Shown here: positions 1 to 64,000 of the stretch, piece by piece
Position numbering within the stretch: position 1 is the stretch's first letter
Layout: each line of letters starts with the position of its first letter
Assembly: GCF_004104075.1 (NCBI RefSeq)
Contig: NZ_QOVK01000009.1
Coordinates: 62,001 to 126,000 of the forward strand
Source of the DNA: Leeuwenhoekiella polynyae
GTDB taxonomy: Bacteria; Bacteroidota; Bacteroidia; Flavobacteriales; Flavobacteriaceae
DNA: 64,000 nucleotides
Reading direction: 5' to 3'
Made by a program: the position numbers and the translations under genes
Notes under the pieces: model-generated
Told to the model about the DNA's origin: nothing
The model's input: the letters and a program-made list of their open reading frames with translations, nothing else
Databases searched by the model: none

Positions 1-1116
1 TGGTAAATCGCCTCCTCCCCGGTGAATATTGTTATCTGGCATAGAACCACCCGGACCGTCAAAAACGGCCGGCTCGTTCATATCATTCCAAACCCCGTCA
101 ATTCCCAGATTCATAAAATCTTTATATAAAGAAGCCCACCATTTTTGTGTTTCAGGTCTGGTATAATCCGGAAATGCAACCTGACCCGGCCACACTTCGC
201 CATTATATTCATTACCTAGCGAGTCTAAAACCCAGTGATTGCCTGCACTTCCTTCTTGATAAACGGAATACAATGAATCTTGTTTTACACCCGGATCTAT
301 CATAAATACCGACTTGAAGTCTCTGGCATGGAGATAAGCATTCAAGCCTTTAGGATCAGGAAATCCTTCAGGATCAAAAGTGAAGACTCTAAAGCCGTCC
401 ATATAATCAATATCCATCCAGATTACATCTGCCGGTATTTTTCGAGTTCTAAACTCGTCTGCTAAGTCTTGCACATTGGTATCCGGAAAATAGGAATAAC
501 GCGACTGCTGATACCCCAAAGCCCAGATTGGCGGCATTGCCATCGTTCCGGTGAGTTCTCCAAGCGCTACCATAACCTCTTGTGGTGTTTCTTTGTCGAT
601 AACAAGAACTCTAAAAGAAGGCCCTTCGCTGATGATATCAACTCCGTTTTTTAAACGAATTTCTTGTCTCCATGAATTATCTGCCAAAATACCAAAAGAG
701 CTTCCGTCGGGACGTACACCCAAAACCCAGGGATGAGCCTGATAAAGCTGCTTTCCTTCAAATTTTCCGTATTCATAATTGTCAGTATTCCAAAGCGTAA
801 CCTCAGAACCGTTGCGACGCAGGTCACCAATAACTTCACCGGTTCCATAAAGATCTATATCGGTATTTAAATCAAAATGTACTGAAGTTTTTCCGTCTCT
901 AGTAGTAAACTCCGGTTTGATCGTCCAGCTTGCCGGAAGCGAATCGCGCTTCGGTAGCTCTTTAAGCACTGCCAGAGAAGGAAGCGTATGAATCGAGTCG
1001 AAATCTTTTGGATAAAACACAGCAACGTCCGGTTCTGCCAGACTCGCCGATTGTGCAAAAGCAGTTTGTAAACCTGCTGTTAATGCTAAAATATACAGTA
1101 ATGTGAATTTCTTCAT
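1..1116 (-). CDS. GH31 alpha-glucosidase, C-terminus cut by the window edge
   Basis: Exo-acting retaining alpha-glucosidase that should release glucose from maltodextrins in the periplasm. The reading frame is open from an ATG at 1116 to base 1 (372 codons) with no stop, so the C-terminal half lies outside the window. Residues 1-22 form a signal peptide (MKKFTLLYILAL...AFAQ) without a lipobox Cys. An N-terminal beta-sandwich typical of GH31 follows, and the family motif GVWNDMNEP near residue 345 carries the likely catalytic nucleophile Asp345. The gene starts 10 bp after the GH13 stop at 1127, so it is the last visible gene of the alpha-glucan operon. Family is clear; alpha-glucosidase rather than alpha-xylosidase is inferred from the neighbours. 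Confidence 0.9.
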   Translation of the reverse strand, partial: MKKFTLLYILALTAGLQTAFAQSASLAEPDVAVFYPKDFDSIHTLPSLAVLKELPKRDSLPASWTIKPEFTTRDGKTSVHFDLNTDIDLYGTGEVIGDLRRNGSEVTLWNTDNYEYGKFEGKQLYQAHPWVLGVRPDGSSFGILADNSWRQEIRLKNGVDIISEGPSFRVLVIDKETPQEVMVALGELTGTMAMPPIWALGYQQSRYSYFPDTNVQDLADEFRTRKIPADVIWMDIDYMDGFRVFTFDPEGFPDPKGLNAYLHARDFKSVFMIDPGVKQDSLYSVYQEGSAGNHWVLDSLGNEYNGEVWPGQVAFPDYTRPETQKWWASLYKDFMNLGIDGVWNDMNEPAVFDGPGGSMPDNNIHRGGGDLP

Positions 1117-1126
1117 TTTTAAAAAA

Positions 1127-2974
1127 CTAGTTTAATTGAATAATCATTGGGGTTTTTGCCGCTACCGTAAGTGTATCGGTCAGCGCAATAGTTTGAGACG
1201 TGATGATGTCTGTTCCGCTTGGGGTTTTAAGGTCTGCTGCAAAACGCGCGAGGTCTAACGTTTGGTCGGTTTCGTTATTATTCAAAACCACCATCACCTG
1301 ATCTGCGCCTAAACTTCTGAAATAGACATAGACATTCTGCTCCGGAATATACTGGGTGAGTTCTCCTGAGTGAACGGCTTTTGACATTTTTCTCCAGTTG
1401 AGAATTTTCTTGGTAAAGTCAAAAAATGCTTGTTGTTGTTTTGTTCTTTCGGAAGCGCTAAAAGCATTTTGCTCGTCTGCTTCCCAACCTCCGGGAAAGT
1501 CTCTGCGGATATCCCCGTCTCCTTTAGACTTGTCTCCACGCATCCCTAGTTCTGAACCGTAATACAACTGTGGAATACCACGTGTGGTCGCGATAAGACT
1601 AAGGCCTAACTTATATGTATTGATGTCCTGATCGTAGATGTCGTTAAACCTGCGGGTGTCGTGATTCTCTAAAAAAACTAAAAGATTATCTGGATTTGGA
1701 TATAGAAAATCATTAACGAAATTGTCGTAAGCCTTCATGATCCCACTTCCCCAGCCGCCTTCTTCTGCAAACATGTGCTCAACGGCATTGTGCAGCGTAA
1801 AATCCATTACGGAAGGCAAATAGGTATTGTAATTTTGTATAGCACCGATCTTGCTGTCTTTTTGCCAGTACGCAATTTGCGCCTGGTTGTGCAACCAGAC
1901 CTCGCCAACAATGTTGAAGTTAGGGAACTCGTCCATAATGGCTTTGGTCCACGTTGCAATACCTTCTTTATCATTATAACTGTAGGTATCTACCCGCAAA
2001 CCATCAAGGTCTGCGTATTCTATCCACCAAATTGCATTTTGAATGAGATAATTGAGCACCAAAGGATTTTTCTGATTGAGATCTGGCATGGTTTTTACGA
2101 ACCAACCATCTACACAGTATTTAAAATCGCTGTCCGATTTATGTGGATCAAACTGGGTTTCCATTCTATAGTTAGACTGTGCATAGCCGGGAAACTGATT
2201 GATCCAATCGTAACTGGGTAAATCTTTTATCATCCAGTGTTGTGCTCCCCAGTGATTGGTCACATAATCCATAATGAGCTTCATATCGCGTTTGTGCAAT
2301 GCTGAAGCCAGATTTTTATAATCTGCATTGCTTCCATAGCGGGGATCTATGGTGTATACATCGCTCTGCGCATAGGTGTGATACGAATAGGCAGGATCAT
2401 TATCTTCAAGAAGTGGAGTGCTCCAGATAGCCGTAACGCCCAACTCCTCTAAATAATCCAGATGCTCTGTAATCCCCTTGATATCGCCACCGTGTCTTCC
2501 ACCGCTTTTGCTTCGGTCTAATTTATCGTCTAAACCTTCTACAGAATCATTATCAGGATCTCCATTAGCAAAACGGTCTGGCATCAGCAAATACATCACA
2601 TCGCTGCTGGTATACCCTTCCCGAGCTGCAGAATTTTCAGCTCTTTCTTTCAATTCATATTCCCGGGTAAATTGCAGCTTTCCTTTTTTCTTAAAATCGA
2701 AATGAATCGTTCTGGCTGCTACATCTTGAGTTTCAATACTCACAAAAATATAATTGGGATTTTCGGTTTTAATCACTCCGGTAACCGGAATTTCTTCTCG
2801 CACCGAAATGCTAAAATCTGCAATATTGGTTCCGTAGAATAGTACCTGTATTTCAGACTTCTCCATCTCTGCCCACCAGAACGGTGGTTCTACCTTTTCC
2901 AGTTGCGCATAACTGCTATAACTATACAGACAACTCAATGCCAGCAGGATAACATGCCTTAATGTACTTCTCAT
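1127..2974 (-). CDS. GH13 neopullulanase/cyclomaltodextrinase-like amylase (SusA-like), exported
   Basis: Retaining alpha-amylase-superfamily enzyme, probably a periplasmic neopullulanase or maltodextrinase acting on imported oligosaccharides. Start chosen at ATG 2974, because it begins a good signal peptide (MRSTLRHVILLALS...SYAQ); the frame also extends to a TTG at 3022, but that lies in an intercistronic stem-loop. In the 615-residue product an N-terminal beta domain (about 25-110) precedes the barrel. The four GH13 regions are intact: DYVTNH (236-241), GLRVD with nucleophile Asp329, GEVW with acid/base Glu358, and LENHD ending at Asp439. The long N-terminal domain and motif FANGDPDND resemble cyclomaltodextrinase/SusA proteins. 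It lies between the second GH13 gene and GH31 in one operon. The exact product profile cannot be read from sequence. Confidence 0.9.
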   Translation of the reverse strand: MRSTLRHVILLALSCLYSYSSYAQLEKVEPPFWWAEMEKSEIQVLFYGTNIADFSISVREEIPVTGVIKTENPNYIFVSIETQDVAARTIHFDFKKKGKLQFTREYELKERAENSAAREGYTSSDVMYLLMPDRFANGDPDNDSVEGLDDKLDRSKSGGRHGGDIKGITEHLDYLEELGVTAIWSTPLLEDNDPAYSYHTYAQSDVYTIDPRYGSNADYKNLASALHKRDMKLIMDYVTNHWGAQHWMIKDLPSYDWINQFPGYAQSNYRMETQFDPHKSDSDFKYCVDGWFVKTMPDLNQKNPLVLNYLIQNAIWWIEYADLDGLRVDTYSYNDKEGIATWTKAIMDEFPNFNIVGEVWLHNQAQIAYWQKDSKIGAIQNYNTYLPSVMDFTLHNAVEHMFAEEGGWGSGIMKAYDNFVNDFLYPNPDNLLVFLENHDTRRFNDIYDQDINTYKLGLSLIATTRGIPQLYYGSELGMRGDKSKGDGDIRRDFPGGWEADEQNAFSASERTKQQQAFFDFTKKILNWRKMSKAVHSGELTQYIPEQNVYVYFRSLGADQVMVVLNNNETDQTLDLARFAADLKTPSGTDIITSQTIALTDTLTVAAKTPMIIQLN

Positions 2975-2990
2975 AATTCTTGCTGTAAAA

Positions 2991-3020
2991 GCAGCCTTTG
3001 TCGTTAAAACAAGAGGCTGC
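2991..3020 (-). promoter_or_regulatory. intercistronic stem-loop between the two GH13 genes
   Basis: Inverted repeat GCAGCCT (2991-2997) / AGGCTGC (3014-3020) around a 16-nt loop. It sits in the 66-bp gap between the stop of the lipoprotein amylase (3041) and the ATG of the next GH13 gene (2974). On the transcribed strand it is followed by a short T run. Its arm sequence matches the core of the stem-loop at 4501-4521. It may be a processing, stability or partial termination signal; the function is inferred. Confidence 0.5.
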
Positions 3021-3040
3021 AATGGTAGTTCTGTTTTAGA

Positions 3041-4483
3041 TTACTGCATCACAGACCAAACGGCATAGCCGTTTGCAGGAGCTTCTAACTGCGCTCCGCC
3101 ATCTACGTCGGTAATGGGTGAATAGGTCGTGTTTTCAGAATAATCCATCAACTGTACTCCATTCCAACCGGTAGCGATTGTACGTCTTTTTGTACTGCTG
3201 TTAGAGGTGATGTATACAATAAGTCCCGGATTGTCTGCATTACCTTTTCGCTTTGCGATATACTCATCTTCATCTGTGTACAAGACTTCCAAGTCTCCGG
3301 TAGCCAACGTATTGTGAATGAGGATCAACTTATTCAACTGCTCCTTAAACGCTTCATTCTCGTAGTCCAGGTAGAAAACCGTAGGATAACCGGGATGCGT
3401 CATGATAAAAGCATAGGCCTTTAATTTATTGGAAGACTCAATATAGTTATCGATGTTTCCATCTTTTTCGGTATCGTGATTAGCTGTGAAGGTTACCGCT
3501 TTGTCCGGATGGGTTTGCCATACCTGATCTCTGGTCAAATACGTCAAGTCATCGTTACGGTCAAAAGCTTGTTCCATTCTGTAAAATGCGGCAAAGTCAA
3601 AAGCACCACTGCCGGTAGCTTCTATGTGCTCGCGGATGAGATCTGGATCTCCATCCCACAATTCACTTACTGAAAAACCACCCACTTCTGCCAACCAGTC
3701 TTTAATTACAAACGATTCAAAACCCAATACATAATCAAACCTCCAGCCGTCAAAGCCCATTTCGTTTTTGTAATAGTTTGCTACGGAATTGTCCTGTTTC
3801 CACAACCAGTTTTGAACGCGTTCTCTGTGGTGGTCTAAATTGGTTTCTGCATAAAACAAACTACCCGGATCGTAATTACTCACGCTATTGGGATAAAAAT
3901 CTTCATAGTTTCTGTTGAACATTCCCGAAGCATTACCGTGGGTTTCATCAAAAAGACTATAGGTATCTTTATCACGATACGGATTGTACTCCAGACCACC
4001 ACCCGAATTGTGATTCAATACAATATCTGCGATCACTTCCAGATCATTCTCGTGAGCGGTTGCGATCAAATTCTCCAGATCTGCACGCGTTCCAAAACGA
4101 GTTGGAGTCGTCCCATGCTGCTCAAAATTTCCAAAATCATAATAATCAGACACATCGTATCCCATAGAATACCCACCTGATTGTCCTTTTGTAGCAGGGG
4201 GTAACCAGATACGGTCTATACCCGCTTCGCTCCAGTCTGCAACTTTACCGGAAAGGGTATTCCACCATTCAAAACGAGGCTCAACATCCCAGTAAAACGC
4301 TTGCATCATGACTCGGCTACCGTTATCATAATCTTCTAGATTAAGTGCCGTAAATTCAACAGGATCTACAACTCCGCTATCCCCATCCGTTGGTACCTCG
4401 ACGCTGTCATCTGATGCACATCCTACACTCAAGAGTAGTATAAAAAGATACAGCAATAGGTTTTTAAAAAAAAATTGTTTCAT
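3041..4483 (-). CDS. GH13 alpha-amylase lipoprotein (SusG position, GH13_7-like)
   Basis: Endo-acting alpha-amylase, probably anchored at the cell surface where it cuts starch for the SusC/SusD importer. Start chosen at ATG 4483 (MKQFFFKNLLLYLFILLLSVGC), which gives a lipoprotein signal with Cys22; the frame extends to a GTG at 4510 but that would spoil the signal. The 480-residue product carries ADIVLNH (about 152-158), GWRFD with nucleophile Asp250, SELWDG with acid/base Glu274, and TANHD ending at Asp337. The segments VMMQAFYWDVE, DRIWLPPATKG and YSMGYDVSDYYD are typical of the archaeal/plant-type subfamily, which differs from the classical SusG subfamily. A stem-loop at 4501-4521 separates it from the SusE-like gene. 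Confidence 0.9.
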   Translation of the reverse strand: MKQFFFKNLLLYLFILLLSVGCASDDSVEVPTDGDSGVVDPVEFTALNLEDYDNGSRVMMQAFYWDVEPRFEWWNTLSGKVADWSEAGIDRIWLPPATKGQSGGYSMGYDVSDYYDFGNFEQHGTTPTRFGTRADLENLIATAHENDLEVIADIVLNHNSGGGLEYNPYRDKDTYSLFDETHGNASGMFNRNYEDFYPNSVSNYDPGSLFYAETNLDHHRERVQNWLWKQDNSVANYYKNEMGFDGWRFDYVLGFESFVIKDWLAEVGGFSVSELWDGDPDLIREHIEATGSGAFDFAAFYRMEQAFDRNDDLTYLTRDQVWQTHPDKAVTFTANHDTEKDGNIDNYIESSNKLKAYAFIMTHPGYPTVFYLDYENEAFKEQLNKLILIHNTLATGDLEVLYTDEDEYIAKRKGNADNPGLIVYITSNSSTKRRTIATGWNGVQLMDYSENTTYSPITDVDGGAQLEAPANGYAVWSVMQ

Positions 4484-4500
4484 ATACATTCTATTTAAAA

Positions 4501-4521
4501 AAGGCTGCACCAGGCAGCCTT
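4501..4521 (-). terminator. stem-loop plus T-run between the SusE-like gene and the first amylase
   Basis: Perfect 8-bp inverted repeat AAGGCTGC (4501-4508) / GCAGCCTT (4514-4521) with a 5-nt loop. On the minus (transcribed) strand the right arm runs directly into TTTTTT, the form of an intrinsic terminator. It lies inside the operon, after the SusE-like stop (4528) and 18 bp before the amylase ATG (4483), so partial read-through that lowers enzyme expression relative to SusCDE is the likely role. Confidence 0.6.
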
Positions 4522-4527
4522 GACAAA

Positions 4528-5670
4528 TTAGTTTTTAGATATAGAATAGGTGTATTGTCTTGGATTGCTCAGATCTAATGTGATCGTATAGTTCCCATCT
4601 TCTGGAATACCGATATTTTGATTCGTATTAAAGTCTAAGGTACCATCTGCATCAGTATCACCAAAATTGATATCCCACGCATCATTCGCTCTAAATTTGA
4701 TTCCATTATCTGGAGCTTCCTGCTCGGTAAGGTCTAATGTTACACTCCAGGTTTTTGTTGCTGAATCATACACCATATCGGTATCGCTATCCCAACCGGT
4801 AGGTGTTGCATTACCGATCACACCCCAACTTGTTTTAGTAAGATCATAGGTCAATGCGTCTGTATCTACATTTACAATATAGTAACCACCGGTTCCGTCA
4901 GGAGTACCCGCGTTTACTTCACCTTCCTGTACGAGCGTTCCTGAGAACGTACCGTTATCTGCACCGGTATCCCCATAATCCCCATCAAAACTGGTGTTGG
5001 CAGGTAAGAATTTGAATTCCGGAGTTTCTGAATTGATAAATACATAACCTTCATAAGCTGTGTTTCCTTCAGCAGCAGCTGCAAGCGGCACTGCATCAGC
5101 CGGTGTCCAGTCTGTACCGTAACCCCCAGATGCCAGGAAGTTACCCACTACAAAGATTTTAGGAAGATCTAACCCTTCTTCTGCCTCTTCGGGTAAGGTT
5201 ACAGAAACTGCCATCACCTCAGAAAGTTGCTCAACAACATTGCCGGCATCGGCACCTACATAAGCACGCACTCTAAAGTAAACAGTTCCGTTATTGGGCG
5301 CTGCCGTAGTAGGGTCGTTATCAAGACCGGCCTCTCTAGCCAGTGCTAACATATTTGCCACCGTAACAGCCTGATTGGTTTGCGTACCCACGCCTATTAC
5401 AGAAAAACTCTCAAAAGACTCAACAGAAGACCCTTGAACCTCATAGTTCACCGGAGTTTGCACACTGAAGTTCGCAGCATTCCAAACCAAGCGTTCTGCA
5501 ATATTAGACGCATTGGAAGCTGTTAGATTGTACGTTTCTAAAGTTGAATTGGTAAACGCAATACCTTCAGGATCTGGCTTAGCGGTATAGGTAAAACCAT
5601 CATCATCTGAACACGATGTGAAATTGAATAGTGCGATACACGCCAGAAATACAAAAGTTATTTTTTTCAT
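4528..5670 (-). CDS. SusE-like outer-membrane alpha-glucan-binding lipoprotein
   Basis: Surface glycan-binding lipoprotein expected to hold starch chains near the SusC/SusD complex. The 380-residue protein starts with a lipoprotein signal (lipobox FTSC, Cys20, followed by SDDD). Residues about 30-165 form the SusE N-terminal module, including phrases such as WNAANFSVQTPVNYEVQ and the TNQAVTVANMLALA segment that recur in the galactan-PUL homologue at 48211-49368. The C-terminal half has two Trp-containing starch-binding-like modules (around WTPADAVPL and WGVIGNATPTGWDSDTDM). The gene is 14 bp downstream of SusD. The binding role is inferred from family and position. Confidence 0.8.
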   Translation of the reverse strand: MKKITFVFLACIALFNFTSCSDDDGFTYTAKPDPEGIAFTNSTLETYNLTASNASNIAERLVWNAANFSVQTPVNYEVQGSSVESFESFSVIGVGTQTNQAVTVANMLALAREAGLDNDPTTAAPNNGTVYFRVRAYVGADAGNVVEQLSEVMAVSVTLPEEAEEGLDLPKIFVVGNFLASGGYGTDWTPADAVPLAAAAEGNTAYEGYVFINSETPEFKFLPANTSFDGDYGDTGADNGTFSGTLVQEGEVNAGTPDGTGGYYIVNVDTDALTYDLTKTSWGVIGNATPTGWDSDTDMVYDSATKTWSVTLDLTEQEAPDNGIKFRANDAWDINFGDTDADGTLDFNTNQNIGIPEDGNYTITLDLSNPRQYTYSISKN

Positions 5671-5684
5671 GGTTGTCTTATTTA

Positions 5685-7310
5685 TTAATAACCTGTGTTT
5701 TGAGTCAGGTTAGGATTAATCAAAATGATGTTACTGGGTAATGGGAATAATTTTCTGAAATCATCAACAGCAGTTCCTGATTTTGAACCGCCTTTAAAAG
5801 GCCACAGGTAACTCCCGGTTGTATAATCGTTGAAGCGAATCAAATCTGTTCTGCGTTGTCCTTCCCAATACAATTCGCGTGCACGTTCATCTAAAATGAA
5901 ATCAAGATCTAAATCTCCAGAAGAAATATTACCAGCAGTAGAGCCAAATGCACGTGCTCTTAACACATTGATGTAGCCGGTAGCTGTATTGAGATCCCCA
6001 CCGGATCCTCCTCTTAAAACAGCCTCGGCGTAGTTTAAGTAAATTTCGGCAAGTCTGATAACCGGTAAGTCGGTATCTACAAAGTCACCCCCTTCATCTA
6101 CACCGGCGGCACCGGTAGCATCCACATTCTTAAATTTGGTAACCGCATAACCATCGGTAAAGGTGTTCGCAATGGTATTGATCTCCAAGCTTTGCCCGTC
6201 TGTATAGAATAGCGCTCTGCTATCTTCCCATTCAATAGGATTACCGTCTGCATCTGTATTACTAACAGCATAATCAAACTTATTCACCAAAGCTTTGGTG
6301 GTGCGTAAACCACTCCAACCTCCGTTTACACCAAAGTTAAAGGCATCCATAGAACCGCCTATTGCAGCGTGAACCAAAAAGGTCGTTCCCCCATAGGTTC
6401 TGGAATTGTTTCCGTCAAAATTGAGTGCAAAGATGAATTCGTTTTGTGCGCCGTTACTGTTGTTATCGGCTAAGAACAGTTCATCATAAGCAGACCCGTT
6501 TCCGTTAGCATCATTCGTGTTGATGCTGTACGAAGCATTGATCGCAAGGTTTGAAAACGCAATCGCATCCGTATACCGATCTTCACCCGTGAATACTTCA
6601 GCATTCAAATACAACTTAGAAAGCAAAGCCCAGGCCGCAACCCGGTCAACACGACCATACTCATTAGCCCCGCTATCTTTAAGCAAGTCTTGAATCGCTA
6701 ACAATTCAGACTCTACAAAACTAAAAATCTCAGCTCTGGTGCTTTGCTCCGGCAACTCTGTAGAAACCACAGTAACCAAGGGTACGGCGCCGAATAGATC
6801 TAATAAATTATAATACGTAAAGGCACGTAAAAAACGAGCTTCTGCAATGTATGCTTCAACCTCAGCATTTTCATTAAGCAAAGCTGCGTTTTCTATAAAC
6901 GAATTGGTAAAAGACACTTCCTGAGCCAGGCGGTAATACATACCTGTAGTAAAGTCATTACCCGCACCCCAGTTCATCGCGTGTAGATTAGGCAATCCCG
7001 GATCCCCCCAGCCTATTACCGCATGGTCTGTTGTGAGTTCATTTAAGCTAAAAAGCAAACGGGAGTATTGTGAAGTACCTTCATCAATTCCAGTGATATC
7101 CGGTTGTCCCGAAGGCCCCTGCTGACCGGTTAAAGCAAGACTCGCATAGAGTTTTGCCAAAGCTCCTTTAGCTTCGTCAGCATTCGCAAAAACATTGGTT
7201 TCCGTAAAACTGTCCGGATCTATAGGTGTCTGATCCAAATCGTCATGACACGACACTATAATAAGTGTTGGAATGACAAAAAGTAATTTTTTTATGTAAT
7301 TCATGTTCAT
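5685..7310 (-). CDS. susD: SusD/RagB family glycan-binding lipoprotein (alpha-glucan PUL)
   Basis: SusD-like lid protein of the TonB-dependent importer. It binds oligosaccharide at the cell surface and closes over SusC. The 541-residue product has a lipoprotein signal with Cys21 (TLIIVSCHDD), the conserved early motif FADADEAKGALAKLYASL-type helix (read here as FANADEAKGALAKLY), the segment AEARFLRAFTYYNLLDLFGAVPLV typical of the TPR-like core, and the C-terminal pattern LDERARELYWEGQRRTDL. It ends LFPLPSNIILINPNLTQNTGY, as in many SusD proteins. It lies 5 bp downstream of SusC. Start could also be the ATG at 7304. Confidence 0.92.
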   Translation of the reverse strand: MNMNYIKKLLFVIPTLIIVSCHDDLDQTPIDPDSFTETNVFANADEAKGALAKLYASLALTGQQGPSGQPDITGIDEGTSQYSRLLFSLNELTTDHAVIGWGDPGLPNLHAMNWGAGNDFTTGMYYRLAQEVSFTNSFIENAALLNENAEVEAYIAEARFLRAFTYYNLLDLFGAVPLVTVVSTELPEQSTRAEIFSFVESELLAIQDLLKDSGANEYGRVDRVAAWALLSKLYLNAEVFTGEDRYTDAIAFSNLAINASYSINTNDANGNGSAYDELFLADNNSNGAQNEFIFALNFDGNNSRTYGGTTFLVHAAIGGSMDAFNFGVNGGWSGLRTTKALVNKFDYAVSNTDADGNPIEWEDSRALFYTDGQSLEINTIANTFTDGYAVTKFKNVDATGAAGVDEGGDFVDTDLPVIRLAEIYLNYAEAVLRGGSGGDLNTATGYINVLRARAFGSTAGNISSGDLDLDFILDERARELYWEGQRRTDLIRFNDYTTGSYLWPFKGGSKSGTAVDDFRKLFPLPSNIILINPNLTQNTGY

Positions 7311-7315
7311 TTTTT

Positions 7316-10258
7316 TTAGAAGTTTAGATTTACGCCAAAAGTGAAAATTCGGGGTCTTGGGTAAAAATTGTTATCTATACCGCCATTGATCTCCGGGTCT
7401 AACCCTTCATAATCTGTTAGGGTAAACACGTTTTGTGCAGAACCGTAAAGTCTCAGATCTGAATCTTTAAATACCTCAGCAAAGGTGTATCCCAACGTGA
7501 TGTTATCTAGCCTGAAGAAGGAAGCATCCTGAATGTAGTAATCACTTTGCAGACTGGTTTCTGTTATAGACTTAAAACCGGTATTGAAATAATCCCTGTG
7601 GAGGTTAGTCAAAATACTATTTTCGGTAGCACGCACTTCGTAAGACCTACTGGAGGCCATGTTGTTGTACGCATAGTTGCCTAAACTCGCTCGAGATACG
7701 ATTGCCAGATCCCAATTCTTATAATTTAAGTTCGTGTTAAGCCCCATAGTCACATCTGCAAACGGACTCTTATACAGATAACGGTCGTCATCGTTGATCT
7801 GGTCATCGCCGTTGCGATCTACAAAGGCTCCTTCAATAGGGCGGCCGGACTCATCATAAATCTGCTTATACACCCAGTAGCTAAAAGGGGAATACCCTTC
7901 TTTATGGAGTTGTACCGTGTTACCCGTACCACCCGTAATACCTCCCACTTCTACCTGATCGGGCAAGTTTGTAATGGTATTGTCATTGTATGCTACGTTA
8001 TACCCTATTCTCCATGTGAAGTTTTCAGTCTGAACAGGTGTTACGTTCAATTCAAATTCAATCCCTTTGTTCTCCATATCACCAATATTCTTATTGATCT
8101 TGTTAGAGAAATTGGTAAACGGGTCAACCGTTACAAAGCTGATCAAATCTTCTGTTTTCTTTAAATAGGCATTTATAGAACCGGTAACTCTGCTATTGAA
8201 CAAAGCATAGTCAATACCTGCATTAAACGTTTTTCCCACTTCCCAGCGTAAGTCTTCATTATACGCATCCGGGCGATAGGTCTGGTAATAGGTATCTCCA
8301 AACTGATAGTTTGCATTCGAACGACTACCGGTATAGTTGGTCAAGAATAAATAATCCCCCAGACCGTTTACGTTTGCAATCTCACCATACCCCACACGCA
8401 ACTTAAGCTGATTGATGGTTTCAGAATTGAAGAAATCTTCGTTATTGATATTCCATGCAACCGCAAAAGATGGAAAATACCCCCAGCGATCATCCGGGTT
8501 TAATTTTGAAGAAGCATCAGCTCTCATGGTAGCGGTTAACAAATAGCGGTCGTCATAATTGTAATTGACTCTACCAAAGTAAGAAAGTAAGATACTGCGC
8601 CATTTATCAATAAATTCTGCGTCGTTTCCTTCTTCTTGTGCCTCGCTGTCAAAACTGTAATTATCATACTCAAAACTTTGATACGAATACCCCGCAACAG
8701 CATTTAAAGAGCTTTTTCCGAAGTCTTTATCATACGTCAAATAAGCATCAAAAAGCTTATTGGTAGCCTGGTTGATGTAATTAGAATACGAACCGTTCCA
8801 GTCTAATTGCGCAGAGGGCATTTGATCAGAAACAATTGTTCTACCGTGACTGTTCGTTTTGTCCATCCCTACATTTACCGTAGCGGTTAGATCTGGAAAG
8901 AAATGCAGTTTGTAATCTACTTTTGCATTACCAATAAATCTTCTAATCTCTGCGGAATCCTCTTTCTCGTTAAGTAGCGCAATAGGATTTGTGGGTGAAA
9001 GGCTGTTTTGAATGAATCGATCTGCATCTGCGCTGTAGATGTACCAACCATTATAGTTAGCAAACGGTGAGTCATCCGTGTAAACACGCTTAGTAGGATC
9101 AAAATCAACTGAAGAACCAATAGCATCGCGGTTAGCAAATGTATTTTCGGTATACATCCCTCTACCGTTGATTTCTACTTTAAGATGACCGTCCATAAAC
9201 GTAGGTCTTAAACTTACAGAACCGGTAGTTCTGGAAAAATTATCACCTCTTAAAACACCATCCTGATCCGTATGACCTACCGAAGCTCTTACCGGCATAA
9301 AACCGCCAATGTTTCCGGTAGCACTTAAATTGTGTTCAGAACCTAAAGCTTCTCTATAAATCAATTGTTGCCAGTCTGTAGATGCAGTTCCTAAACGAGA
9401 AATCGCCGCATCAGAACCTACACGTGTCACTAAAGATCTGAATTCATCCCCGCTCATCACGTCTACATAATTCGTAGGACGATACGTTGTTGTAGCACCT
9501 GAATAGTTGAATTTAAATTCGTTTCCTTTTCCCTTCTTGGTTGTAATCAGAATGACACCGTTTGCGGCCCTAGAACCGTAAATCGCTGTAGAAGAAGCAT
9601 CTTTTAAAACGGTCATCGTTTCAATATCTGCAGGGTTGATAAAGTCTAACGGGTTTCTGGAACCACCTACATTCGTATTATCTAACGGAATACCATCTAC
9701 TACATACAAGGGCGAACTATTCAAGGAAATAGAACCAATACCGCGTATGTTAATATTCTGACCTTCACCGGGCGCACCTCCACCTGAAGTTACGGTAACC
9801 CCGGCAATTTTACCGGTAATCAACTGCGAAGCCGTGTTGACCTGACCTTTATTAAAATCCTCGGTAGAAACCTGGTTAACCGCACCTGTAGCATCTTTTT
9901 TAGTTACCGTACCGTAACCGATTACCACGACTGCATCCAGACTGGTCTGGCTTTCTTCTAATGCCACATCTATCGTAGGCTGACCTGCGTAAGCAATCTC
10001 GACTTCTTTAAAACCAAGAAAAGAAAACAGCAAAACATCTCCCTCCTCAACATTGTTAAGGGTATACTTACCATCAAAATCTGTTGTAGAACCCTTGCTG
10101 GATCCTTTAACAATAATGTTTGCTCCCGGTATGGGCATCCCGGAAGCGCTTTCTGTCACTACCCCGTTCACCACATCCTGGGCAAAAATACTTACAGGCA
10201 GCATGAACACTAAGAGCCGGAAGCTTTTAAATAATTCTCGCATAAATTTCTCGTTCAT
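7316..10258 (-). CDS. susC: SusC/RagA TonB-dependent outer-membrane oligosaccharide transporter (alpha-glucan PUL)
   Basis: Outer-membrane importer for malto-oligosaccharides, energized by TonB-ExbBD. The 980-residue product has a signal peptide (ends near SIFAQ), a carboxypeptidase-regulatory-like domain (GVVTESASGMPIPGANIIVKG, about 32-110), the linker VVVIGYGTVTKKDATGAV, a plug domain with NIRGIGSISLNSSPLYVVDG and DASSTAIYGSRAANGVILIT, and a beta barrel ending in aromatic NLNF. The first ATG at 10258 is used; an internal ATG at 10243 would give a slightly shorter signal. It is the first gene of the operon and has a 311-bp upstream gap with an operator-like motif at 10297-10314. Confidence 0.93.
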   Translation of the reverse strand: MNEKFMRELFKSFRLLVFMLPVSIFAQDVVNGVVTESASGMPIPGANIIVKGSSKGSTTDFDGKYTLNNVEEGDVLLFSFLGFKEVEIAYAGQPTIDVALEESQTSLDAVVVIGYGTVTKKDATGAVNQVSTEDFNKGQVNTASQLITGKIAGVTVTSGGGAPGEGQNINIRGIGSISLNSSPLYVVDGIPLDNTNVGGSRNPLDFINPADIETMTVLKDASSTAIYGSRAANGVILITTKKGKGNEFKFNYSGATTTYRPTNYVDVMSGDEFRSLVTRVGSDAAISRLGTASTDWQQLIYREALGSEHNLSATGNIGGFMPVRASVGHTDQDGVLRGDNFSRTTGSVSLRPTFMDGHLKVEINGRGMYTENTFANRDAIGSSVDFDPTKRVYTDDSPFANYNGWYIYSADADRFIQNSLSPTNPIALLNEKEDSAEIRRFIGNAKVDYKLHFFPDLTATVNVGMDKTNSHGRTIVSDQMPSAQLDWNGSYSNYINQATNKLFDAYLTYDKDFGKSSLNAVAGYSYQSFEYDNYSFDSEAQEEGNDAEFIDKWRSILLSYFGRVNYNYDDRYLLTATMRADASSKLNPDDRWGYFPSFAVAWNINNEDFFNSETINQLKLRVGYGEIANVNGLGDYLFLTNYTGSRSNANYQFGDTYYQTYRPDAYNEDLRWEVGKTFNAGIDYALFNSRVTGSINAYLKKTEDLISFVTVDPFTNFSNKINKNIGDMENKGIEFELNVTPVQTENFTWRIGYNVAYNDNTITNLPDQVEVGGITGGTGNTVQLHKEGYSPFSYWVYKQIYDESGRPIEGAFVDRNGDDQINDDDRYLYKSPFADVTMGLNTNLNYKNWDLAIVSRASLGNYAYNNMASSRSYEVRATENSILTNLHRDYFNTGFKSITETSLQSDYYIQDASFFRLDNITLGYTFAEVFKDSDLRLYGSAQNVFTLTDYEGLDPEINGGIDNNFYPRPRIFTFGVNLNF

Positions 10259-10296
10259 TTATTAGATTTAAAATTGTTTTTTAACCCAATTGAACC

Positions 10297-10314
10297 TTGC
10301 AAACGTTTTCGTAA
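10297..10314 (-). promoter_or_regulatory. operator-like motif upstream of alpha-glucan susC
   Basis: On the minus strand this 18-bp stretch reads TTACGAAAACGTTTGCAA, with the 8-bp palindrome AAACGTTT in the middle, 39 bp upstream of the susC ATG. The same motif in the same orientation, TTACGCAAACGTTTTAAT, occurs upstream of the galactan susC at 54069-54086. The palindromic core resembles LacI-family operators; the protein that binds it is unknown. The rest of the 10259-10569 gap is AT-rich and shows no gene or clear promoter box. Confidence 0.5.
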
Positions 10315-10569
10315 CATGAAGAAAAAGCGCGTAGTTTTTTGCAAATACAAGAGGTGTTTAAAAGGATTATCAGGTTAAAATTGTATCTGAATTGGATAAT
10401 AATCCACATACATCACAAAATTGAAGAAATTACGAGTGCTTACAACGCTTTGAAAATTTCATATAGAAAATAAAGACAAAATAAATAGTTCAATATTTTG
10501 AAAATCAACTATTTGAATATTTTAAGTTGCTTTTTTCATATAGAAAATTACGCTACAATTTGTCCCTTT

Positions 10570-12252
10570 TTAGAGCTTGAGACGGGTTCTTTCGAGAAGC
10601 ATTTGGTCAAAATCTTTCTTATCTAAGAATGATTTATTCCTAATTTTTGTCTTATAAGCGTAAATAGAATTGACAGAATAGCCCAAAACCTGTGCTATAA
10701 TTTCATTATGTTTAATTCCGAGACGAATTAAAGCAAAGATGCGAAGTTCTTTATTTAATACCTGTCCGTCTTTGATTGCTATTTGTTCCTCTTCTTTTAA
10801 AAGCGAATTAAATTCAACGATAAAATCAGGGAATAATTTGATAAAAGCTTCATCAAAACTCTGTAAGAGCTTTTTCTTTTCTTTCTTAAGATCATAGCTC
10901 TTAGAAAGGTATTTTATACCGTCTAGATTATCGGTTTTGAGGTTGTGATCTATGCGTGTTTTAAACTCTTTAAACTTTTCAAAAATATCTGCATCCTGCG
11001 TAAAAAAGAAACCGATGTAATCTTCTTTAATCTTATTAGCCTCCAGCAGCAAATCATTCAAGCTGTTGAGTTCTTCATTTTTAGAATTAATGGTCTCGTT
11101 GACCTCCACAATACGTTCATTTTTGACCTGAAGATCTTTATGCGCTACTAAAAGCGCTTGTCTGGCACGTTTCAATCTGCGTAATTGAATATAGGTTATT
11201 ATAGCAAGCATCAATAAAACAACTAGTAGCACACTCAACATAATGTTTTGTTGTGATAAGCGTTCGCGTTGTTTTTCAACTTGATTGATTATTTGTTCTT
11301 CAATCAGTGGTAAAATTGCGCCCACTCGTATTTTGCGTTGCTGTGCACCGTAGGCTTCGGCATCCTCATTCGCTTTTTTAATAAAAATAGAAGCGAGTTT
11401 GACATCGCCACTCTGAAACAGAAACTCTGCCAGTTGAATCATAGAAAGATTCTCTTTAGCAGAAGATTTAATATCTGCTATAGAAGATTGGGATAGGTGC
11501 CTAATAGCTTTCTCGCGATCTCCCAATTGAATGTAAATATCTCCTAAAACCGAATTCACCACAGCCTGAGACCTCAGGTCTTGCCGCATATCTAGTGAAG
11601 GTTTAAGATCAACTAAAGCTTTGTCCAGATTACCATACTTATAGTTCAAGTAGCCTCTAAGCATAATATAATCCCATGTGTTTGGTGTCGCCAGCTCTAA
11701 GGACTTTTGATGGTACTCCTGCGCTTGTTTTCGGTAGCGTTCAGAGAAGTAGGTTATCGTGCTGTAATCTGCCATATCGCTGTAGCAACGCCCTAATAAC
11801 CCATACAGTGAGAACCGTATATCTTCGGGAATATGGTCTGGATCGGTACCGTTTAAATAAGCCAGAGCCTCGCTAAACATTCCTGCCGACACACACACAT
11901 TAGCCAGATCAAGGGTGGTCTCTGCAATAAGCCGCTGATCGCCTAATTCTTCAGCTAGATTTTTAGATTGTATTCCGTATTTAAAAGCAGAATCTTGCTT
12001 AAAGATTCGATATTCAAAAAAAAGGGAACGATTTAAAGCAAATCTCGATTTTAAATCACCTTCTTGTTGTAATCGAAGCAACTGGTACAACGAGTCTATT
12101 CGCTCTACTTTAATAGCATCATAGGCTGCAGACTTTTTGATGGTTTCCAAAAGCTCTTTAAAATTAGCTTCTTGTTGTCCATAACTCATCCAAGACTGAA
12201 AAAACAGCAGCAGCACTGCCAGCGGTAAAACCAGTTTGTTATAACAAATCAT
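10570..12252 (-). CDS. SusR-like membrane-anchored TPR/LuxR-type transcriptional regulator
   Basis: Probable activator of the alpha-glucan PUL. Start chosen at ATG 12252 (MICYNKLVLPLAVLLLFFQSW...YGQ, a signal peptide or anchor); the frame extends to 12291. In the 560-residue product, residues about 30-315 are helical repeats resembling TPRs, a single transmembrane segment follows (MLSVLLVVLLMLAIITYI, about 337-354), then a coiled coil and a C-terminal helix-turn-helix (ELRIFALIRLGIKHNEIIAQ, then VLGYSVNSIYAYKTKIRNK). This order matches SusR-type (DUF6377-like) regulators next to starch PULs. Placement directly upstream of susC, same strand, supports the role. The ligand is inferred to be a malto-oligosaccharide. 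Confidence 0.8.
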   Translation of the reverse strand: MICYNKLVLPLAVLLLFFQSWMSYGQQEANFKELLETIKKSAAYDAIKVERIDSLYQLLRLQQEGDLKSRFALNRSLFFEYRIFKQDSAFKYGIQSKNLAEELGDQRLIAETTLDLANVCVSAGMFSEALAYLNGTDPDHIPEDIRFSLYGLLGRCYSDMADYSTITYFSERYRKQAQEYHQKSLELATPNTWDYIMLRGYLNYKYGNLDKALVDLKPSLDMRQDLRSQAVVNSVLGDIYIQLGDREKAIRHLSQSSIADIKSSAKENLSMIQLAEFLFQSGDVKLASIFIKKANEDAEAYGAQQRKIRVGAILPLIEEQIINQVEKQRERLSQQNIMLSVLLVVLLMLAIITYIQLRRLKRARQALLVAHKDLQVKNERIVEVNETINSKNEELNSLNDLLLEANKIKEDYIGFFFTQDADIFEKFKEFKTRIDHNLKTDNLDGIKYLSKSYDLKKEKKKLLQSFDEAFIKLFPDFIVEFNSLLKEEEQIAIKDGQVLNKELRIFALIRLGIKHNEIIAQVLGYSVNSIYAYKTKIRNKSFLDKKDFDQMLLERTRLKL

Positions 12253-12633
12253 ATAAAAGGCATCTCCTTGAAATAGAAAACAAGATAGCAAAAAAGCATG
12301 CTAAAAATTCAGTTACACCAGTGGAGGCTTTACGACCTGCAAACAATCCGGCAAAGCATGCAATGTGTTTTTAGTATCTAACGACTCTTTTCCTATGCTG
12401 TACCCTAAGGTACATGGGCTGCAATACTGTTTGCTCGTGAATCTTTAGCCCCCTTAAACCTGACTTTTTAAGCTTGAGAACCCCATTCACTCCCTTATCC
12501 GTTGAATCGGATCAGGCATAGGCTTAATCCATAAGGATCATTATCAAGGGTTTAGGAATGCTTTTTTTACCCAAATGTTACGTATGCACTGGTGGCGTAT
12601 TGCTTTATTTCATAACTTACTCTTGTGCAGGGT
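12253..12633. other. non-coding gap between the SusR-like gene and the repeat tract
   Basis: I see no gene, tRNA or convincing promoter here. The only structure noticed is a short inverted repeat, GTACC-CTAA-GGTAC, at 12400-12413. The stretch must contain the promoter of the regulator that starts at 12252 on the minus strand, but no exact TAnnTTTG box was found. Confidence 0.4.
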
Positions 12634-12687
12634 GCTACCACACTGCTACCACAGTGCAACCACACTCCAACCACACTTTACCACAGT
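12634..12687 (+). repeat. tandem 11-bp repeat, about five units
   Basis: Four consecutive 11-bp units, GCTACCACACT, GCTACCACAGT, GCAACCACACT and CCAACCACACT, are followed by a 10-bp unit TTACCACAGT. The shared core is ACCACA(C/G)T. The next bases, TTTTAGTGTG, contain AGTGTG (12691-12696), which can pair with the CACACT of unit four. The tract ends 69 bp upstream of the ATG at 12757. The units follow one another without spacers, so this is not a CRISPR array. An iteron-like protein-binding site or a repeat carried with the gene are possible; the function is unknown. Confidence 0.75.
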
Positions 12688-12756
12688 TTTAGTGTGAAAG
12701 ACTGGTTAAAATAAGGTAGCATTCTTGTATCATGTATAACTTAACACCTACCTACT

Positions 12757-13494
12757 ATGGCACAATTAGACAACAAAAGCGGCCTTAAAGGCAACATCGG
12801 CAATCTTGTATTTAGAAATGTGAAGGGGAAAACCATCGTTCAGTCGCGGCCCGATACTGCCGGGAAAGCCCGAGAAGGGCGCGCCAAACAGACCGCTACC
12901 GATTTTGGACGCGCCTCCCAAACTACCAGCAGTATCATAAGGGGCTTACGTCCTTTTCTCAGCAGCATGTACGACTCCCAGTTTTTTAACCGCTTTCGCA
13001 CAGCGGTGTATCAGGGGATGAAAATGAACGACACCCTCCCTCAAGGCAGTTTGGATTTCTGGCAGGGGGAACCCACCGTACTGGAAGGCGTGGAAGCCGA
13101 CCTGAAAAATCAGTATCCGCAGTACGTGCAGATACCCGACCTGCAGCTGAGCCTTGAAGCGGAAACTCTGGAAATTACCGTACCCGAATTTAAGGCCGAC
13201 AACCACCTCTACTGGCCGTCAAAAGCCGGTGAAGCCGAACTGGGTTACTGGATGAGCGTCTACGACTCGAAGACTTACCAGGTGTTGCGGTACGAACTCT
13301 TTAGTATTCCCATTCCGCACAAGACGCAAAGCATCCCTGCAACTCGTTTTACCGCAACGGGACTGCCTCCCGAAGCCCTGATTTTGGTAACGGCCGGGGT
13401 GTTGTACTATACGGCAGACATTCGTTTGGGGAAATTATGTATGAATTCGAAAGCGTTTAATCCCACGCAGGTGTTGAAGGTTTTTAGGACTTAG
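12757..13494 (+). CDS. uncharacterized 245-aa protein, DUF6266-like
   Basis: No function recognised. The N-terminus (MAQLDNKSGLKGNIGNLVFR, then NVKGKTIVQSRP followed by a basic stretch) resembles the opening of DUF6266 proteins of Bacteroidota, in which a glycine-rich K-G-x-x-G-N-L segment precedes a K/R-rich stretch. There is no signal peptide or membrane segment. Residues about 45-110 look helical and contain SRP, GKAREGRAK and SQFFNRFRTAVYQGM. The C-terminal half (about 130-235) looks like beta strands, with LEITVPEF and ALILVTAGVLYYTA. The gene is visibly GC-richer than its surroundings, stands alone, and is preceded by the 11-bp tandem repeat. It lies outside the tRNA remnant. The DUF6266 assignment is a memory-based guess. 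Confidence 0.55.
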   Translation: MAQLDNKSGLKGNIGNLVFRNVKGKTIVQSRPDTAGKAREGRAKQTATDFGRASQTTSSIIRGLRPFLSSMYDSQFFNRFRTAVYQGMKMNDTLPQGSLDFWQGEPTVLEGVEADLKNQYPQYVQIPDLQLSLEAETLEITVPEFKADNHLYWPSKAGEAELGYWMSVYDSKTYQVLRYELFSIPIPHKTQSIPATRFTATGLPPEALILVTAGVLYYTADIRLGKLCMNSKAFNPTQVLKVFRT

Positions 13495-13742
13495 TCTACA
13501 AAACCTAATGAGTTGAGTTATTGCTTTTAAAAGGTGTTAACCTTCCATAATAGTTTTTTAGAGATTTCGATTCCATATACGGTTCTTTACTCACTTGATT
13601 ATGAGCTCAGGGAGCTCTTGAATCTCCTAAAGTTGATTTGCTTGATGTGAAGAAATCCTTCTAAAAATAATGTTTTAAAATCCTATTTACTAAAAACCAA
13701 TTACACTTACCCCCCCGCTTATTGATGTTGAAATTTTTAAAT
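13495..13742. other. non-coding gap between the DUF6266-like gene and the terminator
   Basis: No gene or RNA seen. It contains a GAGCTC pair near 13602-13615 and an AT-rich run. It is downstream of both the DUF6266-like gene and the tRNA remnant, i.e. a convergent region. Confidence 0.4.
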
Positions 13743-13772
13743 AAAAAAGGGTTTAAGCTTTCGCTTAAACCC
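13743..13772 (-). terminator. intrinsic terminator after the tRNA remnant
   Basis: Perfect 10-bp inverted repeat GGGTTTAAGC (13749-13758) / GCTTAAACCC (13763-13772) with a 4-nt loop that reads GAAA on the minus strand (a GNRA tetraloop). It is followed on the minus strand by TTTTTT (13748-13743). It begins 3 bp after the CCA end of the tRNA remnant, as expected for the native terminator of that tRNA gene. Confidence 0.85.
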
Positions 13773-13775
13773 TTC

Positions 13776-13832
13776 TGGTACCCCGGGCGGGAATCGAACC
13801 CGCACTCGTAAGAACTGGGTTTTGAATCCAAG
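13776..13832 (-). pseudogene. 3' remnant of a tRNA-Leu(CAA) gene, probable attachment site
   Basis: Read on the minus strand the segment ends in a proper tRNA 3' half. The T arm GCGGG-TTCGATT-CCCGC occupies 13803-13787, the acceptor 3' strand CCGGGGT plus A follows, and the encoded CCA is at 13778-13776. Upstream is a seven-base loop TTCAAAA with anticodon CAA (13824-13822) and an 11-nt variable region consistent with leucine tRNA. No D arm or 5' acceptor strand (expected complement ACCCCGG) lies upstream; the sequence becomes AT-rich around 13833. With a terminator on one side and an integrase 155 bp away on the other, it is best read as the displaced 3' end left after site-specific integration. 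Confidence 0.75.
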
Positions 13833-13931
13833 TTATATATGGTCATCGCACATCAATATACACTACATACTATTGATTTACAGTTGTTTAATAAATTTTA
13901 ATTTTATTAAACATCATTAAAAAGCAAGATT

Positions 13932-13951
13932 TGTTGTACCTATGTTGTACC
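13932..13951 (+). repeat. pair of direct repeats TGTTGTACC upstream of the integrase
   Basis: TGTTGTACC occurs at 13932-13940 and again at 13943-13951, one 11-bp step apart, 36 bp before the integrase ATG. Direct repeats in this position can be arm-type recombinase sites or autoregulatory sites. That role is inferred only from position. Confidence 0.4.
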
Positions 13952-13986
13952 ATTTTAGTTTAACTTTATTGTAAATCACAGATGAT

Positions 13987-15201
13987 ATGACCTCAAACAC
14001 AAAAATAGTTCTTCGTAAGAAGCCCAACAAAAGTGGACTATACCCCATAGCAGTACGAATCACTAAAAACAGAAGATCAACTTATCATTATATTGGGCAC
14101 TATATTCAATTAAAAGATTGGGATGAAAAAAACTTAAAAGTCAAGAAGTCAAATCCTAACTTTTCACATTTAAACTACCTTATTTACACAAGGTTAAAGG
14201 AGGCTAATAAAAATTTGTTGCAGCTTCAGTCTAATAATCTAGATTTATCTGTAAATCAAATAAAAAAAGCAATTTACACCAACGTAAAGTCAAAGACATT
14301 TTACGAACTTGCTCAAGAATTCTTAAAGGAATTAGAGCTAAATAAAAAAATGGCTCAATTATCGGCAGACAGAGTGCGCGTAAATCACGTGATAAATTTT
14401 CACAAATCTAAACAGCTAACTTTTGAGGAAATAAATGAATTATTTTTAAGAAATTTTAAAGTTTATCTCAAGAGTAAATTGAGCCTCTCTGAAAGATCCA
14501 TAGTTAATAATCTAATTGTTATTAGAACAATCTACAACAGAGCAATAAAAATTGGCATTATAGACCGTAAACTTTATCCTTTTGGAGCTGATAAAATTAG
14601 AATAAAAATTCCAGAAGCTCAAAAAATTGGTTTATCGATTAATGAAATCAAGGCATTTGAAACTGCAAAGAATCTGACAAAAGAGGAAAAGCATGCTCAA
14701 AATGTCTGGCTTTTTAGCTTCTACTTTGCCGGAATTAGAATTGCAGATTTACTGAAGATTAGATGGAGTGACATTTTTGATGATAGACTTCACTATACAA
14801 TGAATAAAAATTCTAAGGTTTTATCTCTAAAATTGCCTAAAAAAGCAAATACTATCCTCAAATACTACAAACCATTTCAGAGGCAGATGGATGATTTTAT
14901 ATTCCCGGAGTTGAAACTGGCTGATTACAGTAGACCAGAAGATGTATATGCTAAGACCAAAACCGCAACCAAGAATATTAATTTTCATTTAAAACAAGTT
15001 GCTGAAAAATCTAAGATTAAAAAGAAAGTCACTATGCATATTGCACGTCATAGCTTTGGACACATATCTGAAGACAAAATTCCTATTCAAATGTTACAAA
15101 AGTTATATCGCCATTCTTCATTAACAACCACCATAAATTATCAATCTAATTTTATTCACAAGGATGCAGATGAGGCTCTTGAAAGTGTTGTTGACTTTTA
15201 A
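13987..15201 (+). CDS. tyrosine recombinase / integrase
   Basis: Site-specific recombinase expected to integrate and excise a mobile element at the adjacent tRNA-Leu site. The 404-residue protein has the usual Bacteroidota order: an arm-binding domain (about 1-85, with KLRKKPNKSGLYPIAVRITK-like strands), a SAM-like core-binding domain (about 100-195), and a catalytic domain. Catalytic residues visible are Arg251 (FAGIRIADLL), His351 and Arg354 (MHIARHSFG), His376 (YRHSSLTTT) and the nucleophile Tyr385 (INYQSNF). All are present, so the enzyme looks functional. Codon use is AT-rich. The stop lies only 5 bp from the convergent stop of the mannan-locus gene at 15207, leaving no room for a terminator. 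Confidence 0.93.
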   Translation: MTSNTKIVLRKKPNKSGLYPIAVRITKNRRSTYHYIGHYIQLKDWDEKNLKVKKSNPNFSHLNYLIYTRLKEANKNLLQLQSNNLDLSVNQIKKAIYTNVKSKTFYELAQEFLKELELNKKMAQLSADRVRVNHVINFHKSKQLTFEEINELFLRNFKVYLKSKLSLSERSIVNNLIVIRTIYNRAIKIGIIDRKLYPFGADKIRIKIPEAQKIGLSINEIKAFETAKNLTKEEKHAQNVWLFSFYFAGIRIADLLKIRWSDIFDDRLHYTMNKNSKVLSLKLPKKANTILKYYKPFQRQMDDFIFPELKLADYSRPEDVYAKTKTATKNINFHLKQVAEKSKIKKKVTMHIARHSFGHISEDKIPIQMLQKLYRHSSLTTTINYQSNFIHKDADEALESVVDF

Positions 15202-15206
15202 ATAAT

Positions 15207-17165
15207 TTACTTCAAGTCAACAGAGAATAGTGAAATGAAAGATCCTCCCTCGGCGAATAGATTTATTTTACCGTTACTTACCTGGACCTTTTTAATTCTT
15301 TTGAAAGAATTATTTTCATCTGTTACATACACATTAAAAGCTGATATACTTGAAGGGATTCCAGTAACTTCAATTGGTCTTTTACCGCCTTTATTAACCA
15401 GATGTAAAACATATTTTCCATATTCTTTACATCCCAATGCGGCAGCCGTAACACTTTTATGATTTGATGTGACTGGTATACTTCTCAAACCAGAAGGTGT
15501 TTTGCCTAATTGTTTGAGATTGAAAAAACGTTGGGTTGGTTTAAGTTTATTGTCGTTTCCGTATATACCACCACCGGAAAGCACGGAATAGTCTGAAGTT
15601 AACTGCCATTGAAGAATAGTTAGAGGTTGAGCAAACTTCAAAATCTTAAGATAAATCCGTATTTCTTCAAGTGCATAGGAGGGTTCTTCAAAAATTTGGG
15701 GATATCTCCAGGCACCAGCATCGATGCTGCCTTCACCAACAAATAGAGGTTGGCCAACACGATTTGCGATATCATACCATTCTAAAAGATTTTTTTGAGA
15801 CCAACCTCGCCATGAATGAAATGATACTCCGCCAATATATGGTATTGATTCTGGGTTTAAAGATGCTCTAGTTGTGAAATCCCAACCATTTGCATCGGCT
15901 GTGTCACCAAGTAGTAACTTAGTATCTAATCCATTGCTTTTAAAGAGACTACCAAGTTCGCGTATCAATTGATCATGCTCTTCTGGGGTTTGCCTCACAT
16001 CGATTCCCAAGTCAGATTCATTAAATGAAAACAACACGGCTTCTACTCCATACTCCTCTTTTAAAAATACGAGGTAGGATATTATTGATCTATAAATTTC
16101 TTCTTTTTTAGATTGATCTAATTGATTGCCGCGGCTGCCGTCAAGATTAACTCCTTCAGCCCGTTCCCCAATAATTGTCCAATTAGGAGCAAACCAGGCT
16201 GCCAGGATTACCGGAATACCTTGTTCATTTAAACGCCTTGCCATTTCTAAAGAGGCTTTTACTTTGGGATGTAAGTTCCCTTTTTTAGCCTCAATCATCG
16301 GGTTTTTATCAAGATCAGGATGCCATTGTTTCCAAGGTAATTCTACCCGGCTCCAGGCGACACGCAAGTTATCTAAAGCATAATCTATAACCTGTGGGTC
16401 TGTATTAGGGTTTTGTAAACGGAAATTTCCACCTATCCCGTCAAAAGGATTTCCTTCTTGTTCCGGAAAGAGCTTTAAAGTTACAGGTGAGTTATCAGTT
16501 TCTCCGCTAACTTCTATATCAAATGTGTTTGAATAGGTCTTACCCGCTTCAAGATTACCCATAGCTATGGCAAAATTCAACTCAAAGTCAGGATTTAAAG
16601 AATCTTTACTCGTAGTAATAATCAATTCGGTTTGCTCTTGAGCTGTGACTTGAATGCCGCGTTTTTTGGTGAGCATATTCACTGCTTTTACTGGCGCCTT
16701 ATAAGATGCATTATCAAACGCAGCCCTTATCGCCTGAGCAGTTATAGATTCTGGATTGGTGATTTTAAAATTAGTGTCTTTTGTAAAATCTTTCGGCAAT
16801 TTAATTCTAAAATAAGCACCCTGAATCAGAGTATCTTTTGGAGCGCTAAAATTAATTTTAACACGAATGGAATTAGTAGTTAATGGTTTAAGCGTTTGAG
16901 TCCAACTGATGTTTTTCATTTCATAACTGAATGTCCTGGTCTCGTTATCTCTCTTAAAATCGGTTTTCTGTCCTTCTTTTCGTGTGACCCATTTATATCC
17001 TTGTTCATTTACTAGTACGAGGCTGGTATTAAAATCATGCAGGCCTTGCTCTGTGCGAATGCCGGTAAGGTTACCCCAGGTTTCAAATTCGGTCTGAGCA
17101 GTTATTTTTTGAAAAAAACTTGAAGCCACTAACAGTGTTAGCAATACCTTATTTTTTAATTTCAT
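15207..17165 (-). CDS. clan GH-A glycoside hydrolase, GH30-like, specificity unclear
   Basis: Secreted retaining beta-glycosidase of uncertain family. The 652-residue product has a signal peptide (ends near KITAQ), a beta-rich N-terminal region (about 25-225), then a barrel opened by FDGIGGNFRLQNP, which resembles the opening GFGGA pattern of GH30. Candidate acid/base is Glu383 (FSFNESDLG) and candidate nucleophile Glu478 (FVGEGSIDAG), the right spacing for clan GH-A. A C-terminal beta domain (about 550-652) is also GH30-like. The gene overlaps the GH26 stop by 17 bp, so it belongs to the GH9-GH26 operon and probably acts on mannan or glucomannan side products. No lipobox Cys is present, so it is likely periplasmic. 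Confidence 0.7.
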   Translation of the reverse strand: MKLKNKVLLTLLVASSFFQKITAQTEFETWGNLTGIRTEQGLHDFNTSLVLVNEQGYKWVTRKEGQKTDFKRDNETRTFSYEMKNISWTQTLKPLTTNSIRVKINFSAPKDTLIQGAYFRIKLPKDFTKDTNFKITNPESITAQAIRAAFDNASYKAPVKAVNMLTKKRGIQVTAQEQTELIITTSKDSLNPDFELNFAIAMGNLEAGKTYSNTFDIEVSGETDNSPVTLKLFPEQEGNPFDGIGGNFRLQNPNTDPQVIDYALDNLRVAWSRVELPWKQWHPDLDKNPMIEAKKGNLHPKVKASLEMARRLNEQGIPVILAAWFAPNWTIIGERAEGVNLDGSRGNQLDQSKKEEIYRSIISYLVFLKEEYGVEAVLFSFNESDLGIDVRQTPEEHDQLIRELGSLFKSNGLDTKLLLGDTADANGWDFTTRASLNPESIPYIGGVSFHSWRGWSQKNLLEWYDIANRVGQPLFVGEGSIDAGAWRYPQIFEEPSYALEEIRIYLKILKFAQPLTILQWQLTSDYSVLSGGGIYGNDNKLKPTQRFFNLKQLGKTPSGLRSIPVTSNHKSVTAAALGCKEYGKYVLHLVNKGGKRPIEVTGIPSSISAFNVYVTDENNSFKRIKKVQVSNGKINLFAEGGSFISLFSVDLK

Positions 17166-18126
17166 CTTTTGTTATCGTTTTTGAATAATTATAGATTTCT
17201 TTCACGCGATTGACCGTATTTGCAGTCTCGAGCCAATTAGACCACACCATAAACCAAGACCATTTAGGTTGTTTTTGAAGAATATTAGGTTTGGGTAATT
17301 CTCCCACTTCCCCGAGCGCTATAGGCTTACCGGCGGCAAGCTTTAAAAGTGCTTCATAATCGCGCTGCTCATAGTCATAATGATACACATCTGTAGCGAG
17401 TATATCTACATATTCAGCTCCCGGGTAAAAGTCCTCATAAGCAAAAGCCTCATCAAAGGGGATATCACGCGGCGCATTTGCATTCCATACCCAAATCAAG
17501 TTATTTAATTGATGGTACTCCGCTAAGCGGTTGTAGAGTATTTTCCAAAGCTTTTTATAGGCCTCCGGATTATTTCCCCACCAAAACCAAACCCCATTCA
17601 TCTCATGATAAGGCCTCCACAAGACCGGCACTCCTGATTCTTCCAATTTTTTAAGATATGAAGCCACATGATCAACTTGCTTGAGCCATCTCAAATGAAG
17701 AGCGGTATTGGGAGTAAGTACTTGTTCCCAATTTTCATCACTAAATTCATTCTGTACACTTTCACTCCAGCTATAGGGTGGTTTATCTGTAGGTCTTCCT
17801 ACATGCCACATCAACGTTACCAGTGCTCCCTCTTCATGTTTTTGAATAGCATTCTTCACAATTCGCTCTCCAGGATCCTTTTGACTATTCCAATAAAAAT
17901 CTGTTCCCCAGACCGCGGGATAGTTCCCAGTGATTTCATAAGCCAGTTTATAAAACTTTTCAGGCTCTTCGTTGTAACTGTGCTGACCAGATAAAATATT
18001 GTCACCTAAAGAAGCTATATAGGCTAATATCTGCTTTGCTTCCGGAGTTGCATACGCATTTACCGGTGTTTGAGCCAAACCTAGAGTAGAAAGCACTACA
18101 CTTATTAAACAGATTATTTTTCTCAT
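17149..18126 (-). CDS. GH26 endo-beta-1,4-mannanase
   Basis: Retaining endo-mannanase cutting the mannan backbone. The 325-residue product has a short signal peptide (MRKIICLISVVLSTLGLAQ) and a single catalytic barrel, about the minimum size for GH26. Acid/base Glu175 lies in WRPYHEMNGVWFWWG and the nucleophile Glu273 in ALGEVG. The partner motif SGQHSYNE (46-53) is also typical. No lipobox, so periplasmic rather than surface. It overlaps its operon neighbours at both ends: by 4 bp (ATGA) with GH9 and by 17 bp with the GH30-like gene, which indicates translational coupling. Confidence 0.92.
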   Translation of the reverse strand: MRKIICLISVVLSTLGLAQTPVNAYATPEAKQILAYIASLGDNILSGQHSYNEEPEKFYKLAYEITGNYPAVWGTDFYWNSQKDPGERIVKNAIQKHEEGALVTLMWHVGRPTDKPPYSWSESVQNEFSDENWEQVLTPNTALHLRWLKQVDHVASYLKKLEESGVPVLWRPYHEMNGVWFWWGNNPEAYKKLWKILYNRLAEYHQLNNLIWVWNANAPRDIPFDEAFAYEDFYPGAEYVDILATDVYHYDYEQRDYEALLKLAAGKPIALGEVGELPKPNILQKQPKWSWFMVWSNWLETANTVNRVKEIYNYSKTITKDEIKK

Positions 18127-20618
18127 TGCTGCTCATTTAAAAGCTGATCTGCCGCAAGAACCAGAAAGATATAATCTGTGGTTCCTCCTCCCAACACATA
18201 TTCGGTTTGCTGCCAAAGGAAAGGCCACTCCAGTAGTTCGGGAAAATCGGGTCTTATTAAAGCGGTTCCCGAACCAATACCTCCGGGTATAAACGAAAAC
18301 TCCCCTCGATTCATCCCATAAGCTTGAGTCAAAGATCGTGCACCTACCCCTGAGGCAAAAGAAGAGGTATTTACGCCGGGATGAGCACCTAACACAAAAT
18401 TAAGAGCGTTAAGCAAATAGTCTTTCGGAAAAATTTCGGGATAACTGGTGTGAAAATAATATTGTTTCATTCCAAAATTCTGAATGCCCCAGCCAGCACC
18501 CCAGATGTCTGGTTCATAAGGCATTCCATAAGGTGTTTTTTTACCTAAGTCTACTACTTGTTGATAATAAGCCTTTACAGCGGTGTTCAATCGCTTCTTG
18601 AAAGCAGGTTCTTGAATTAAGGGTAATGCCGGCCCTACTATCCACCCGGTGTTTTCTATATTAGAAATAATACCTTCTGTATTTTTTATCAGGAATTGTG
18701 CGTATTCTTTATTTTGAGTAGACCTTAACAGTTCTACTGCCAGTTCTAGTTTAGGGATAAAAGCTTCCTCACTGTGCGAGTCCCAAATGGCTTTTGCAAT
18801 AGACAGGCATTGCGCAGCCAGGTCTGGATTGTAGCTTTTTAAAACCCGTGCTGCTGCAGCCAAGGCAGCGGCAGTAGAAAGTTCTCTGGCAGGGTTTTCT
18901 TCTGTAAAAACCCAGCGGTCATCAGGTGCACCGGCTAAACCTATAGGGATATTCTGATCTGCTTGAGTGTTGGAAAAAATAATATTATCGCTATGGTTTA
19001 CAGGATCTCCCAATAAGGTATATTGCCTTTTAGTAGGAACTATTATTCCGCGGTAAAAACGACCCATAGCGGTATACCCTCCCACTATAGAAAGTACGCC
19101 ATGCTCAATTTGCTGTAAGATATCTGGTTTACCATCTGGCTGAAGGATTTCAACCACGCGTGTACTTTGATCAATACTTGTATTGTCGTAGTTTATGTTG
19201 AAATTTTCATAAATATGCGCCAACCCTTGTACTGTAGCTGCCTGAGATTCAACCCGAAGATCAAAATCTCCTGCATCATGCCAGCCGCCCTTATTTAATT
19301 CAGGGACGTGTTCTCCTGATTTATATTCTGTAAGTGTTGTAGACCCCTGTATATACCCGTCAAAATGATTGTAGTCTATAGGAGCCATACGCGCATCGTC
19401 CATATGACAGAGTCCGTGCCAGACTTTATAACGATCGTTCACGCGCATATGGCACATTTGAACCGGTAAAAAGTATTCTAGTGTGGGTTGCCAGACGTCT
19501 CTTTGATATACCTCTTGGGTTATCTGAAAAGCTTCGGTAGTATAGTCACCATATTGAACCACATACATACCGGGTTTTGTAATCGCACTAAAGTCTAGTT
19601 GATAATAGGTATACCGGAGAAAATTCCCCCAAAGTTCTGGTTTCTTAGAAACCACTTCTGTATATCCGCCTTCGTTATTGATGCGTAGCAGTTTTGCATC
19701 CTGTTTTTTGGTGTCATTGGGATCAGTTTCTATTACGGCTATTTTTTCTTGTGTCGGATGGTAGCCCACCTGAGAAATTTGTACTACCGGGTCGTATAAA
19801 AAATCTTTCAGCGTATTAGGCGTGATTAGCCATTCTATAGCATTTTTTGTTTTTCCGGCGGGAACAAGCGATCTAACAATAAACCAACCATTGCTGTGAC
19901 TGGCACGCCCATCTAATAATTGCAGTTCCGCCTGAGAATTTAAATTTTCAATATGAATAGTTTGTGCCGGAGTACCCGGAGCAATTACCAGATGTTTTCC
20001 TTGAGCTATGGACTGCAGGCGATATTCTCCTTCTTCAGCATAGGTGCCGGGGCCATTAGCTTGCCTATTAAAAAGACCAAACTTTTCATCCATGTAATAG
20101 GATTTTCCAAAAAGAATTCCGGGGAAAAATTCAATATTCATTCCTACTTTTCCTATCCATTCTTCCGGTAAAGGTTTATCAAGATCTACCGTTATTTTAA
20201 AAGATTTCCCTTGCGGATTGACCTTCAGTTTATATTCCATCTCCAGACCTGGGTAAATAATAGGGTTAAATCCTTTGCGGTCTTTCGAAGCGTCGGGGTA
20301 GCTCATGTGAACGCTTATTTCCTGTTTTTGTCTGTCTACCTGTCGCTCTCCTACTTTGGGAACCGGTTGCCATTGACCGGGAGTTGATTCTAGTCTAAGA
20401 TCACCATTCGTGGCGACGCGTATGCCGTTCTGAATGACACCTACTCCGCCCTGATGGCTTTCCGGATAAAAATCGTGCGCCAGCATCACATTAGCACCTT
20501 GTCGCTCAAGATATTCCTGTTTGTTAATTCTAAAAACAGTAGAAGAGTCAGCCAATTGTTGCGCACTAACTTGAGCTAATCCGAAAAAAAATAAGAAAAA
20601 AATAAAAATACGTGTCAT
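18123..20618 (-). CDS. GH9 family glycoside hydrolase with N-terminal cellulase Ig-like domain
   Basis: Inverting beta-glucanase-type enzyme, probably cutting the glucosyl-containing parts of glucomannan. The 831-residue product has a signal peptide (MTRIFIFFLFFFGLAQVSAQ), a long N-terminal region, an Ig-like domain that starts near VQISQVGYHPTQEKIAVIE, and the (alpha/alpha)6 catalytic domain. GGWHDAGDFD carries the paired Asp448 and Asp451; LNFVLGAHPGVNTSSFASG and the final TEYVLGGGTTDYI with Glu806 as likely proton donor follow. The Asn-Glu-Val context common in GH9 is replaced by Thr-Glu-Tyr, so activity on cellulose is doubtful. First gene of a three-gene operon, with the AGE-type epimerase divergent. 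Confidence 0.85.
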   Translation of the reverse strand: MTRIFIFFLFFFGLAQVSAQQLADSSTVFRINKQEYLERQGANVMLAHDFYPESHQGGVGVIQNGIRVATNGDLRLESTPGQWQPVPKVGERQVDRQKQEISVHMSYPDASKDRKGFNPIIYPGLEMEYKLKVNPQGKSFKITVDLDKPLPEEWIGKVGMNIEFFPGILFGKSYYMDEKFGLFNRQANGPGTYAEEGEYRLQSIAQGKHLVIAPGTPAQTIHIENLNSQAELQLLDGRASHSNGWFIVRSLVPAGKTKNAIEWLITPNTLKDFLYDPVVQISQVGYHPTQEKIAVIETDPNDTKKQDAKLLRINNEGGYTEVVSKKPELWGNFLRYTYYQLDFSAITKPGMYVVQYGDYTTEAFQITQEVYQRDVWQPTLEYFLPVQMCHMRVNDRYKVWHGLCHMDDARMAPIDYNHFDGYIQGSTTLTEYKSGEHVPELNKGGWHDAGDFDLRVESQAATVQGLAHIYENFNINYDNTSIDQSTRVVEILQPDGKPDILQQIEHGVLSIVGGYTAMGRFYRGIIVPTKRQYTLLGDPVNHSDNIIFSNTQADQNIPIGLAGAPDDRWVFTEENPARELSTAAALAAAARVLKSYNPDLAAQCLSIAKAIWDSHSEEAFIPKLELAVELLRSTQNKEYAQFLIKNTEGIISNIENTGWIVGPALPLIQEPAFKKRLNTAVKAYYQQVVDLGKKTPYGMPYEPDIWGAGWGIQNFGMKQYYFHTSYPEIFPKDYLLNALNFVLGAHPGVNTSSFASGVGARSLTQAYGMNRGEFSFIPGGIGSGTALIRPDFPELLEWPFLWQQTEYVLGGGTTDYIFLVLAADQLLNEQQ

Positions 20619-20755
20619 AAATCATCGAAAATTTAAAAATAGGTCTCTAATGTATGCCTTACTTAATACTTTTTTATCGATTTCCTATAGGATATTTTCA
20701 GAACAGTTTGCGCTAGTGCACATTGCTTTATATTTAAACTGAAATTAATTATGTT
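20619..20755. promoter_or_regulatory. divergent promoter region, GH9 operon and exported epimerase
   Basis: This 137-bp AT-rich gap must serve both the GH9-GH26-GH30-like operon (minus) and the epimerase (plus). TATATTTA at 20729-20736 is close to, but not, the Bacteroidota TAnnTTTG box. TTTTTTATCGATTT near 20670 loosely resembles the TTTTATCATTT motif of the other mannan-locus promoters. Neither is strong. Confidence 0.35.
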
Positions 20756-22093
20756 ATGAAAATACTACACTTTTTTAGTCTCTTTTGTCTAACTACTTTT
20801 ACCGCTTTTGCTCAGGAAAAAGTAGCTAACGAGGCGATCATTTCTCAAATGAAGGTTGATGCCAAAGAAAACCTACTCGATAAATGGTACCCGCTTGTGA
20901 TAGACAAGGAAGACGGGGGATATTACAGCGAGATTACCTATGATTTTCAAATAGGGGAAAAACACGATAAGATGATCGTAACGCAAGCAAGGCATATCTG
21001 GACCAATTCGGTCGCAGCTGAATTTTTTCCTGATAAGCAGAACAACCTAAATTATGCGGCACACGGATTCGAATTTTTGAGAGATGTCGTGTGGGATGCT
21101 AAATATGGTGGGTTTCATAACCTGGTTACCAAAGAAGGAAAACCTATCGCTAAAAAAGGAGAAGAAAAAACCGCTTATGGAAACTCCTTTGCTATTTATG
21201 GCCTTGCGGCATACTACAGGGTTTCTGGGAATAAAGAAGCGCTTGATCTTGCAAAAAAAACCTTTTACTGGCTTGAAGAGCACAGTCATGACCCAAAAAA
21301 TAAAGGCTATTTTCAATCTTTAAACTTAGATGGTTCTCCAATTTTAAGAGACTCAAGTTTTGACTCTACTTCAGATGTGGGTTATAAAGATCAAAACAGC
21401 TCTATACATTTGCTGGAAGCTTTTACAGAATTATATAAAGTATGGCCAGACAAACTAGTTGCCGAAAGACTGAAAGAACTCTTATTGCTTATACGAGATA
21501 CTATCGTGAGTGAAAGAAATTATATGAATCTCTTCTTTGAGGCAGACTGGACTCCTGTATCTTTTAATGAGGAAACAAAAAAGATTATAAAAAAACATTA
21601 TTATCTAGATCATGTTTCGTTTGGTCACGATGTAGAAACCGCGTACCTAATGCTAGAAGCTTCTGAAATACTGGAGCGTAAGGATATCGAAAAAACGTTA
21701 TTAAAAGGAAAAATGATGGTAGACCATGCTCTTGAAAATGGTTGGGACCCCGAATTTGGAGGCTTTTATGACGGTGGGTATTATTTTGGGGAAGAGAAGT
21801 CGTTAACCATCGTGAATTCAGATAAAAACTGGTGGTCACAAGCTGAAGGATTAAATACACTCCTTATTATGCAACACTATTTTCCAAATGACAGCCACCA
21901 CTACGGGATTTACTTCAATCAATTATGGGAGTATGTGAACACATTTTTCATGGATGATCGCTTTGGAGGTTGGTATGAATGGGGCCAAGACAATAAACCT
22001 GAAACGAAAGACGATCTAAAAGGCCATATTTGGAAAGCTAATTATCACAACTTTAGAGCACTTATCAACTGCTTAAAAAACTTAGAAAAATAA
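20756..22093 (+). CDS. AGE-family sugar 2-epimerase with signal peptide
   Basis: Member of the N-acylglucosamine 2-epimerase/cellobiose 2-epimerase superfamily, probably interconverting the reducing-end glucose and mannose of beta-linked disaccharides. The 445-residue product has a clear signal peptide (MKILHFFSLFCLTTFTAFAQ) and no lipobox, so it should be periplasmic. That is unusual because most characterized disaccharide epimerases are cytosolic. The likely catalytic His are present in SSIHLLEAFTEL, SFGHDVETAYLM and WKANYHNFRAL, and the family pattern DKEDGGYYSEI and DPEFGGFYDGG is intact. It has its own transcription unit, ending at a bidirectional terminator. A second, cytosolic paralogue is at 35791-36984. 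Substrate is inferred from context. Confidence 0.82.
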   Translation: MKILHFFSLFCLTTFTAFAQEKVANEAIISQMKVDAKENLLDKWYPLVIDKEDGGYYSEITYDFQIGEKHDKMIVTQARHIWTNSVAAEFFPDKQNNLNYAAHGFEFLRDVVWDAKYGGFHNLVTKEGKPIAKKGEEKTAYGNSFAIYGLAAYYRVSGNKEALDLAKKTFYWLEEHSHDPKNKGYFQSLNLDGSPILRDSSFDSTSDVGYKDQNSSIHLLEAFTELYKVWPDKLVAERLKELLLLIRDTIVSERNYMNLFFEADWTPVSFNEETKKIIKKHYYLDHVSFGHDVETAYLMLEASEILERKDIEKTLLKGKMMVDHALENGWDPEFGGFYDGGYYFGEEKSLTIVNSDKNWWSQAEGLNTLLIMQHYFPNDSHHYGIYFNQLWEYVNTFFMDDRFGGWYEWGQDNKPETKDDLKGHIWKANYHNFRALINCLKNLEK

Positions 22094-22110
22094 GCAATAA
22101 AAGTATTTTC

Positions 22111-22154
22111 AAAAAAACAGGGCAAATACATTGATGTATTTACCCTGTTTTTTT
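22111..22154. terminator. bidirectional intrinsic terminator between epimerase and GH27
   Basis: Long hairpin with arms AAAAAACAGGG-C-AAATACA (22112-22130) and TGTATTT-A-CCCTGTTTTTT (22135-22153), a single C/A mismatch and a 4-nt loop. The A-run on one side and T-run on the other let it act for the plus-strand epimerase (stop 22093) and the minus-strand GH27 gene (stop 22169). Confidence 0.85.
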
Positions 22155-22168
22155 GAAATATGTTTACT

Positions 22169-23374
22169 CTATTTTTTAGTCAACTGCAGTGTGATCACAT
22201 CGTGTGGTGCAACTACTGCATTAAAGGAACTCTTTGTTGTTTTTAGGTCTTTCTGCGCCCATACATCTTTTAAAGAAAAAAGGGTATTTTTAAAATCAAC
22301 AGTATATTCAAAATCAGGATCTTTTATTTGATGATCTTCCCAGTTGAAATTTACTTGATGTTCACGATCTGCCCGGTTTAAGAACGTTACAGCCCAGTCT
22401 CCGTTTTTAAGAGGCTTAAACCACGTTTCAAGTCCTTCTTTACTGCTGTATTTGAAGCCTTGGATTCCTAAAGAATCCTGATTGATAGCGATCATATCTT
22501 TATTAGTAAGGATAGCTACTGTTTCTGCGCTCATATCTGCTAAATCATTTCCTGCTATTAAAGGAGCCGAGAGCATACACCACATAGCAAAATGAGCGCG
22601 ATCTTCAGCAACAGACATCCCATTTCCCACTTCCATCATATCAGGATCGTTCCAGTGCCCGGGACCGGCATATTTTCTAAGGCCATCCTGCATATCTAAA
22701 ATTTTAAGCACGCCCCAAGATGACCAGTCGCCGTGATCTTCTTCACAATCCCAGCAAGCATAAATATCCCCAGTTGTTCTCCACATATGGCCAATATCTT
22801 GGGCCCATTCCCAAGGCTTATTATCACCCCATTCGCAAATTGCAAACAAAATTGGGCGACCAGCGCTATAAAGAGCATTTCTCATTGTTGTGTAAGAAGC
22901 TTCGGCATTTTGCTTTCCTGTATTACACCAATCGTACTTTAAATAATCGACGCCCCAGGATGCATATTTAATGGCATCTTGATATTCGTGACCACGGCTT
23001 CCAGGCTCACCGCCACAGGTCTCAGTACCTGCGTCTGAGTATATCCCAAACTTAAGGCCTTTGCTATGTATATAGTCTGCCAGAGCTTTCATACCGGAAG
23101 GAAATTTTTCCTTATCTGCATGAATAAAACCATCAGCATCCCGCTCACCGTGCCAGCAGTCATCTATTACAATATACTCATAGCCAGCATCCTTCATACC
23201 GCTGGAGACCATGGCATCAGCAGCATTTCTGATAACTTGTTCATTGATATTACAGGCAAATTTATTCCAGCTATTCCACCCCATAGGTGGCGTTTCGGCA
23301 ATATTATCAAACTTCTGAGCATAGCTTTTAAAATTCAACATCGTGATGAAAAAAATAAAAAAAAGGTTTTTCAT
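22169..23374 (-). CDS. GH27 alpha-galactosidase
   Basis: Retaining exo-alpha-galactosidase that removes alpha-1,6-galactose branches from galactomannan and galactoglucomannan, opening the backbone to mannanases. The 401-residue product has a signal peptide (MKNLFFIFFITMLNFKSYAQ), no lipobox, and textbook GH27 motifs: TPPMGWNSWNKF, IDDCW, YLKYDWCN with nucleophile Asp148, and WRTTGDI with acid/base Asp203. Length fits a catalytic barrel plus short C-terminal beta domain. It lies after the mannan SusCDE operon, separated by a strong stem-loop at 23395-23425, so it may receive reduced read-through transcription or use its own promoter. Confidence 0.95.
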   Translation of the reverse strand: MKNLFFIFFITMLNFKSYAQKFDNIAETPPMGWNSWNKFACNINEQVIRNAADAMVSSGMKDAGYEYIVIDDCWHGERDADGFIHADKEKFPSGMKALADYIHSKGLKFGIYSDAGTETCGGEPGSRGHEYQDAIKYASWGVDYLKYDWCNTGKQNAEASYTTMRNALYSAGRPILFAICEWGDNKPWEWAQDIGHMWRTTGDIYACWDCEEDHGDWSSWGVLKILDMQDGLRKYAGPGHWNDPDMMEVGNGMSVAEDRAHFAMWCMLSAPLIAGNDLADMSAETVAILTNKDMIAINQDSLGIQGFKYSSKEGLETWFKPLKNGDWAVTFLNRADREHQVNFNWEDHQIKDPDFEYTVDFKNTLFSLKDVWAQKDLKTTKSSFNAVVAPHDVITLQLTKK

Positions 23375-23394
23375 AGTTTAAAAATTAAAATAAT

Positions 23395-23425
23395 ATTCCC
23401 TGCTTAAATTGTTTAAACAGGGAAT
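23395..23425 (-). terminator. stem-loop after the mannan SusC-SusD-binding-protein genes
   Basis: Inverted repeat with 14-bp arms (23395-23408 and 23412-23425; ATTCCCTGCTTAAA / TTTAAACAGGGAAT, one G-U pair) and a 3-nt loop. It is followed on the minus strand by an AT-rich ATTATTTTAATTTTT. It sits between the binding-protein stop (23460) and the GH27 ATG (23374), suggesting termination or attenuation. Confidence 0.7.
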
Positions 23426-23459
23426 AATTTGAACAAAATTAGTGGATAAAAGTCTAAAT

Positions 23460-24518
23460 CTAAATCAATCCCAGATCATCTATATAAATTACTGACGGGG
23501 CAGCACCACTAAACTCCTGAATGACAATCTCGTTAAGTGTAGCTGGAGAGCCCAATTGTGACAATGGTATTGTAAAATCGTTCCACTCTCCCTGATTGAT
23601 AGTTATTACTGCACCTGCGTCATAATTTCCGTTTAATACGAGTTTTAGATTGTTGATTCCTTCTCCTCCATATATTGATACTTTAACGGCTTGTTTGTCG
23701 GCAAGATCAATGGTGGCACCACCATTGCCAATTTGAAAACCTGAGTAACCCCCCTCATAAGTTCTCTTGATTGAGAAATCGCCACGTTTTACGCGCTCAG
23801 TACTTTCAAAATCTTCTGAACCAGACCAACCCCCAATCCACCAGCTTTGGGCTAATGCATCATCATAAACCACAAATTTAAATCCGAAGGATTGCGTACT
23901 CTGGGATATGCCCCCTGCTGTTTCCACAAACAAAAAGGCCTGTACAATTCCTTCAGGTACTGCAACCTGTATTTCCGTGGTGGTAGATGAAATTATTTCA
24001 GCCTCAACATCTCCAAATCGCACGGATACAAGACCTTCAAAAATCTCACCTTGAATAGTAACAATATCCCCGGCACTTGCTGCCAATGGCGTAAATGAAG
24101 TAATTCTAGGAGCTGGTTGCTCGATCATAAAAAAAGTTGTCGCAACACCTTCTGATGTAACTACACGCAACTCATCGCTAGCGTCAAAGTAGGGTGCATC
24201 TTCAGGGATACTTGTAATAATAACATTATTTGTAACCAATGTCGGGTTAAAATAGGCTTCCGTGTCATTAAAATATACCTCTTGAGTCGTGGCTAAGTTT
24301 TCTCCATAAATGGTATAGGAATTTTGACGAAGTCCTACTGTAGTGGTAGAGTCTCTTGCTGTAAGGGCCACACTTGTTATACTTGGTGGGCCGGTTGCTT
24401 CTACACCACCCGTATCATCGGGTTGACAAGAGGTTAACTCCAGGCTTAACATTAGGGCTAGTAATAGAATACCGCCGCTACTGATTTGCTGTTTAAAAAA
24501 TTTAATTTTCTTCATCAT
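23460..24518 (-). CDS. IPT/TIG-domain surface glycan-binding lipoprotein (SusE position, mannan PUL)
   Basis: Probable surface mannan-binding protein of the third position in a SusC-SusD operon. The first ATG at 24518 is used; the frame extends one codon to a GTG. The lipoprotein signal has lipobox ELTSC with Cys31. Two IPT/TIG Ig-like modules follow (about 45-125 and 130-215; ITSFTPLAASAGDIVTIQGEIF and SVRFGDVEAEIISSTTTEIQVAVP). The C-terminal domain (about 225-352) looks like a carbohydrate-binding jelly roll with WWIGGWSGSEDF and a final IDDLGLI strand. It is not homologous to the SusE proteins of the other two PULs. Ligand is inferred from the locus. Confidence 0.75.
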   Translation of the reverse strand: MMKKIKFFKQQISSGGILLLALMLSLELTSCQPDDTGGVEATGPPSITSVALTARDSTTTVGLRQNSYTIYGENLATTQEVYFNDTEAYFNPTLVTNNVIITSIPEDAPYFDASDELRVVTSEGVATTFFMIEQPAPRITSFTPLAASAGDIVTIQGEIFEGLVSVRFGDVEAEIISSTTTEIQVAVPEGIVQAFLFVETAGGISQSTQSFGFKFVVYDDALAQSWWIGGWSGSEDFESTERVKRGDFSIKRTYEGGYSGFQIGNGGATIDLADKQAVKVSIYGGEGINNLKLVLNGNYDAGAVITINQGEWNDFTIPLSQLGSPATLNEIVIQEFSGAAPSVIYIDDLGLI

Positions 24519-24527
24519 CACTGTTTT

Positions 24528-26078
24528 TTAATTAAACTCATAAGGAACTGGTTCTTCAAGTAGTCTTGGATTTAAAGCCACGTCTGTTGCAGGATAGGGC
24601 AACAAGAAATCGTCTACTTCTGGAGTATACATCTCTGTAAATATTTCAGGTGGTTCTTCATTACTATAAGTTCCTCTTTCCTGGTTGCTTATAATATTAA
24701 TGGCTGTTTGACGGTCGATTCGTCCCAAATCAAACCAATAATCCCCCTCTATAGCAAATTCAATTCTACGTTCTTGTAAAATATCATCAAGTGTAATTGA
24801 AGGCAGACTGCCCAGACCTGCCCGTAAACGCACACTATTAAAAGATTCAAGCGCCTGAGCATCACTTGTTGAAGCAGCACCTGCCAAAATAGCTTCGGCA
24901 TTAATTAATAATACATCGGCATACCGCATTATATAGGTATTGTTAGATGCGGCCTGCATTGCAGAATTACCATTATTATCTGCTGGTGTACCAACGACAT
25001 ATTTTTTAATCCCTGCTTTTGTGTTCTGAGCATTTATATCATCTGGTACTGTGTAGCCCCCATCAGCTGCCCTGATGTTGGGATAGAAATCTCCGGCAAG
25101 CATTATAGTTGCCTTTCTACGTTCATCACCATCTTCATAAGCTTCCTGCAAATCAATTGTTGGCCCTATCACACCATACCCATCACCAGTACCAGTTATG
25201 GCGCTGCTTATAGCAAAAGAAGCCTGCATTGCATTACCAACACCATAACCCTGAGATGTCCACTGCATAGCTGCAATAGATTCTTCATTATTGTTGAACT
25301 CTGTTAAAAATAGATTATTGTAATCATCAAGTAATTGAAATTCTTCGCTCGAAATCACTTCCTGACTTAGTTGTCGTGCTAGATCGTATTCCTCTTGATA
25401 AAGGTGAACTTTTGCCTTTAATGCTTTAGCAGAACCACTTGAGACGTGGGCATTTGCTAAATAATTACCACCGCGCACCTTTGGATAGCAATTATCAATT
25501 GCAAACTGAAGATCACGCTCTATTAATTCATAGATATCTTCTATTCGGTTTTTAGAGATCTGAGGATCGTAGACATAATCTAGATTATTTTCAATTATGG
25601 GCACTGATCCCCAAATCCTAACCAAATAAAAATAAGCAACCGCTCTCATAAAATGTGCTTCGCCTATTGTATTGTTTACTGCTTCCTGAGAAACCGATGG
25701 GCTTACTCTACTTTCAGTAAAATTTATTATTGCATTTGATTGAGCAATCACACCCCATAAAGAACCCCAACCATCGGCTAACACAGTGTTATCGCCTGTT
25801 ATTGAGAAGTTGAAAAAGTTTACTACGTCCCCAGAGAAAGTACGTGCGTTACCACCGCTCAACTCTGTAATTGACCAAAATGCCTTAGTATTGAAATTAA
25901 ACCATACTGCTCCATAAAGGCTATTTGTATTAGCTACTAGTTCTTCTTCACTAGAATAAAAATTATCTAATGCAATACCGTCTTCTGGTGGTCTTTCTAA
26001 AAATTCATCGTCACAAGATACCAGCGAAAAAAACACCAAAAACAGTAAAAACAGTTTGTTATACTTTATATATTTCAT
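24528..26078 (-). CDS. SusD/RagB family glycan-binding lipoprotein (mannan PUL)
   Basis: SusD-like partner of the SusC transporter 13 bp upstream, expected to bind manno-oligosaccharides at the cell surface. The 516-residue product has a lipoprotein signal (SLVSCDDEF, Cys22), the early motif EELVANTNSLYGAVW, the core helix GEAHFMRAVAYFYLVRIWGSVPI and the C-terminal pattern LQERRIEFAIEGDYWFDLGR. The last residues differ from the NTGY-type ending of the other two SusD proteins here, so this is a separate lineage of SusD. Confidence 0.92.
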   Translation of the reverse strand: MKYIKYNKLFLLFLVFFSLVSCDDEFLERPPEDGIALDNFYSSEEELVANTNSLYGAVWFNFNTKAFWSITELSGGNARTFSGDVVNFFNFSITGDNTVLADGWGSLWGVIAQSNAIINFTESRVSPSVSQEAVNNTIGEAHFMRAVAYFYLVRIWGSVPIIENNLDYVYDPQISKNRIEDIYELIERDLQFAIDNCYPKVRGGNYLANAHVSSGSAKALKAKVHLYQEEYDLARQLSQEVISSEEFQLLDDYNNLFLTEFNNNEESIAAMQWTSQGYGVGNAMQASFAISSAITGTGDGYGVIGPTIDLQEAYEDGDERRKATIMLAGDFYPNIRAADGGYTVPDDINAQNTKAGIKKYVVGTPADNNGNSAMQAASNNTYIMRYADVLLINAEAILAGAASTSDAQALESFNSVRLRAGLGSLPSITLDDILQERRIEFAIEGDYWFDLGRIDRQTAINIISNQERGTYSNEEPPEIFTEMYTPEVDDFLLPYPATDVALNPRLLEEPVPYEFN

Positions 26079-26091
26079 CGTAATTTATTTT

Positions 26092-29000
26092 TTAAAATTC
26101 AACATTTAAACCTAGAGTAAATGTCCTGGGTATGGGGTATCTCCCTCGATCAACACCCATTTGCAGTGCATCACCATTAAATGATCCTATCTCCGGGTCA
26201 TATCCAGAATAATTTGTAAAGGTGTAAAGGTTTTGTATAGTACCATAAACCTTAAGATTTGAGAGGTAAAATCTTTGACAAAAGGTTTGAGGGAGATTAT
26301 AGCCCAGACTAACATTTTGTATTCTCAAGTAAGACCCATCTTCAACATACCGATCTGAAATAAATAAATTTTGATTATCATCTCCCCTTCTTGGTCTTGG
26401 AAAAGCAGCATCAATATTATCTGGGGTATAGTAATCCTGCGCTATGTTTAATTGATTGGTGTATAATCTTGATAGACCAACCGTTTCCTTTCGTGTCAAA
26501 TTTAATAGATCATTACCATAAGATCCTTGAAGGAAAATACTAAGATCAAAATTTTTATATTTAAAGTTATTGGTAAATCCAAATGTGAAATCTGGGTGAG
26601 GGTTGCCAATATAGGTTCTGTCTTTTTCATCAATAACACCATCCTCATTTACATCAACATATTGAATATCACCGAGGCTGTTATCACCTAGTTCCTCAGA
26701 AAAAGGGATACCAAATTGAACAGGCGCTCCATCAATATCTTCTTGGGTTCTAAATATTCCGGCAACTTTATAACCCCAATATTTCCCTAAAGGCTCACCT
26801 TCAACTGTTCTAGTAATTGGAGAAGATAAAAACCCAGTTGTAACAGAACGTAAAACTTCCAGGCTTTCGTTATAAAGTTCCGTTACTTCATTTCTGTAAT
26901 GAGATATATTGAAATTGGTTGACCATGAGAAATCTTTAGTCTTTAAAGTTGAATAACCCATAGAAACATCAATACCCTTATTATTCATTTCACCCAGATT
27001 GACAAAAGGAGCAGAAATTCCTCCTAAATAATTATCAGGCCCAGTTAGGAAGACTGGCAGAGGTAACTGGTATAAAAAGTCTTTTGAAACCTTATTATAC
27101 ACTTCGATTGTAGCATTGAATCGGTTATCCAAAAGTGTAAACTCTATACCTAAATTGGTTTGTCTAGTTTCTTCCCATTTTAAATCGGGATTAGGAATAT
27201 TATTAACTAAATATCCAAGTCCTATGCCCGTAGGAGTATTGTTTAAGCTAGAACCATAAAGATAGTTTGCAATCCCCTGATTACCTACAACACCATACCC
27301 TGCTTTCAATCTAATATTATCAACCGTCTCGTTAAAGCTTTCCATCCATGGTTCATTTGACAATTTCCAAGATGTCGCAAATGATGGAAAATAACCCCAT
27401 TGCTTACCTCCTTGAGGATCAAATTTAGAGGAGCCATCTGCCCTCAAGGTTGCTGTTAAACTGTATTTATTTTTGAATGAATAGTTTGCTCTTCCGAAGT
27501 ATGAATTTAAAGCAGTGCTGCCTTGATAGGCATCGTAGCTTACTATTGAATTTGCATTATTAAGGGTCTGAATGTCATTATTGACAAAGCCCTGACCCTG
27601 AGCCTGAATCCCTTCCCAGAAGGACTCCTGTGCTTCTTGACCTAACAAAACATTTAGGTTATGGTCTCCAAAGTTTTTCGAAAAATTAAAATAATTTTTA
27701 ATAATCCAAAAATGACTTTTTTCCCTTTTTTCAAATAACGTTGCATTTTCATTGATAAATCGCCCCCATTCGTAAGTTGGAGTGAATTGAGTGTTTGTGC
27801 CAAATGTTAAATTACCTCCTATTTCATTCCTAAATGTTAGACCATCCATAAGGGTAAACTCAGAATAGAAATTACCCAGTACATTATAGGTGAGTAAGGA
27901 ATTACTTCTTTCCAGTGCTAAAGCTACGGGATTTATACTGCCTTCAATTGCCCCTGGTTCATCTGGCGGTCCAGCAAAAGAACCGTCTGGATTGCGCACC
28001 GCCACATCTGGAGCCTGAAGTAACCCCAAACTGACAATACCATTACGATTACTATTTAAAGTGATATCTTCACTTGTTCTACTTGCAGTAAGGTTAGCAC
28101 CTACCTTCAGCCAATCTTTTAAATTGCCATCAATATTCGCCCGGACAGTCAATCTATCAAAGCCAGAGCCTAAGACGGTTCCTTCCTGATCTAAGTAACT
28201 ACCAGAAATAAGGTAGTTTACTTTCTCATATCCTTGTGAATAAGAAATTTGGTGACTCTTTAAAATAGCTTGTTGAAATACCTCATCCTGCCAATCAGTG
28301 CCATCTCCCAGGTTCTCAATCGTTGTAAATTCAATTCGTGGTTCAGTCCCATACTCTACAGCCAATGCATTTTGTAGTCCGGCGTAAGTAGGAAGATCCA
28401 TTACATCTAGCAATTTTTGGGGTTCTTGAAGAGCATAATAGGTATTGTATTTCAAAGAACCTGCTTTATTCCGACTGCCTGTCTTAGTTTTTATAATTAC
28501 AACACCATTCGCACCTCGTGAACCGTAAATTGCAGTAGCTGAAGCATCCTTAAGTATATCAACAGACTCAATATCACTAGGGTTTAATCCGGCCAATGGA
28601 CTTGTGCCTGTCTGTCCGTTCCCCCCAAAGTCTGCTGCTGCTGTCCGCCCACTTGTACTGGTATTACGTGAATCACCAGATATAGGCACACCATCAATTA
28701 CATACAATGGTTCGTTATTCCCAGTAATAGAAGTTATACCTCTTATCCTAACCGAAACCGCGCTTCCAGGCTTTCCTGAGTTTTGACTAATGGTAACCCC
28801 AGAGGCTCGGCCTTGCATCAATTGGTCTATACTTACCTGCGGAATATTTTCGATTTCGTCAGATTCAATACTAGATACTGATCCGTTAACGTCTTGTCGC
28901 TGTTGCGTTCCATAACCAATTAGGACAACTTCATCCAAACTTTCAGAATCTTCAGACAGCGCAACATCCACTCTTTGTCTCTGATCAACAGCAACTTCCT

Positions 29001-29241
29001 TAGTTTCAAATCCAATGAAACTAAATACAAGAATGCCATCCTGAGGCACATTGAGCTGAAAGTTTCCGTCAAAATCTGTGGCTGTACCGTTACTAGTATT
29101 TTTTTGTATGACATTTACACCCAGCAGTGGATTTCCGTTTTGATCTGTTACTGTTCCTTCTACTACATTTTGTTGAGCCAAGCTTAACTGAGTTAATAGA
29201 CAGAATAGCGCAAAAGTGATCATCTTACTTATGCGTTTCAT
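26092..29241 (-). CDS. SusC/RagA TonB-dependent transporter (mannan PUL)
   Basis: Outer-membrane importer for manno-oligosaccharides. Start chosen at ATG 29241 because AAAGGCGG lies just upstream and because MKRISKMITFALFCLLTQLSLAQ is a standard signal peptide; ATGs at 29274 and 29379 would add a basic, hydrophilic leader. The 1049-residue product has the regulatory-like domain (VEGTVTDQNGNPLLGVNVIQK), the linker DEVVLIGYGTQQRQDVNGSV, plug motifs VRIRGITSITGNNEPLYVIDG and DASATAIYGSRGANGVVIIK, and a barrel ending in GLNVEF. It heads the SusC-SusD-binding-protein operon. Confidence 0.93.
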   Translation of the reverse strand: MKRISKMITFALFCLLTQLSLAQQNVVEGTVTDQNGNPLLGVNVIQKNTSNGTATDFDGNFQLNVPQDGILVFSFIGFETKEVAVDQRQRVDVALSEDSESLDEVVLIGYGTQQRQDVNGSVSSIESDEIENIPQVSIDQLMQGRASGVTISQNSGKPGSAVSVRIRGITSITGNNEPLYVIDGVPISGDSRNTSTSGRTAAADFGGNGQTGTSPLAGLNPSDIESVDILKDASATAIYGSRGANGVVIIKTKTGSRNKAGSLKYNTYYALQEPQKLLDVMDLPTYAGLQNALAVEYGTEPRIEFTTIENLGDGTDWQDEVFQQAILKSHQISYSQGYEKVNYLISGSYLDQEGTVLGSGFDRLTVRANIDGNLKDWLKVGANLTASRTSEDITLNSNRNGIVSLGLLQAPDVAVRNPDGSFAGPPDEPGAIEGSINPVALALERSNSLLTYNVLGNFYSEFTLMDGLTFRNEIGGNLTFGTNTQFTPTYEWGRFINENATLFEKREKSHFWIIKNYFNFSKNFGDHNLNVLLGQEAQESFWEGIQAQGQGFVNNDIQTLNNANSIVSYDAYQGSTALNSYFGRANYSFKNKYSLTATLRADGSSKFDPQGGKQWGYFPSFATSWKLSNEPWMESFNETVDNIRLKAGYGVVGNQGIANYLYGSSLNNTPTGIGLGYLVNNIPNPDLKWEETRQTNLGIEFTLLDNRFNATIEVYNKVSKDFLYQLPLPVFLTGPDNYLGGISAPFVNLGEMNNKGIDVSMGYSTLKTKDFSWSTNFNISHYRNEVTELYNESLEVLRSVTTGFLSSPITRTVEGEPLGKYWGYKVAGIFRTQEDIDGAPVQFGIPFSEELGDNSLGDIQYVDVNEDGVIDEKDRTYIGNPHPDFTFGFTNNFKYKNFDLSIFLQGSYGNDLLNLTRKETVGLSRLYTNQLNIAQDYYTPDNIDAAFPRPRRGDDNQNLFISDRYVEDGSYLRIQNVSLGYNLPQTFCQRFYLSNLKVYGTIQNLYTFTNYSGYDPEIGSFNGDALQMGVDRGRYPIPRTFTLGLNVEF

Positions 29242-29555
29242 ACCGCCTTTACGTTTGATTATTTTTTTTAGCATTATTGAGAAAATTGTTGAATTGATAC
29301 TAATATTATGAGTTTGATAAAATACCGGTTTATTTATTAGAGCTTCGATAAATATTGACCCATAATATTTCATTATCAAAATTATGAGGATGGTTAAGCT
29401 TTTGTTAATATTATTTTATCATTTAATAATGATATTTTTTCGAATATCTAAAAGGCGTAAGATTAAGTGATCCAGAATATTAAGATAAGGTAGGATATCA
29501 CTGCATTTTTTGAGAATACCAGTATTTAAAAATTTGATAATATAAATTCTAAACC
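29242..29555. promoter_or_regulatory. upstream region of the mannan susC
   Basis: AT-rich gap of 314 bp between susC (29241) and the 3' end of the GH5_2 gene (29556). A TAATTTTG box, matching the Bacteroidota -7 consensus TAnnTTTG, is at 29384-29377 on the minus strand. TATTTTATCA is at 29324-29315 on the minus strand. The 17-bp repeat shared with the GH26 promoter is at 29408-29424. No -33 TTG lies at normal spacing from the -7 box, so the promoter call is tentative. Confidence 0.45.
29408..29424 (+). repeat. 17-bp repeat, copy 1, with adjoining inverted repeat
   Basis: ATATTATTTTATCATTT here is identical to 31574-31590. In this copy the 3' part is also one arm of a perfect 7-bp inverted repeat, TATCATT-TAAT-AATGATA (29417-29434). 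It may be the operator of a locus regulator such as the AraC protein at 30536-31408; that link is inferred. Confidence 0.5.
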
Positions 29556-30539
29556 TTAATGAGTAAGTCTATTGTAAATAAAATAACCTGATTCGCTAAA
29601 ATACCTTGGGTTATTTAAATCACTACTATCAGATTGGGGTAATAGCGCAGAAGATGCCTCGGCTTTATTAGATATTGACCAATTACACCAGGAAACCTGA
29701 TTTTTGGTCATAAAATCTAACCAGATGTTTGATTCTTTATAAAATACCTGTCCATCCCCATCAGCGAGTGTAGTACCGAATTCTGTAACAAATATGGGCA
29801 TCCCAGTTTTTAAAGCTTCACTTACTTGATCTCTAAGCTTCGCACTATGAGTACCGGCATAAAAGTGAAGAGTGTATGCCAAATTAAAACCCTCTAAAGG
29901 ATTTCTTGAAGCTTCTAAAACACCCTGAGACCAATTAGGAGTTCCACAAATTATAAGATTTTCACTATCATTTTTTCGTATTGTGGTAATTATTTGTTGA
30001 TGATAAGGCAAGAGTACCTCTGTCCAGGATACATTAAGCGGTTCATTATAAATTTCATAAATTAGATTAGGTACTTGACCATATTTAGCGCTCAATTCCT
30101 TAAAGAATTCTTTTGACTGTTGAATATGATCTTCAGCGTGATGGTCGTGCCAGTCTACAATCACGTAGATACCGTATTTGATCGCTGCTTCAATTACACT
30201 AAACACTTTTTTTTTCTCTTCTCTAGGGTTTTCCAGATAACCACCGTGTTCTATACCCATAGCGACACGCACAACATTTACTTTCCAAAAATCCCTTAAG
30301 TTTTTAACCGTATCTTCATTATAAAATTGGGGTTGCCACTGACTCCAAAACAACGACATGCCCCTGAGCACGATTAAATTATCACGCATATCCCTTAAAC
30401 GTCCTTCTTTAAAGCTTAATCTCCCATATTTTTCAACAGGATTTAATTCCTGCTGAGCATATAAATTACAAAGGCAACTAAAAAAAAGGATTAAAAAAAC
30501 CGGTATAAAGAAATATCCTAAACGCATCTTAATAATCAT
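29556..30539 (-). CDS. GH5 endoglucanase-like enzyme (GH5_2 type)
   Basis: Retaining endo-beta-glycanase, in this context probably for glucomannan. The 327-residue product has a signal peptide (hydrophobic run to about residue 28, CNLYAQQ). Cys residues in SCLC do not form a convincing lipobox. Motifs: NVVRVAMGIEHGGYLENP, VIVDWHDHHAEDH, acid/base Glu166 in YEIYNEP, and nucleophile Glu253 in FVTEFGTT. These are characteristic of GH5 subfamily 2. The ATG overlaps the stop of the AraC gene by 4 bp; an internal ATG at 30527 is a possible alternative start. A regulator and an enzyme in one overlapping pair is notable. Confidence 0.88.
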   Translation of the reverse strand: MIIKMRLGYFFIPVFLILFFSCLCNLYAQQELNPVEKYGRLSFKEGRLRDMRDNLIVLRGMSLFWSQWQPQFYNEDTVKNLRDFWKVNVVRVAMGIEHGGYLENPREEKKKVFSVIEAAIKYGIYVIVDWHDHHAEDHIQQSKEFFKELSAKYGQVPNLIYEIYNEPLNVSWTEVLLPYHQQIITTIRKNDSENLIICGTPNWSQGVLEASRNPLEGFNLAYTLHFYAGTHSAKLRDQVSEALKTGMPIFVTEFGTTLADGDGQVFYKESNIWLDFMTKNQVSWCNWSISNKAEASSALLPQSDSSDLNNPRYFSESGYFIYNRLTH

Positions 30540-31408
30540 AAAACTCTTTTTATCCCACTAAATTCTTGTCTGAACTGGCTGGGCGTGCAGTTTTTTGTTT
30601 TTTTAAAAACCCTATTAAAATTCGCGATATTATTAAAGCCACATTTAAATGCAATCTCAGCTATACTTAACTCCTTTTCAATTAACCATCTTGAAGCATA
30701 GCCTATACGTGTATCATTAACATATTCTATGAACGTTTTACCGGTACGCTTTTTTATAAATCGATTAAACGAAACCGGACTCATATTTACCAAGTCCGAA
30801 ATTTCATTGAGGCTCATTTTATTATGATAATTGTTTTGAACGTATTCGTAAATTTTTTTGATTTTATCGCTATTCTCAAAATTCTTATTTTCTGATATAT
30901 ACGTTGATAATAGTTGCTGGTTTCTTGAATTTGCTAAATCGTGTAGGATGGATATAAGCTCTAGAAAATAATCAATACTATCAATCTTTGAGAGTTTTAA
31001 AATCTTTGGTTTAATCTCTTCAGCTATTTTTTTTGAAAATAAGATACCATGTGCAGAGCGCTCAAACATATCTTTAATCGGTTTCATGATTCTCCTGCTA
31101 AGAAGTCGGTCGTCAAATAAATCATTGTGAAACTGTATTGTGATTTCGTGAATATTTTGATTCTTACATTTATATATTTCCCAACCATGTTGCAAATTAG
31201 GCCCCACCAAAACGAGCTCAATAGTATCTATTTCACTCAAATGATCGCCAATAATACGCCGTACGCCCTCGCCGTTTAAGATAAAATTCAACTCAAATTC
31301 TGGGTGAAAATGAATTGGAAAATCAAAATCATCTTTTATTCTATCAAATACTAAAAAACTGTCTTCAGGAGCTAATGGAGTTATTTCCCTGTGTATGTCT
31401 TTTTGCAT
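30536..31408 (-). CDS. AraC-family transcriptional regulator with cupin-like sensor domain
   Basis: Probable sugar-responsive activator of the mannan locus. The 290-residue soluble protein has an N-terminal cupin-like region (about 15-130; FPIHFHPEFELNFILNGEGVR and LVLVGPNLQHGWE) and a C-terminal double helix-turn-helix (about 185-285; LNEISDLVNMSPVSFNRFIK, then IAEIAFKCGFNNIANFNRVFKK). No signal peptide or membrane segment. It is divergent from the seven-gene mannan operon starting at 31614 and is followed by GH5_2 with a 4-bp overlap. The effector is unknown; a cytosolic mannose-containing disaccharide would fit. Confidence 0.9.
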   Translation of the reverse strand: MQKDIHREITPLAPEDSFLVFDRIKDDFDFPIHFHPEFELNFILNGEGVRRIIGDHLSEIDTIELVLVGPNLQHGWEIYKCKNQNIHEITIQFHNDLFDDRLLSRRIMKPIKDMFERSAHGILFSKKIAEEIKPKILKLSKIDSIDYFLELISILHDLANSRNQQLLSTYISENKNFENSDKIKKIYEYVQNNYHNKMSLNEISDLVNMSPVSFNRFIKKRTGKTFIEYVNDTRIGYASRWLIEKELSIAEIAFKCGFNNIANFNRVFKKTKNCTPSQFRQEFSGIKRVL

Positions 31409-31613
31409 TAAAAGTCCTTTTAGAAATTATTTTATTATGAAATGACAAAATTCTATTAATCCAATAATTAGATTGACGGTAATTTTGGAAATCATTAACA
31501 TTTTGAAGAAATCTTAGCAATAATACAATCTAGGTAATTTTAAAGATAATTTATGGATGACAAAACAAAATCTATATTATTTTATCATTTGCACTAAAAT
31601 TTATTAAAAACAA
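31409..31613. promoter_or_regulatory. divergent promoter region, AraC gene and seven-gene mannan operon
   Basis: A 205-bp AT-rich gap. TAATTTTG (31480-31487, plus strand) matches the Bacteroidota -7 consensus and could drive the operon, but no TTG lies at the usual -33 distance. The second copy of the 17-bp repeat is at 31574-31590, 23 bp before the GH26 ATG. No coding sequence seen. Confidence 0.45.
31574..31590 (+). repeat. 17-bp repeat, copy 2
   Basis: Exact second copy of the 17-bp sequence at 29408-29424. It lies immediately upstream of the first gene of the mannan operon. In this copy the inverted-repeat right arm is absent: the sequence continues GCAC instead of AATAATG. The core TATTTTATCA also occurs at 29324-29315 on the minus strand upstream of susC. 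Confidence 0.5.
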
Positions 31614-32753
31614 ATGAATATTTTATTCAAATTTATAATATTATTTTGCAGTTTTTTAATACTAACGTCGTGTTCAGGATTAAAAAATTCAAATTTCGAT
31701 ACCATAAAAACAGCAAATCCTAATGCTGATTTAACTTCAAAAATTCTGTTGCAGCGGTTAAAAGAGATTCCGTACAAAGGCATCGCTTTCGGCCATCAAG
31801 ATGCAACTATGTACGGAATTAACTGGGATCAGAGCGACACTCCTAATATTTTACAAAGTGACATCGCAATGGTTAGCGGTAAAATGCCAGCGGTACACGG
31901 TTATGATTTAGGCCACATTGAACTTGGTCTAGAGTACAATTTAGACACGGTAGCATTTAATGTAATGCGAAAGCATATACAAAAACTACACGACGATGGT
32001 GCGATAATTACATTTAGTTGGCATTTAGACAATCCCAAATCATTAGGGAGCTCTTGGGATACCACGGCCACCGTAAAAGAAATTTTAAAAGCTGGGGAAT
32101 ATAGAAAACGTTACGAAGACTGGGTTGCTAACCTCTCAAACTTTTTTAAATCTTTAAAATCTAAAAAAGGCAATTTCATTCCTGTAATTTTTAGACCGTT
32201 CCATGAAATGAATGGAAGTTGGTTTTGGTGGGGAAAAGGAAATTGCAGTCCTGAGGATTACAAAAGCTTATGGCAAGAGACCTTTCAACTATTAAAAGAA
32301 AACGAGGTAAATAATTTGCTCTTTGCCTATGCCCCGAATACATTGAGTTCGCCAGAAGAATTTGACACCTATTATCCGGGCGATCAATATGTAGATATCC
32401 TTGGGGTTGATATTTATAATTATGGTGATAAGGATACCTTTATAGCGACTATTCAAAATAACCTTTTGATACTTAAGAAAAAGGCCGCCCGTCAAAATAA
32501 ACCCTTTGCACTTACTGAAACAGGAAATACGAGGCCTGGAAATGATAAAACCTGGTGGACAGAAACTTTATATTCAGGCATAAAAGACAGTGGGATTTCT
32601 TGGGTACTCCTCTGGAGGAATGCGCGTCTAGATCATTATTTTTCGGTGTACCCAGATGATATTTCAGCGGAAGATTTTAAAGAGTTTGCTGGTTATAAGG
32701 AAACCTTATTTCTAAATAAGGTTAAGAATATTAATTCTAAAAAAACATACTAA
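31614..32753 (+). CDS. GH26 beta-mannanase lipoprotein
   Basis: Retaining mannanase, first gene of a tightly packed seven-gene operon. The 379-residue product has a lipoprotein signal (FLILTSC, Cys20), so it is membrane-anchored and may act at the surface. Acid/base Glu198 lies in FRPFHEMNGSWFWWG, nucleophile Glu302 in ALTETG, and AFGHQDATMYG is the family's early motif. Compared with the GH26 at 17149 it is longer and lipidated, fitting a division between surface endo-cleavage and periplasmic finishing. The next ATG follows the stop with no gap. Confidence 0.92.
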   Translation: MNILFKFIILFCSFLILTSCSGLKNSNFDTIKTANPNADLTSKILLQRLKEIPYKGIAFGHQDATMYGINWDQSDTPNILQSDIAMVSGKMPAVHGYDLGHIELGLEYNLDTVAFNVMRKHIQKLHDDGAIITFSWHLDNPKSLGSSWDTTATVKEILKAGEYRKRYEDWVANLSNFFKSLKSKKGNFIPVIFRPFHEMNGSWFWWGKGNCSPEDYKSLWQETFQLLKENEVNNLLFAYAPNTLSSPEEFDTYYPGDQYVDILGVDIYNYGDKDTFIATIQNNLLILKKKAARQNKPFALTETGNTRPGNDKTWWTETLYSGIKDSGISWVLLWRNARLDHYFSVYPDDISAEDFKEFAGYKETLFLNKVKNINSKKTY

Positions 32754-34592
32754 ATGCTACAAGGCTTGGATATAGCTATCATATTACTCTATCTGATCGG
32801 AACCATTCTCATAGGTCTTGCTTTAAGAAAAAAAGCTCAGAAAAGTAAAGATGATTATTTAATGGGAGGCAAGTCATTGCCATGGTATATGTTAGGCCTT
32901 TCAAACGCATCTGGCATGTTTGATATATCGGGGACCATGTGGCTCGTGACCTTAACCTTCGTTTACGGACTAAAAAGTATTTGGATACCCTGGTTATGGC
33001 CTGTTTTTAACCAGGTGTTCTTAATGGTTTACTTATCTGTCTGGCTTCGGAGATCTAATGTTACTACTGGTGCAGAATGGATTCTTTTTCGTTTTGACAA
33101 CGGTAAAGGAGGTAAAAGATCTCATACAATAATTGTCATTTTTGCAATACTCAGTTGTCTGGGTTTTTTGGCATACGGTTTTATAGGACTGGGAAAATTT
33201 GTTGAAATATTTATCCCTTGGGAAATAGTGTCCCAGTACATCCCCTTCAACATCCCACCTAACTATATCCCTCACTTTTATGGTATTATTTTTACATTAT
33301 TTGCAGTATTCTACTCTGTTTTAGGAGGGATGTCTGGTATTGTTTGGACAGACGTTTTACAGTATACGGTAATGACGGTGTCATCAATAGCCATTGCTGT
33401 TATCGCCTGGAAGGCAATGGGCTCCAATCAGCTCAATGTTCCTAATGGCTGGATGAATCCATTTTTTGACTGGAAGTTAAATATGGATTGGACCGGAATT
33501 ATCGATGAGGTCAATGCCAAAATAAAATCTGACGGATACTCCCTTTTTACCATATTCTTCATGTTGATGCTTTTTAAAGGAATTCTCGCTAGCATCGCAG
33601 GGCCTGCCCCAAATTACGACATGCAGAAAATTTTATCTACTAAATCGCCATTCGAGGCTGCAAAAATGAGTGCTTTTTCACTTGCCGCATTAATTCCTAC
33701 CCGATATCTAATGGTAGGTGGCTTCTCGGTTCTGGCAATTTTATTTTATGATGATTTAGATCTTTATACTGCCGGTATACTTGATTTTGAAAAAATACTG
33801 CCTGCGGCAATTGAGCAATTTGTTCCTGTTGGTTTATTAGGTTTATTACTTGCCGGCTTACTTGCCGCGTTCATGTCAACTTTTGCCGGAACCTTAAATG
33901 CAGCTCAGGCATATCTTGTAAACGACATTTATCTGAAGCACTACAATCCTCATGCCAGTCACTCTAAAATTAAGAAAATGAACTATAGCAGTGGCCTCGC
34001 TGTTGTACTTGTAAGTATTATTCTCGGCTTTTTTATACAGGATGTCAATTCCATTTTGCAGTGGATAGTTTCGGCACTCTATGGTAGCTACGTGGTGTCT
34101 AATGTCTTAAAGTGGCACTGGTGGAGGTTTAATGGTGAAGGCTACTTCTGGGGAATGCTCTCAGGAATGATCCCTGCTATGATCTTTCCATTATTTACTG
34201 ATACTTTAGATCTTTATTACTTCCCAATTATCCTTCTTATTTCGATTGCTGGTAGTATTCTTGGAACTTATTCTGCCCCTCCAACCGATCAAAGGGTACT
34301 TATGGATTTTTATAAAAAAACAAGACCTTGGGGATACTGGAAACCCGTGTACGAACAACTAAAAAAAGAAGATCCCGGGTTTTCAAGAAACAAAGGTTTT
34401 ACAAGAGATATGTTTAATGTAGTGCTGGGCACGGTAGCTCAAACATTACTAGTTGTTATCCCTATCTACCTGATACTTCACGAAAATATGCATTTCCTAA
34501 TTTCTTGTGCAATACTGGTTGTGTGCATTATGGTATTGAAAAAAACATGGTGGAACACCATTAAAATTGAAAATAATATAAGTAGTAAATAA
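32754..34592 (+). CDS. sodium:solute symporter (SSS family), probable disaccharide importer
   Basis: Inner-membrane sodium-coupled transporter. The 612-residue protein has about 13-14 hydrophobic segments. The first (AIILLYLIGTILIGLALRKK) is followed by the SSS signature KSKDDYLMGGKSLPWYMLGLSNASG. FYSVLGGMSGIVWTDVLQYTVM, GLLLAGLLAAFMSTFAGTLNAAQAYLVNDIY and other segments typical of the family are present. It lies between GH26 and GH130/epimerase genes, so it most likely imports mannobiose or mannosyl-glucose for the cytosolic enzymes downstream. Translation starts one base after the GH26 stop. The substrate is an inference. Confidence 0.88.
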   Translation: MLQGLDIAIILLYLIGTILIGLALRKKAQKSKDDYLMGGKSLPWYMLGLSNASGMFDISGTMWLVTLTFVYGLKSIWIPWLWPVFNQVFLMVYLSVWLRRSNVTTGAEWILFRFDNGKGGKRSHTIIVIFAILSCLGFLAYGFIGLGKFVEIFIPWEIVSQYIPFNIPPNYIPHFYGIIFTLFAVFYSVLGGMSGIVWTDVLQYTVMTVSSIAIAVIAWKAMGSNQLNVPNGWMNPFFDWKLNMDWTGIIDEVNAKIKSDGYSLFTIFFMLMLFKGILASIAGPAPNYDMQKILSTKSPFEAAKMSAFSLAALIPTRYLMVGGFSVLAILFYDDLDLYTAGILDFEKILPAAIEQFVPVGLLGLLLAGLLAAFMSTFAGTLNAAQAYLVNDIYLKHYNPHASHSKIKKMNYSSGLAVVLVSIILGFFIQDVNSILQWIVSALYGSYVVSNVLKWHWWRFNGEGYFWGMLSGMIPAMIFPLFTDTLDLYYFPIILLISIAGSILGTYSAPPTDQRVLMDFYKKTRPWGYWKPVYEQLKKEDPGFSRNKGFTRDMFNVVLGTVAQTLLVVIPIYLILHENMHFLISCAILVVCIMVLKKTWWNTIKIENNISSK

Positions 34593-34595
34593 TTT

Positions 34596-35801
34596 ATGTC
34601 AATTACAGAAAATAAAAATCCAAAAACGAAAAAAATACCAAATTATGATCATTTGGTTAATGACTTTCAAACCTTCCTGGCACAAAAAAATTACCCGGAA
34701 GACCAATCAAATGGTATTTACAAAAGGTATGTAAACCCGGTTCTAACCAATAAACACGCTCCTTTAGAATGGCGCTACGATTTTAACCCCGAGACAAATC
34801 CATTTGGGATGGAGCGCATTGGTATAAACGCCACATTTAATCCGGGTGCGATTAAATGGAATGGTCAGTATATTTTAGCTGTTCGTGTTGAAGGGAATGA
34901 TAGAAAATCCTTTTTTGCGTTAGCTGAAAGCAATAATGGAGTTGACAACTTTAAATTTTGGGATAAGCCCATTGCATTGCCGCAAACCCATGAGCCTGAC
35001 ACCAATGTCTATGATATGCGTCTTACCAAACACGAGGATGGTTGGATCTATGGTATTTTTTGTACCGAACGTAAAGACAACTTAAAACCTCTTGACACCA
35101 CTGCTGCTGTTGCAAATGCAGGAATCGTTCGCACAAAGGATTTAAAAAATTGGGAACGCTTACCTGATCTAATCTCAAATTCCGGTCAACAACGCAATGT
35201 AGTCATGCATCCAGAATTCATAAACGGTAACTATGCGCTATACACCCGTCCACAAGACGGTTTTATTGAAGTCGGCAAAGGTGGTGGTATTGGTCTAGGG
35301 TACATAAAAGACATGAAAAATCCGGTACTTGAGGGTGAGAAAATAATCAATCGCAAAGCCTATCATACAATTTATGAATTAAAAAATGGTCTGGGTCCCG
35401 CTCCAATAAAAACAAAAGAAGGCTGGCTCCACCTGGCTCATGGCGTAAGAAATACTGCAGGAGGTCTACGCTATACACTTTATTTATTTATGACAGCATT
35501 AGATAGTATTGAACAAGTTATCTATCAACCAGCAGGATATTTTATGGCTCCTGACTATAAAGAAACCGTGGGAGATGTACCAAATGTATTGTTCGGTAAT
35601 GGTTGGATTCTGGATGATGATGGTAGAATACTCATCTATTATGCCTCATCAGACACACGTTCTCACGTTGCTGTTTCTTCTATAGACAGACTCATTGACT
35701 ATGTGAAAAACACCCCTCAGGACACCTTTACATCTTCAGGCTCAGTTCAAAATATCCTGGCACAAATTGAACGCAACAAAATCTTTAAGGATGCCGAATG
35801 A
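34596..35801 (+). CDS. GH130 4-O-beta-D-mannosyl-D-glucose phosphorylase-like enzyme
   Basis: Inverting phosphorylase that cleaves mannosyl-glucose with phosphate to mannose-1-phosphate and glucose. The 401-residue protein has no signal peptide, so it is cytosolic. Motifs include NPFGMERIGINATFNPGA, the probable catalytic Asp140 in DTNVYDMRLTKHEDG, IYGIFCTER, QRNVVMHPEF and GLGPAPIKTKEGWLHLAHGV. The pattern best fits subfamily 1, whose members use mannosyl-glucose. The 2-epimerase immediately downstream, with an overlapping start, is its expected partner. It gives the cell a phosphorolytic end to mannan breakdown. Confidence 0.92.
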   Translation: MSITENKNPKTKKIPNYDHLVNDFQTFLAQKNYPEDQSNGIYKRYVNPVLTNKHAPLEWRYDFNPETNPFGMERIGINATFNPGAIKWNGQYILAVRVEGNDRKSFFALAESNNGVDNFKFWDKPIALPQTHEPDTNVYDMRLTKHEDGWIYGIFCTERKDNLKPLDTTAAVANAGIVRTKDLKNWERLPDLISNSGQQRNVVMHPEFINGNYALYTRPQDGFIEVGKGGGIGLGYIKDMKNPVLEGEKIINRKAYHTIYELKNGLGPAPIKTKEGWLHLAHGVRNTAGGLRYTLYLFMTALDSIEQVIYQPAGYFMAPDYKETVGDVPNVLFGNGWILDDDGRILIYYASSDTRSHVAVSSIDRLIDYVKNTPQDTFTSSGSVQNILAQIERNKIFKDAE

Positions 35802-36984
35802 TGCAAATCAAAAATTTAAAAGCGAGCTTGAAAACGAGCTTAGGGAAATTCTAAAGTATTGGAAATATAATACTTTAGATGAATCAAATGGCGGTTTTTA
35901 CGGAAGAAGGAATTTTAAAAACAAATTAATACCAAAGGCTGATAAAGGCATTATTTTAAATACGCGTTTGCTTTGGGCATTTTCTGCAGCAGGTAACTTT
36001 TATAAAGATGAATCCCTTAAAGTTTATGCGGACAGAGCTTATGAATATTTAAAAGATCATTTTCAGGATCCCAGCCATTATGGCCTCTATTGGGAACTAG
36101 ATTACACGGGCAAACCTAAAAATACCCGAAAACAAATCTATGCTCAGGCCTTTGGAATATATGCTTTATCTGAATATTACCGATTTAGCAGTAAAGAAGA
36201 AGCTAAAGATTGGGCACTATCCTTATTTGACCTGGTAGAAACCTGGGCTAGAGATCAAAAAAACAATGGATATCTAGAAGCCTTTCAAAATGATTGGAGC
36301 CCAATAGCTGATGTGCGGTTGAGCGAAAAAGAGGATAACTCGGCTAAGACCATGAATACCCATTTACACATCCTGGAAGCATATACCACTCTTGCTCAAA
36401 TATCTAAAAACACCAAAGTACACGAAGCGTTGGAAAATTTAATAGTGCTTTTTCTAAATCGTTTTTATGACGAAACTAGTCAGCATTTCCAATTATTTTT
36501 TGATGAAAATTGGCATCGTACAAAAGCAATTGTTTCATACGGACATGATATCGAAGCAATCTGGCTTCTAACAGAGGCTTGTAAAGCAGTTGCCAACCCT
36601 AAATTACTACTAAAAACCAAATCAATTAGTGTAGCGGTTGCTAAAACCTTTTTAAAACAAGCCTATTTACCCAAATCAGGGATTATAAATGAAGTTGATC
36701 TTGATACAGGTAACGTTGATCCAGATAGACATTGGTGGGCCCAAATGGAAGCTTTGGTAGGCCTGCAATATGCTTATGAATTTTCTGGAGATATTCAATT
36801 TAGAAACGCGCAACTTGACATTTGGAATTATACAAAAAAACATTTTATAGATAGCAAATACGGCGAATGGCATTTTCGCCTAAATGAAAATCAAGAACCC
36901 TATACCTCTGAGGATAAGGTAAGTATGTGGAAAGCTCCATATCACAACTCCCGGGCTTGTATGGTAGTAATCAAATTAATTTAA
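35791..36984 (+). CDS. cytosolic AGE-family disaccharide 2-epimerase (mannobiose/cellobiose 2-epimerase-like)
   Basis: Converts the reducing-end mannose of beta-1,4-mannobiose to glucose, making mannosyl-glucose for GH130. The start is set at ATG 35791, which overlaps the GH130 stop by 11 bp; the frame reaches a TTG at 35767, but an ATG with AAGG immediately before it is preferred. The 397-residue product has no signal peptide. Family features are NGGFYGRRNF near the N-terminus, likely catalytic His in NTHLHILEAYTTL, SYGHDIEAIWLL and WKAPYHNSRACMV, and RHWWAQMEALVGLQY. The paralogue at 20756 is exported. Confidence 0.9.
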   Translation: MPNDANQKFKSELENELREILKYWKYNTLDESNGGFYGRRNFKNKLIPKADKGIILNTRLLWAFSAAGNFYKDESLKVYADRAYEYLKDHFQDPSHYGLYWELDYTGKPKNTRKQIYAQAFGIYALSEYYRFSSKEEAKDWALSLFDLVETWARDQKNNGYLEAFQNDWSPIADVRLSEKEDNSAKTMNTHLHILEAYTTLAQISKNTKVHEALENLIVLFLNRFYDETSQHFQLFFDENWHRTKAIVSYGHDIEAIWLLTEACKAVANPKLLLKTKSISVAVAKTFLKQAYLPKSGIINEVDLDTGNVDPDRHWWAQMEALVGLQYAYEFSGDIQFRNAQLDIWNYTKKHFIDSKYGEWHFRLNENQEPYTSEDKVSMWKAPYHNSRACMVVIKLI

Positions 36985-36988
36985 AATT

Positions 36989-38230
36989 ATGAAAAGAATA
37001 TTAACATCACTTTTTATTGTGAATTTTTTCTTGGTAAGCTGTTCAAAAGACGAAGAGTTTATGGAAGAAATAGATGCTACACCTCCAGTTTCTGAAGAAC
37101 AACCAGAAATAAGTTTCCCTCCTTCCCTTGCGTATTCATATATGGTAGATGCTGGAGCAACACCAGAGACTATTGCTTTGTTTTATAACCTTAAAGCTTT
37201 GTCATACTCAAGTTATATTGTTGGCCAGCAGGACGCTTTCAGTGCATTTTATCAGAATACCGGTGGAATGTCTGACATGAAAAAACTAACGGGTAGTGAT
37301 CCTGGCATGTTAGGATCAGACTTTATGTTTATCACAGATGATGCAAATGACGAGCAACCCAACAACTGGTTCTATCAACAAGAGCAACACATCCGTTCAA
37401 AAGCCATTGAAGCTTTTGATAAAGGAATGGTAAATATCTTTTGCTGGCACCTTAGAGAACCCTATGAAGGAGACCACTTCTATACTTCTGAAATGACAAC
37501 AGATCAAAAACAAAATGCCTTCAAAAGTATTCTGCCGGGTGGTGAGAATCACGAGTATTATAAGAAAAAATTACAAAAGGTAGCTACATTTACAAAAAAC
37601 CTTAAAAGTACAAACGGCACACTCATTCCTATAATATTTAGACCATTCCACGAGTTTGACAAAGACTTTTTTTGGTGGGGTGCCGCTTATAGTTCCCCTC
37701 AGGAATTCATTGAACTCTGGCGGTTTACGGTATCTTATTTGCGTGATGATTTAGACGTTAGTAATATACTGTACGCCTTTTCACCCGACAACAGCTATAC
37801 TACCGAAAACAGCTATTTAACGCGCTATCCTGGAGATGAATACGTAGACGTGGTAGGGATGGATAATTATGGGGATTTAGCCGCACAAAATGGGTCATTG
37901 ATAAGTCTTGCCAATCAAAAATTAAAAGTAGTATCAGACCTTGCAGAAAAACGCAACAAAATTGCTGCATTTACAGAAACTGGGTATTTTGTGTCTCCCT
38001 CAGATCAATTAGCCCCAGATTTTTACTCCAGAAACGTTTATGAAGTACTTACCAAACAGGACATAAATTTAGGTTTTATGATGTTTTGGCAAAATTATCA
38101 AGATTCTTATACGGTACCTGTACCAGGAGCCCGGGGAGCAGATGACTTTTTAAAGTTCAGAGAAAAGGAAAAAACCATGCTTTTAACAGATTTGCCAGAT
38201 ATTTATGATTTACCTGAAGACGACATTTAA
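36989..38230 (+). CDS. GH26 beta-mannanase-like lipoprotein, divergent active-site flank
   Basis: Third GH26 of the locus. The 413-residue product has a lipoprotein signal (FFLVSC, Cys18, then SKDEE), so it is probably surface-exposed. Acid/base Glu222 lies in FRPFHEFDKDFFWWG and nucleophile Glu330 in AFTETG. The Met-Asn-Gly stretch after the acid/base Glu in the other two GH26 proteins is replaced by Phe-Asp-Lys, which may change the +1 subsite. The start is 4 bp after the epimerase stop and its end overlaps GH5_7 by 26 bp. Endo- or exo-mode cannot be told from sequence. Confidence 0.9.
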   Translation: MKRILTSLFIVNFFLVSCSKDEEFMEEIDATPPVSEEQPEISFPPSLAYSYMVDAGATPETIALFYNLKALSYSSYIVGQQDAFSAFYQNTGGMSDMKKLTGSDPGMLGSDFMFITDDANDEQPNNWFYQQEQHIRSKAIEAFDKGMVNIFCWHLREPYEGDHFYTSEMTTDQKQNAFKSILPGGENHEYYKKKLQKVATFTKNLKSTNGTLIPIIFRPFHEFDKDFFWWGAAYSSPQEFIELWRFTVSYLRDDLDVSNILYAFSPDNSYTTENSYLTRYPGDEYVDVVGMDNYGDLAAQNGSLISLANQKLKVVSDLAEKRNKIAAFTETGYFVSPSDQLAPDFYSRNVYEVLTKQDINLGFMMFWQNYQDSYTVPVPGARGADDFLKFREKEKTMLLTDLPDIYDLPEDDI

Positions 38231-39515
38231 AAATATAAGTTGGAGGTTCTTTACTTGGGCTTTGTTGCTTATTACGTTCACTTCCTGCGGAAGTATTGAA
38301 AAAATAAGTGTTGAAGACGGGCGTTTTTACAAGGGTGACCAGCCATACTATTTTATAGGTGCTAACTATTGGTATGGCCCACTCATAGCTGCACCAAATA
38401 TTGGCGATCGAAAACGTTTAGTTCGTGAACTTGATTTAATGGATAGTTTAGGAATTAATAATCTACGAATATTGGTAGGAGCTGAAGGCGGTAAAGAAGA
38501 CTTCCAGGTTAAACCCGCATTGCAACCCACCCAAGGTCAGTATAATCAAGACTTACTTGTAGGTCTGGACTTTTTGCTGGCAGAGATGAGAAAACGCAAT
38601 ATGTATGCGGTGCTATACTTAAATAATAATTGGATTTGGTCTGGAGGAATGTCTGCATACCTAAACTGGAATGGATATGGGGAAGTTGCAAACCCCTTTC
38701 TGGAAAAATACACCTGGCCCGATTATTTTAAGTATACGCAACAATTTCACACCTGCACACCCTGTCGAAAAGCGTTTTTAAATCATATCCAATTCATTCT
38801 GGGGAGAACCAATTCTATAAATGGAAAAAAATATACCGAAGACAATACCATTATGTCCTGGCAAGTTGCCAATGAACCCCGGATTTTTACAGAAGAAGAT
38901 CGGGCACCTTTTAAAGAATGGCTAGATGAAGTCGTTACCCTTTTAGAAAATTTAGATCCAGACACCCTAATATCTACTGGAGCTGAAGGTAAAGCGAGTT
39001 ACCTTCAGGAAATAGACACCTATAAGATGCTTCATGAAAATTCCAATATTGACTATCTCACGATGCATATGTGGCCAAAGAACTGGCAGTGGTACGATCC
39101 GAATAACGAAGAGGAGTCCTTAAAATCTTCTATCTCGAAAGCAAATGATTATATACAAGAACACCTACAGGTTGCTCAGGAACTGAATAAACCAATAGTT
39201 ATATCAGAATTCGGTTTTCCACGTGCGAAGGAAAGCCTTTCTAAGAAAGCATCTATTGGCAATAGAAATGCATTCTATAGAGAATTATTCCAACTTATTG
39301 AAATAAGCTCTAAAGATAAATCTGTGTTATCAGGTCTAAATTTTTGGGGATTTGCGGGCTACGCGAAAACAAATGAAAAGAATGGAAAATGGGAAGTAGG
39401 AGATGATTTTAGTGCAGATCCCCCTCAGGAGCCGCAGGGTTTGAATTCTGTTTTTGCTTCAGACACCTCTACATTAAGCCTTATTAAAAAATACAACGAT
39501 GCTCTACAAAACTGA
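38205..39515 (+). CDS. GH5_7 beta-mannanase-like lipoprotein
   Basis: Retaining endo-beta-1,4-mannanase of a different family from GH26. The 436-residue product has a lipoprotein signal (LITFTSC, Cys28). Motifs include YFIGANYWYGPL, NNLRILVGAEGG, acid/base Glu224 in WQVANEP, YLTMHMWPKNWQWYDP and nucleophile Glu335 in IVISEFGFPR; the last two are typical of subfamily 7. It overlaps the upstream GH26 gene by 26 bp and the GH3 gene by 17 bp, a strong sign of one transcript. Surface location is inferred from the lipobox. Confidence 0.92.
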   Translation: MIYLKTTFKNISWRFFTWALLLITFTSCGSIEKISVEDGRFYKGDQPYYFIGANYWYGPLIAAPNIGDRKRLVRELDLMDSLGINNLRILVGAEGGKEDFQVKPALQPTQGQYNQDLLVGLDFLLAEMRKRNMYAVLYLNNNWIWSGGMSAYLNWNGYGEVANPFLEKYTWPDYFKYTQQFHTCTPCRKAFLNHIQFILGRTNSINGKKYTEDNTIMSWQVANEPRIFTEEDRAPFKEWLDEVVTLLENLDPDTLISTGAEGKASYLQEIDTYKMLHENSNIDYLTMHMWPKNWQWYDPNNEEESLKSSISKANDYIQEHLQVAQELNKPIVISEFGFPRAKESLSKKASIGNRNAFYRELFQLIEISSKDKSVLSGLNFWGFAGYAKTNEKNGKWEVGDDFSADPPQEPQGLNSVFASDTSTLSLIKKYNDALQN

Positions 39516-41832
39516 TCGGATAAAATGGTGCTTATCAATTTCTTTAGGGCTAAGTGCTTTTATTTTTTTGAACAGCTTCCGCTTTGCAAACACTTCAAAT
39601 TTATTAGAAATGCAGCGATCTCAAACAGACTCCATCGATGTTAAAGTAGATTCCATTTTAAAAATTATGACCCTTGAAGAAAAAGTGGGTCAAATGAATC
39701 AATATAATGGTTTCTGGGATGTAACAGGCCCCTCACCGAAAGATGGAAATGCAGCAAAAAAATATGAGGATATAAAAAGCGGTAGGGTTGGCTCTATGTT
39801 GACCGTTCGGGGGGTAGATCAGGTAAGGGAAGTCCAGAAGTTAGTGGTAGAAGAAAGTCGTTTAGGCATCCCTTTACTTATTGGTTTTGATGTTATTCAC
39901 GGCTACAAAACCTTAAGTCCAATTCCGCTTGCAGAGGCAGCCAGCTGGGATATTGAGGCAATCAAAAAATCAGCTGCTGTTGCTGCTTCAGAAGCTGCTG
40001 CATCGGGTATCAACTGGACATTTGCTCCAATGGTCGACATTTCTAGGGATCCGCGTTGGGGACGAGTAATGGAGGGCGCCGGTGAAGATCCTTATCTGGG
40101 AAGCAAAATTGCTAGGGCACGCGTTGAAGGTTTTCAAGGAAAAAATCTAAATGCCGTAAACACAATCGCCGCTACTGCAAAACATTTCGCAGCTTATGGT
40201 TTTGCTGAAGCAGGTAAAGAATACAATAAAGCAGATATAGGCACTGTCACTTTACATAATATGGTACTCCCACCGTTTAAAGCAGCAAACCAGGCCGGTG
40301 TAAGTACCTTTATGACAGGTTTTAATGAATTCAATGGTATTCCTGTAACAGGAAGCGAGTATCTTTTACGGGACTTATTAAAAAATAAATGGGGTTTTCA
40401 AGGCTTTGTGATTTCAGATTGGGCCTCTATAGAAGAAATGGTAACTCACGGCTATGCAAGGGATAAGGCTGATGCCGCAAACAAGGCAGTAAAAGCAGGT
40501 GTAGATATGGATATGGAGTCCTCTTCCTTTCTTGATGAATTGATTGGGCTGATTCAAGCTGGGGCAGTTCGGGAAGAATTAATAGACGATGCCGTTCGCA
40601 GGATTTTAAAAGTAAAGTTTCTGTTGGGCCTCTTTGATGATCCCTATAAATATTGTGATGTAGAGCGCGAACTACAAACTATTGGTAGTGAAGAAAATCG
40701 CAAAGCCGTTCTGGATATGGCCAAAAAATCTATAGTGCTTTTAAAAAATGAAAACAATTTACTACCCCTTAAAAAAAATGGTCAAAAAATAGCAGTAATA
40801 GGTCCGCTTGCCGATGATAGCAACAGTGTTTTGGGAAGTTGGCGCATTGCTTCTGAAGACAGTAGCGGTGTTTCAATAGTAGAGGGTTTAAAGCAGTATA
40901 AGGGAAATGAATTGATCTTTAAAAAAGGGGCCGATCTAATTACAAATAAGCCTACTTTTATCAACGAACTTGAATTTAATACTACCGATAAAAGTGGTTT
41001 TGAAGAAGCCCTTTCAGCTGCAAAAGCTGCTGACGTTGTTATAATGGTTTTGGGAGAGCACGGATTTCAGAGTGGCGAGGGACGTAGTAGAACACAATTA
41101 GACCTTCCAGGAGTTCAGCAAGACTTAATGGAAGAAGTGTTTAAGGTTAATAAAAATTGTGTTCTGGTGCTTAATAACGGGAGACCCCTGGCTATTGAAT
41201 GGGCGGATAAACACATCCCCTCAATTGTAGAAGCCTGGCATTTAGGTACCGAAACAGGAAACGCAGTAGCTCAGGTTCTTTATGGTGACTACAACCCTAG
41301 TGGTAAATTGCCAATGACCTTCCCCAGAAATGTGGCTCAAATTCCTATCTATTATAACCATAGAAATACAGGAAGACCTGTAGATCCTCAACCGGGTGAA
41401 AATATGGTTTTCTGGTCACACTACAGCGACATAGAAAACGCTCCACTATTCCCTTTTGGCTATGGGTTAAGCTACACCTCTTTTAACTACTCCAATCTCA
41501 ACGTAGAGAAAGAAAGCTATACTGTAAATGAAGAAGTACAAATTAGTGTAGAACTTAGTAATACCGGCGATTATAATGGTAAAGAGGTTGTACAATTATA
41601 CATTCGTGATCTTTTTGCAAAAATAGTAAGGCCGGTAAGAGAACTTAAAGGTTTCCAATTAGTAAAGCTGAAAAAAGGCGAATCTAAAATCATAAAGTTT
41701 AGTCTAACCAGCGAAGAGTTGGGTTTTTATGATCAAGACGGAAACTTTACAGTAGAGCCAGGAGAATTTGAAATCTTTGTAGGTACTGATTCAAACGCTA
41801 GTCTTAAAACCCGTTTTTTACTAAAGGAATAA
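39499..41832 (+). CDS. GH3 beta-glucosidase
   Basis: Retaining exo-beta-glucosidase, probably removing glucose from the non-reducing ends of glucomanno-oligosaccharides. The 777-residue product has a signal-like N-terminus (hydrophobic residues 10-25, cleavage near FRFAN) and the standard GH3 plan: a barrel with ALGINWTFAPMVDISRDPRWGR-like motif, nucleophile Asp307 in GFVISDWAS, an alpha/beta sandwich with GEHGFQSGEGRSRTQLDLPG, and a C-terminal fibronectin-III domain starting near SYTVNEEVQISVELSNTGD. It ends the seven-gene operon. Its stop (41830-41832) touches the stop of the opposite-strand esterase at 41833. Confidence 0.93.
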   Translation: MLYKTDRIKWCLSISLGLSAFIFLNSFRFANTSNLLEMQRSQTDSIDVKVDSILKIMTLEEKVGQMNQYNGFWDVTGPSPKDGNAAKKYEDIKSGRVGSMLTVRGVDQVREVQKLVVEESRLGIPLLIGFDVIHGYKTLSPIPLAEAASWDIEAIKKSAAVAASEAAASGINWTFAPMVDISRDPRWGRVMEGAGEDPYLGSKIARARVEGFQGKNLNAVNTIAATAKHFAAYGFAEAGKEYNKADIGTVTLHNMVLPPFKAANQAGVSTFMTGFNEFNGIPVTGSEYLLRDLLKNKWGFQGFVISDWASIEEMVTHGYARDKADAANKAVKAGVDMDMESSSFLDELIGLIQAGAVREELIDDAVRRILKVKFLLGLFDDPYKYCDVERELQTIGSEENRKAVLDMAKKSIVLLKNENNLLPLKKNGQKIAVIGPLADDSNSVLGSWRIASEDSSGVSIVEGLKQYKGNELIFKKGADLITNKPTFINELEFNTTDKSGFEEALSAAKAADVVIMVLGEHGFQSGEGRSRTQLDLPGVQQDLMEEVFKVNKNCVLVLNNGRPLAIEWADKHIPSIVEAWHLGTETGNAVAQVLYGDYNPSGKLPMTFPRNVAQIPIYYNHRNTGRPVDPQPGENMVFWSHYSDIENAPLFPFGYGLSYTSFNYSNLNVEKESYTVNEEVQISVELSNTGDYNGKEVVQLYIRDLFAKIVRPVRELKGFQLVKLKKGESKIIKFSLTSEELGFYDQDGNFTVEPGEFEIFVGTDSNASLKTRFLLKE

Positions 41833-43221
41833 CTACTCTATTTTTATAGTAAAACTAGAAGTAGGTAAGCCTGTTCCATTAAATATATTTGGTATACTGG
41901 AATTTGCCCAAGAATAGCGAACAAAAAGCGGATGTTCCAGTTTTCCTTTTTTAAGAAAAATCTGATTGTCTTTGATTTTGAAATCTACAGGTTGAAAGAC
42001 TTTATCTGCTCCTGCAATTTCAAACTGACTAGCTTTATTATTCTTGTCAATGTGTAAAAGCTCTGCATTACTAAAATTTAGAATAATTTTATTTTTGTCG
42101 CTTGTAGCTTTTTGAATAAGCGGCGGATATGCCTTTATTTCCTTTTTGAATTTATCAGCCATCACAAGATTTGCAAATCGTATACCTACATCCTTTTTAT
42201 TTTTAGGGTGGATGTCATTGATGTTTCCTATATCACTTGTTACGACCATTCCCGTTTTTGCAAGTCTCAAAGCACGTCTTTGAGCATCCCTAATTTGAAC
42301 ACCAGAAAATTCAGTCTCGTACTTATACGGTGCTATTTGGGCAAAGTAAAAAGGGATAATTTCGTTAAACTGAACCCTCCAGCTTTCAATTAGGGTAGTG
42401 AACATTTTTTCATAATATTGAGAGTTTACTGTATTTGACTCCCCTTGATACCACAGTACTCCGGCAATTTTGAAGTTCATTAAGGGATGTACCATTGCGT
42501 TGTAAATAGACCCAGGTTCTTTTGGTCCCCATTCTGTTTCAGGCAGTAATCCTGCCGCTTTAACCAATATACTGTCACGCTCAATAGCATGTTTAGGAAC
42601 CCATGTTTCGGCTGGAGTACCGCCCCAGGTTGATCCAATTAAACCTACAGGAACTTGAAGTTCCTTATTCAATTTTTGAGCAAAAAAATAGGCTACTGCA
42701 CTAAAGTTTTTCATGGTTTCAGGCTTACTCCCTACCCAGCTCCCATTTAGATCATCTTGAGGAAATCGAGCAGTTTTGTGATTTACCGTAAAAATTCTAA
42801 TCGAGTCGTTTTTTGAATTTTGGATAGCTCGCTCACCATTTTCAATTCCTGCCGCTGCACTCCATTCCATATTTGATTGCCCTGAAATCAACCAAACTTC
42901 ACCCAACAAAATATTCTTAAGAGTAATCTTGTTGTATCCCTCAATTATTAAATTTAGGCTGCCTTTTTTTTCGTTTGTTAAAATTGTGGTCTTCCAAAAA
43001 CCCCTATTATTAGGGGTTACAGAGTATTCCGCAACATCCCAGCTTGATGAAATTTTGACTGTTTCTCCTGGTTTAGCCCAACCCCATATTGCGACATCAG
43101 CATTTCGTTGCAGAACCATATTATCTGCAAAAATTGCCGGCAATACTACATTAGAATACATTTGACTTATTTGCATTACCGCAACAACAACAATTATAAA
43201 TTTGATTTTCATTTGGTGCAT
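41833..43221 (-). CDS. sialate O-acetylesterase-family (SASA) carbohydrate esterase
   Basis: Probable deacetylase of mannan oligosaccharides in the periplasm. The 462-residue product has a signal peptide (hydrophobic segment to about residue 20) with no lipobox. SASA family motifs are clear: NMVLQRNADVAIWGWAKPGE, catalytic Ser116 in SGQSNMEW, GSTWGGTPAETW, GVLWYQGESN and the NDIHP segment with the likely catalytic His. The alternative ATG at 43212 would shorten the signal by 3 residues. It is 4 bp downstream of the CE2-like esterase, in a two-gene operon. Acetylated mannan as substrate is inferred from the context. Confidence 0.85.
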   Translation of the reverse strand: MHQMKIKFIIVVVAVMQISQMYSNVVLPAIFADNMVLQRNADVAIWGWAKPGETVKISSSWDVAEYSVTPNNRGFWKTTILTNEKKGSLNLIIEGYNKITLKNILLGEVWLISGQSNMEWSAAAGIENGERAIQNSKNDSIRIFTVNHKTARFPQDDLNGSWVGSKPETMKNFSAVAYFFAQKLNKELQVPVGLIGSTWGGTPAETWVPKHAIERDSILVKAAGLLPETEWGPKEPGSIYNAMVHPLMNFKIAGVLWYQGESNTVNSQYYEKMFTTLIESWRVQFNEIIPFYFAQIAPYKYETEFSGVQIRDAQRRALRLAKTGMVVTSDIGNINDIHPKNKKDVGIRFANLVMADKFKKEIKAYPPLIQKATSDKNKIILNFSNAELLHIDKNNKASQFEIAGADKVFQPVDFKIKDNQIFLKKGKLEHPLFVRYSWANSSIPNIFNGTGLPTSSFTIKIE

Positions 43222-43225
43222 TGTT

Positions 43226-44296
43226 CTAATTGTTTAGTTGTTTTCCTAAAAAAGGTATTAACTGTTCTGCCATTTTCCGATGATCACTAAGATTTGGGTG
43301 GCCACCACAACCATTTGGTTCCATCTGAGCAAACTCAAATAAATATATGGGTTTTCCCATCATATCCCGTTGAATGATTTTTAAAGACTCCAGTAAAATA
43401 CCTTGTTCCCGTTCACCTACCATTGGGCTAGTCAACATAACGACCTTGGTCTCAGGATACATATCAAATATCATTTTCACAAAATCAGTATAGTTACTTA
43501 TAAATCTTTTTTGGTCAAATACACTTCTATCTTTTTTGCCATCGCCTAAAGAAAGGTCATTAGTACCTAAAGCGATAGACACTAAATCAGGTTTGATTTC
43601 AAACGCGATTTTCTTAGATGTATCACTATTCAGTCTTAAATTTTTATACACATGAGGCATAACAGGTTGCTCCTCATCATTCCAATTACGGTACATACCC
43701 ATCCCGGATACACAACTCAACCTATAATCACAATTTAAAGCCCTGGCAGTTCTTGGGCCATAAGCTAAATATGAATTGTGCTGATCATACCATTCACCAG
43801 TATCGCAGGGTATTTCTTCCGTTTGTGCACCCATTCCACAAGTGATACTGTTGCCAATAAATTCGATTATTGGCTTGTTTACCTGAGTTACTTCAATTAA
43901 ATTCTTTGCAATTACTTTATTAAAAATAACATCACCTGTACTGGCTTCCGTAACTTTATAAATTTTCACACTTGAGGTGTCTGAAGAAGGTAATTTTATC
44001 CTTAAAGGACTTCCATCCACCAGAAATCTACCTTTATATTCTTGATTTACCTCGAGAGCTACGTAGGAATGATCCTGTACACTGTTAGATAAAAATAGCG
44101 TACAGGTATCTCCCACAATATTCATTTCAATAACTGAACCTGAACCAATAAGAGCAACCGATGTGTCATTTAGATATTCGTAGCGCCCTTCATACTGAAT
44201 TAATGGGCTGGATGCTCTAAAGTTGCGCTCTACTTGTTTACAACCAACTGTTAAAATTAAAATGAATAAAAAACCAAAACGTTTACACAAATCCAT
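43226..44296 (-). CDS. SGNH esterase lipoprotein, CE2-like
   Basis: Probable acetyl esterase removing O-acetyl groups from mannan. Start chosen at ATG 44296 (MDLCKRFGFLFILILTVGC), which gives a lipoprotein signal with Cys19; the frame runs up to an ATG at 44326. The N-terminal beta domain (about 30-130) and the C-terminal SGNH domain (IEFIGNSITCGMG, LVSIALGTND, and HPNLSDH with the catalytic His) together match carbohydrate esterase family 2. The 356-residue length is usual for CE2. First gene of the two-gene esterase operon. Confidence 0.85.
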   Translation of the reverse strand: MDLCKRFGFLFILILTVGCKQVERNFRASSPLIQYEGRYEYLNDTSVALIGSGSVIEMNIVGDTCTLFLSNSVQDHSYVALEVNQEYKGRFLVDGSPLRIKLPSSDTSSVKIYKVTEASTGDVIFNKVIAKNLIEVTQVNKPIIEFIGNSITCGMGAQTEEIPCDTGEWYDQHNSYLAYGPRTARALNCDYRLSCVSGMGMYRNWNDEEQPVMPHVYKNLRLNSDTSKKIAFEIKPDLVSIALGTNDLSLGDGKKDRSVFDQKRFISNYTDFVKMIFDMYPETKVVMLTSPMVGEREQGILLESLKIIQRDMMGKPIYLFEFAQMEPNGCGGHPNLSDHRKMAEQLIPFLGKQLNN

Positions 44297-44326
44297 GATT
44301 AAAATTTTATGCTGAAAATTAATCAT

Positions 44327-44472
44327 CTATCATAAAGTAAAACGAAACTATTTCCTCAAAAACTTATAGAATATTTCAAGCAGCGGATTAGTTGAGTGCT
44401 TTAAGTTAATTTTGATTTTAGTTAATTTCTTAAAGAATCCATATTAGAAAAGACAGTTTTAATAGTATAATT
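44327..44472. other. gap at the change in base composition
   Basis: Only 146 bp, AT-rich, with an imperfect CTTTAAG/CTTAAAG inverted repeat near 44398-44434. It holds the promoter of the esterase pair and the 3' end of the galactan operon. There is no tRNA, integrase or visible attachment repeat. Confidence 0.4.
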
Positions 44473-46917
44473 TTATTGAATTTCTAACTGGGTTTTTACC
44501 TCGTTTAAACCCTGCCCCCTTACGCTTACATTAGTAAGTCCTTTTTTAAACCCCCCACCTACAATAATCATAGCCTTTCCATAAAACAAATTGACCGTAT
44601 TGCCTTTAAAAGGGGTTAAACTCTGTGGGTTACCATTACCTACACCAGCTAAATAACCGACACCATTTACTTCAATTTGCAAGGCATTATCTGCAAGTGG
44701 CGCAGGATTACTATCTTTGTCAAAGGCTTCCACAAGTATGTAGCTCAGATCCATCCCGTTAGCCATTAAAGTCTTCCTGTCAGGACTTAGTTTGATCATA
44801 CTTACTTCCCCCGCCGTTTTTATTGTTTTTTCGCCAATAACAGCACCATCTTTATAGACCACGGCTTTTACTTCACCGGGCTCATAGGTTACGTCCTTCC
44901 ACATCAACCTAAAACGCTCGGTCGAATTCATAGAGACCGGATTTTTACATTGTTTTCCCTTGGATTTTCCGTTAATAAACAATTCTGCACAGTCGCCATT
45001 GGTATAAACAAATACCGGGGTGACCTCGCCTTCCCTTCCTTCCCAATTCCAATGCGGGAGGATGTGGATGGTTTTTTCTTCGGGTTTCCAGTAACTTTTG
45101 TACAGATAGTATCGGTCCTTAGGAATACCTACCAAATCAACAATGCCAAAATACGAGCTGCGTGCTGCAGCTTCCTCACCTAAATTCATCTCTTTAGCCG
45201 TCATACCTGTGTAAGGTGTGGGTTCACCTAGATAATCAAAACCTGTCCAGACAAATTCACCTGCGATATAGGGTTCGTCCTGCTGCCACATAAAATCATC
45301 ATCAGCGATCTCAGCCCAGGAAGGGGCATTAAAGTCATAAGAGCTTACCTGAAGTGATCCCGTGACCTCAGTCTTATCTTCCGGCAGAGGAAATTCATAG
45401 AAACCACGAGTGCTTAAAGTAGAGGCTGACTCGCTGATCACGACGGCCTTTTCAGGCTCCATTTGCCGGGCCAGGCGGAACCTCCGGCCATAATTCCAAG
45501 CATGGATGTCGTAATAATCAAAATGCCTCATCGATGCGCTCTGCATATTGTCATTAACCAGAGTCACCGGGCGGGTGTGGTCATACTTTTTCACATAGTT
45601 CACCATAGTGTGCAGTTTCTGAAAGCCATTATCAATATTCCACTGTACATCGCCTATCTCGTTCCCTACACTCCACAGAAACACAGACGGGTGATTGCGA
45701 TCCCTAAGCACGAAATTCTTTATGTTCCTATGGGCGAATTCTTCAAAATTGGTCGTATCTGTTATATCAGCTTTTGCATCGTACTTATCAAAAATCTCAT
45801 TGAAAAACAGCAATCCCATACGATCGCAGAGTTCCAGAAGTTCTGGTGCGGCAACATTATGGCTATTACGTATGGCGTTAACGCCCATAGACTTCATAAT
45901 TTCCAGTTGGCGCTCCATCGCCCGGGGGTGAAAAGCTGCACCCAGCGGGCCGTGCCCGTGATGAAGGTTTACCCCTTTGAGCTGTACCCTTTTGTCATTT
46001 AAATAAAATCCGTCATTGGCCGTAAACCGGGTGGTACGAATACCAAAAGTGGAAACCTTCTCGTCAACAAGTTTATCCCCAAAAAACACCTGTGTTTTTG
46101 TAGCGTATAGGTTGGGATTTTCTACGTGCCATCGCTGGGGATCGAGTACCTTAAGGGTGACTTCGAGGTTTTTCTCCTCCTTGGGATTGAGGTATTTGAT
46201 TATTTCTTTGCTCTGCAATTCATTGCCCTTGGGATCCAAGATGGTCTGCACCACCTTTATCGAATCTGCCCGGCTACTCATGTTCAACACCGTGCTGCTG
46301 ATGCGTACGTCTGCGTAGTGGGGCTTCACTATAGGCGTGGTAATGTGGTTTCCCCAAATGCCCAAGTGAACCGGGTCTACCTTAAGCAGTTGCACCTTTC
46401 TATATATGCCTGCGCCAGGATACCAGCGGCTGTCATGCTCCACGGTATTTGTATAAACGGCCAATATGTTTTTTTGGCCAAAAATAACATGATCGGTCAC
46501 ATCCAGATAGAAGGAGTTGTAGCCATAATCCCAACTTCCTGCACGTTTACCATTTACATAAACCTTGGGAAATGCCATGACTCCATCAAAAATGAGGTAT
46601 ATCCTCTTGTTCGCATCGGCTTGCGCCAAATCTATTCCGGTGCGGTACCAGCCCTCACCTTTCCAGGGTAACTTACCTGTATTGCCATCGCCTTTGGGGT
46701 CAAAGGGCCCGCTGATGGCCCAATCGTGGGGCACGCTTACGCTTTCCCAAGTGGCATCGTTAAAACCGGGGCGCTCTGCATTTTCTGGATTACCCTTGGT
46801 GAATTTCCAGCCCTGTTGAAGGGTTTTGTATTCCCTCTGGGCCATTGTAGTCATGCTTGCAAGCATAAAAAAAAAGAAAGCCAGCCGTGCCGACTTTCTT
46901 CTGTATATTGTTTTCAT
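44473..46917 (-). CDS. GH2 beta-galactosidase
   Basis: Retaining exo-beta-galactosidase, last gene of the galactan PUL. It should finish galacto-oligosaccharides in the periplasm. The 814-residue product has a signal peptide (ends near TTMAQ), a sugar-binding jelly roll (about 30-180, with WKGEGWYRTGIDL and RWYPGAGIYR), an Ig-like domain, a barrel with acid/base Glu420 in LWSVGNEIGD and likely nucleophile Glu496 in VISESAS, and C-terminal Ig-like domains (from about 600). The distal region resembles the domain that follows the barrel in many Bacteroidota GH2 enzymes. Galactan, not mannan, is inferred from its operon with GH53 (19 bp upstream) and its higher GC content. Confidence 0.88.
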   Translation of the reverse strand: MKTIYRRKSARLAFFFFMLASMTTMAQREYKTLQQGWKFTKGNPENAERPGFNDATWESVSVPHDWAISGPFDPKGDGNTGKLPWKGEGWYRTGIDLAQADANKRIYLIFDGVMAFPKVYVNGKRAGSWDYGYNSFYLDVTDHVIFGQKNILAVYTNTVEHDSRWYPGAGIYRKVQLLKVDPVHLGIWGNHITTPIVKPHYADVRISSTVLNMSSRADSIKVVQTILDPKGNELQSKEIIKYLNPKEEKNLEVTLKVLDPQRWHVENPNLYATKTQVFFGDKLVDEKVSTFGIRTTRFTANDGFYLNDKRVQLKGVNLHHGHGPLGAAFHPRAMERQLEIMKSMGVNAIRNSHNVAAPELLELCDRMGLLFFNEIFDKYDAKADITDTTNFEEFAHRNIKNFVLRDRNHPSVFLWSVGNEIGDVQWNIDNGFQKLHTMVNYVKKYDHTRPVTLVNDNMQSASMRHFDYYDIHAWNYGRRFRLARQMEPEKAVVISESASTLSTRGFYEFPLPEDKTEVTGSLQVSSYDFNAPSWAEIADDDFMWQQDEPYIAGEFVWTGFDYLGEPTPYTGMTAKEMNLGEEAAARSSYFGIVDLVGIPKDRYYLYKSYWKPEEKTIHILPHWNWEGREGEVTPVFVYTNGDCAELFINGKSKGKQCKNPVSMNSTERFRLMWKDVTYEPGEVKAVVYKDGAVIGEKTIKTAGEVSMIKLSPDRKTLMANGMDLSYILVEAFDKDSNPAPLADNALQIEVNGVGYLAGVGNGNPQSLTPFKGNTVNLFYGKAMIIVGGGFKKGLTNVSVRGQGLNEVKTQLEIQ

Positions 46918-46936
46918 ATCTCAGTTTCCTATAAAG

Positions 46937-48130
46937 CTAATCGTTTAGCCCTCCGTTATAAAAATTAAGGCCTAGGGTAGCCTTATAATCATGATCAAAT
47001 AAGGTTGCGTTATCCCAGTGAGAACCTTTCGCCCATTGTGTGCTGCAGCTAGTTGAAACCCAAGCAGGCTCCCAATAAATTAGTCCACCGGCGCCTACCT
47101 CTACCAAAACATCCCTTAGGGCGTTTAGATAACCCAGCTGTCCTTCGGGGCTTGCCTCAAAACCGGGAACCAAAGCATCATTACCCAATATATTGTTTGC
47201 ACTATCTGCATTTTGCATGGTAAACGGATAGGCAGTTTCCACAATCATCAGTTTCTTATTATACGTATTTATCAGGTTCGAAAGTGGCGTTGAAACTTCA
47301 TCAAGATCGTAATCAGACCAGATTGGATAGTAGGATAATCCTATCCAGTCATAATCAGTAACTCCCGCATTTGTGGCCTGCTCAAACCACCATAACCCAT
47401 TCTCTGGCTGTGCAATGTGGAGCATAACCTCGATGCCCGCATTTTTTTCTGCGGAAAGATCACGAACCGCCTTAATGCCCTGATTTATCAACGAGGAATT
47501 TCGGGTCCAGTTAATGGGCCATTGCAGTTCCCCTTTTTGAAGGATCATTGGATTGATCTCGTTCCCCACCTGCACGATGTCTGGCGTAAGATTTTCACCT
47601 TCCAAATCCTCAAGGATGTCATAGGTATAATCGTACAACAATTGACCTAAGGCTTCGGTATTGTCTATTTGTGCTTCCCAAGCCGCAGGAATTTCCTGCT
47701 TGGCAGGATCAGCCCAGTCATCAGAATAATGAAAGTCGAGCAGTACCCTCATACCTTCAGCCTTTGCGCGGCTTATGGTCTTTTTTACGTCTGCCAGATC
47801 AGAATAATTGGTCCAGGCAGCATCATGCCAAAGCCTTACGCGTACCAGGTTTGAGCCCGCCTCTGCGAAGATTTTATAGGGATCAGCATTATTTCCATCC
47901 TGATCTTTATAGACAGCACCACAGTCCTCCATCTCATTGACATAAGATAGATCTGCACCGTAATAAAAATCAGGCTCTTCTGGTGGTTCATTGGTTTCAG
48001 GTCCTGGCTCTTCGCCTTCATCTGGGTTTTCACCAGCAGTGGGGTCTTCCGATGTGTTTTCATTCCCATCACCGGGAGAACAGGAAGTCGCCACAAAAAG
48101 TGAAAAAAAGATTAAGAATATTCGTAGCAT
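46937..48130 (-). CDS. GH53 endo-beta-1,4-galactanase lipoprotein
   Basis: Cleaves beta-1,4-galactan, such as pectin rhamnogalacturonan-I side chains. The 397-residue product has a lipoprotein signal (FVATSC, Cys17), an acidic Glu/Pro-rich linker (about 20-54) that could extend the enzyme from the membrane, and a GH53 barrel. GADLSYVNEMEDCG, NLVRVRLWHDAAW, VLLDFHYSDDWADPAKQ, acid/base Glu191 in VQVGNEIN and nucleophile Glu298 in MIVETAYPF are classical. Function is well supported. It lies between the SusE-like and GH2 genes. Confidence 0.94.
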   Translation of the reverse strand: MLRIFLIFFSLFVATSCSPGDGNENTSEDPTAGENPDEGEEPGPETNEPPEEPDFYYGADLSYVNEMEDCGAVYKDQDGNNADPYKIFAEAGSNLVRVRLWHDAAWTNYSDLADVKKTISRAKAEGMRVLLDFHYSDDWADPAKQEIPAAWEAQIDNTEALGQLLYDYTYDILEDLEGENLTPDIVQVGNEINPMILQKGELQWPINWTRNSSLINQGIKAVRDLSAEKNAGIEVMLHIAQPENGLWWFEQATNAGVTDYDWIGLSYYPIWSDYDLDEVSTPLSNLINTYNKKLMIVETAYPFTMQNADSANNILGNDALVPGFEASPEGQLGYLNALRDVLVEVGAGGLIYWEPAWVSTSCSTQWAKGSHWDNATLFDHDYKATLGLNFYNGGLND

Positions 48131-48154
48131 GTCATTTTATTTTTGGTTAATGCA

Positions 48155-48192
48155 ACAAGGAAAGCTAAACCAGCAAGCAATGCGTTCCTTGT
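48155..48192 (-). promoter_or_regulatory. stem-loop between the galactan SusE-like gene and GH53
   Basis: Perfect 8-bp arms ACAAGGAA (48155-48162) and TTCCTTGT (48185-48192) with a 22-nt loop, in the 80-bp gap between the SusE-like stop (48211) and the GH53 ATG (48130). There is no T-run directly after it, so a stability or processing element is more likely than a terminator. Confidence 0.5.
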
Positions 48193-48210
48193 CTTTTCTA
48201 AACTGGATAA

Positions 48211-49368
48211 TTATTCTAAACTGATGGTTTTCTCAAGCGTGTTGATAGTCATAGTATACGTTCCAGGGATACCCACAAATGTAAAATTACTATCACCGTC
48301 TCCGGCATTTTCAAAATTCTCACCTATGGTATAACCCATTTCTTCAAATGTGGGATAGTTAATCCCGCTGTTCCAGTCGTTGAAGGAGGTAAATACCCTA
48401 AAGGCTCCGGTACCGCTGAACTCAAGGGTTGCCGTCCTGATGTAGGCACTGGTCTCGACCACGTTTACCACGGGTTCGTCCCAGTTCCAGCCAGTGGGCA
48501 CACCGTCTCCTACAAGATAATAAGGTGTGGAAGGCGTGAGGGTTATCGTTTTTTCATTGCTATCTACCACAACCTCATAAATACCTGGAGTTCCCACAAA
48601 ACTGAAATTGCTGTCGCCATCGGCCGCATTTACTAAGTTTTCATCAATGGTAAAGCCTTCCTCTTCAAAATAAGGATAGTTAAGGCCAGATGCCCAGTCC
48701 CCTTCAATCTCAAAAAACCGGAATGTATCATTGGTAAGCTCAACCCTGGCGGTATAAACATCGCCGTCACAGAAAAATTCTACGGGCGAACTCCACTCCC
48801 AGCCAGCATCTACCGCTGCTGCACCTACCACGTAAATCGAGGCGCAACCGCCCCCTGTATCAGGCGCCTGCTCGATTATGCTCAGGGTCAAAGGTGCAGC
48901 ATCTGAATATACCTCGACGGAATTTGCAGCTCCAGTACCTGAATAAGCATGAATTCTGAAATAAACCTGACCTGTATTATTGGGCAGACCATCTTCTCCC
49001 GTAGTTGCAGGATCGTCATCCAGGCCCAGGTCTTCTGCAAATTCAAGCATTTGATCAACTGTAACCGCTTGATTGGTAGCTGAGGTAGAACCTAAGATTA
49101 CGGGTGTGGTAAATTCAGAATCAAGTGAAGCTTCTAGGTCATACGTGATATTTACAGGGGCATCAAAATCTACCGGGTTCCAAAAAAAGCGCTCAGCGAT
49201 GTTGGTCCCGGTATCCTCGCTGAGCAAGTACTGGGAAGAAAAGGAGTTTTCAAAGTTTACCCCTTCTGGATCTGGCTGCGCTGTGAATACTAAGTAATCT
49301 TCTTCGTCACACGAGATCAAGCCAAATAAGGCTAGGATAGCACCGTAAATTAAAATTGTTTTTTTCAT
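48211..49368 (-). CDS. SusE-like surface glycan-binding lipoprotein with duplicated C-terminal module (galactan PUL)
   Basis: Surface glycan-binding lipoprotein. The 385-residue product has a lipobox (GLISC, Cys20), a SusE N-terminal module (about 25-170) closely like that of the alpha-glucan PUL protein, and two tandem repeats of about 100 residues (about 177-282 and 283-385). The repeats share patterns such as GLNYPYFEEEGFTI / GINYPTFEEMGYTI and ADGDSNFSFVGTPGIY / GDGDSNFTFVGIPGTY. Each has an exposed-Trp motif (AGWEWSSP, TGWNWDEP) that could bind sugar. Binding of galactan is inferred from the operon. Confidence 0.82.
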   Translation of the reverse strand: MKKTILIYGAILALFGLISCDEEDYLVFTAQPDPEGVNFENSFSSQYLLSEDTGTNIAERFFWNPVDFDAPVNITYDLEASLDSEFTTPVILGSTSATNQAVTVDQMLEFAEDLGLDDDPATTGEDGLPNNTGQVYFRIHAYSGTGAANSVEVYSDAAPLTLSIIEQAPDTGGGCASIYVVGAAAVDAGWEWSSPVEFFCDGDVYTARVELTNDTFRFFEIEGDWASGLNYPYFEEEGFTIDENLVNAADGDSNFSFVGTPGIYEVVVDSNEKTITLTPSTPYYLVGDGVPTGWNWDEPVVNVVETSAYIRTATLEFSGTGAFRVFTSFNDWNSGINYPTFEEMGYTIGENFENAGDGDSNFTFVGIPGTYTMTINTLEKTISLE

Positions 49369-49384
49369 ATTAATTTTTTTTGAA

Positions 49385-50992
49385 TTAGTAACCTGGATTC
49401 TGAGTTAAATTTGGATTGGCCGCGAGGCTTGCAGCGGGAATTGGAAAAACATCTCTGGTGGCATCTATGGCGATGCCGTTTGCCGATCCACCCTTCCAAG
49501 ACCAATTATAGGTACCACCGGTGTAACGGCCAAAACGGATAAGATCCTGCCTCCTGTGGGCTTCCCAATAAAGTTCTACTAACCGCTCATTGAGGATTAG
49601 ATCTAAGGTCAGCCTGTTGGCTGCAACTGCATTGGGGTTGCCTGCACGTGCCCTTAGATCATTAACATAGCCAACCGCAGTGCCAAGATCACCACCACCA
49701 CCACGTAAATGTGCTTCAGCGAACATAAGATAAGCATCTGCCAGTCGAAACATAGGGAAATCAGTATCTACTATTTCAATGGCAGAACCGGGTTGTCCGT
49801 CTGAAGTAAGGTTAGACCATTTTGCGATGATAAAGCCTGTATCCCTTTGAGAGACATCAGGAATATTGATAATTCTATCCTCAGTGATTAATGTGTTTCG
49901 CACGTCAATATTGTAGTTGCCATTCTGGAAAGTCTCAGAAAACTCTGAGGGCACTCGCAGTGCTCCGCTCCAGCCACCGGCATTTACCCCAAAATTACCG
50001 CCATTGGCCTCTTGAGATCCTACCTGACCGTTGATCATCACTGTTGTGGGACCAAAATTTTGAGTGGTAACCCCGTCAGAAATGATTGGGAATATAATTT
50101 CGTTTCTTGCAGGTTGATCATTATTATCGGCTTTAAAGTTGTTTAGGTAATTTGGCGTAAGCTCATAACCCGAATTAATAATTTGCTGACAGTATTGCAA
50201 ACAATCTGCATAGCGGTCTTGATTCACATATACTTCAGCATTAAGGTATAGTTTTGCTAAAAGCATCCAAGCAGCGGCCTTATCTGCACGGGCATATTCG
50301 TTCTGAAGCGGATCAACCATTTGTGGAATGATCTCGAGAAGCTCGCTTTCAATAAATTCAAACAACCGCTCCCGGTTATACTCGGGAGCCTGAAAAGCTC
50401 CCACAGGGTCATTTTCGGTTACAAAAGGTGCTTTGCCAAAGAGGTCTACCATATGATAATAGGCCAATGCCCTTAAAAAGCGTGCCTCAGCTCTATACTC
50501 TGCAATATCGGCACGCAGGCTTGCATCTACTCCCCTGCCATCAAGGGCAGCATCAGAAGTTTGTCTCAGGTACTCGTTGGCAAAAGAGACCGATGTCATA
50601 ACCCTGCCAAACATTCCCCGAAGGACTACATTATCGGCATTCCAGGTATTACGGTTCAATTCCCTTAGGCCCGGGTCATTTTCCCAAGACCAGATGGCCT
50701 CATCACTGGTAAGCTCTTGAAGGTTCCACCAGCCGCGACCATATTGACTGGTCCCGGCGTCAAGTCCCTGAATGTTGGAGCTTCCGGCACCATCGGTACC
50801 CGTAAGACTTAGGTTTCCATAAACACCGGCGAGACCGCTTCGGTAAGAGGCAGGGTCTGCATAAAAGTCAGTGTCCAAAAATGCTTCTGGATCTCCCGGT
50901 TCTACATCAAGATCGTTTGTACAGCCTACGAGAAACAATAATACTCCGGCCAGTACCCAAATCCTTTTAATTAATAACGTGTTCATTTTCAT
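49385..50992 (-). CDS. SusD/RagB family glycan-binding lipoprotein (galactan PUL)
   Basis: SusD-like partner of the SusC encoded 5 bp upstream. The 535-residue product has a lipoprotein signal (LFLVGC, Cys24) and the conserved SusD pattern: DPASYRSGLAGVYGNLSL, AEARFLRALAYYHMVDLFGKAPFV, and LNERLVELYWEAHRRQDLIRFG, ending NLTQNPGY. It is close to the alpha-glucan PUL SusD in architecture and ending, unlike the mannan one, so these two PULs appear to share a transporter lineage. An ATG at 50986 is an alternative start. Confidence 0.92.
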   Translation of the reverse strand: MKMNTLLIKRIWVLAGVLLFLVGCTNDLDVEPGDPEAFLDTDFYADPASYRSGLAGVYGNLSLTGTDGAGSSNIQGLDAGTSQYGRGWWNLQELTSDEAIWSWENDPGLRELNRNTWNADNVVLRGMFGRVMTSVSFANEYLRQTSDAALDGRGVDASLRADIAEYRAEARFLRALAYYHMVDLFGKAPFVTENDPVGAFQAPEYNRERLFEFIESELLEIIPQMVDPLQNEYARADKAAAWMLLAKLYLNAEVYVNQDRYADCLQYCQQIINSGYELTPNYLNNFKADNNDQPARNEIIFPIISDGVTTQNFGPTTVMINGQVGSQEANGGNFGVNAGGWSGALRVPSEFSETFQNGNYNIDVRNTLITEDRIINIPDVSQRDTGFIIAKWSNLTSDGQPGSAIEIVDTDFPMFRLADAYLMFAEAHLRGGGGDLGTAVGYVNDLRARAGNPNAVAANRLTLDLILNERLVELYWEAHRRQDLIRFGRYTGGTYNWSWKGGSANGIAIDATRDVFPIPAASLAANPNLTQNPGY

Positions 50993-50997
50993 AATTT

Positions 50998-53970
50998 TTA
51001 TAAGCTAAAATTAGCCCCAACCAAGAACGTTCTTGGCCTGGGGTATATCGTGTTATCTATTCCGTTGTTGAATACTTCAGGATCCAACCCAGAATAACCT
51101 GTGATTATAAAGACATTTTGCACCCCTGCACTCAACCTAAGGGAAGCGCTTCCATCAAACAAACTATTTATGGTGTAGCCCAGGGTGATATTATCCATCT
51201 TTAAGAAGGAAGCATTTTCGATGTAAAAATCAGATAGAATAACATCTTCAGTCACATTGAAACCTGTTTGCAGTACGGCTCTGGGAAGATTTGAAGCCAC
51301 GGCATTGTTCTCGAGCAGGTTAAACTGTGCTCTGGCAGAATTTACGTTGTTATATACATAATTGCCCAAGCTTGCCCTCAGATTGAATGAAAAGTCGAAA
51401 TTCTTATAACTCATATTGGAAAGCAAGCCCATTGTAACATCTGCATTCCCATTTTTATAGAGGTACCGGTCATTTCCGTTTATAATGTTATCACCATTAA
51501 GATCAGCGTAACCCCCTTCTATGGGTAACCCATCAGCATTATATATCTGTTTGTAAATATAATAGGTAAATGGTGCATAACCCACACGATTGATTTGAGC
51601 TGTATTCCCAGTTCCACCAGCGATACCGCCTACTTCTTGATCTTGGTTAAGAGCAAGTTCTTTAATTTCGCGTTCGATATAGGTGGCATTATAATTAAGA
51701 CTCCATCTAAAATCGTTTGGGTTTAGGGGTTGTATAATGTCAGCATTTATAGCAAACTCAAGTCCTTGTGTAGTAAAATTACCTACGTTTTGAAACCCGG
51801 CATTACTAAAGTTTGAGCCGTCAGAAATGGCGGCATTGGCAAGCAGATCACTTGACTCTTTATAAAACCCTTCTATTGAGCCTGTAAACCGATCATTCAT
51901 AAAACCATAATCAAAGCCCACATTGTAGGTAGTGGTCTCTTCCCATTTTATGTTTTCATTTCTAAATTGAGGGATACCTACGGTAAGTACCTCACCACCA
52001 AATTCGTATTGTGAGGCAGGCAGTCCACGCACGTAACGGGCTAAAAACAGGTCTCTGTTGCCGCGACCTATGTTTTGCTGTCCTGTGATTCCATAACCCA
52101 AACGCAGTTTAAGGGTAGAAAATGCCTGGGATTCTGCAAAGAAATCTTCATTGATCTGCCATGCAAATGCAGCCGCAGGGAAATTCCCCCAGCGGTTATC
52201 CGGGCTAAAACGGGAAGTACCATCGCGACGGTAACTAAGTGTGAGTATGTATCTATCTTTAAAGCTAAAATTTGAACGGCCAAAAAATCCTATAAGTACA
52301 AGATCTGTATCTACATTTAGGGTAGGTTCGGTATCGGGACCATCATCCAGGAGTTCACCTGTATTGTACTGCTCACTGGTAAATTTCTGGTAAGAATAAC
52401 CCGCGGTAGCTTCTATTCCAAAATCACCTAAATCCTTGTTGTAGGCAAGATAACCGTCAAAAAGGGTATTTTTTTGATAATTATCATATTGCGAAAACGA
52501 CCCTATGATTCGACCATCAGCCTGACTTAAGGGATTGAACGGTGAGACTTTAACATAACCGTCTGCGGTCTGCTCATCAAAACCAAGATTAACTGTTGCC
52601 GTGATGTCTGGAAAAAAATGCAGTTTGTAATCAAATTTGGCATTTCCATAGATGCGCCGTACGTTGCTAATGCTTTCATTTTGAAGCAAATTTGCAACAG
52701 GGTTGAAAGGTGAATTTGAAAGTAGATCATCAGCATTTAGCACGCCATCATCCACAATGTTGGTATATTGAAAAAAGCCACCAAACGGAGAATTAGGATC
52801 ATAAACCGGCTGTGTGGGATCAAATGTAATCGCGTTGCCCTCTTCTCCCCCGGCAAACCTGTTCTTTTCAAAAGAGGCATTTGCGTTGACATTGATTTTG
52901 AGGTGATCTTCAAAAAAGCTAGGGTTAAGGTTTGCACTAAAGTTGTTTCGTTCAAATTTTGACGTCAACCTAAGCCCTTCTTGGTAGGTACGACCTATAC
53001 TAACCCGCACGGGAACATCTGCAATCGCTCCTGAAACGGATAGGTTTTGGCTGGAAGTCATTCCATTTCTATAAATTTCGTCCTGCCAATCTGTATTTGC
53101 ATTACCCAATCTATTCAAGAGTCCCGGTCTTTCAGAAGCAACGATTTCGCGAATTTCATTTCCAGAAAAAACATCAATTTTATTGGGTAGCGTATTAGTA
53201 CCCATTTGAGTGTCAAGGTTCACCCTAAGATTGCGCGAGCCTTTTTTTGTTGTTATGATAATTACACCGTTTGATGCCCTTGAACCATAGATGGCAGTTG
53301 CCGATGCATCTTTCAATACGGTGAACGACTCAATATCGTTTGGGTTTATTGTACTCAATACAGAACGTGAACCACCTACTGCATTGTCATCTACGGGCAA
53401 ACCATTAATAACAATAAGCGGGTCATTTGATGCACCCAATGAAGCACCGCCCCTAATTCTTATGGTAGAACCAGCTCCTGGTTCACCACCTGTATTAATG
53501 GTTAGTCCGGCTACCCTTCCGCTCAGGAGGTTTTCTGGGGTGACGATGTTTCCTTTGTTAAAGTCTTCAGAAGTTACTGAGGTTAACGAACCAGTAGCAT
53601 CTTTGATCGTAGTGGTACCATAGCCAATGACCACTACCTGATCTAACTCTGCAGCATCAGTTTTAAGAGCGACATCTAAAGTTGTTCCAGTCACCGGAAC
53701 TTCCTGAGTAGTAAAACCTACGTAAGAAAACACTAAAATATCACCCTGCTCTACATCTATTTGATACTTACCATCAAAATCTGAAGTAACTCCATTTGAG
53801 GTATTTTTCACTACAATATTAACCCCCGGAAGCAGTGTTCCAGAATCAGCATCAGTAATTGTACCTGAGACGGTAACGCTCTGTCCAAATATTCCAAAAG
53901 GTGATATAAATAAAAGGAGTGTCCAATAAAAATTGGGTTTAAAAAACTTATTTAGCATAGGTTTTAACAT
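50998..53970 (-). CDS. SusC/RagA TonB-dependent transporter (galactan PUL)
   Basis: Outer-membrane importer, probably for galacto-oligosaccharides. The 990-residue product has a signal peptide (ending near GIFGQS), a regulatory-like domain (VSGTITDADSGTLLPGVNIVVK), the linker VVVIGYGTTTIKDATGSL, plug motifs RIRGGASLGASNDPLIVING and DASATAIYGSRASNGVIIIT, and a barrel ending in ANFSL. ATG 53958 is an alternative start. It is preceded by a TAGTTTTG box and the shared operator-like motif. Confidence 0.93.
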   Translation of the reverse strand: MLKPMLNKFFKPNFYWTLLLFISPFGIFGQSVTVSGTITDADSGTLLPGVNIVVKNTSNGVTSDFDGKYQIDVEQGDILVFSYVGFTTQEVPVTGTTLDVALKTDAAELDQVVVIGYGTTTIKDATGSLTSVTSEDFNKGNIVTPENLLSGRVAGLTINTGGEPGAGSTIRIRGGASLGASNDPLIVINGLPVDDNAVGGSRSVLSTINPNDIESFTVLKDASATAIYGSRASNGVIIITTKKGSRNLRVNLDTQMGTNTLPNKIDVFSGNEIREIVASERPGLLNRLGNANTDWQDEIYRNGMTSSQNLSVSGAIADVPVRVSIGRTYQEGLRLTSKFERNNFSANLNPSFFEDHLKINVNANASFEKNRFAGGEEGNAITFDPTQPVYDPNSPFGGFFQYTNIVDDGVLNADDLLSNSPFNPVANLLQNESISNVRRIYGNAKFDYKLHFFPDITATVNLGFDEQTADGYVKVSPFNPLSQADGRIIGSFSQYDNYQKNTLFDGYLAYNKDLGDFGIEATAGYSYQKFTSEQYNTGELLDDGPDTEPTLNVDTDLVLIGFFGRSNFSFKDRYILTLSYRRDGTSRFSPDNRWGNFPAAAFAWQINEDFFAESQAFSTLKLRLGYGITGQQNIGRGNRDLFLARYVRGLPASQYEFGGEVLTVGIPQFRNENIKWEETTTYNVGFDYGFMNDRFTGSIEGFYKESSDLLANAAISDGSNFSNAGFQNVGNFTTQGLEFAINADIIQPLNPNDFRWSLNYNATYIEREIKELALNQDQEVGGIAGGTGNTAQINRVGYAPFTYYIYKQIYNADGLPIEGGYADLNGDNIINGNDRYLYKNGNADVTMGLLSNMSYKNFDFSFNLRASLGNYVYNNVNSARAQFNLLENNAVASNLPRAVLQTGFNVTEDVILSDFYIENASFLKMDNITLGYTINSLFDGSASLRLSAGVQNVFIITGYSGLDPEVFNNGIDNTIYPRPRTFLVGANFSL

Positions 53971-54054
53971 TTATTTTAATTATTAAATTGGCAATCATCT
54001 GCTGCGAACATTATTAAATAACTAAATCGATATCGTTGTATCTATATATATTCG

Positions 54055-54062
54055 CAAAACTA
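54055..54062 (-). promoter_or_regulatory. candidate -7 promoter box, galactan susC
   Basis: On the minus strand TAGTTTTG matches the Bacteroidota -7 consensus TAnnTTTG, 85 bp upstream of the susC ATG at 53970. The shared operator-like motif begins 6 bp upstream of it, so a protein bound there would contact RNA polymerase. No clear -33 TTG was seen, which fits a promoter needing an activator. Confidence 0.5.
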
Positions 54063-54068
54063 AGTGCA

Positions 54069-54086
54069 ATTAAAACGTTTGCGTAA
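54069..54086 (-). promoter_or_regulatory. operator-like motif upstream of galactan susC
   Basis: TTACGCAAACGTTTTAAT on the minus strand. It aligns with TTACGAAAACGTTTGCAA at 10314-10297 upstream of the alpha-glucan susC, with the palindromic core AAACGTTT and the flanking TTACG conserved, in the same orientation relative to the gene. Absent from the mannan susC promoter. Confidence 0.5.
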
Positions 54087-54223
54087 ACCTAAAGGGGGTG
54101 AAAATTGATTTTAATAGGGTGAAGATTTCGTTTTTTCAAGAAAAATTTATCAAGAGTAATTAATTAAAGGGAGAAAGAGCCAAGTAAACGGTTATTAACC
54201 TTAAAAAGGTTGTTTATAAACTA

Positions 54224-57200
54224 TTATTTTCTACTAAATTCAGAAGGGTTTTTCCCAAATTTTTTCTTGAAAAGCTTACTAAAGTATTTGCGATCAGAAT
54301 ATCCCACCTTGTAGCAGGCTTCACTTACCGAAAAGCCTTGTTCAAATATCAGTACTTTTGCTATTTTAAGTTTATAATCCCTAACAAATTCTACCAGAGT
54401 CATTCCCGTGAGTGCTTTTACCTTTTTATAGATTACGCTATGACTCATTCCCATTTCCCGGCTAAGGTAATCTGCACTAAGGTTTTCGCTGTCAATATTT
54501 CCCTGAATAATCTTGATGAGTTCTTCCAAAAATTTTTGGTCCACCGTGTTTACGGGAAGTTCATTAAGAGTGAGCAGGGCTTCCCCGCCAAAGTGTTCCT
54601 GAAGCCGCTGACGATTAAGAATAAGACTTTTTATTCTGGCACGCAATAATGCCTCGTTAAAGGGCTTGGTCACATAATCATCGGCACCCGTGCCGTAGCC
54701 TTGCATTTTATGAATGAACGAGGCCCGTGCAGTGAGCAGGATAACAGGGATGTGGCTGGTGTCAACATTTTCTTTTAGCTTCCGGGTAAGCGTAATCCCA
54801 TCCATCACCGGCATCATAATATCGCTGATGATGAGATCTGGTTGTTTACTAATGGCTAACTCAAAGGCCTCTTCCCCATTTTCTGCCTCAAGCAAGTCGC
54901 ACTGTGCGCTAAGTAAAGCTTTAAGGTAAGCGCGTATCTCAAGGTTATCTTCTACCACGAGGAGGGTAAGGTCCCTGAGCTCGTCCCACTCTGGCTGTAC
55001 GCTAACGGTATCTTCAAGTTGCATACCTTCATATAGGTAATGTTCCACATTTTCAGAGTCAGCAAGATCGTCTTCGATGGCGTTTGTGTCAAAATGATCT
55101 CTACCCTTAAGAAGGCTTACGCTAAAAGTGGTACCACCGCCCTTGATGCTTTCTACGGTGATCTTGCCTCCGTGCAGCTCAACGATTTCCTGTGTGATGG
55201 AAAGTCCCAAACCAAAACCGTTTTCTTGTATTTCTGCAGAATTGGGCGACTGGTAAAACCTGTTGAATATTTTACCTATTTGCCCTTTGGAAATACCTAT
55301 ACCGCTATCCTGTACCTTGAGAAACACCTCATTATGAGCGTCTTCCACACTTAGCTTAATATGGCCACCACCGGGTGTAAACTTAAAAGCATTACTTAAG
55401 AGATTGTAAAATACCTTTTCCATCTGGTTCTTGTCAAACCAGAGCATAAGCTGGCTGGGTTTTGCTTCAAAATGAAATGTTATATCATTTTTCAAGGCAC
55501 TTTCGGTAAAGGAAAGATAGATTTCTTTGCCAAAATCTATGAAATCGGTATGAGCTAATTTCAACTTTTTGGACTGATCTTCCAAGTTTCTAAAATCAAG
55601 AAGTTCATTGACCAGATGCAACAAGTGATTTCCGTGTTTTTTTGCAGAAGCAACAGCGAGGCTGATCGCTTCATCCATAAGTTCCCTGCGCTCCCCCAAT
55701 CTATTTATAGCACTTAGGATTAAGGTAACCGGGGTGCGAATCTCGTGTGATATATTAGTAAAAAACCGCTGCTTAAGGTTGTAAAGTTCCGTATCCTTCT
55801 CGTGAGTAAGTCGCTCCAGCCTCAAGTTTGATTTCATCTGCTCCCAGGCAACGATGTATTTTCTAAAAATGTAAAAGAGCCCCAAGACCAGCAGGCTATA
55901 AATCACAAAGGCCCACCAGGTCAACCAGAACGGTTTTAATATGGTCACCTTTACCGAAGTAAATGCCTCACCCCAGGAACTACCTTCTTCCCTGGCCTTA
56001 ACCCTAAATTCATAATATCCAGGGGATAAATTGGTATAAGTAGCCGTGCGATCCTTGCCTATTTCTCGCCATTGCTCATCAAATCCCTCCATCTTTATCG
56101 CGTACTCGGTATTATCGCTAAAAGGAAAGTTCAATGCAGCAAATTCAAATGTGATGACATCCATATCGTGCTCCAGCCTTACCTCTCGAGCAAAGTTGAT
56201 GCTTTTATCTAAAATATCCCGATCACTAACCGAAATTTCCTTATTGAACAATTTAAAATTTGTAAATGTCACGCGCGGCTGGGTTGTATCTAACTTCATT
56301 TGAGAAGGTTCAAATGTGAGCAGGCCATTTATACCACCAAAATATAGCCGCCCGCTATCACTCTTAAATACTGCATTGATATGAAATTCTCCATATTGAT
56401 CTGGAAATGAAAAGAAGACATTAGAATCATACTCGTATTTAAAAAGGCCTTGCTTGGTACTGATCCAGATGGCCCCTTCATCATCTTCCACTATACCGGT
56501 AACAGTAGCATACCTTAAGTAATTTTTATCTTCAAAGCGTTCTATTATTTGCGTTTCAAGATTCATGCGGTTCACACCCTCCCCGGAAGTACCTATCCAC
56601 AAATTGTTTCTTGAATCCTTAAAAATGGTGTAGAGGTTGTTACTCGCAATTGATTTTGGTTTTTCCCCGTAAACAAAATGTTCAAAAGTTCCATTTTGGA
56701 TATCAAAACGGTTTAACCCCCCGCCAAATGTAGTTAGCCATAATACAGGGCCATCTTTCACCATGGCTATGACATTATCGCTGCTTATTCCTTTAAACAA
56801 AGTATCACTAGGAGCAGAAGGATCTGCTCTATAACTCAAGAATGTTTCCTTCTGTGGGTCAAAATAATTGAGCCCACCGCCCCAGGTAGCAATCCAAAGA
56901 TTACCAGATTCATCCTCAATGATATAACGCACATCGTTATAACTCAGCGAAAGCGAATCACCCGGCCGGTGCTTATATTGTTTGCTATTTCCGGTCCTGG
57001 GGTCAAACTTTAAAAGACCATTGGCAAAAGTACCCATCCAATAAATCCCATTCTGGGCCTTCATCAGGTATTGAATATAATTACCCCCCAGAGAGGTCCC
57101 CGTCTCTTTTTTATAATAAGTAACCTCATCGATATTCTGATCATAAACAGTGAGGCCCTGCCCGTCAAGTCCCAGAAAAAGTGTTTCACCGTCCTTGAAA

Positions 57201-58300
57201 ACGGAAAGCACTGGAGATGGATTATTGCCCAAAATATCACCATATAGGTAGGTGAAGTCACGGTCTGGTATCAGAACACTTACTCCATTCCACGCCGTGC
57301 CTACCCATACAATATGATCATGATCCTGATAGATTTCATAGATGGCATTACCGGCAAGAGAAGATTCCTGATTGGCATTGTAGGTATATTGAAAGACGTG
57401 TTGATTGGGTTGATCCAAGTGCATCACACGGAGCACACCATTGCCATCTGTACCTACCCAGAGGCTTCCCGTAGCATCTAAAATCAGCTTGCGGACAATT
57501 GCTATTTCCTGATCATAGCCCAAATAGGCCAAGAAGTTGGAATACAGCCCTGTTTGGGGATCAAAGTGCAAAAGGCCTCCCCCGCTGGTGCCTATAAGCA
57601 GATTACCATCGGGAAGTTGCAACAGGTCGTGTATAAAATTTGAAAAGTAGGGTTGCTTTGAAACAAACCGTTCAACCTTACCTGTAGCGATATTCATACG
57701 AAACAAGCCGTTGCCAAAACTACCTATCCACAAGTTATTATCGTCAGCCAGTAGCAAACTGCTAAGGCTACCCGCACCTTTTTTCCCTGATCCTAAATTA
57801 AAGCGTTGAAAAGCTTTATTTTCTTTATCGAAAAGAGCCAAACCGTTTTCAGTAGCCAGCCAAAGATTGCCCTTTTTATCTTCCAGTATGGCATTGACCT
57901 GATTGGAAGGAATACTGTTTTCAACGTTAGGGTTATGCCGAAAGACCTCAAAAGAATTTTGAAGCGCATCATAGCGGTTGAGGCCACCACCCAGCGTTGC
58001 AATCCATAGGTTTCCATCCTGATCCAGATATAGATCTGCAATGTCATTGGCACTAAGGGCGCTATTCTGCTTATTATATATTTTAATATCCTTACCATCA
58101 TAGCGATTGAGGCCATTTTTGGTTCCCATCCACACAAACCCACCGTTTTCATGAACGATACTTGTCACCCGGGTGTTTGAAAGACCACTGCTCTGGTCAA
58201 TATTTTCAAAAATAGGACGGGATTGTGAAAAGCAAGACAGGGCGACAGATAAACAGATTATGTATACTGCAATTGATGAATATGTACCCCTTAGTTTCAT
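54224..58300 (-). CDS. hybrid two-component system sensor/regulator (HTCS) for the galactan PUL
   Basis: One-protein signal transducer that senses a galacto-oligosaccharide in the periplasm and activates the PUL. Start chosen at ATG 58300 (signal/anchor MKLRGTYSSIAVYIICLSVALSC); the frame extends to a TTG at 58354. Order in the 1358-residue product: beta-propeller sensor repeats (about 30-690, many with N-L-W-I-G/A-T-x-G-x-G-L-x-R-x-D), a Y_Y_Y domain (about 720-790), a transmembrane segment (LTWWAFVIYSLLVLGLFYIF), histidine kinase with His852 in NISHEIRTP, ATPase domain, receiver with Asp1160 in ISDIMMPVMDG, and AraC-type helix-turn-helix at the C-terminus. All key residues are present. Confidence 0.93.
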   Translation of the reverse strand: MKLRGTYSSIAVYIICLSVALSCFSQSRPIFENIDQSSGLSNTRVTSIVHENGGFVWMGTKNGLNRYDGKDIKIYNKQNSALSANDIADLYLDQDGNLWIATLGGGLNRYDALQNSFEVFRHNPNVENSIPSNQVNAILEDKKGNLWLATENGLALFDKENKAFQRFNLGSGKKGAGSLSSLLLADDNNLWIGSFGNGLFRMNIATGKVERFVSKQPYFSNFIHDLLQLPDGNLLIGTSGGGLLHFDPQTGLYSNFLAYLGYDQEIAIVRKLILDATGSLWVGTDGNGVLRVMHLDQPNQHVFQYTYNANQESSLAGNAIYEIYQDHDHIVWVGTAWNGVSVLIPDRDFTYLYGDILGNNPSPVLSVFKDGETLFLGLDGQGLTVYDQNIDEVTYYKKETGTSLGGNYIQYLMKAQNGIYWMGTFANGLLKFDPRTGNSKQYKHRPGDSLSLSYNDVRYIIEDESGNLWIATWGGGLNYFDPQKETFLSYRADPSAPSDTLFKGISSDNVIAMVKDGPVLWLTTFGGGLNRFDIQNGTFEHFVYGEKPKSIASNNLYTIFKDSRNNLWIGTSGEGVNRMNLETQIIERFEDKNYLRYATVTGIVEDDEGAIWISTKQGLFKYEYDSNVFFSFPDQYGEFHINAVFKSDSGRLYFGGINGLLTFEPSQMKLDTTQPRVTFTNFKLFNKEISVSDRDILDKSINFAREVRLEHDMDVITFEFAALNFPFSDNTEYAIKMEGFDEQWREIGKDRTATYTNLSPGYYEFRVKAREEGSSWGEAFTSVKVTILKPFWLTWWAFVIYSLLVLGLFYIFRKYIVAWEQMKSNLRLERLTHEKDTELYNLKQRFFTNISHEIRTPVTLILSAINRLGERRELMDEAISLAVASAKKHGNHLLHLVNELLDFRNLEDQSKKLKLAHTDFIDFGKEIYLSFTESALKNDITFHFEAKPSQLMLWFDKNQMEKVFYNLLSNAFKFTPGGGHIKLSVEDAHNEVFLKVQDSGIGISKGQIGKIFNRFYQSPNSAEIQENGFGLGLSITQEIVELHGGKITVESIKGGGTTFSVSLLKGRDHFDTNAIEDDLADSENVEHYLYEGMQLEDTVSVQPEWDELRDLTLLVVEDNLEIRAYLKALLSAQCDLLEAENGEEAFELAISKQPDLIISDIMMPVMDGITLTRKLKENVDTSHIPVILLTARASFIHKMQGYGTGADDYVTKPFNEALLRARIKSLILNRQRLQEHFGGEALLTLNELPVNTVDQKFLEELIKIIQGNIDSENLSADYLSREMGMSHSVIYKKVKALTGMTLVEFVRDYKLKIAKVLIFEQGFSVSEACYKVGYSDRKYFSKLFKKKFGKNPSEFSRK

Positions 58301-58432
58301 TAGCAAATTCTTAAAATTGTTGGGATAAATATAGTAAAATAATAAGCGTAACAAATACGTTTATTAACCTTACTGTAAAACCACTACTCAGTACTATTGT
58401 TCTAATAAAGATTTTAATACAAATTCAACCGA

Positions 58433-61042
58433 ATGAACTCATCTAAAAATCAAAAAAACAATCAAAACATTAATTATTTTATTGCACTAATCTTTTTGAT
58501 GCTTTTACACCTCAATAGTGTAGCTCAAGATAAGGGAAATGTATATGTTGACAATGAAGGTGTAATGAGATGGGGCAAAACCAAGGAGGAAGTAAAAGGA
58601 TTTGGGGTAAACTACTCAGTTCCCTTTGCCCATGCCTACCGCTCGGCTGAGCGAATGGGAATTGACCCAAAAAGAGCCATTGATAATGATGTGTACCACT
58701 TTTCAAGATTAGGATTTGATTTATACCGCCTTCATGTTTGGGATACCGAAATTAGTGACACACTAGGTAACCTTATCGAAAATGAACACCTTGATGCCTT
58801 TGACTATTTATTAAAAAAACTAAAAGAAAATAACATCAATTATGTGATCACACCCATCGCTTTTTGGGGTAACGGCTGGCCCGAACCAGATACCGATTCT
58901 CCTGGATTTTCTTCCAAATATGGAAAGGGTAATAGCCTCGATAATGTTGGAGCCATAAAGGCTGGAGAAAACTATTTACAACAGTTTTTAAACCACATAA
59001 ACCCTTACACCGGAGTTGCCTATAAAAATGAGTCTAATATTATAGCCTTTGAAATTAGTAATGAACCTCACCATAGTGGTGAAGCTGACAAAGTCACGGC
59101 CTATGTTAAGAAAATGGTAGATGCTATGCGAAAAACTGGCACCGAAAAACCCATCTTTTATAACACCAGTCACGGCGTTCATTTTGCTCAAGCCTACTTT
59201 GACGGTGGCATTCAGGGAGGTACCTTTCAGTGGTATCCTACAGGTTTAGGTTATGGCAGGGAAATACCAGGAAACCTGCTCCCGAATGTGAATGACTATA
59301 ATATTCCCTTCGATGACGAATTTAAGGCTAACATGGGAGCAAAATTAGTCTACGAATTTGATGCAGCAAATGTGGGACGCTCTTACATCTACCCAGCCAT
59401 AGCAAGAAGTTTTAGGGAAGCCGGTATACAGATAGGAACCCATTTTGCCTACGATCCTACCTACCTCGCTCCCTACAATACCGAGTACAACACACATTAT
59501 ATGAACCTTAACTTTACTCCTTCAAAGGCACTGTCCCTAATGATTGCTGGCAAGGTATTTCATGAATCACCCATGTACACCGATTATGGCACATACCCCG
59601 ACAACAATAACTTCGGCAATGTAACCATTAGCTATGAAGAGGACCTGGCCGTTTATAATAGCGAAAACACTTTCATTTATACCAATAGCACTAACAAAAC
59701 TCCAAAAAACCTTAAAAAACTCGTTAAAATTGCCGGGGTTGGTAATTCCCCCCTAGTAAATTATAGCGGAACAGGAGCTTATTTTCTGGATAAGCTAGAT
59801 GAGAATACGTGGAGGATTGAAGTGCAACCAGATGCAGTATATGTAGCTAACCCCTTTGGGACAAATAGTCCCAAAAAAACCGTAGGCGTAGTGCAATGGA
59901 ATGAACGCACCATGCAATTAACGTGGGAAGGGGTTAAAAACCTTTCTCTTAAAGCCATTAATAAAGGCAACGACTTTGTGCCCAAAATCAATGAAAACAG
60001 CTTTAGCATCATGCCAGGAACCTACCTGCTCAGTACTACAGGTAATTATGGAGATCATTCCGCTGATGATACTTTTGAAAATGGAAAGCTGAACGATTAT
60101 TACGCCCCCGAGGGAAATGTGGAAAAGCCTTGGCTCAAGCATAAGCCCGTGGAAGAGGCTTCTGCGGAGGAGCCATTAGTCATAAGCGCGCAGTTCATCG
60201 CTCCAAAAGCCCCTCAAAGCCTCCAACTTGTGGCTGCAAACGGCTTTGATCGGGAGGTGGTCGAGATGGAAAGAATTCAAGGCACTTTTGATTATGTAGC
60301 CACCATTCCCGCCAACAAAATGAATGCAGGTTACCTCAACTACAACCTCATCGCCCAGCTAGCCGATGAAACCTATAGGACCTATCCTGCCAACCGCGAA
60401 GGAAGGCCGTTTGAATGGGATTTTTATGATCGTGACGGTTACGAAATCAGAGTGGTCCCTAAAGAAAACCCTATTTATCTTTTTAATGCGAATGAGGATG
60501 TAGACCTACTAGTACAACAGTGGCGCAGAGGTTTTAATCTTAAGCCTACAGAACACTCCAATGAAGCAGAATACATCATGGATATTGGCCCCCTTTTTGT
60601 TCCTGATAATGAAAATTTAAACGCAGAACCCATATATGACTATACCTTCAAACACTATATTCTAGACGCCATTGAAGGCAGAAAATCAGATTTAGATACA
60701 AAAAAATTCATTGTTTTTAAGGGTAGGGCTTTAAGAGATAGGGACACACCCTTGCAGATTGCTTTAGTGCTTGATGATGGCTCCGCCTACGGTGGTATAG
60801 TGACCCTTACGCCTAAAACCGATACCTACGTACTTGAACTATCTAATCTTCGACCCGTAAAAACAGTGACCTTGCCCAGACCTTATCCTAGCTTTCTGCC
60901 TTACTATTTTGAACATAACAATCCTGAAATTTTTGATATCAACAGAATTGAAAGCATTCAATTTTCGCTTGGGCCTGGATTGAACAAAAAAGAGTTAAAA
61001 GAGGAATATGGCCTATCAATAATTAGTTTATGGCTAGAATAA
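58433..61042 (+). CDS. clan GH-A endo-galactanase-like enzyme, GH147-like
   Basis: Large secreted glycosidase expected to act on galactan. The 869-residue product has a signal peptide (about 1-31, ends NSVAQ). The barrel carries FGVNYSVPFAHAYRSAERMG, FDLYRLHVWDTEISD, acid/base candidate Glu211 in FEISNEPHH, and nucleophile candidate Glu308 in LVYEFDAANVG, then beta domains to the C-terminus (from about 420). The barrel resembles Bacteroidota GH147 endo-galactanases, recalled from memory only. It stands in its own transcription unit divergent from the HTCS, which supports a galactan role. Alternatives are other unassigned clan GH-A families. Confidence 0.7.
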   Translation: MNSSKNQKNNQNINYFIALIFLMLLHLNSVAQDKGNVYVDNEGVMRWGKTKEEVKGFGVNYSVPFAHAYRSAERMGIDPKRAIDNDVYHFSRLGFDLYRLHVWDTEISDTLGNLIENEHLDAFDYLLKKLKENNINYVITPIAFWGNGWPEPDTDSPGFSSKYGKGNSLDNVGAIKAGENYLQQFLNHINPYTGVAYKNESNIIAFEISNEPHHSGEADKVTAYVKKMVDAMRKTGTEKPIFYNTSHGVHFAQAYFDGGIQGGTFQWYPTGLGYGREIPGNLLPNVNDYNIPFDDEFKANMGAKLVYEFDAANVGRSYIYPAIARSFREAGIQIGTHFAYDPTYLAPYNTEYNTHYMNLNFTPSKALSLMIAGKVFHESPMYTDYGTYPDNNNFGNVTISYEEDLAVYNSENTFIYTNSTNKTPKNLKKLVKIAGVGNSPLVNYSGTGAYFLDKLDENTWRIEVQPDAVYVANPFGTNSPKKTVGVVQWNERTMQLTWEGVKNLSLKAINKGNDFVPKINENSFSIMPGTYLLSTTGNYGDHSADDTFENGKLNDYYAPEGNVEKPWLKHKPVEEASAEEPLVISAQFIAPKAPQSLQLVAANGFDREVVEMERIQGTFDYVATIPANKMNAGYLNYNLIAQLADETYRTYPANREGRPFEWDFYDRDGYEIRVVPKENPIYLFNANEDVDLLVQQWRRGFNLKPTEHSNEAEYIMDIGPLFVPDNENLNAEPIYDYTFKHYILDAIEGRKSDLDTKKFIVFKGRALRDRDTPLQIALVLDDGSAYGGIVTLTPKTDTYVLELSNLRPVKTVTLPRPYPSFLPYYFEHNNPEIFDINRIESIQFSLGPGLNKKELKEEYGLSIISLWLE

Positions 61043-61395
61043 TAAATGATCTAGATTTATTGCTACTTAATTTTAAAATATTAATTCCTTATAGTGAATT
61101 AAATATTTCTGTGTGAGATTGCTTTAAGAACATTAAGTGAAATTTCAAAAGGTAATTCTAACTATTAATCAGGTTCACTAAAAGTCTAAGATTAAAGTAG
61201 ACCAAATGGTCCCAAAGAGATTTAAACAATATTATAATAACTCAATTAAATTTTAAAATAGTATTTCAATGTGGTATTCAAATTGCGTTCGATTTGTACC
61301 ACAAATTCTAAAATCAAAAAACTTTATAGATTAGAAATTAATTCTTACTGATAATCAGGATTTTAAATCCTATATTTAATAGTAATAATTAAGGT
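61043..61395. other. non-coding gap before the C39 exporter
   Basis: 353 bp, AT-rich. It holds a strong inverted repeat at 61271-61302 and a small one, GACCA-AA-TGGTC, at about 61200-61211. I see no reading frame with a double-glycine leader that could be an exported peptide, and no exact TAnnTTTG box. Confidence 0.45.
61271..61302 (+). promoter_or_regulatory. inverted repeat upstream of the C39 exporter
   Basis: Arms GTGGTA-TT-CAAAT (61271-61283) and ATTTG-TACCAC (61292-61302): 11 paired bases with a 2-nt bulge and an 8-nt loop, 94 bp before the exporter start. It could be an operator or an RNA hairpin in a leader; no T-run follows. Confidence 0.45.
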
Positions 61396-63579
61396 TTGAA
61401 ACGTTTTCCCACTTACCGCCAACCCGATTATAAAGACTGCGGCCCAACCTGTCTTAAAATAATAGCTAAACATTATGGGAAAAGTTTTTCAATCCAGCTT
61501 TTAAGGACAATTAGCGAAACAACTCGTTCTGGAAGCAACCTTTTATCGCTAAGTGAAGCAGCTGAGCATATTGGTTTTAGATCCATTGGAGTTCGTATTG
61601 ATTTAGATAAACTTAAAGAAGCTCCTCTACCCTGCATTTTATATTGGAATAAAAATCACTACGTAGTTCTTTACAGAATAAAGAACAATACTTTTTATAT
61701 CTCTGATCCTGCCCACGGATTATTAAAATATTCTAAAAGTGATTTCATTAAATCCTGGATCGGCAATAATGCAGATGATCATACCGAAGAAGGGATAGCA
61801 TTATTACTCGAACCCACTCCCAAACTGTATGATTCTGGTTTTGAAGAGGACTCCAAATTTGGATTTGGATTTATTTCAAAATATCTCTTACAATACAAAA
61901 GGTTTTTAGTTCAACTCATTATCGGGTTAATTGCAGGAAGTTTACTGCAACTTATTTTTCCTTTCTTAACCCAAAGTATTGTTGATGTTGGGATACGAAA
62001 TCAAGACATACAATTTATATATCTCATATTAATTGCTCAGATATTTCTATTCTTAGGCCGTACAGCAATTGAAGTAATACGCGGATGGATTCTTTTACAT
62101 TTGAGTACACGCCTCAATATTTCTTTGATCTCTGATTTTTTCATCAAATTAATGAATCTTCCTATAGCATTTTTCGACACTAAAATGACAGGCGACATCC
62201 TACAGCGTATCAACGATCATAGACGGATAGAACGTATTCTAACCTCTTCCTCTTTAAATGTGCTTTTTTCCTTTGTTAACCTAATCATATTTGGGATCGT
62301 TTTAGCCTACTATAATTTGTGGATCTTCGTTGTTTTTCTTGGTGGTAGCGTACTTTACTTTCTATGGATAAAAATCTTCTTAAAAAAACGCGCAGACTTG
62401 GATTACAAACGATTCTCGCAGGTTAGTCAGGAACAGAGTAAAACCATTGAACTGATCAATGGGATGCAGGAAATCAAACTGCATAATGCTGAAAAACAAA
62501 AACGCTGGGGGTGGGAGTTTTTACAAGCCCGACTCTTTAAAATCTCTGTAGAAGGGCTTGCGCTGGAACAATACCAACAGGTTGGTTCTAACTTTATAAA
62601 TGAGCTCAAAAACATCCTTATCACTGTATTATCTGCGACTTTAGTGATTAAGGGAGAAATCACGTTAGGAATGATGCTGGCCATTTCCTATATCGTAGGA
62701 CAGTTAAATTCCCCCATTTCCCAGCTCATCAATTTTGTTCGCGAGTATCAGGATGCTAAGATATCACTAGACCGATTGGGTGAAATTCACAATAAAGAAA
62801 ACGAAGAGGACACATCCCAAAAGCTCACCAAAATAAATTACGATTCCGACTTAAAATTGGAAGGCGTATCTTTCAGATACACGGGTTCTGACAAATTGGT
62901 TCTTGAGGATTTAGATCTTTTGATTCCTGGAAAGAAAGTCACAGCCATTGTTGGGGTGAGCGGTAGTGGCAAATCTACACTTATCAAACTGCTTATGAAA
63001 TATTACTCCCCCATTGAAGGAGATGTGTTTCTGGGAACGCATAAACTAGAAAACATATCCCAAAAAATATGGAGGTCCATTTGTGGGGTAGTGATGCAGG
63101 AGGGTTATATTTTTAATGATACAATTGCCCACAACATAGCTATTGGAGAAGACTATATTGATAAAGACAAACTGGCCAAAGCCGTTGATCTAGCAAACAT
63201 CAAGGACTTTATAGAATCCCTTCCCCTATCCTACAATACCAAAATCGGTATGGAAGGTGTTGGGCTCAGTACCGGACAAAAACAACGTTTGTTGATCGCC
63301 CGTGCCGTTTATAAAGATCCTAAATATTTGTTCTTTGATGAGGCCACTTCTGCTTTAGATGCCAATAATGAGAAAACAATTATTGAGAAATTGAATTCCT
63401 TCTTTGAAGACCGTACTGTGGTGGTGGTTGCACACCGTTTGAGTACGGTAAGGCACGCAGACCGAATCGTCGTGCTCGATCAGGGAAAAATCATCGAGAT
63501 AGGAAATCATCACGAACTCATTAAACAAAAAGGGTCCTATTATAATTTGGTTAAAAATCAACTTGAACTCGGAAAATAA
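61396..63579 (+). CDS. peptidase-C39-containing ABC exporter (bacteriocin/peptide type)
   Basis: Membrane exporter that cleaves a leader peptide and pumps the mature peptide out of the cytosol. Start is TTG at 61396, since an in-frame stop lies just upstream and no ATG fits before the peptidase motif. The 727-residue product has a C39 peptidase (1-about 135) with Gln9, Cys15 (QPDYKDCGPTCL), His88 and Asp104 (ISDPAHG), six membrane helices (about 168-440), then an ATPase with Walker A GVSGSGKST (520-528), LSTGQ (624-628) and Walker B YLFFDE (644-649). All catalytic residues are present. An HlyD-type adaptor follows 1 bp later. The cargo is not in this window. Confidence 0.93.
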   Translation: MKRFPTYRQPDYKDCGPTCLKIIAKHYGKSFSIQLLRTISETTRSGSNLLSLSEAAEHIGFRSIGVRIDLDKLKEAPLPCILYWNKNHYVVLYRIKNNTFYISDPAHGLLKYSKSDFIKSWIGNNADDHTEEGIALLLEPTPKLYDSGFEEDSKFGFGFISKYLLQYKRFLVQLIIGLIAGSLLQLIFPFLTQSIVDVGIRNQDIQFIYLILIAQIFLFLGRTAIEVIRGWILLHLSTRLNISLISDFFIKLMNLPIAFFDTKMTGDILQRINDHRRIERILTSSSLNVLFSFVNLIIFGIVLAYYNLWIFVVFLGGSVLYFLWIKIFLKKRADLDYKRFSQVSQEQSKTIELINGMQEIKLHNAEKQKRWGWEFLQARLFKISVEGLALEQYQQVGSNFINELKNILITVLSATLVIKGEITLGMMLAISYIVGQLNSPISQLINFVREYQDAKISLDRLGEIHNKENEEDTSQKLTKINYDSDLKLEGVSFRYTGSDKLVLEDLDLLIPGKKVTAIVGVSGSGKSTLIKLLMKYYSPIEGDVFLGTHKLENISQKIWRSICGVVMQEGYIFNDTIAHNIAIGEDYIDKDKLAKAVDLANIKDFIESLPLSYNTKIGMEGVGLSTGQKQRLLIARAVYKDPKYLFFDEATSALDANNEKTIIEKLNSFFEDRTVVVVAHRLSTVRHADRIVVLDQGKIIEIGNHHELIKQKGSYYNLVKNQLELGK

Positions 63580-63580
63580 G

Positions 63581-64000
63581 ATGCCGGAAAAACTTGAAAA
63601 TATTGAATTGCGCAGTGAAGAGGTTCAGGAAATCCTTACCCGTGTTCCCAACTGGATGATCAGATGGGGTAACACTTTATTTTTCAGTCTTATCGTATTA
63701 GTATTGGTAATGGCTTGGTTTATCAAATACCCGGATATCATTAAATCTAGTGCCTTTCTCACTACGGAAAATCCTGCAGAAAAAATCTATGCAAGAACTA
63801 CGGCCAGAATTGACAGTATTTTTGTTGATGCGAATCAGCAGGTATTTTCAGGACAACCTTTAGCCTTATTGGAAAACACTGCTAATTATTCCGATATTGT
63901 ATTTCTGGACTCCCTTTTAGATACACTGGAAGTCACTGAAAATGAATTCTTCTTTCCAATAGATGATTTACCGCTGCTCTTTTTGGGTGAGGTTGAACAG
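63581..64000 (+). CDS. HlyD/MFP-family adaptor protein, C-terminus outside the window
   Basis: Periplasmic adaptor joining the ABC exporter to an outer-membrane channel. The frame is open from ATG 63581 to the last base (140 codons). After a cytosolic N-terminus (MPEKLENIELRSEEVQEILTRVPNWMIRW) comes one membrane helix (about 32-49, LFFSLIVLVLVMAWFI), then YARTTARIDSIFVDANQQVFSGQPLALLE, the first lipoyl half-motif typical of membrane-fusion proteins. It starts 1 bp after the exporter stop. Confidence 0.82.
   Translation, partial: MPEKLENIELRSEEVQEILTRVPNWMIRWGNTLFFSLIVLVLVMAWFIKYPDIIKSSAFLTTENPAEKIYARTTARIDSIFVDANQQVFSGQPLALLENTANYSDIVFLDSLLDTLEVTENEFFFPIDDLPLLFLGEVEQ

Follow-up and report, generated by a model that had tools for sequence, protein, structure and literature searches.

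The window analyzed here is a 64-kb stretch comprising positions 62001-126000 of contig C9 in the Leeuwenhoekiella polynyae genome (G000; 47 contigs, 4.79 Mb). Its minus strand, read from 13832 down to 13776, contains the anticodon stem-loop (CAA), variable arm, T arm, acceptor 3' strand, and CCA of a tRNA-Leu, and the D arm and 5' strand are absent from the sequence to the right of 13832, as claimed by the original prediction for this locus. The remnant scored 98 against a local library of tRNA 3' halves (locus L237), compared to a top score of 25 among 54 shuffled upstream stretches in a like test. The prediction was to fail if a structure-based scan found a complete tRNA here, and ARAGORN identified no tRNA gene in the window. 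The terminator expected on one side of the remnant is visible as a hairpin with a T run, and the complete integrase expected on the other side is a 404-codon open reading frame beginning 155 bp from the remnant (Table 1). Its product contains Arm-DNA-bind_5, Phage_int_SAM_5, and Phage_integrase domains above the Pfam cut-offs, and the R, HxxR, H, and Y recognized by eye in the translation are presumably those of the tyrosine recombinases. Among the matches listed, the integrase showed 22.6-24.6% identity to phage proteins (8 of 38) and 23.2-26.0% to plasmid proteins (8 of 110).

Table 1. Features of the element end and its cargo, in window coordinates.
Feature	Position	Strand	Basis
Host-side terminator of the original tRNA-Leu gene	13743..13775	-	Hairpin and T run read from sequence
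3' remnant of host tRNA-Leu(CAA), CCA encoded	13776..13832	-	Sequence reading, ARAGORN, score against tRNA 3' halves
28-bp stretch identical at both element ends (anticodon stem-loop and variable arm)	13803..13830		End comparison
18-bp end motif, two TTGTACC half-sites 11 bp apart; putative arm-type integrase site	13934..13951	+	Sequence comparison
Tyrosine recombinase (integrase), intact	13987..15201	+	ORF of 404 aa, Pfam domains, translation
Cargo 1, mannan-type utilization locus	15207..44326		Pfam
Cargo 2, galactan-type utilization locus: GH2, GH53, SusC/D/E, hybrid two-component regulator	44473..58354	-	Pfam
Further cargo: weak GH5-like protein, C39-peptidase ABC exporter	58433..64000	+	Pfam

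Far end, shared core, and the probable junction between contigs

The original prediction had the element extending to the right of 13776, with a rebuilt tRNA-Leu at its far end that was not found in the window. The element does extend to that side, and the remnant region has its second match in the window genome at an intact tRNA-Leu(CAA) outside the window, at 27981-28061 of contig C13 and in the predicted orientation. The motif TTGTACCTATGTTGTACC, located between the remnant and the integrase in the window, is also present just inside the C13 tRNA. Eight copies were identified in the window genome at up to two mismatches, seven of them exact, including one on C9 and one on C13. The sequence identity anticipated between the intact tRNA and the remnant extends only over a 28-bp core, beyond which the T stem and 3' end differ between the C9 and C13 tRNA regions; the C13 copy has no encoded CCA, and the hairpin at its terminator position differs in sequence from the one in the window.

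When the host left flank was joined to C13 at the core, a complete 83-nt tRNA-Leu(CAA) with CCA resulted; the circular-side join gave no tRNA. The crossover falls within the 28-bp core, i.e., the anticodon stem-loop region. This is the position characteristic of anticodon-loop tRNA islands, the remnants at related loci also ending at the anticodon loop, and is not the tRNA-Leu 3' end used by NBU1-like elements, the core (13803-13830) being composed of anticodon stem-loop and variable arm. From the predicted model of integration into the 3' end of a tRNA gene, the rebuilt gene and displaced 3' end are retained but the crossover is moved from the very 3' end to the anticodon stem-loop. Likewise, the host 3' half and terminator stay on the left as claimed, with the refinement that the element supplies a 3' half and terminator of its own at the far end. 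In the proposed mechanism, the integrase would bind the half-site pair present on each arm of the element in its circular form and recombine the element-borne tRNA-Leu 3' half with that of the host tRNA-Leu(CAA) gene, the exchange taking place in the anticodon stem-loop region. This would displace the host 3' half and terminator to the left end (13743-13832), and at the C13 end the host 5' half would be completed by the element-borne 3' half and terminator.

Contig C9 breaks off within the 5' part of an IS21 transposase gene, and the same gene resumes 14-15 bp further on at the start of C13, as measured against the copies on C7 and C8; neither of these gene parts was found at any other contig end. 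The ends of contigs C11, C28, and C39 stop approximately 190 bp earlier in the same IS end and are identical to the C8 copy, with C9 differing from them at three positions, and the C13 part represents a separate variant (97.0% identity to C7 and 96.5% to C8). The three variant positions of C9 and the 96.5% identity of C13 to C8 favor C9 over C11, C28, and C39 as the partner of C13, such that C9-C13 is the favored pairing, through a putatively broken IS21 copy. If joined, the bracket would measure approximately 102 kb, with about 73.9 kb on C9 and 28.0 kb on C13.

Other element ends in the window genome are mispaired. Contig C2 carries a tRNA-Met left end (270770) and a tRNA-Leu(TAG) right end (302732) that are 32 kb apart, and the corresponding tRNA-Met right end and tRNA-Leu(TAG) left end are located at C34:9916 and C15:63537-63639, respectively (loci L009, L010, and L013-L015 cover the mispaired ends). 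Such an arrangement could have arisen by an inversion involving two elements or by misassembly. The mixed ends on C2 indicate that elements recombine or that the assembly errs, and the C9/C13 pair could accordingly be a mosaic.

Cargo and conjugation genes

The mannan-type locus codes for three GH26 enzymes, a GH5, a GH9, an alpha-galactosidase, a GH130, a GH3, two 2-epimerase-family proteins, and two esterases, along with SusC/D, an SSF transporter, an AraC regulator, and two ORFs without a Pfam match. Mannan and, for the second locus, galactan are the probable substrates as judged from the enzyme families. The bracket continues past the window to the end of C9 and includes another SusC/D pair. 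This cargo suggests how a single acquisition may open two polysaccharide diets to a marine flavobacterium.

Encoded on C13 are IS21 genes, S24-peptidase/ImpB-type and SRAP proteins, RteC, a TraG-type ATPase, TraM, DUF4138 (which we take to be TraN), a HipA-like protein, a coupling protein, a MobB relaxase, BfmA, RadC, DUF6876, and SSB, followed by the right end. RteC, the TraG-type ATPase, TraM, DUF4138, coupling protein, MobB relaxase, and BfmA were above their cut-offs; matches to TrbC, TraK, and VirB5 were below theirs. The hallmarks of an ICE are represented by the intact site-specific integrase (13987-15201), by two att ends with a rebuilt target gene, located on two contigs, and, across the favored junction on C13, by genes for a relaxase, a coupling protein, and type IV secretion. 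It is very probable that the window covers the integrase end of an approximately 102-kb ICE that bears mannan and galactan loci and has its conjugation genes on C13. The C13 side would supply the relaxase, coupling protein, and tra genes, and the element may still be able to excise and transfer. A prophage was considered and thought unlikely, as no phage structural family was identified by Pfam among 80 selected ORFs of at least 90 aa, a few of which were outside the bracket.

The tRNA-Leu(CAA) site in Leeuwenhoekiella

A motif-bearing element end at tRNA-Leu(CAA) was identified in six of 13 genus genomes (G000, G001, G005, G006, G007, and G012, where G007 is a contaminated and G012 an incomplete assembly). 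The remaining seven (G002, G003, G004, G008, G009, G010, and G011) have the tRNA without an adjoining motif and provide the empty sites that the original prediction had proposed for comparison; the G001 assembly has both states. The case that would have refuted the original prediction, a remnant with neither integrase nor insertion, was not seen: all seven remnants identified in the genus were accompanied by motif and integrase. In the complete genome G011, a homologue of the left-flank gene of the window is 11.3 kb from an intact tRNA-Leu(CAA) that is followed by prs and lacks the motif, and prs is the right flank of the tRNA on C13 too. A 9.7-kb contig of G001 represents the unoccupied allele of the site occupied on its C4, with flanks of 3519 and 3475 bp showing 0 mismatches, six and four gap openings, respectively, and a 53-bp overlap. 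Spontaneous excision or a mixed culture would give both alleles; no separate attP contig was found in G001, where the search matched only the known end.

The site is used by several relatives with different cargo. Leeuwenhoekiella nanhaiensis (G005) matches window positions 13778-63557 (49.9 kb) at 93.3%, compared to 83% over 1.7 kb and 74% over 3.5 kb for its host genes beside the site; the high cargo identity is at most an indirect sign of conjugative transfer. The G001 cargo matches the window over 14 kb at 86.5% and 14.6 kb at 73.9%. A GH130-epimerase stretch is present in five of the 13 genomes, inside the element in G000, G001, and G005, far from the tRNA in G008, and on another contig in G012. 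From 13 C13 proteins searched for, none was found in the G005 element and four (BfmA, RadC, DUF6876, and SSB) in that of G001, so these relatives may not be self-transmissible. In Leeuwenhoekiella marinoflava (G006), a left end at tRNA-Leu(CAA) is followed by homologues of most C13 proteins in the same order and by a right end, and both contig ends carry parts of the relaxase gene.

These relatives bear on whether C9 and C13 belong to one element. The integrase and cargo island of C9 could be fused via IS21 to the conjugation half of a different element on C13, with only the outer ends acting as one. Such a composite would account for the IS21 separating the cargo and tra halves and is in keeping with the mismatched ends on C2, C15, and C34 and with the G005 and G001 elements having cargo but not tra genes in common with it. 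It is nevertheless unlikely, since the single motif on C9 and the single motif on C13 at up to two mismatches define one bracket and the G006 left end at the same tRNA leads through tra homologues in the same order to a right end. Still less probable is a decayed island in which integrase and remnant are left over, the right end is lost, and the C13 tRNA end derives from another element. The separation of C9 and C13 into two contigs, the endings of C11, C28, and C39 in the same IS end, and odd content between the G005 element ends would fit this reading, but the integrase is intact, the window genome has one left and one right end at tRNA-Leu(CAA), the C9 and C13 IS21 gene parts fit, and the host flanks agree with G011. 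A single ICE spanning C9 and C13 is preferred.

Two further observations concern the site. A starch locus between the element ends in G005 (C1 ~378200-390250; L212 and L213) is 77.5% identical to window positions 1-12027, which stand outside the element in the window genome, a point against the ICE reading. The terminator and tRNA 3' end carried by the element at the G001 right end (L216) match the host-side terminator and remnant at window 13739-13830 with 97.8% identity, suggesting an older exchange of ends at this site.

The end motif in Bacteroidota and comparison with known systems

A scan of genome contigs yielded at least 127 exact copies of TTGTACCTATGTTGTACC in at least 119 loci, which we take to be from Bacteroidota except for L117 (Parvularcula). 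Among the matches listed, 119 of the 127 sampled copies adjoin an integrase, tRNA, or tRNA remnant. A similar integrase ORF starts 4-390 bp downstream of 55 copies (33-37 bp in 21 of them), and another 55 are followed by an antisense tRNA with its 3' end 41-66 bp away; in the controls, tRNAs were present in 3/124 upstream and 3/127 random stretches. Nine of the remaining 17 copies reach a tRNA or remnant score of at least 50, in a rescoring that had no shuffled control (L083 scoring exactly 50). The last eight include two cut by the locus end (L060 and L106), four that are unexplained (L034, L044, L059, and L132), and two in similar coding sequence that look like chance occurrences (L032 and L112).

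Sequence was sufficient to examine 54 integrase ends for a tRNA 3' remnant. Forty-nine carry one, of the Leu, Met, Phe, or Asn type and terminating at the anticodon loop, compared to none of 54 shuffled controls, and the other five score below 50 (L035, 46; L095, 38; L075, L089, and L109, about 20). The remnant-to-motif distance is 104-117 bp in 43 of the 49 and 194 bp in six, the latter belonging to second copies where the motif is doubled at a spacing of 85 bp. On the tRNA side, the motif is 85-111 bp from the anticodon, with many distances of 85-90 or 104-111 bp and some between. Two copies exactly 85 bp apart occur, among the matches listed, in eight of the 119 sampled loci (L029, L030, L061, L063, L078, L086, L097, and L125), all of which are left ends with a tRNA-Leu(TAG) remnant from several genera.

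A second sample was selected by integrase rather than motif: 149 family genomes were searched, 38 matched, and 30 places were examined, including that of the window. A tRNA remnant was identified in 30/30, and the motif at no more than one mismatch in 23/30, compared to 0/30 shuffled stretches with three or fewer mismatches. These counts, together with the nearly constant distances, leave practically no probability for a sequence that is tRNA-like by chance, or an ordinary tRNA pseudogene, with an unrelated integrase next to it; this reading was rejected on the shuffled and random-stretch controls. The motif is clearly different at seven integrase loci, and both half-sites change together in six of these, their two 7-mers being identical (e.g., TTTGACC-TATG-TTTGACC); the L256 motif has two mismatches and unequal halves. 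The six changed sites were chosen as the stretches most like the known motif, from which they differ at 4-6 positions compared to 6-8 for shuffled stretches, and it is therefore the equality of the halves, rather than the match, that supports them. In L240, the remnant is present with a gap of 64, off the usual distance.

Partners of the changed motifs were identified 57.6 kb away adjoining an intact tRNA-Leu(CAA) in G166, on another contig adjoining an intact tRNA-Met and with one half altered in G137, and in G173 followed by a tRNA-Met 3' half and an apparent left end of a tandem element, with no intact tRNA present. At this G173 locus (C23:77207; L270), the right-end motif and tRNA-Met 3' half run into left-end-like sequence, as in apparent tandem elements. 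No partner of the G173 C127 motif was present among the matches listed; the partner search took in neither G096 nor G019, and G066 only in part. The 18-bp motif is a probable arm-type integrase site.

A further arrangement, a complete tRNA followed by a second 5' half starting at the anticodon loop, was identified at 11 of 53 right ends (two more being too short), namely 5/10 for Leu-CAA, 6/8 for Leu-TAG, and 0/35 for others, and also in L. marinoflava (G006) and G007. Here the host gene would be split and the element would supply a whole tRNA. On C13, the intact tRNA-Leu(CAA) is followed on its right by a short gene (L002 1622-1947), presumably of the GIY-YIG family, and then by a second, decayed 5' half bearing two palindromic inserts. 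The same arrangement (tRNA, GIY-YIG-like stretch, and 5' remnant) is present in decayed form in the element-free complete genome G011. As G011 has a 5' remnant without element or motif, the one on C13 appears older and was set aside as a sign of a whole-tRNA element; the element of the window is better explained as the 3'-half type.

On balance, we lean toward an end code shared by the tRNA-targeting elements of Bacteroidota, in which an X7-(T/C)ATG-X7 pair would be located inward of the integrase end by about 109 bp and, at the far end, 85-111 bp from the anticodon. The 7-mers would covary with the integrase, whose arm domain would set them, such that the motif could be predicted from the integrase and would in turn locate both element ends, and some leucine-tRNA elements would carry a whole replacement tRNA as a counterpart of tRNA-dependent lysogeny. 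If the motif holds up, it offers a simple way to draw the borders of Bacteroidota elements, even across contig breaks, and the joint change of the half-sites opens the recognition of arm sites by these integrases to direct testing.

The element is of an already known kind, and its end signature was not found in the literature searched. No paper was found for the exact motif TTGTACCTATGTTGTACC, the one paper matching the half-site together with integrase and Bacteroid concerns, by its title, diabetic foot ulcers, and no description of the signature was found in the titles and opening lines of abstracts on utilization loci, mobile elements, and tRNA integration in this phylum. A 2002 study by Williams reportedly treats tRNA sublocations. 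The element resembles CTnDOT/NBU-type and Bac_Flav conjugative transposons in its RteC, TraG-type ATPase, TraM, DUF4138, MobB, and BfmA homologues above cut-offs, with its likeness in TraK, VirB5, and TrbC being below them. NBU1 targets the 3' end of tRNA-Leu, in contrast to the anticodon loop used here (PMC10865867). Islander islands with anticodon-centered attP share the regenerated tRNA, the displaced fragment at the ends, and the crossover at the anticodon loop; no arm motif is mentioned in the available part of that source (PMC4383910). Mycobacteriophages with tRNA-dependent lysogeny bring a whole same-isotype tRNA after splitting the host gene, similar to the 11 of 53 right ends described above, but are phages of other bacteria, and the window element reads better as an ordinary 3'-half type (PMC10865867).

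A 2012 survey of marine genomic islands associated tRNAs with at least 27% of islands and included an island in L. blandensis, with anticodons not mentioned in its accessible portion (PMC3478194). Marine beta-mannan loci, including that of Leeuwenhoekiella sp. MAR_2009_132, likewise combine GH26 mannanases with GH130, and the terms "horizontal," "mobile," "integrase," and "conjugative" have 0 occurrences in the main text as available (PMC9860051). In the gut, 47 polysaccharide utilization loci have been described on mobile elements, which similarly carry SusC/D loci as cargo; the window element differs in its marine host and tRNA-targeting integrase (PMC6907783). ICEEaII of Elizabethkingia is an ICE of a related family that inserts mainly in the same tRNA-Leu-CAA gene and differs in cargo (PMC8694125).
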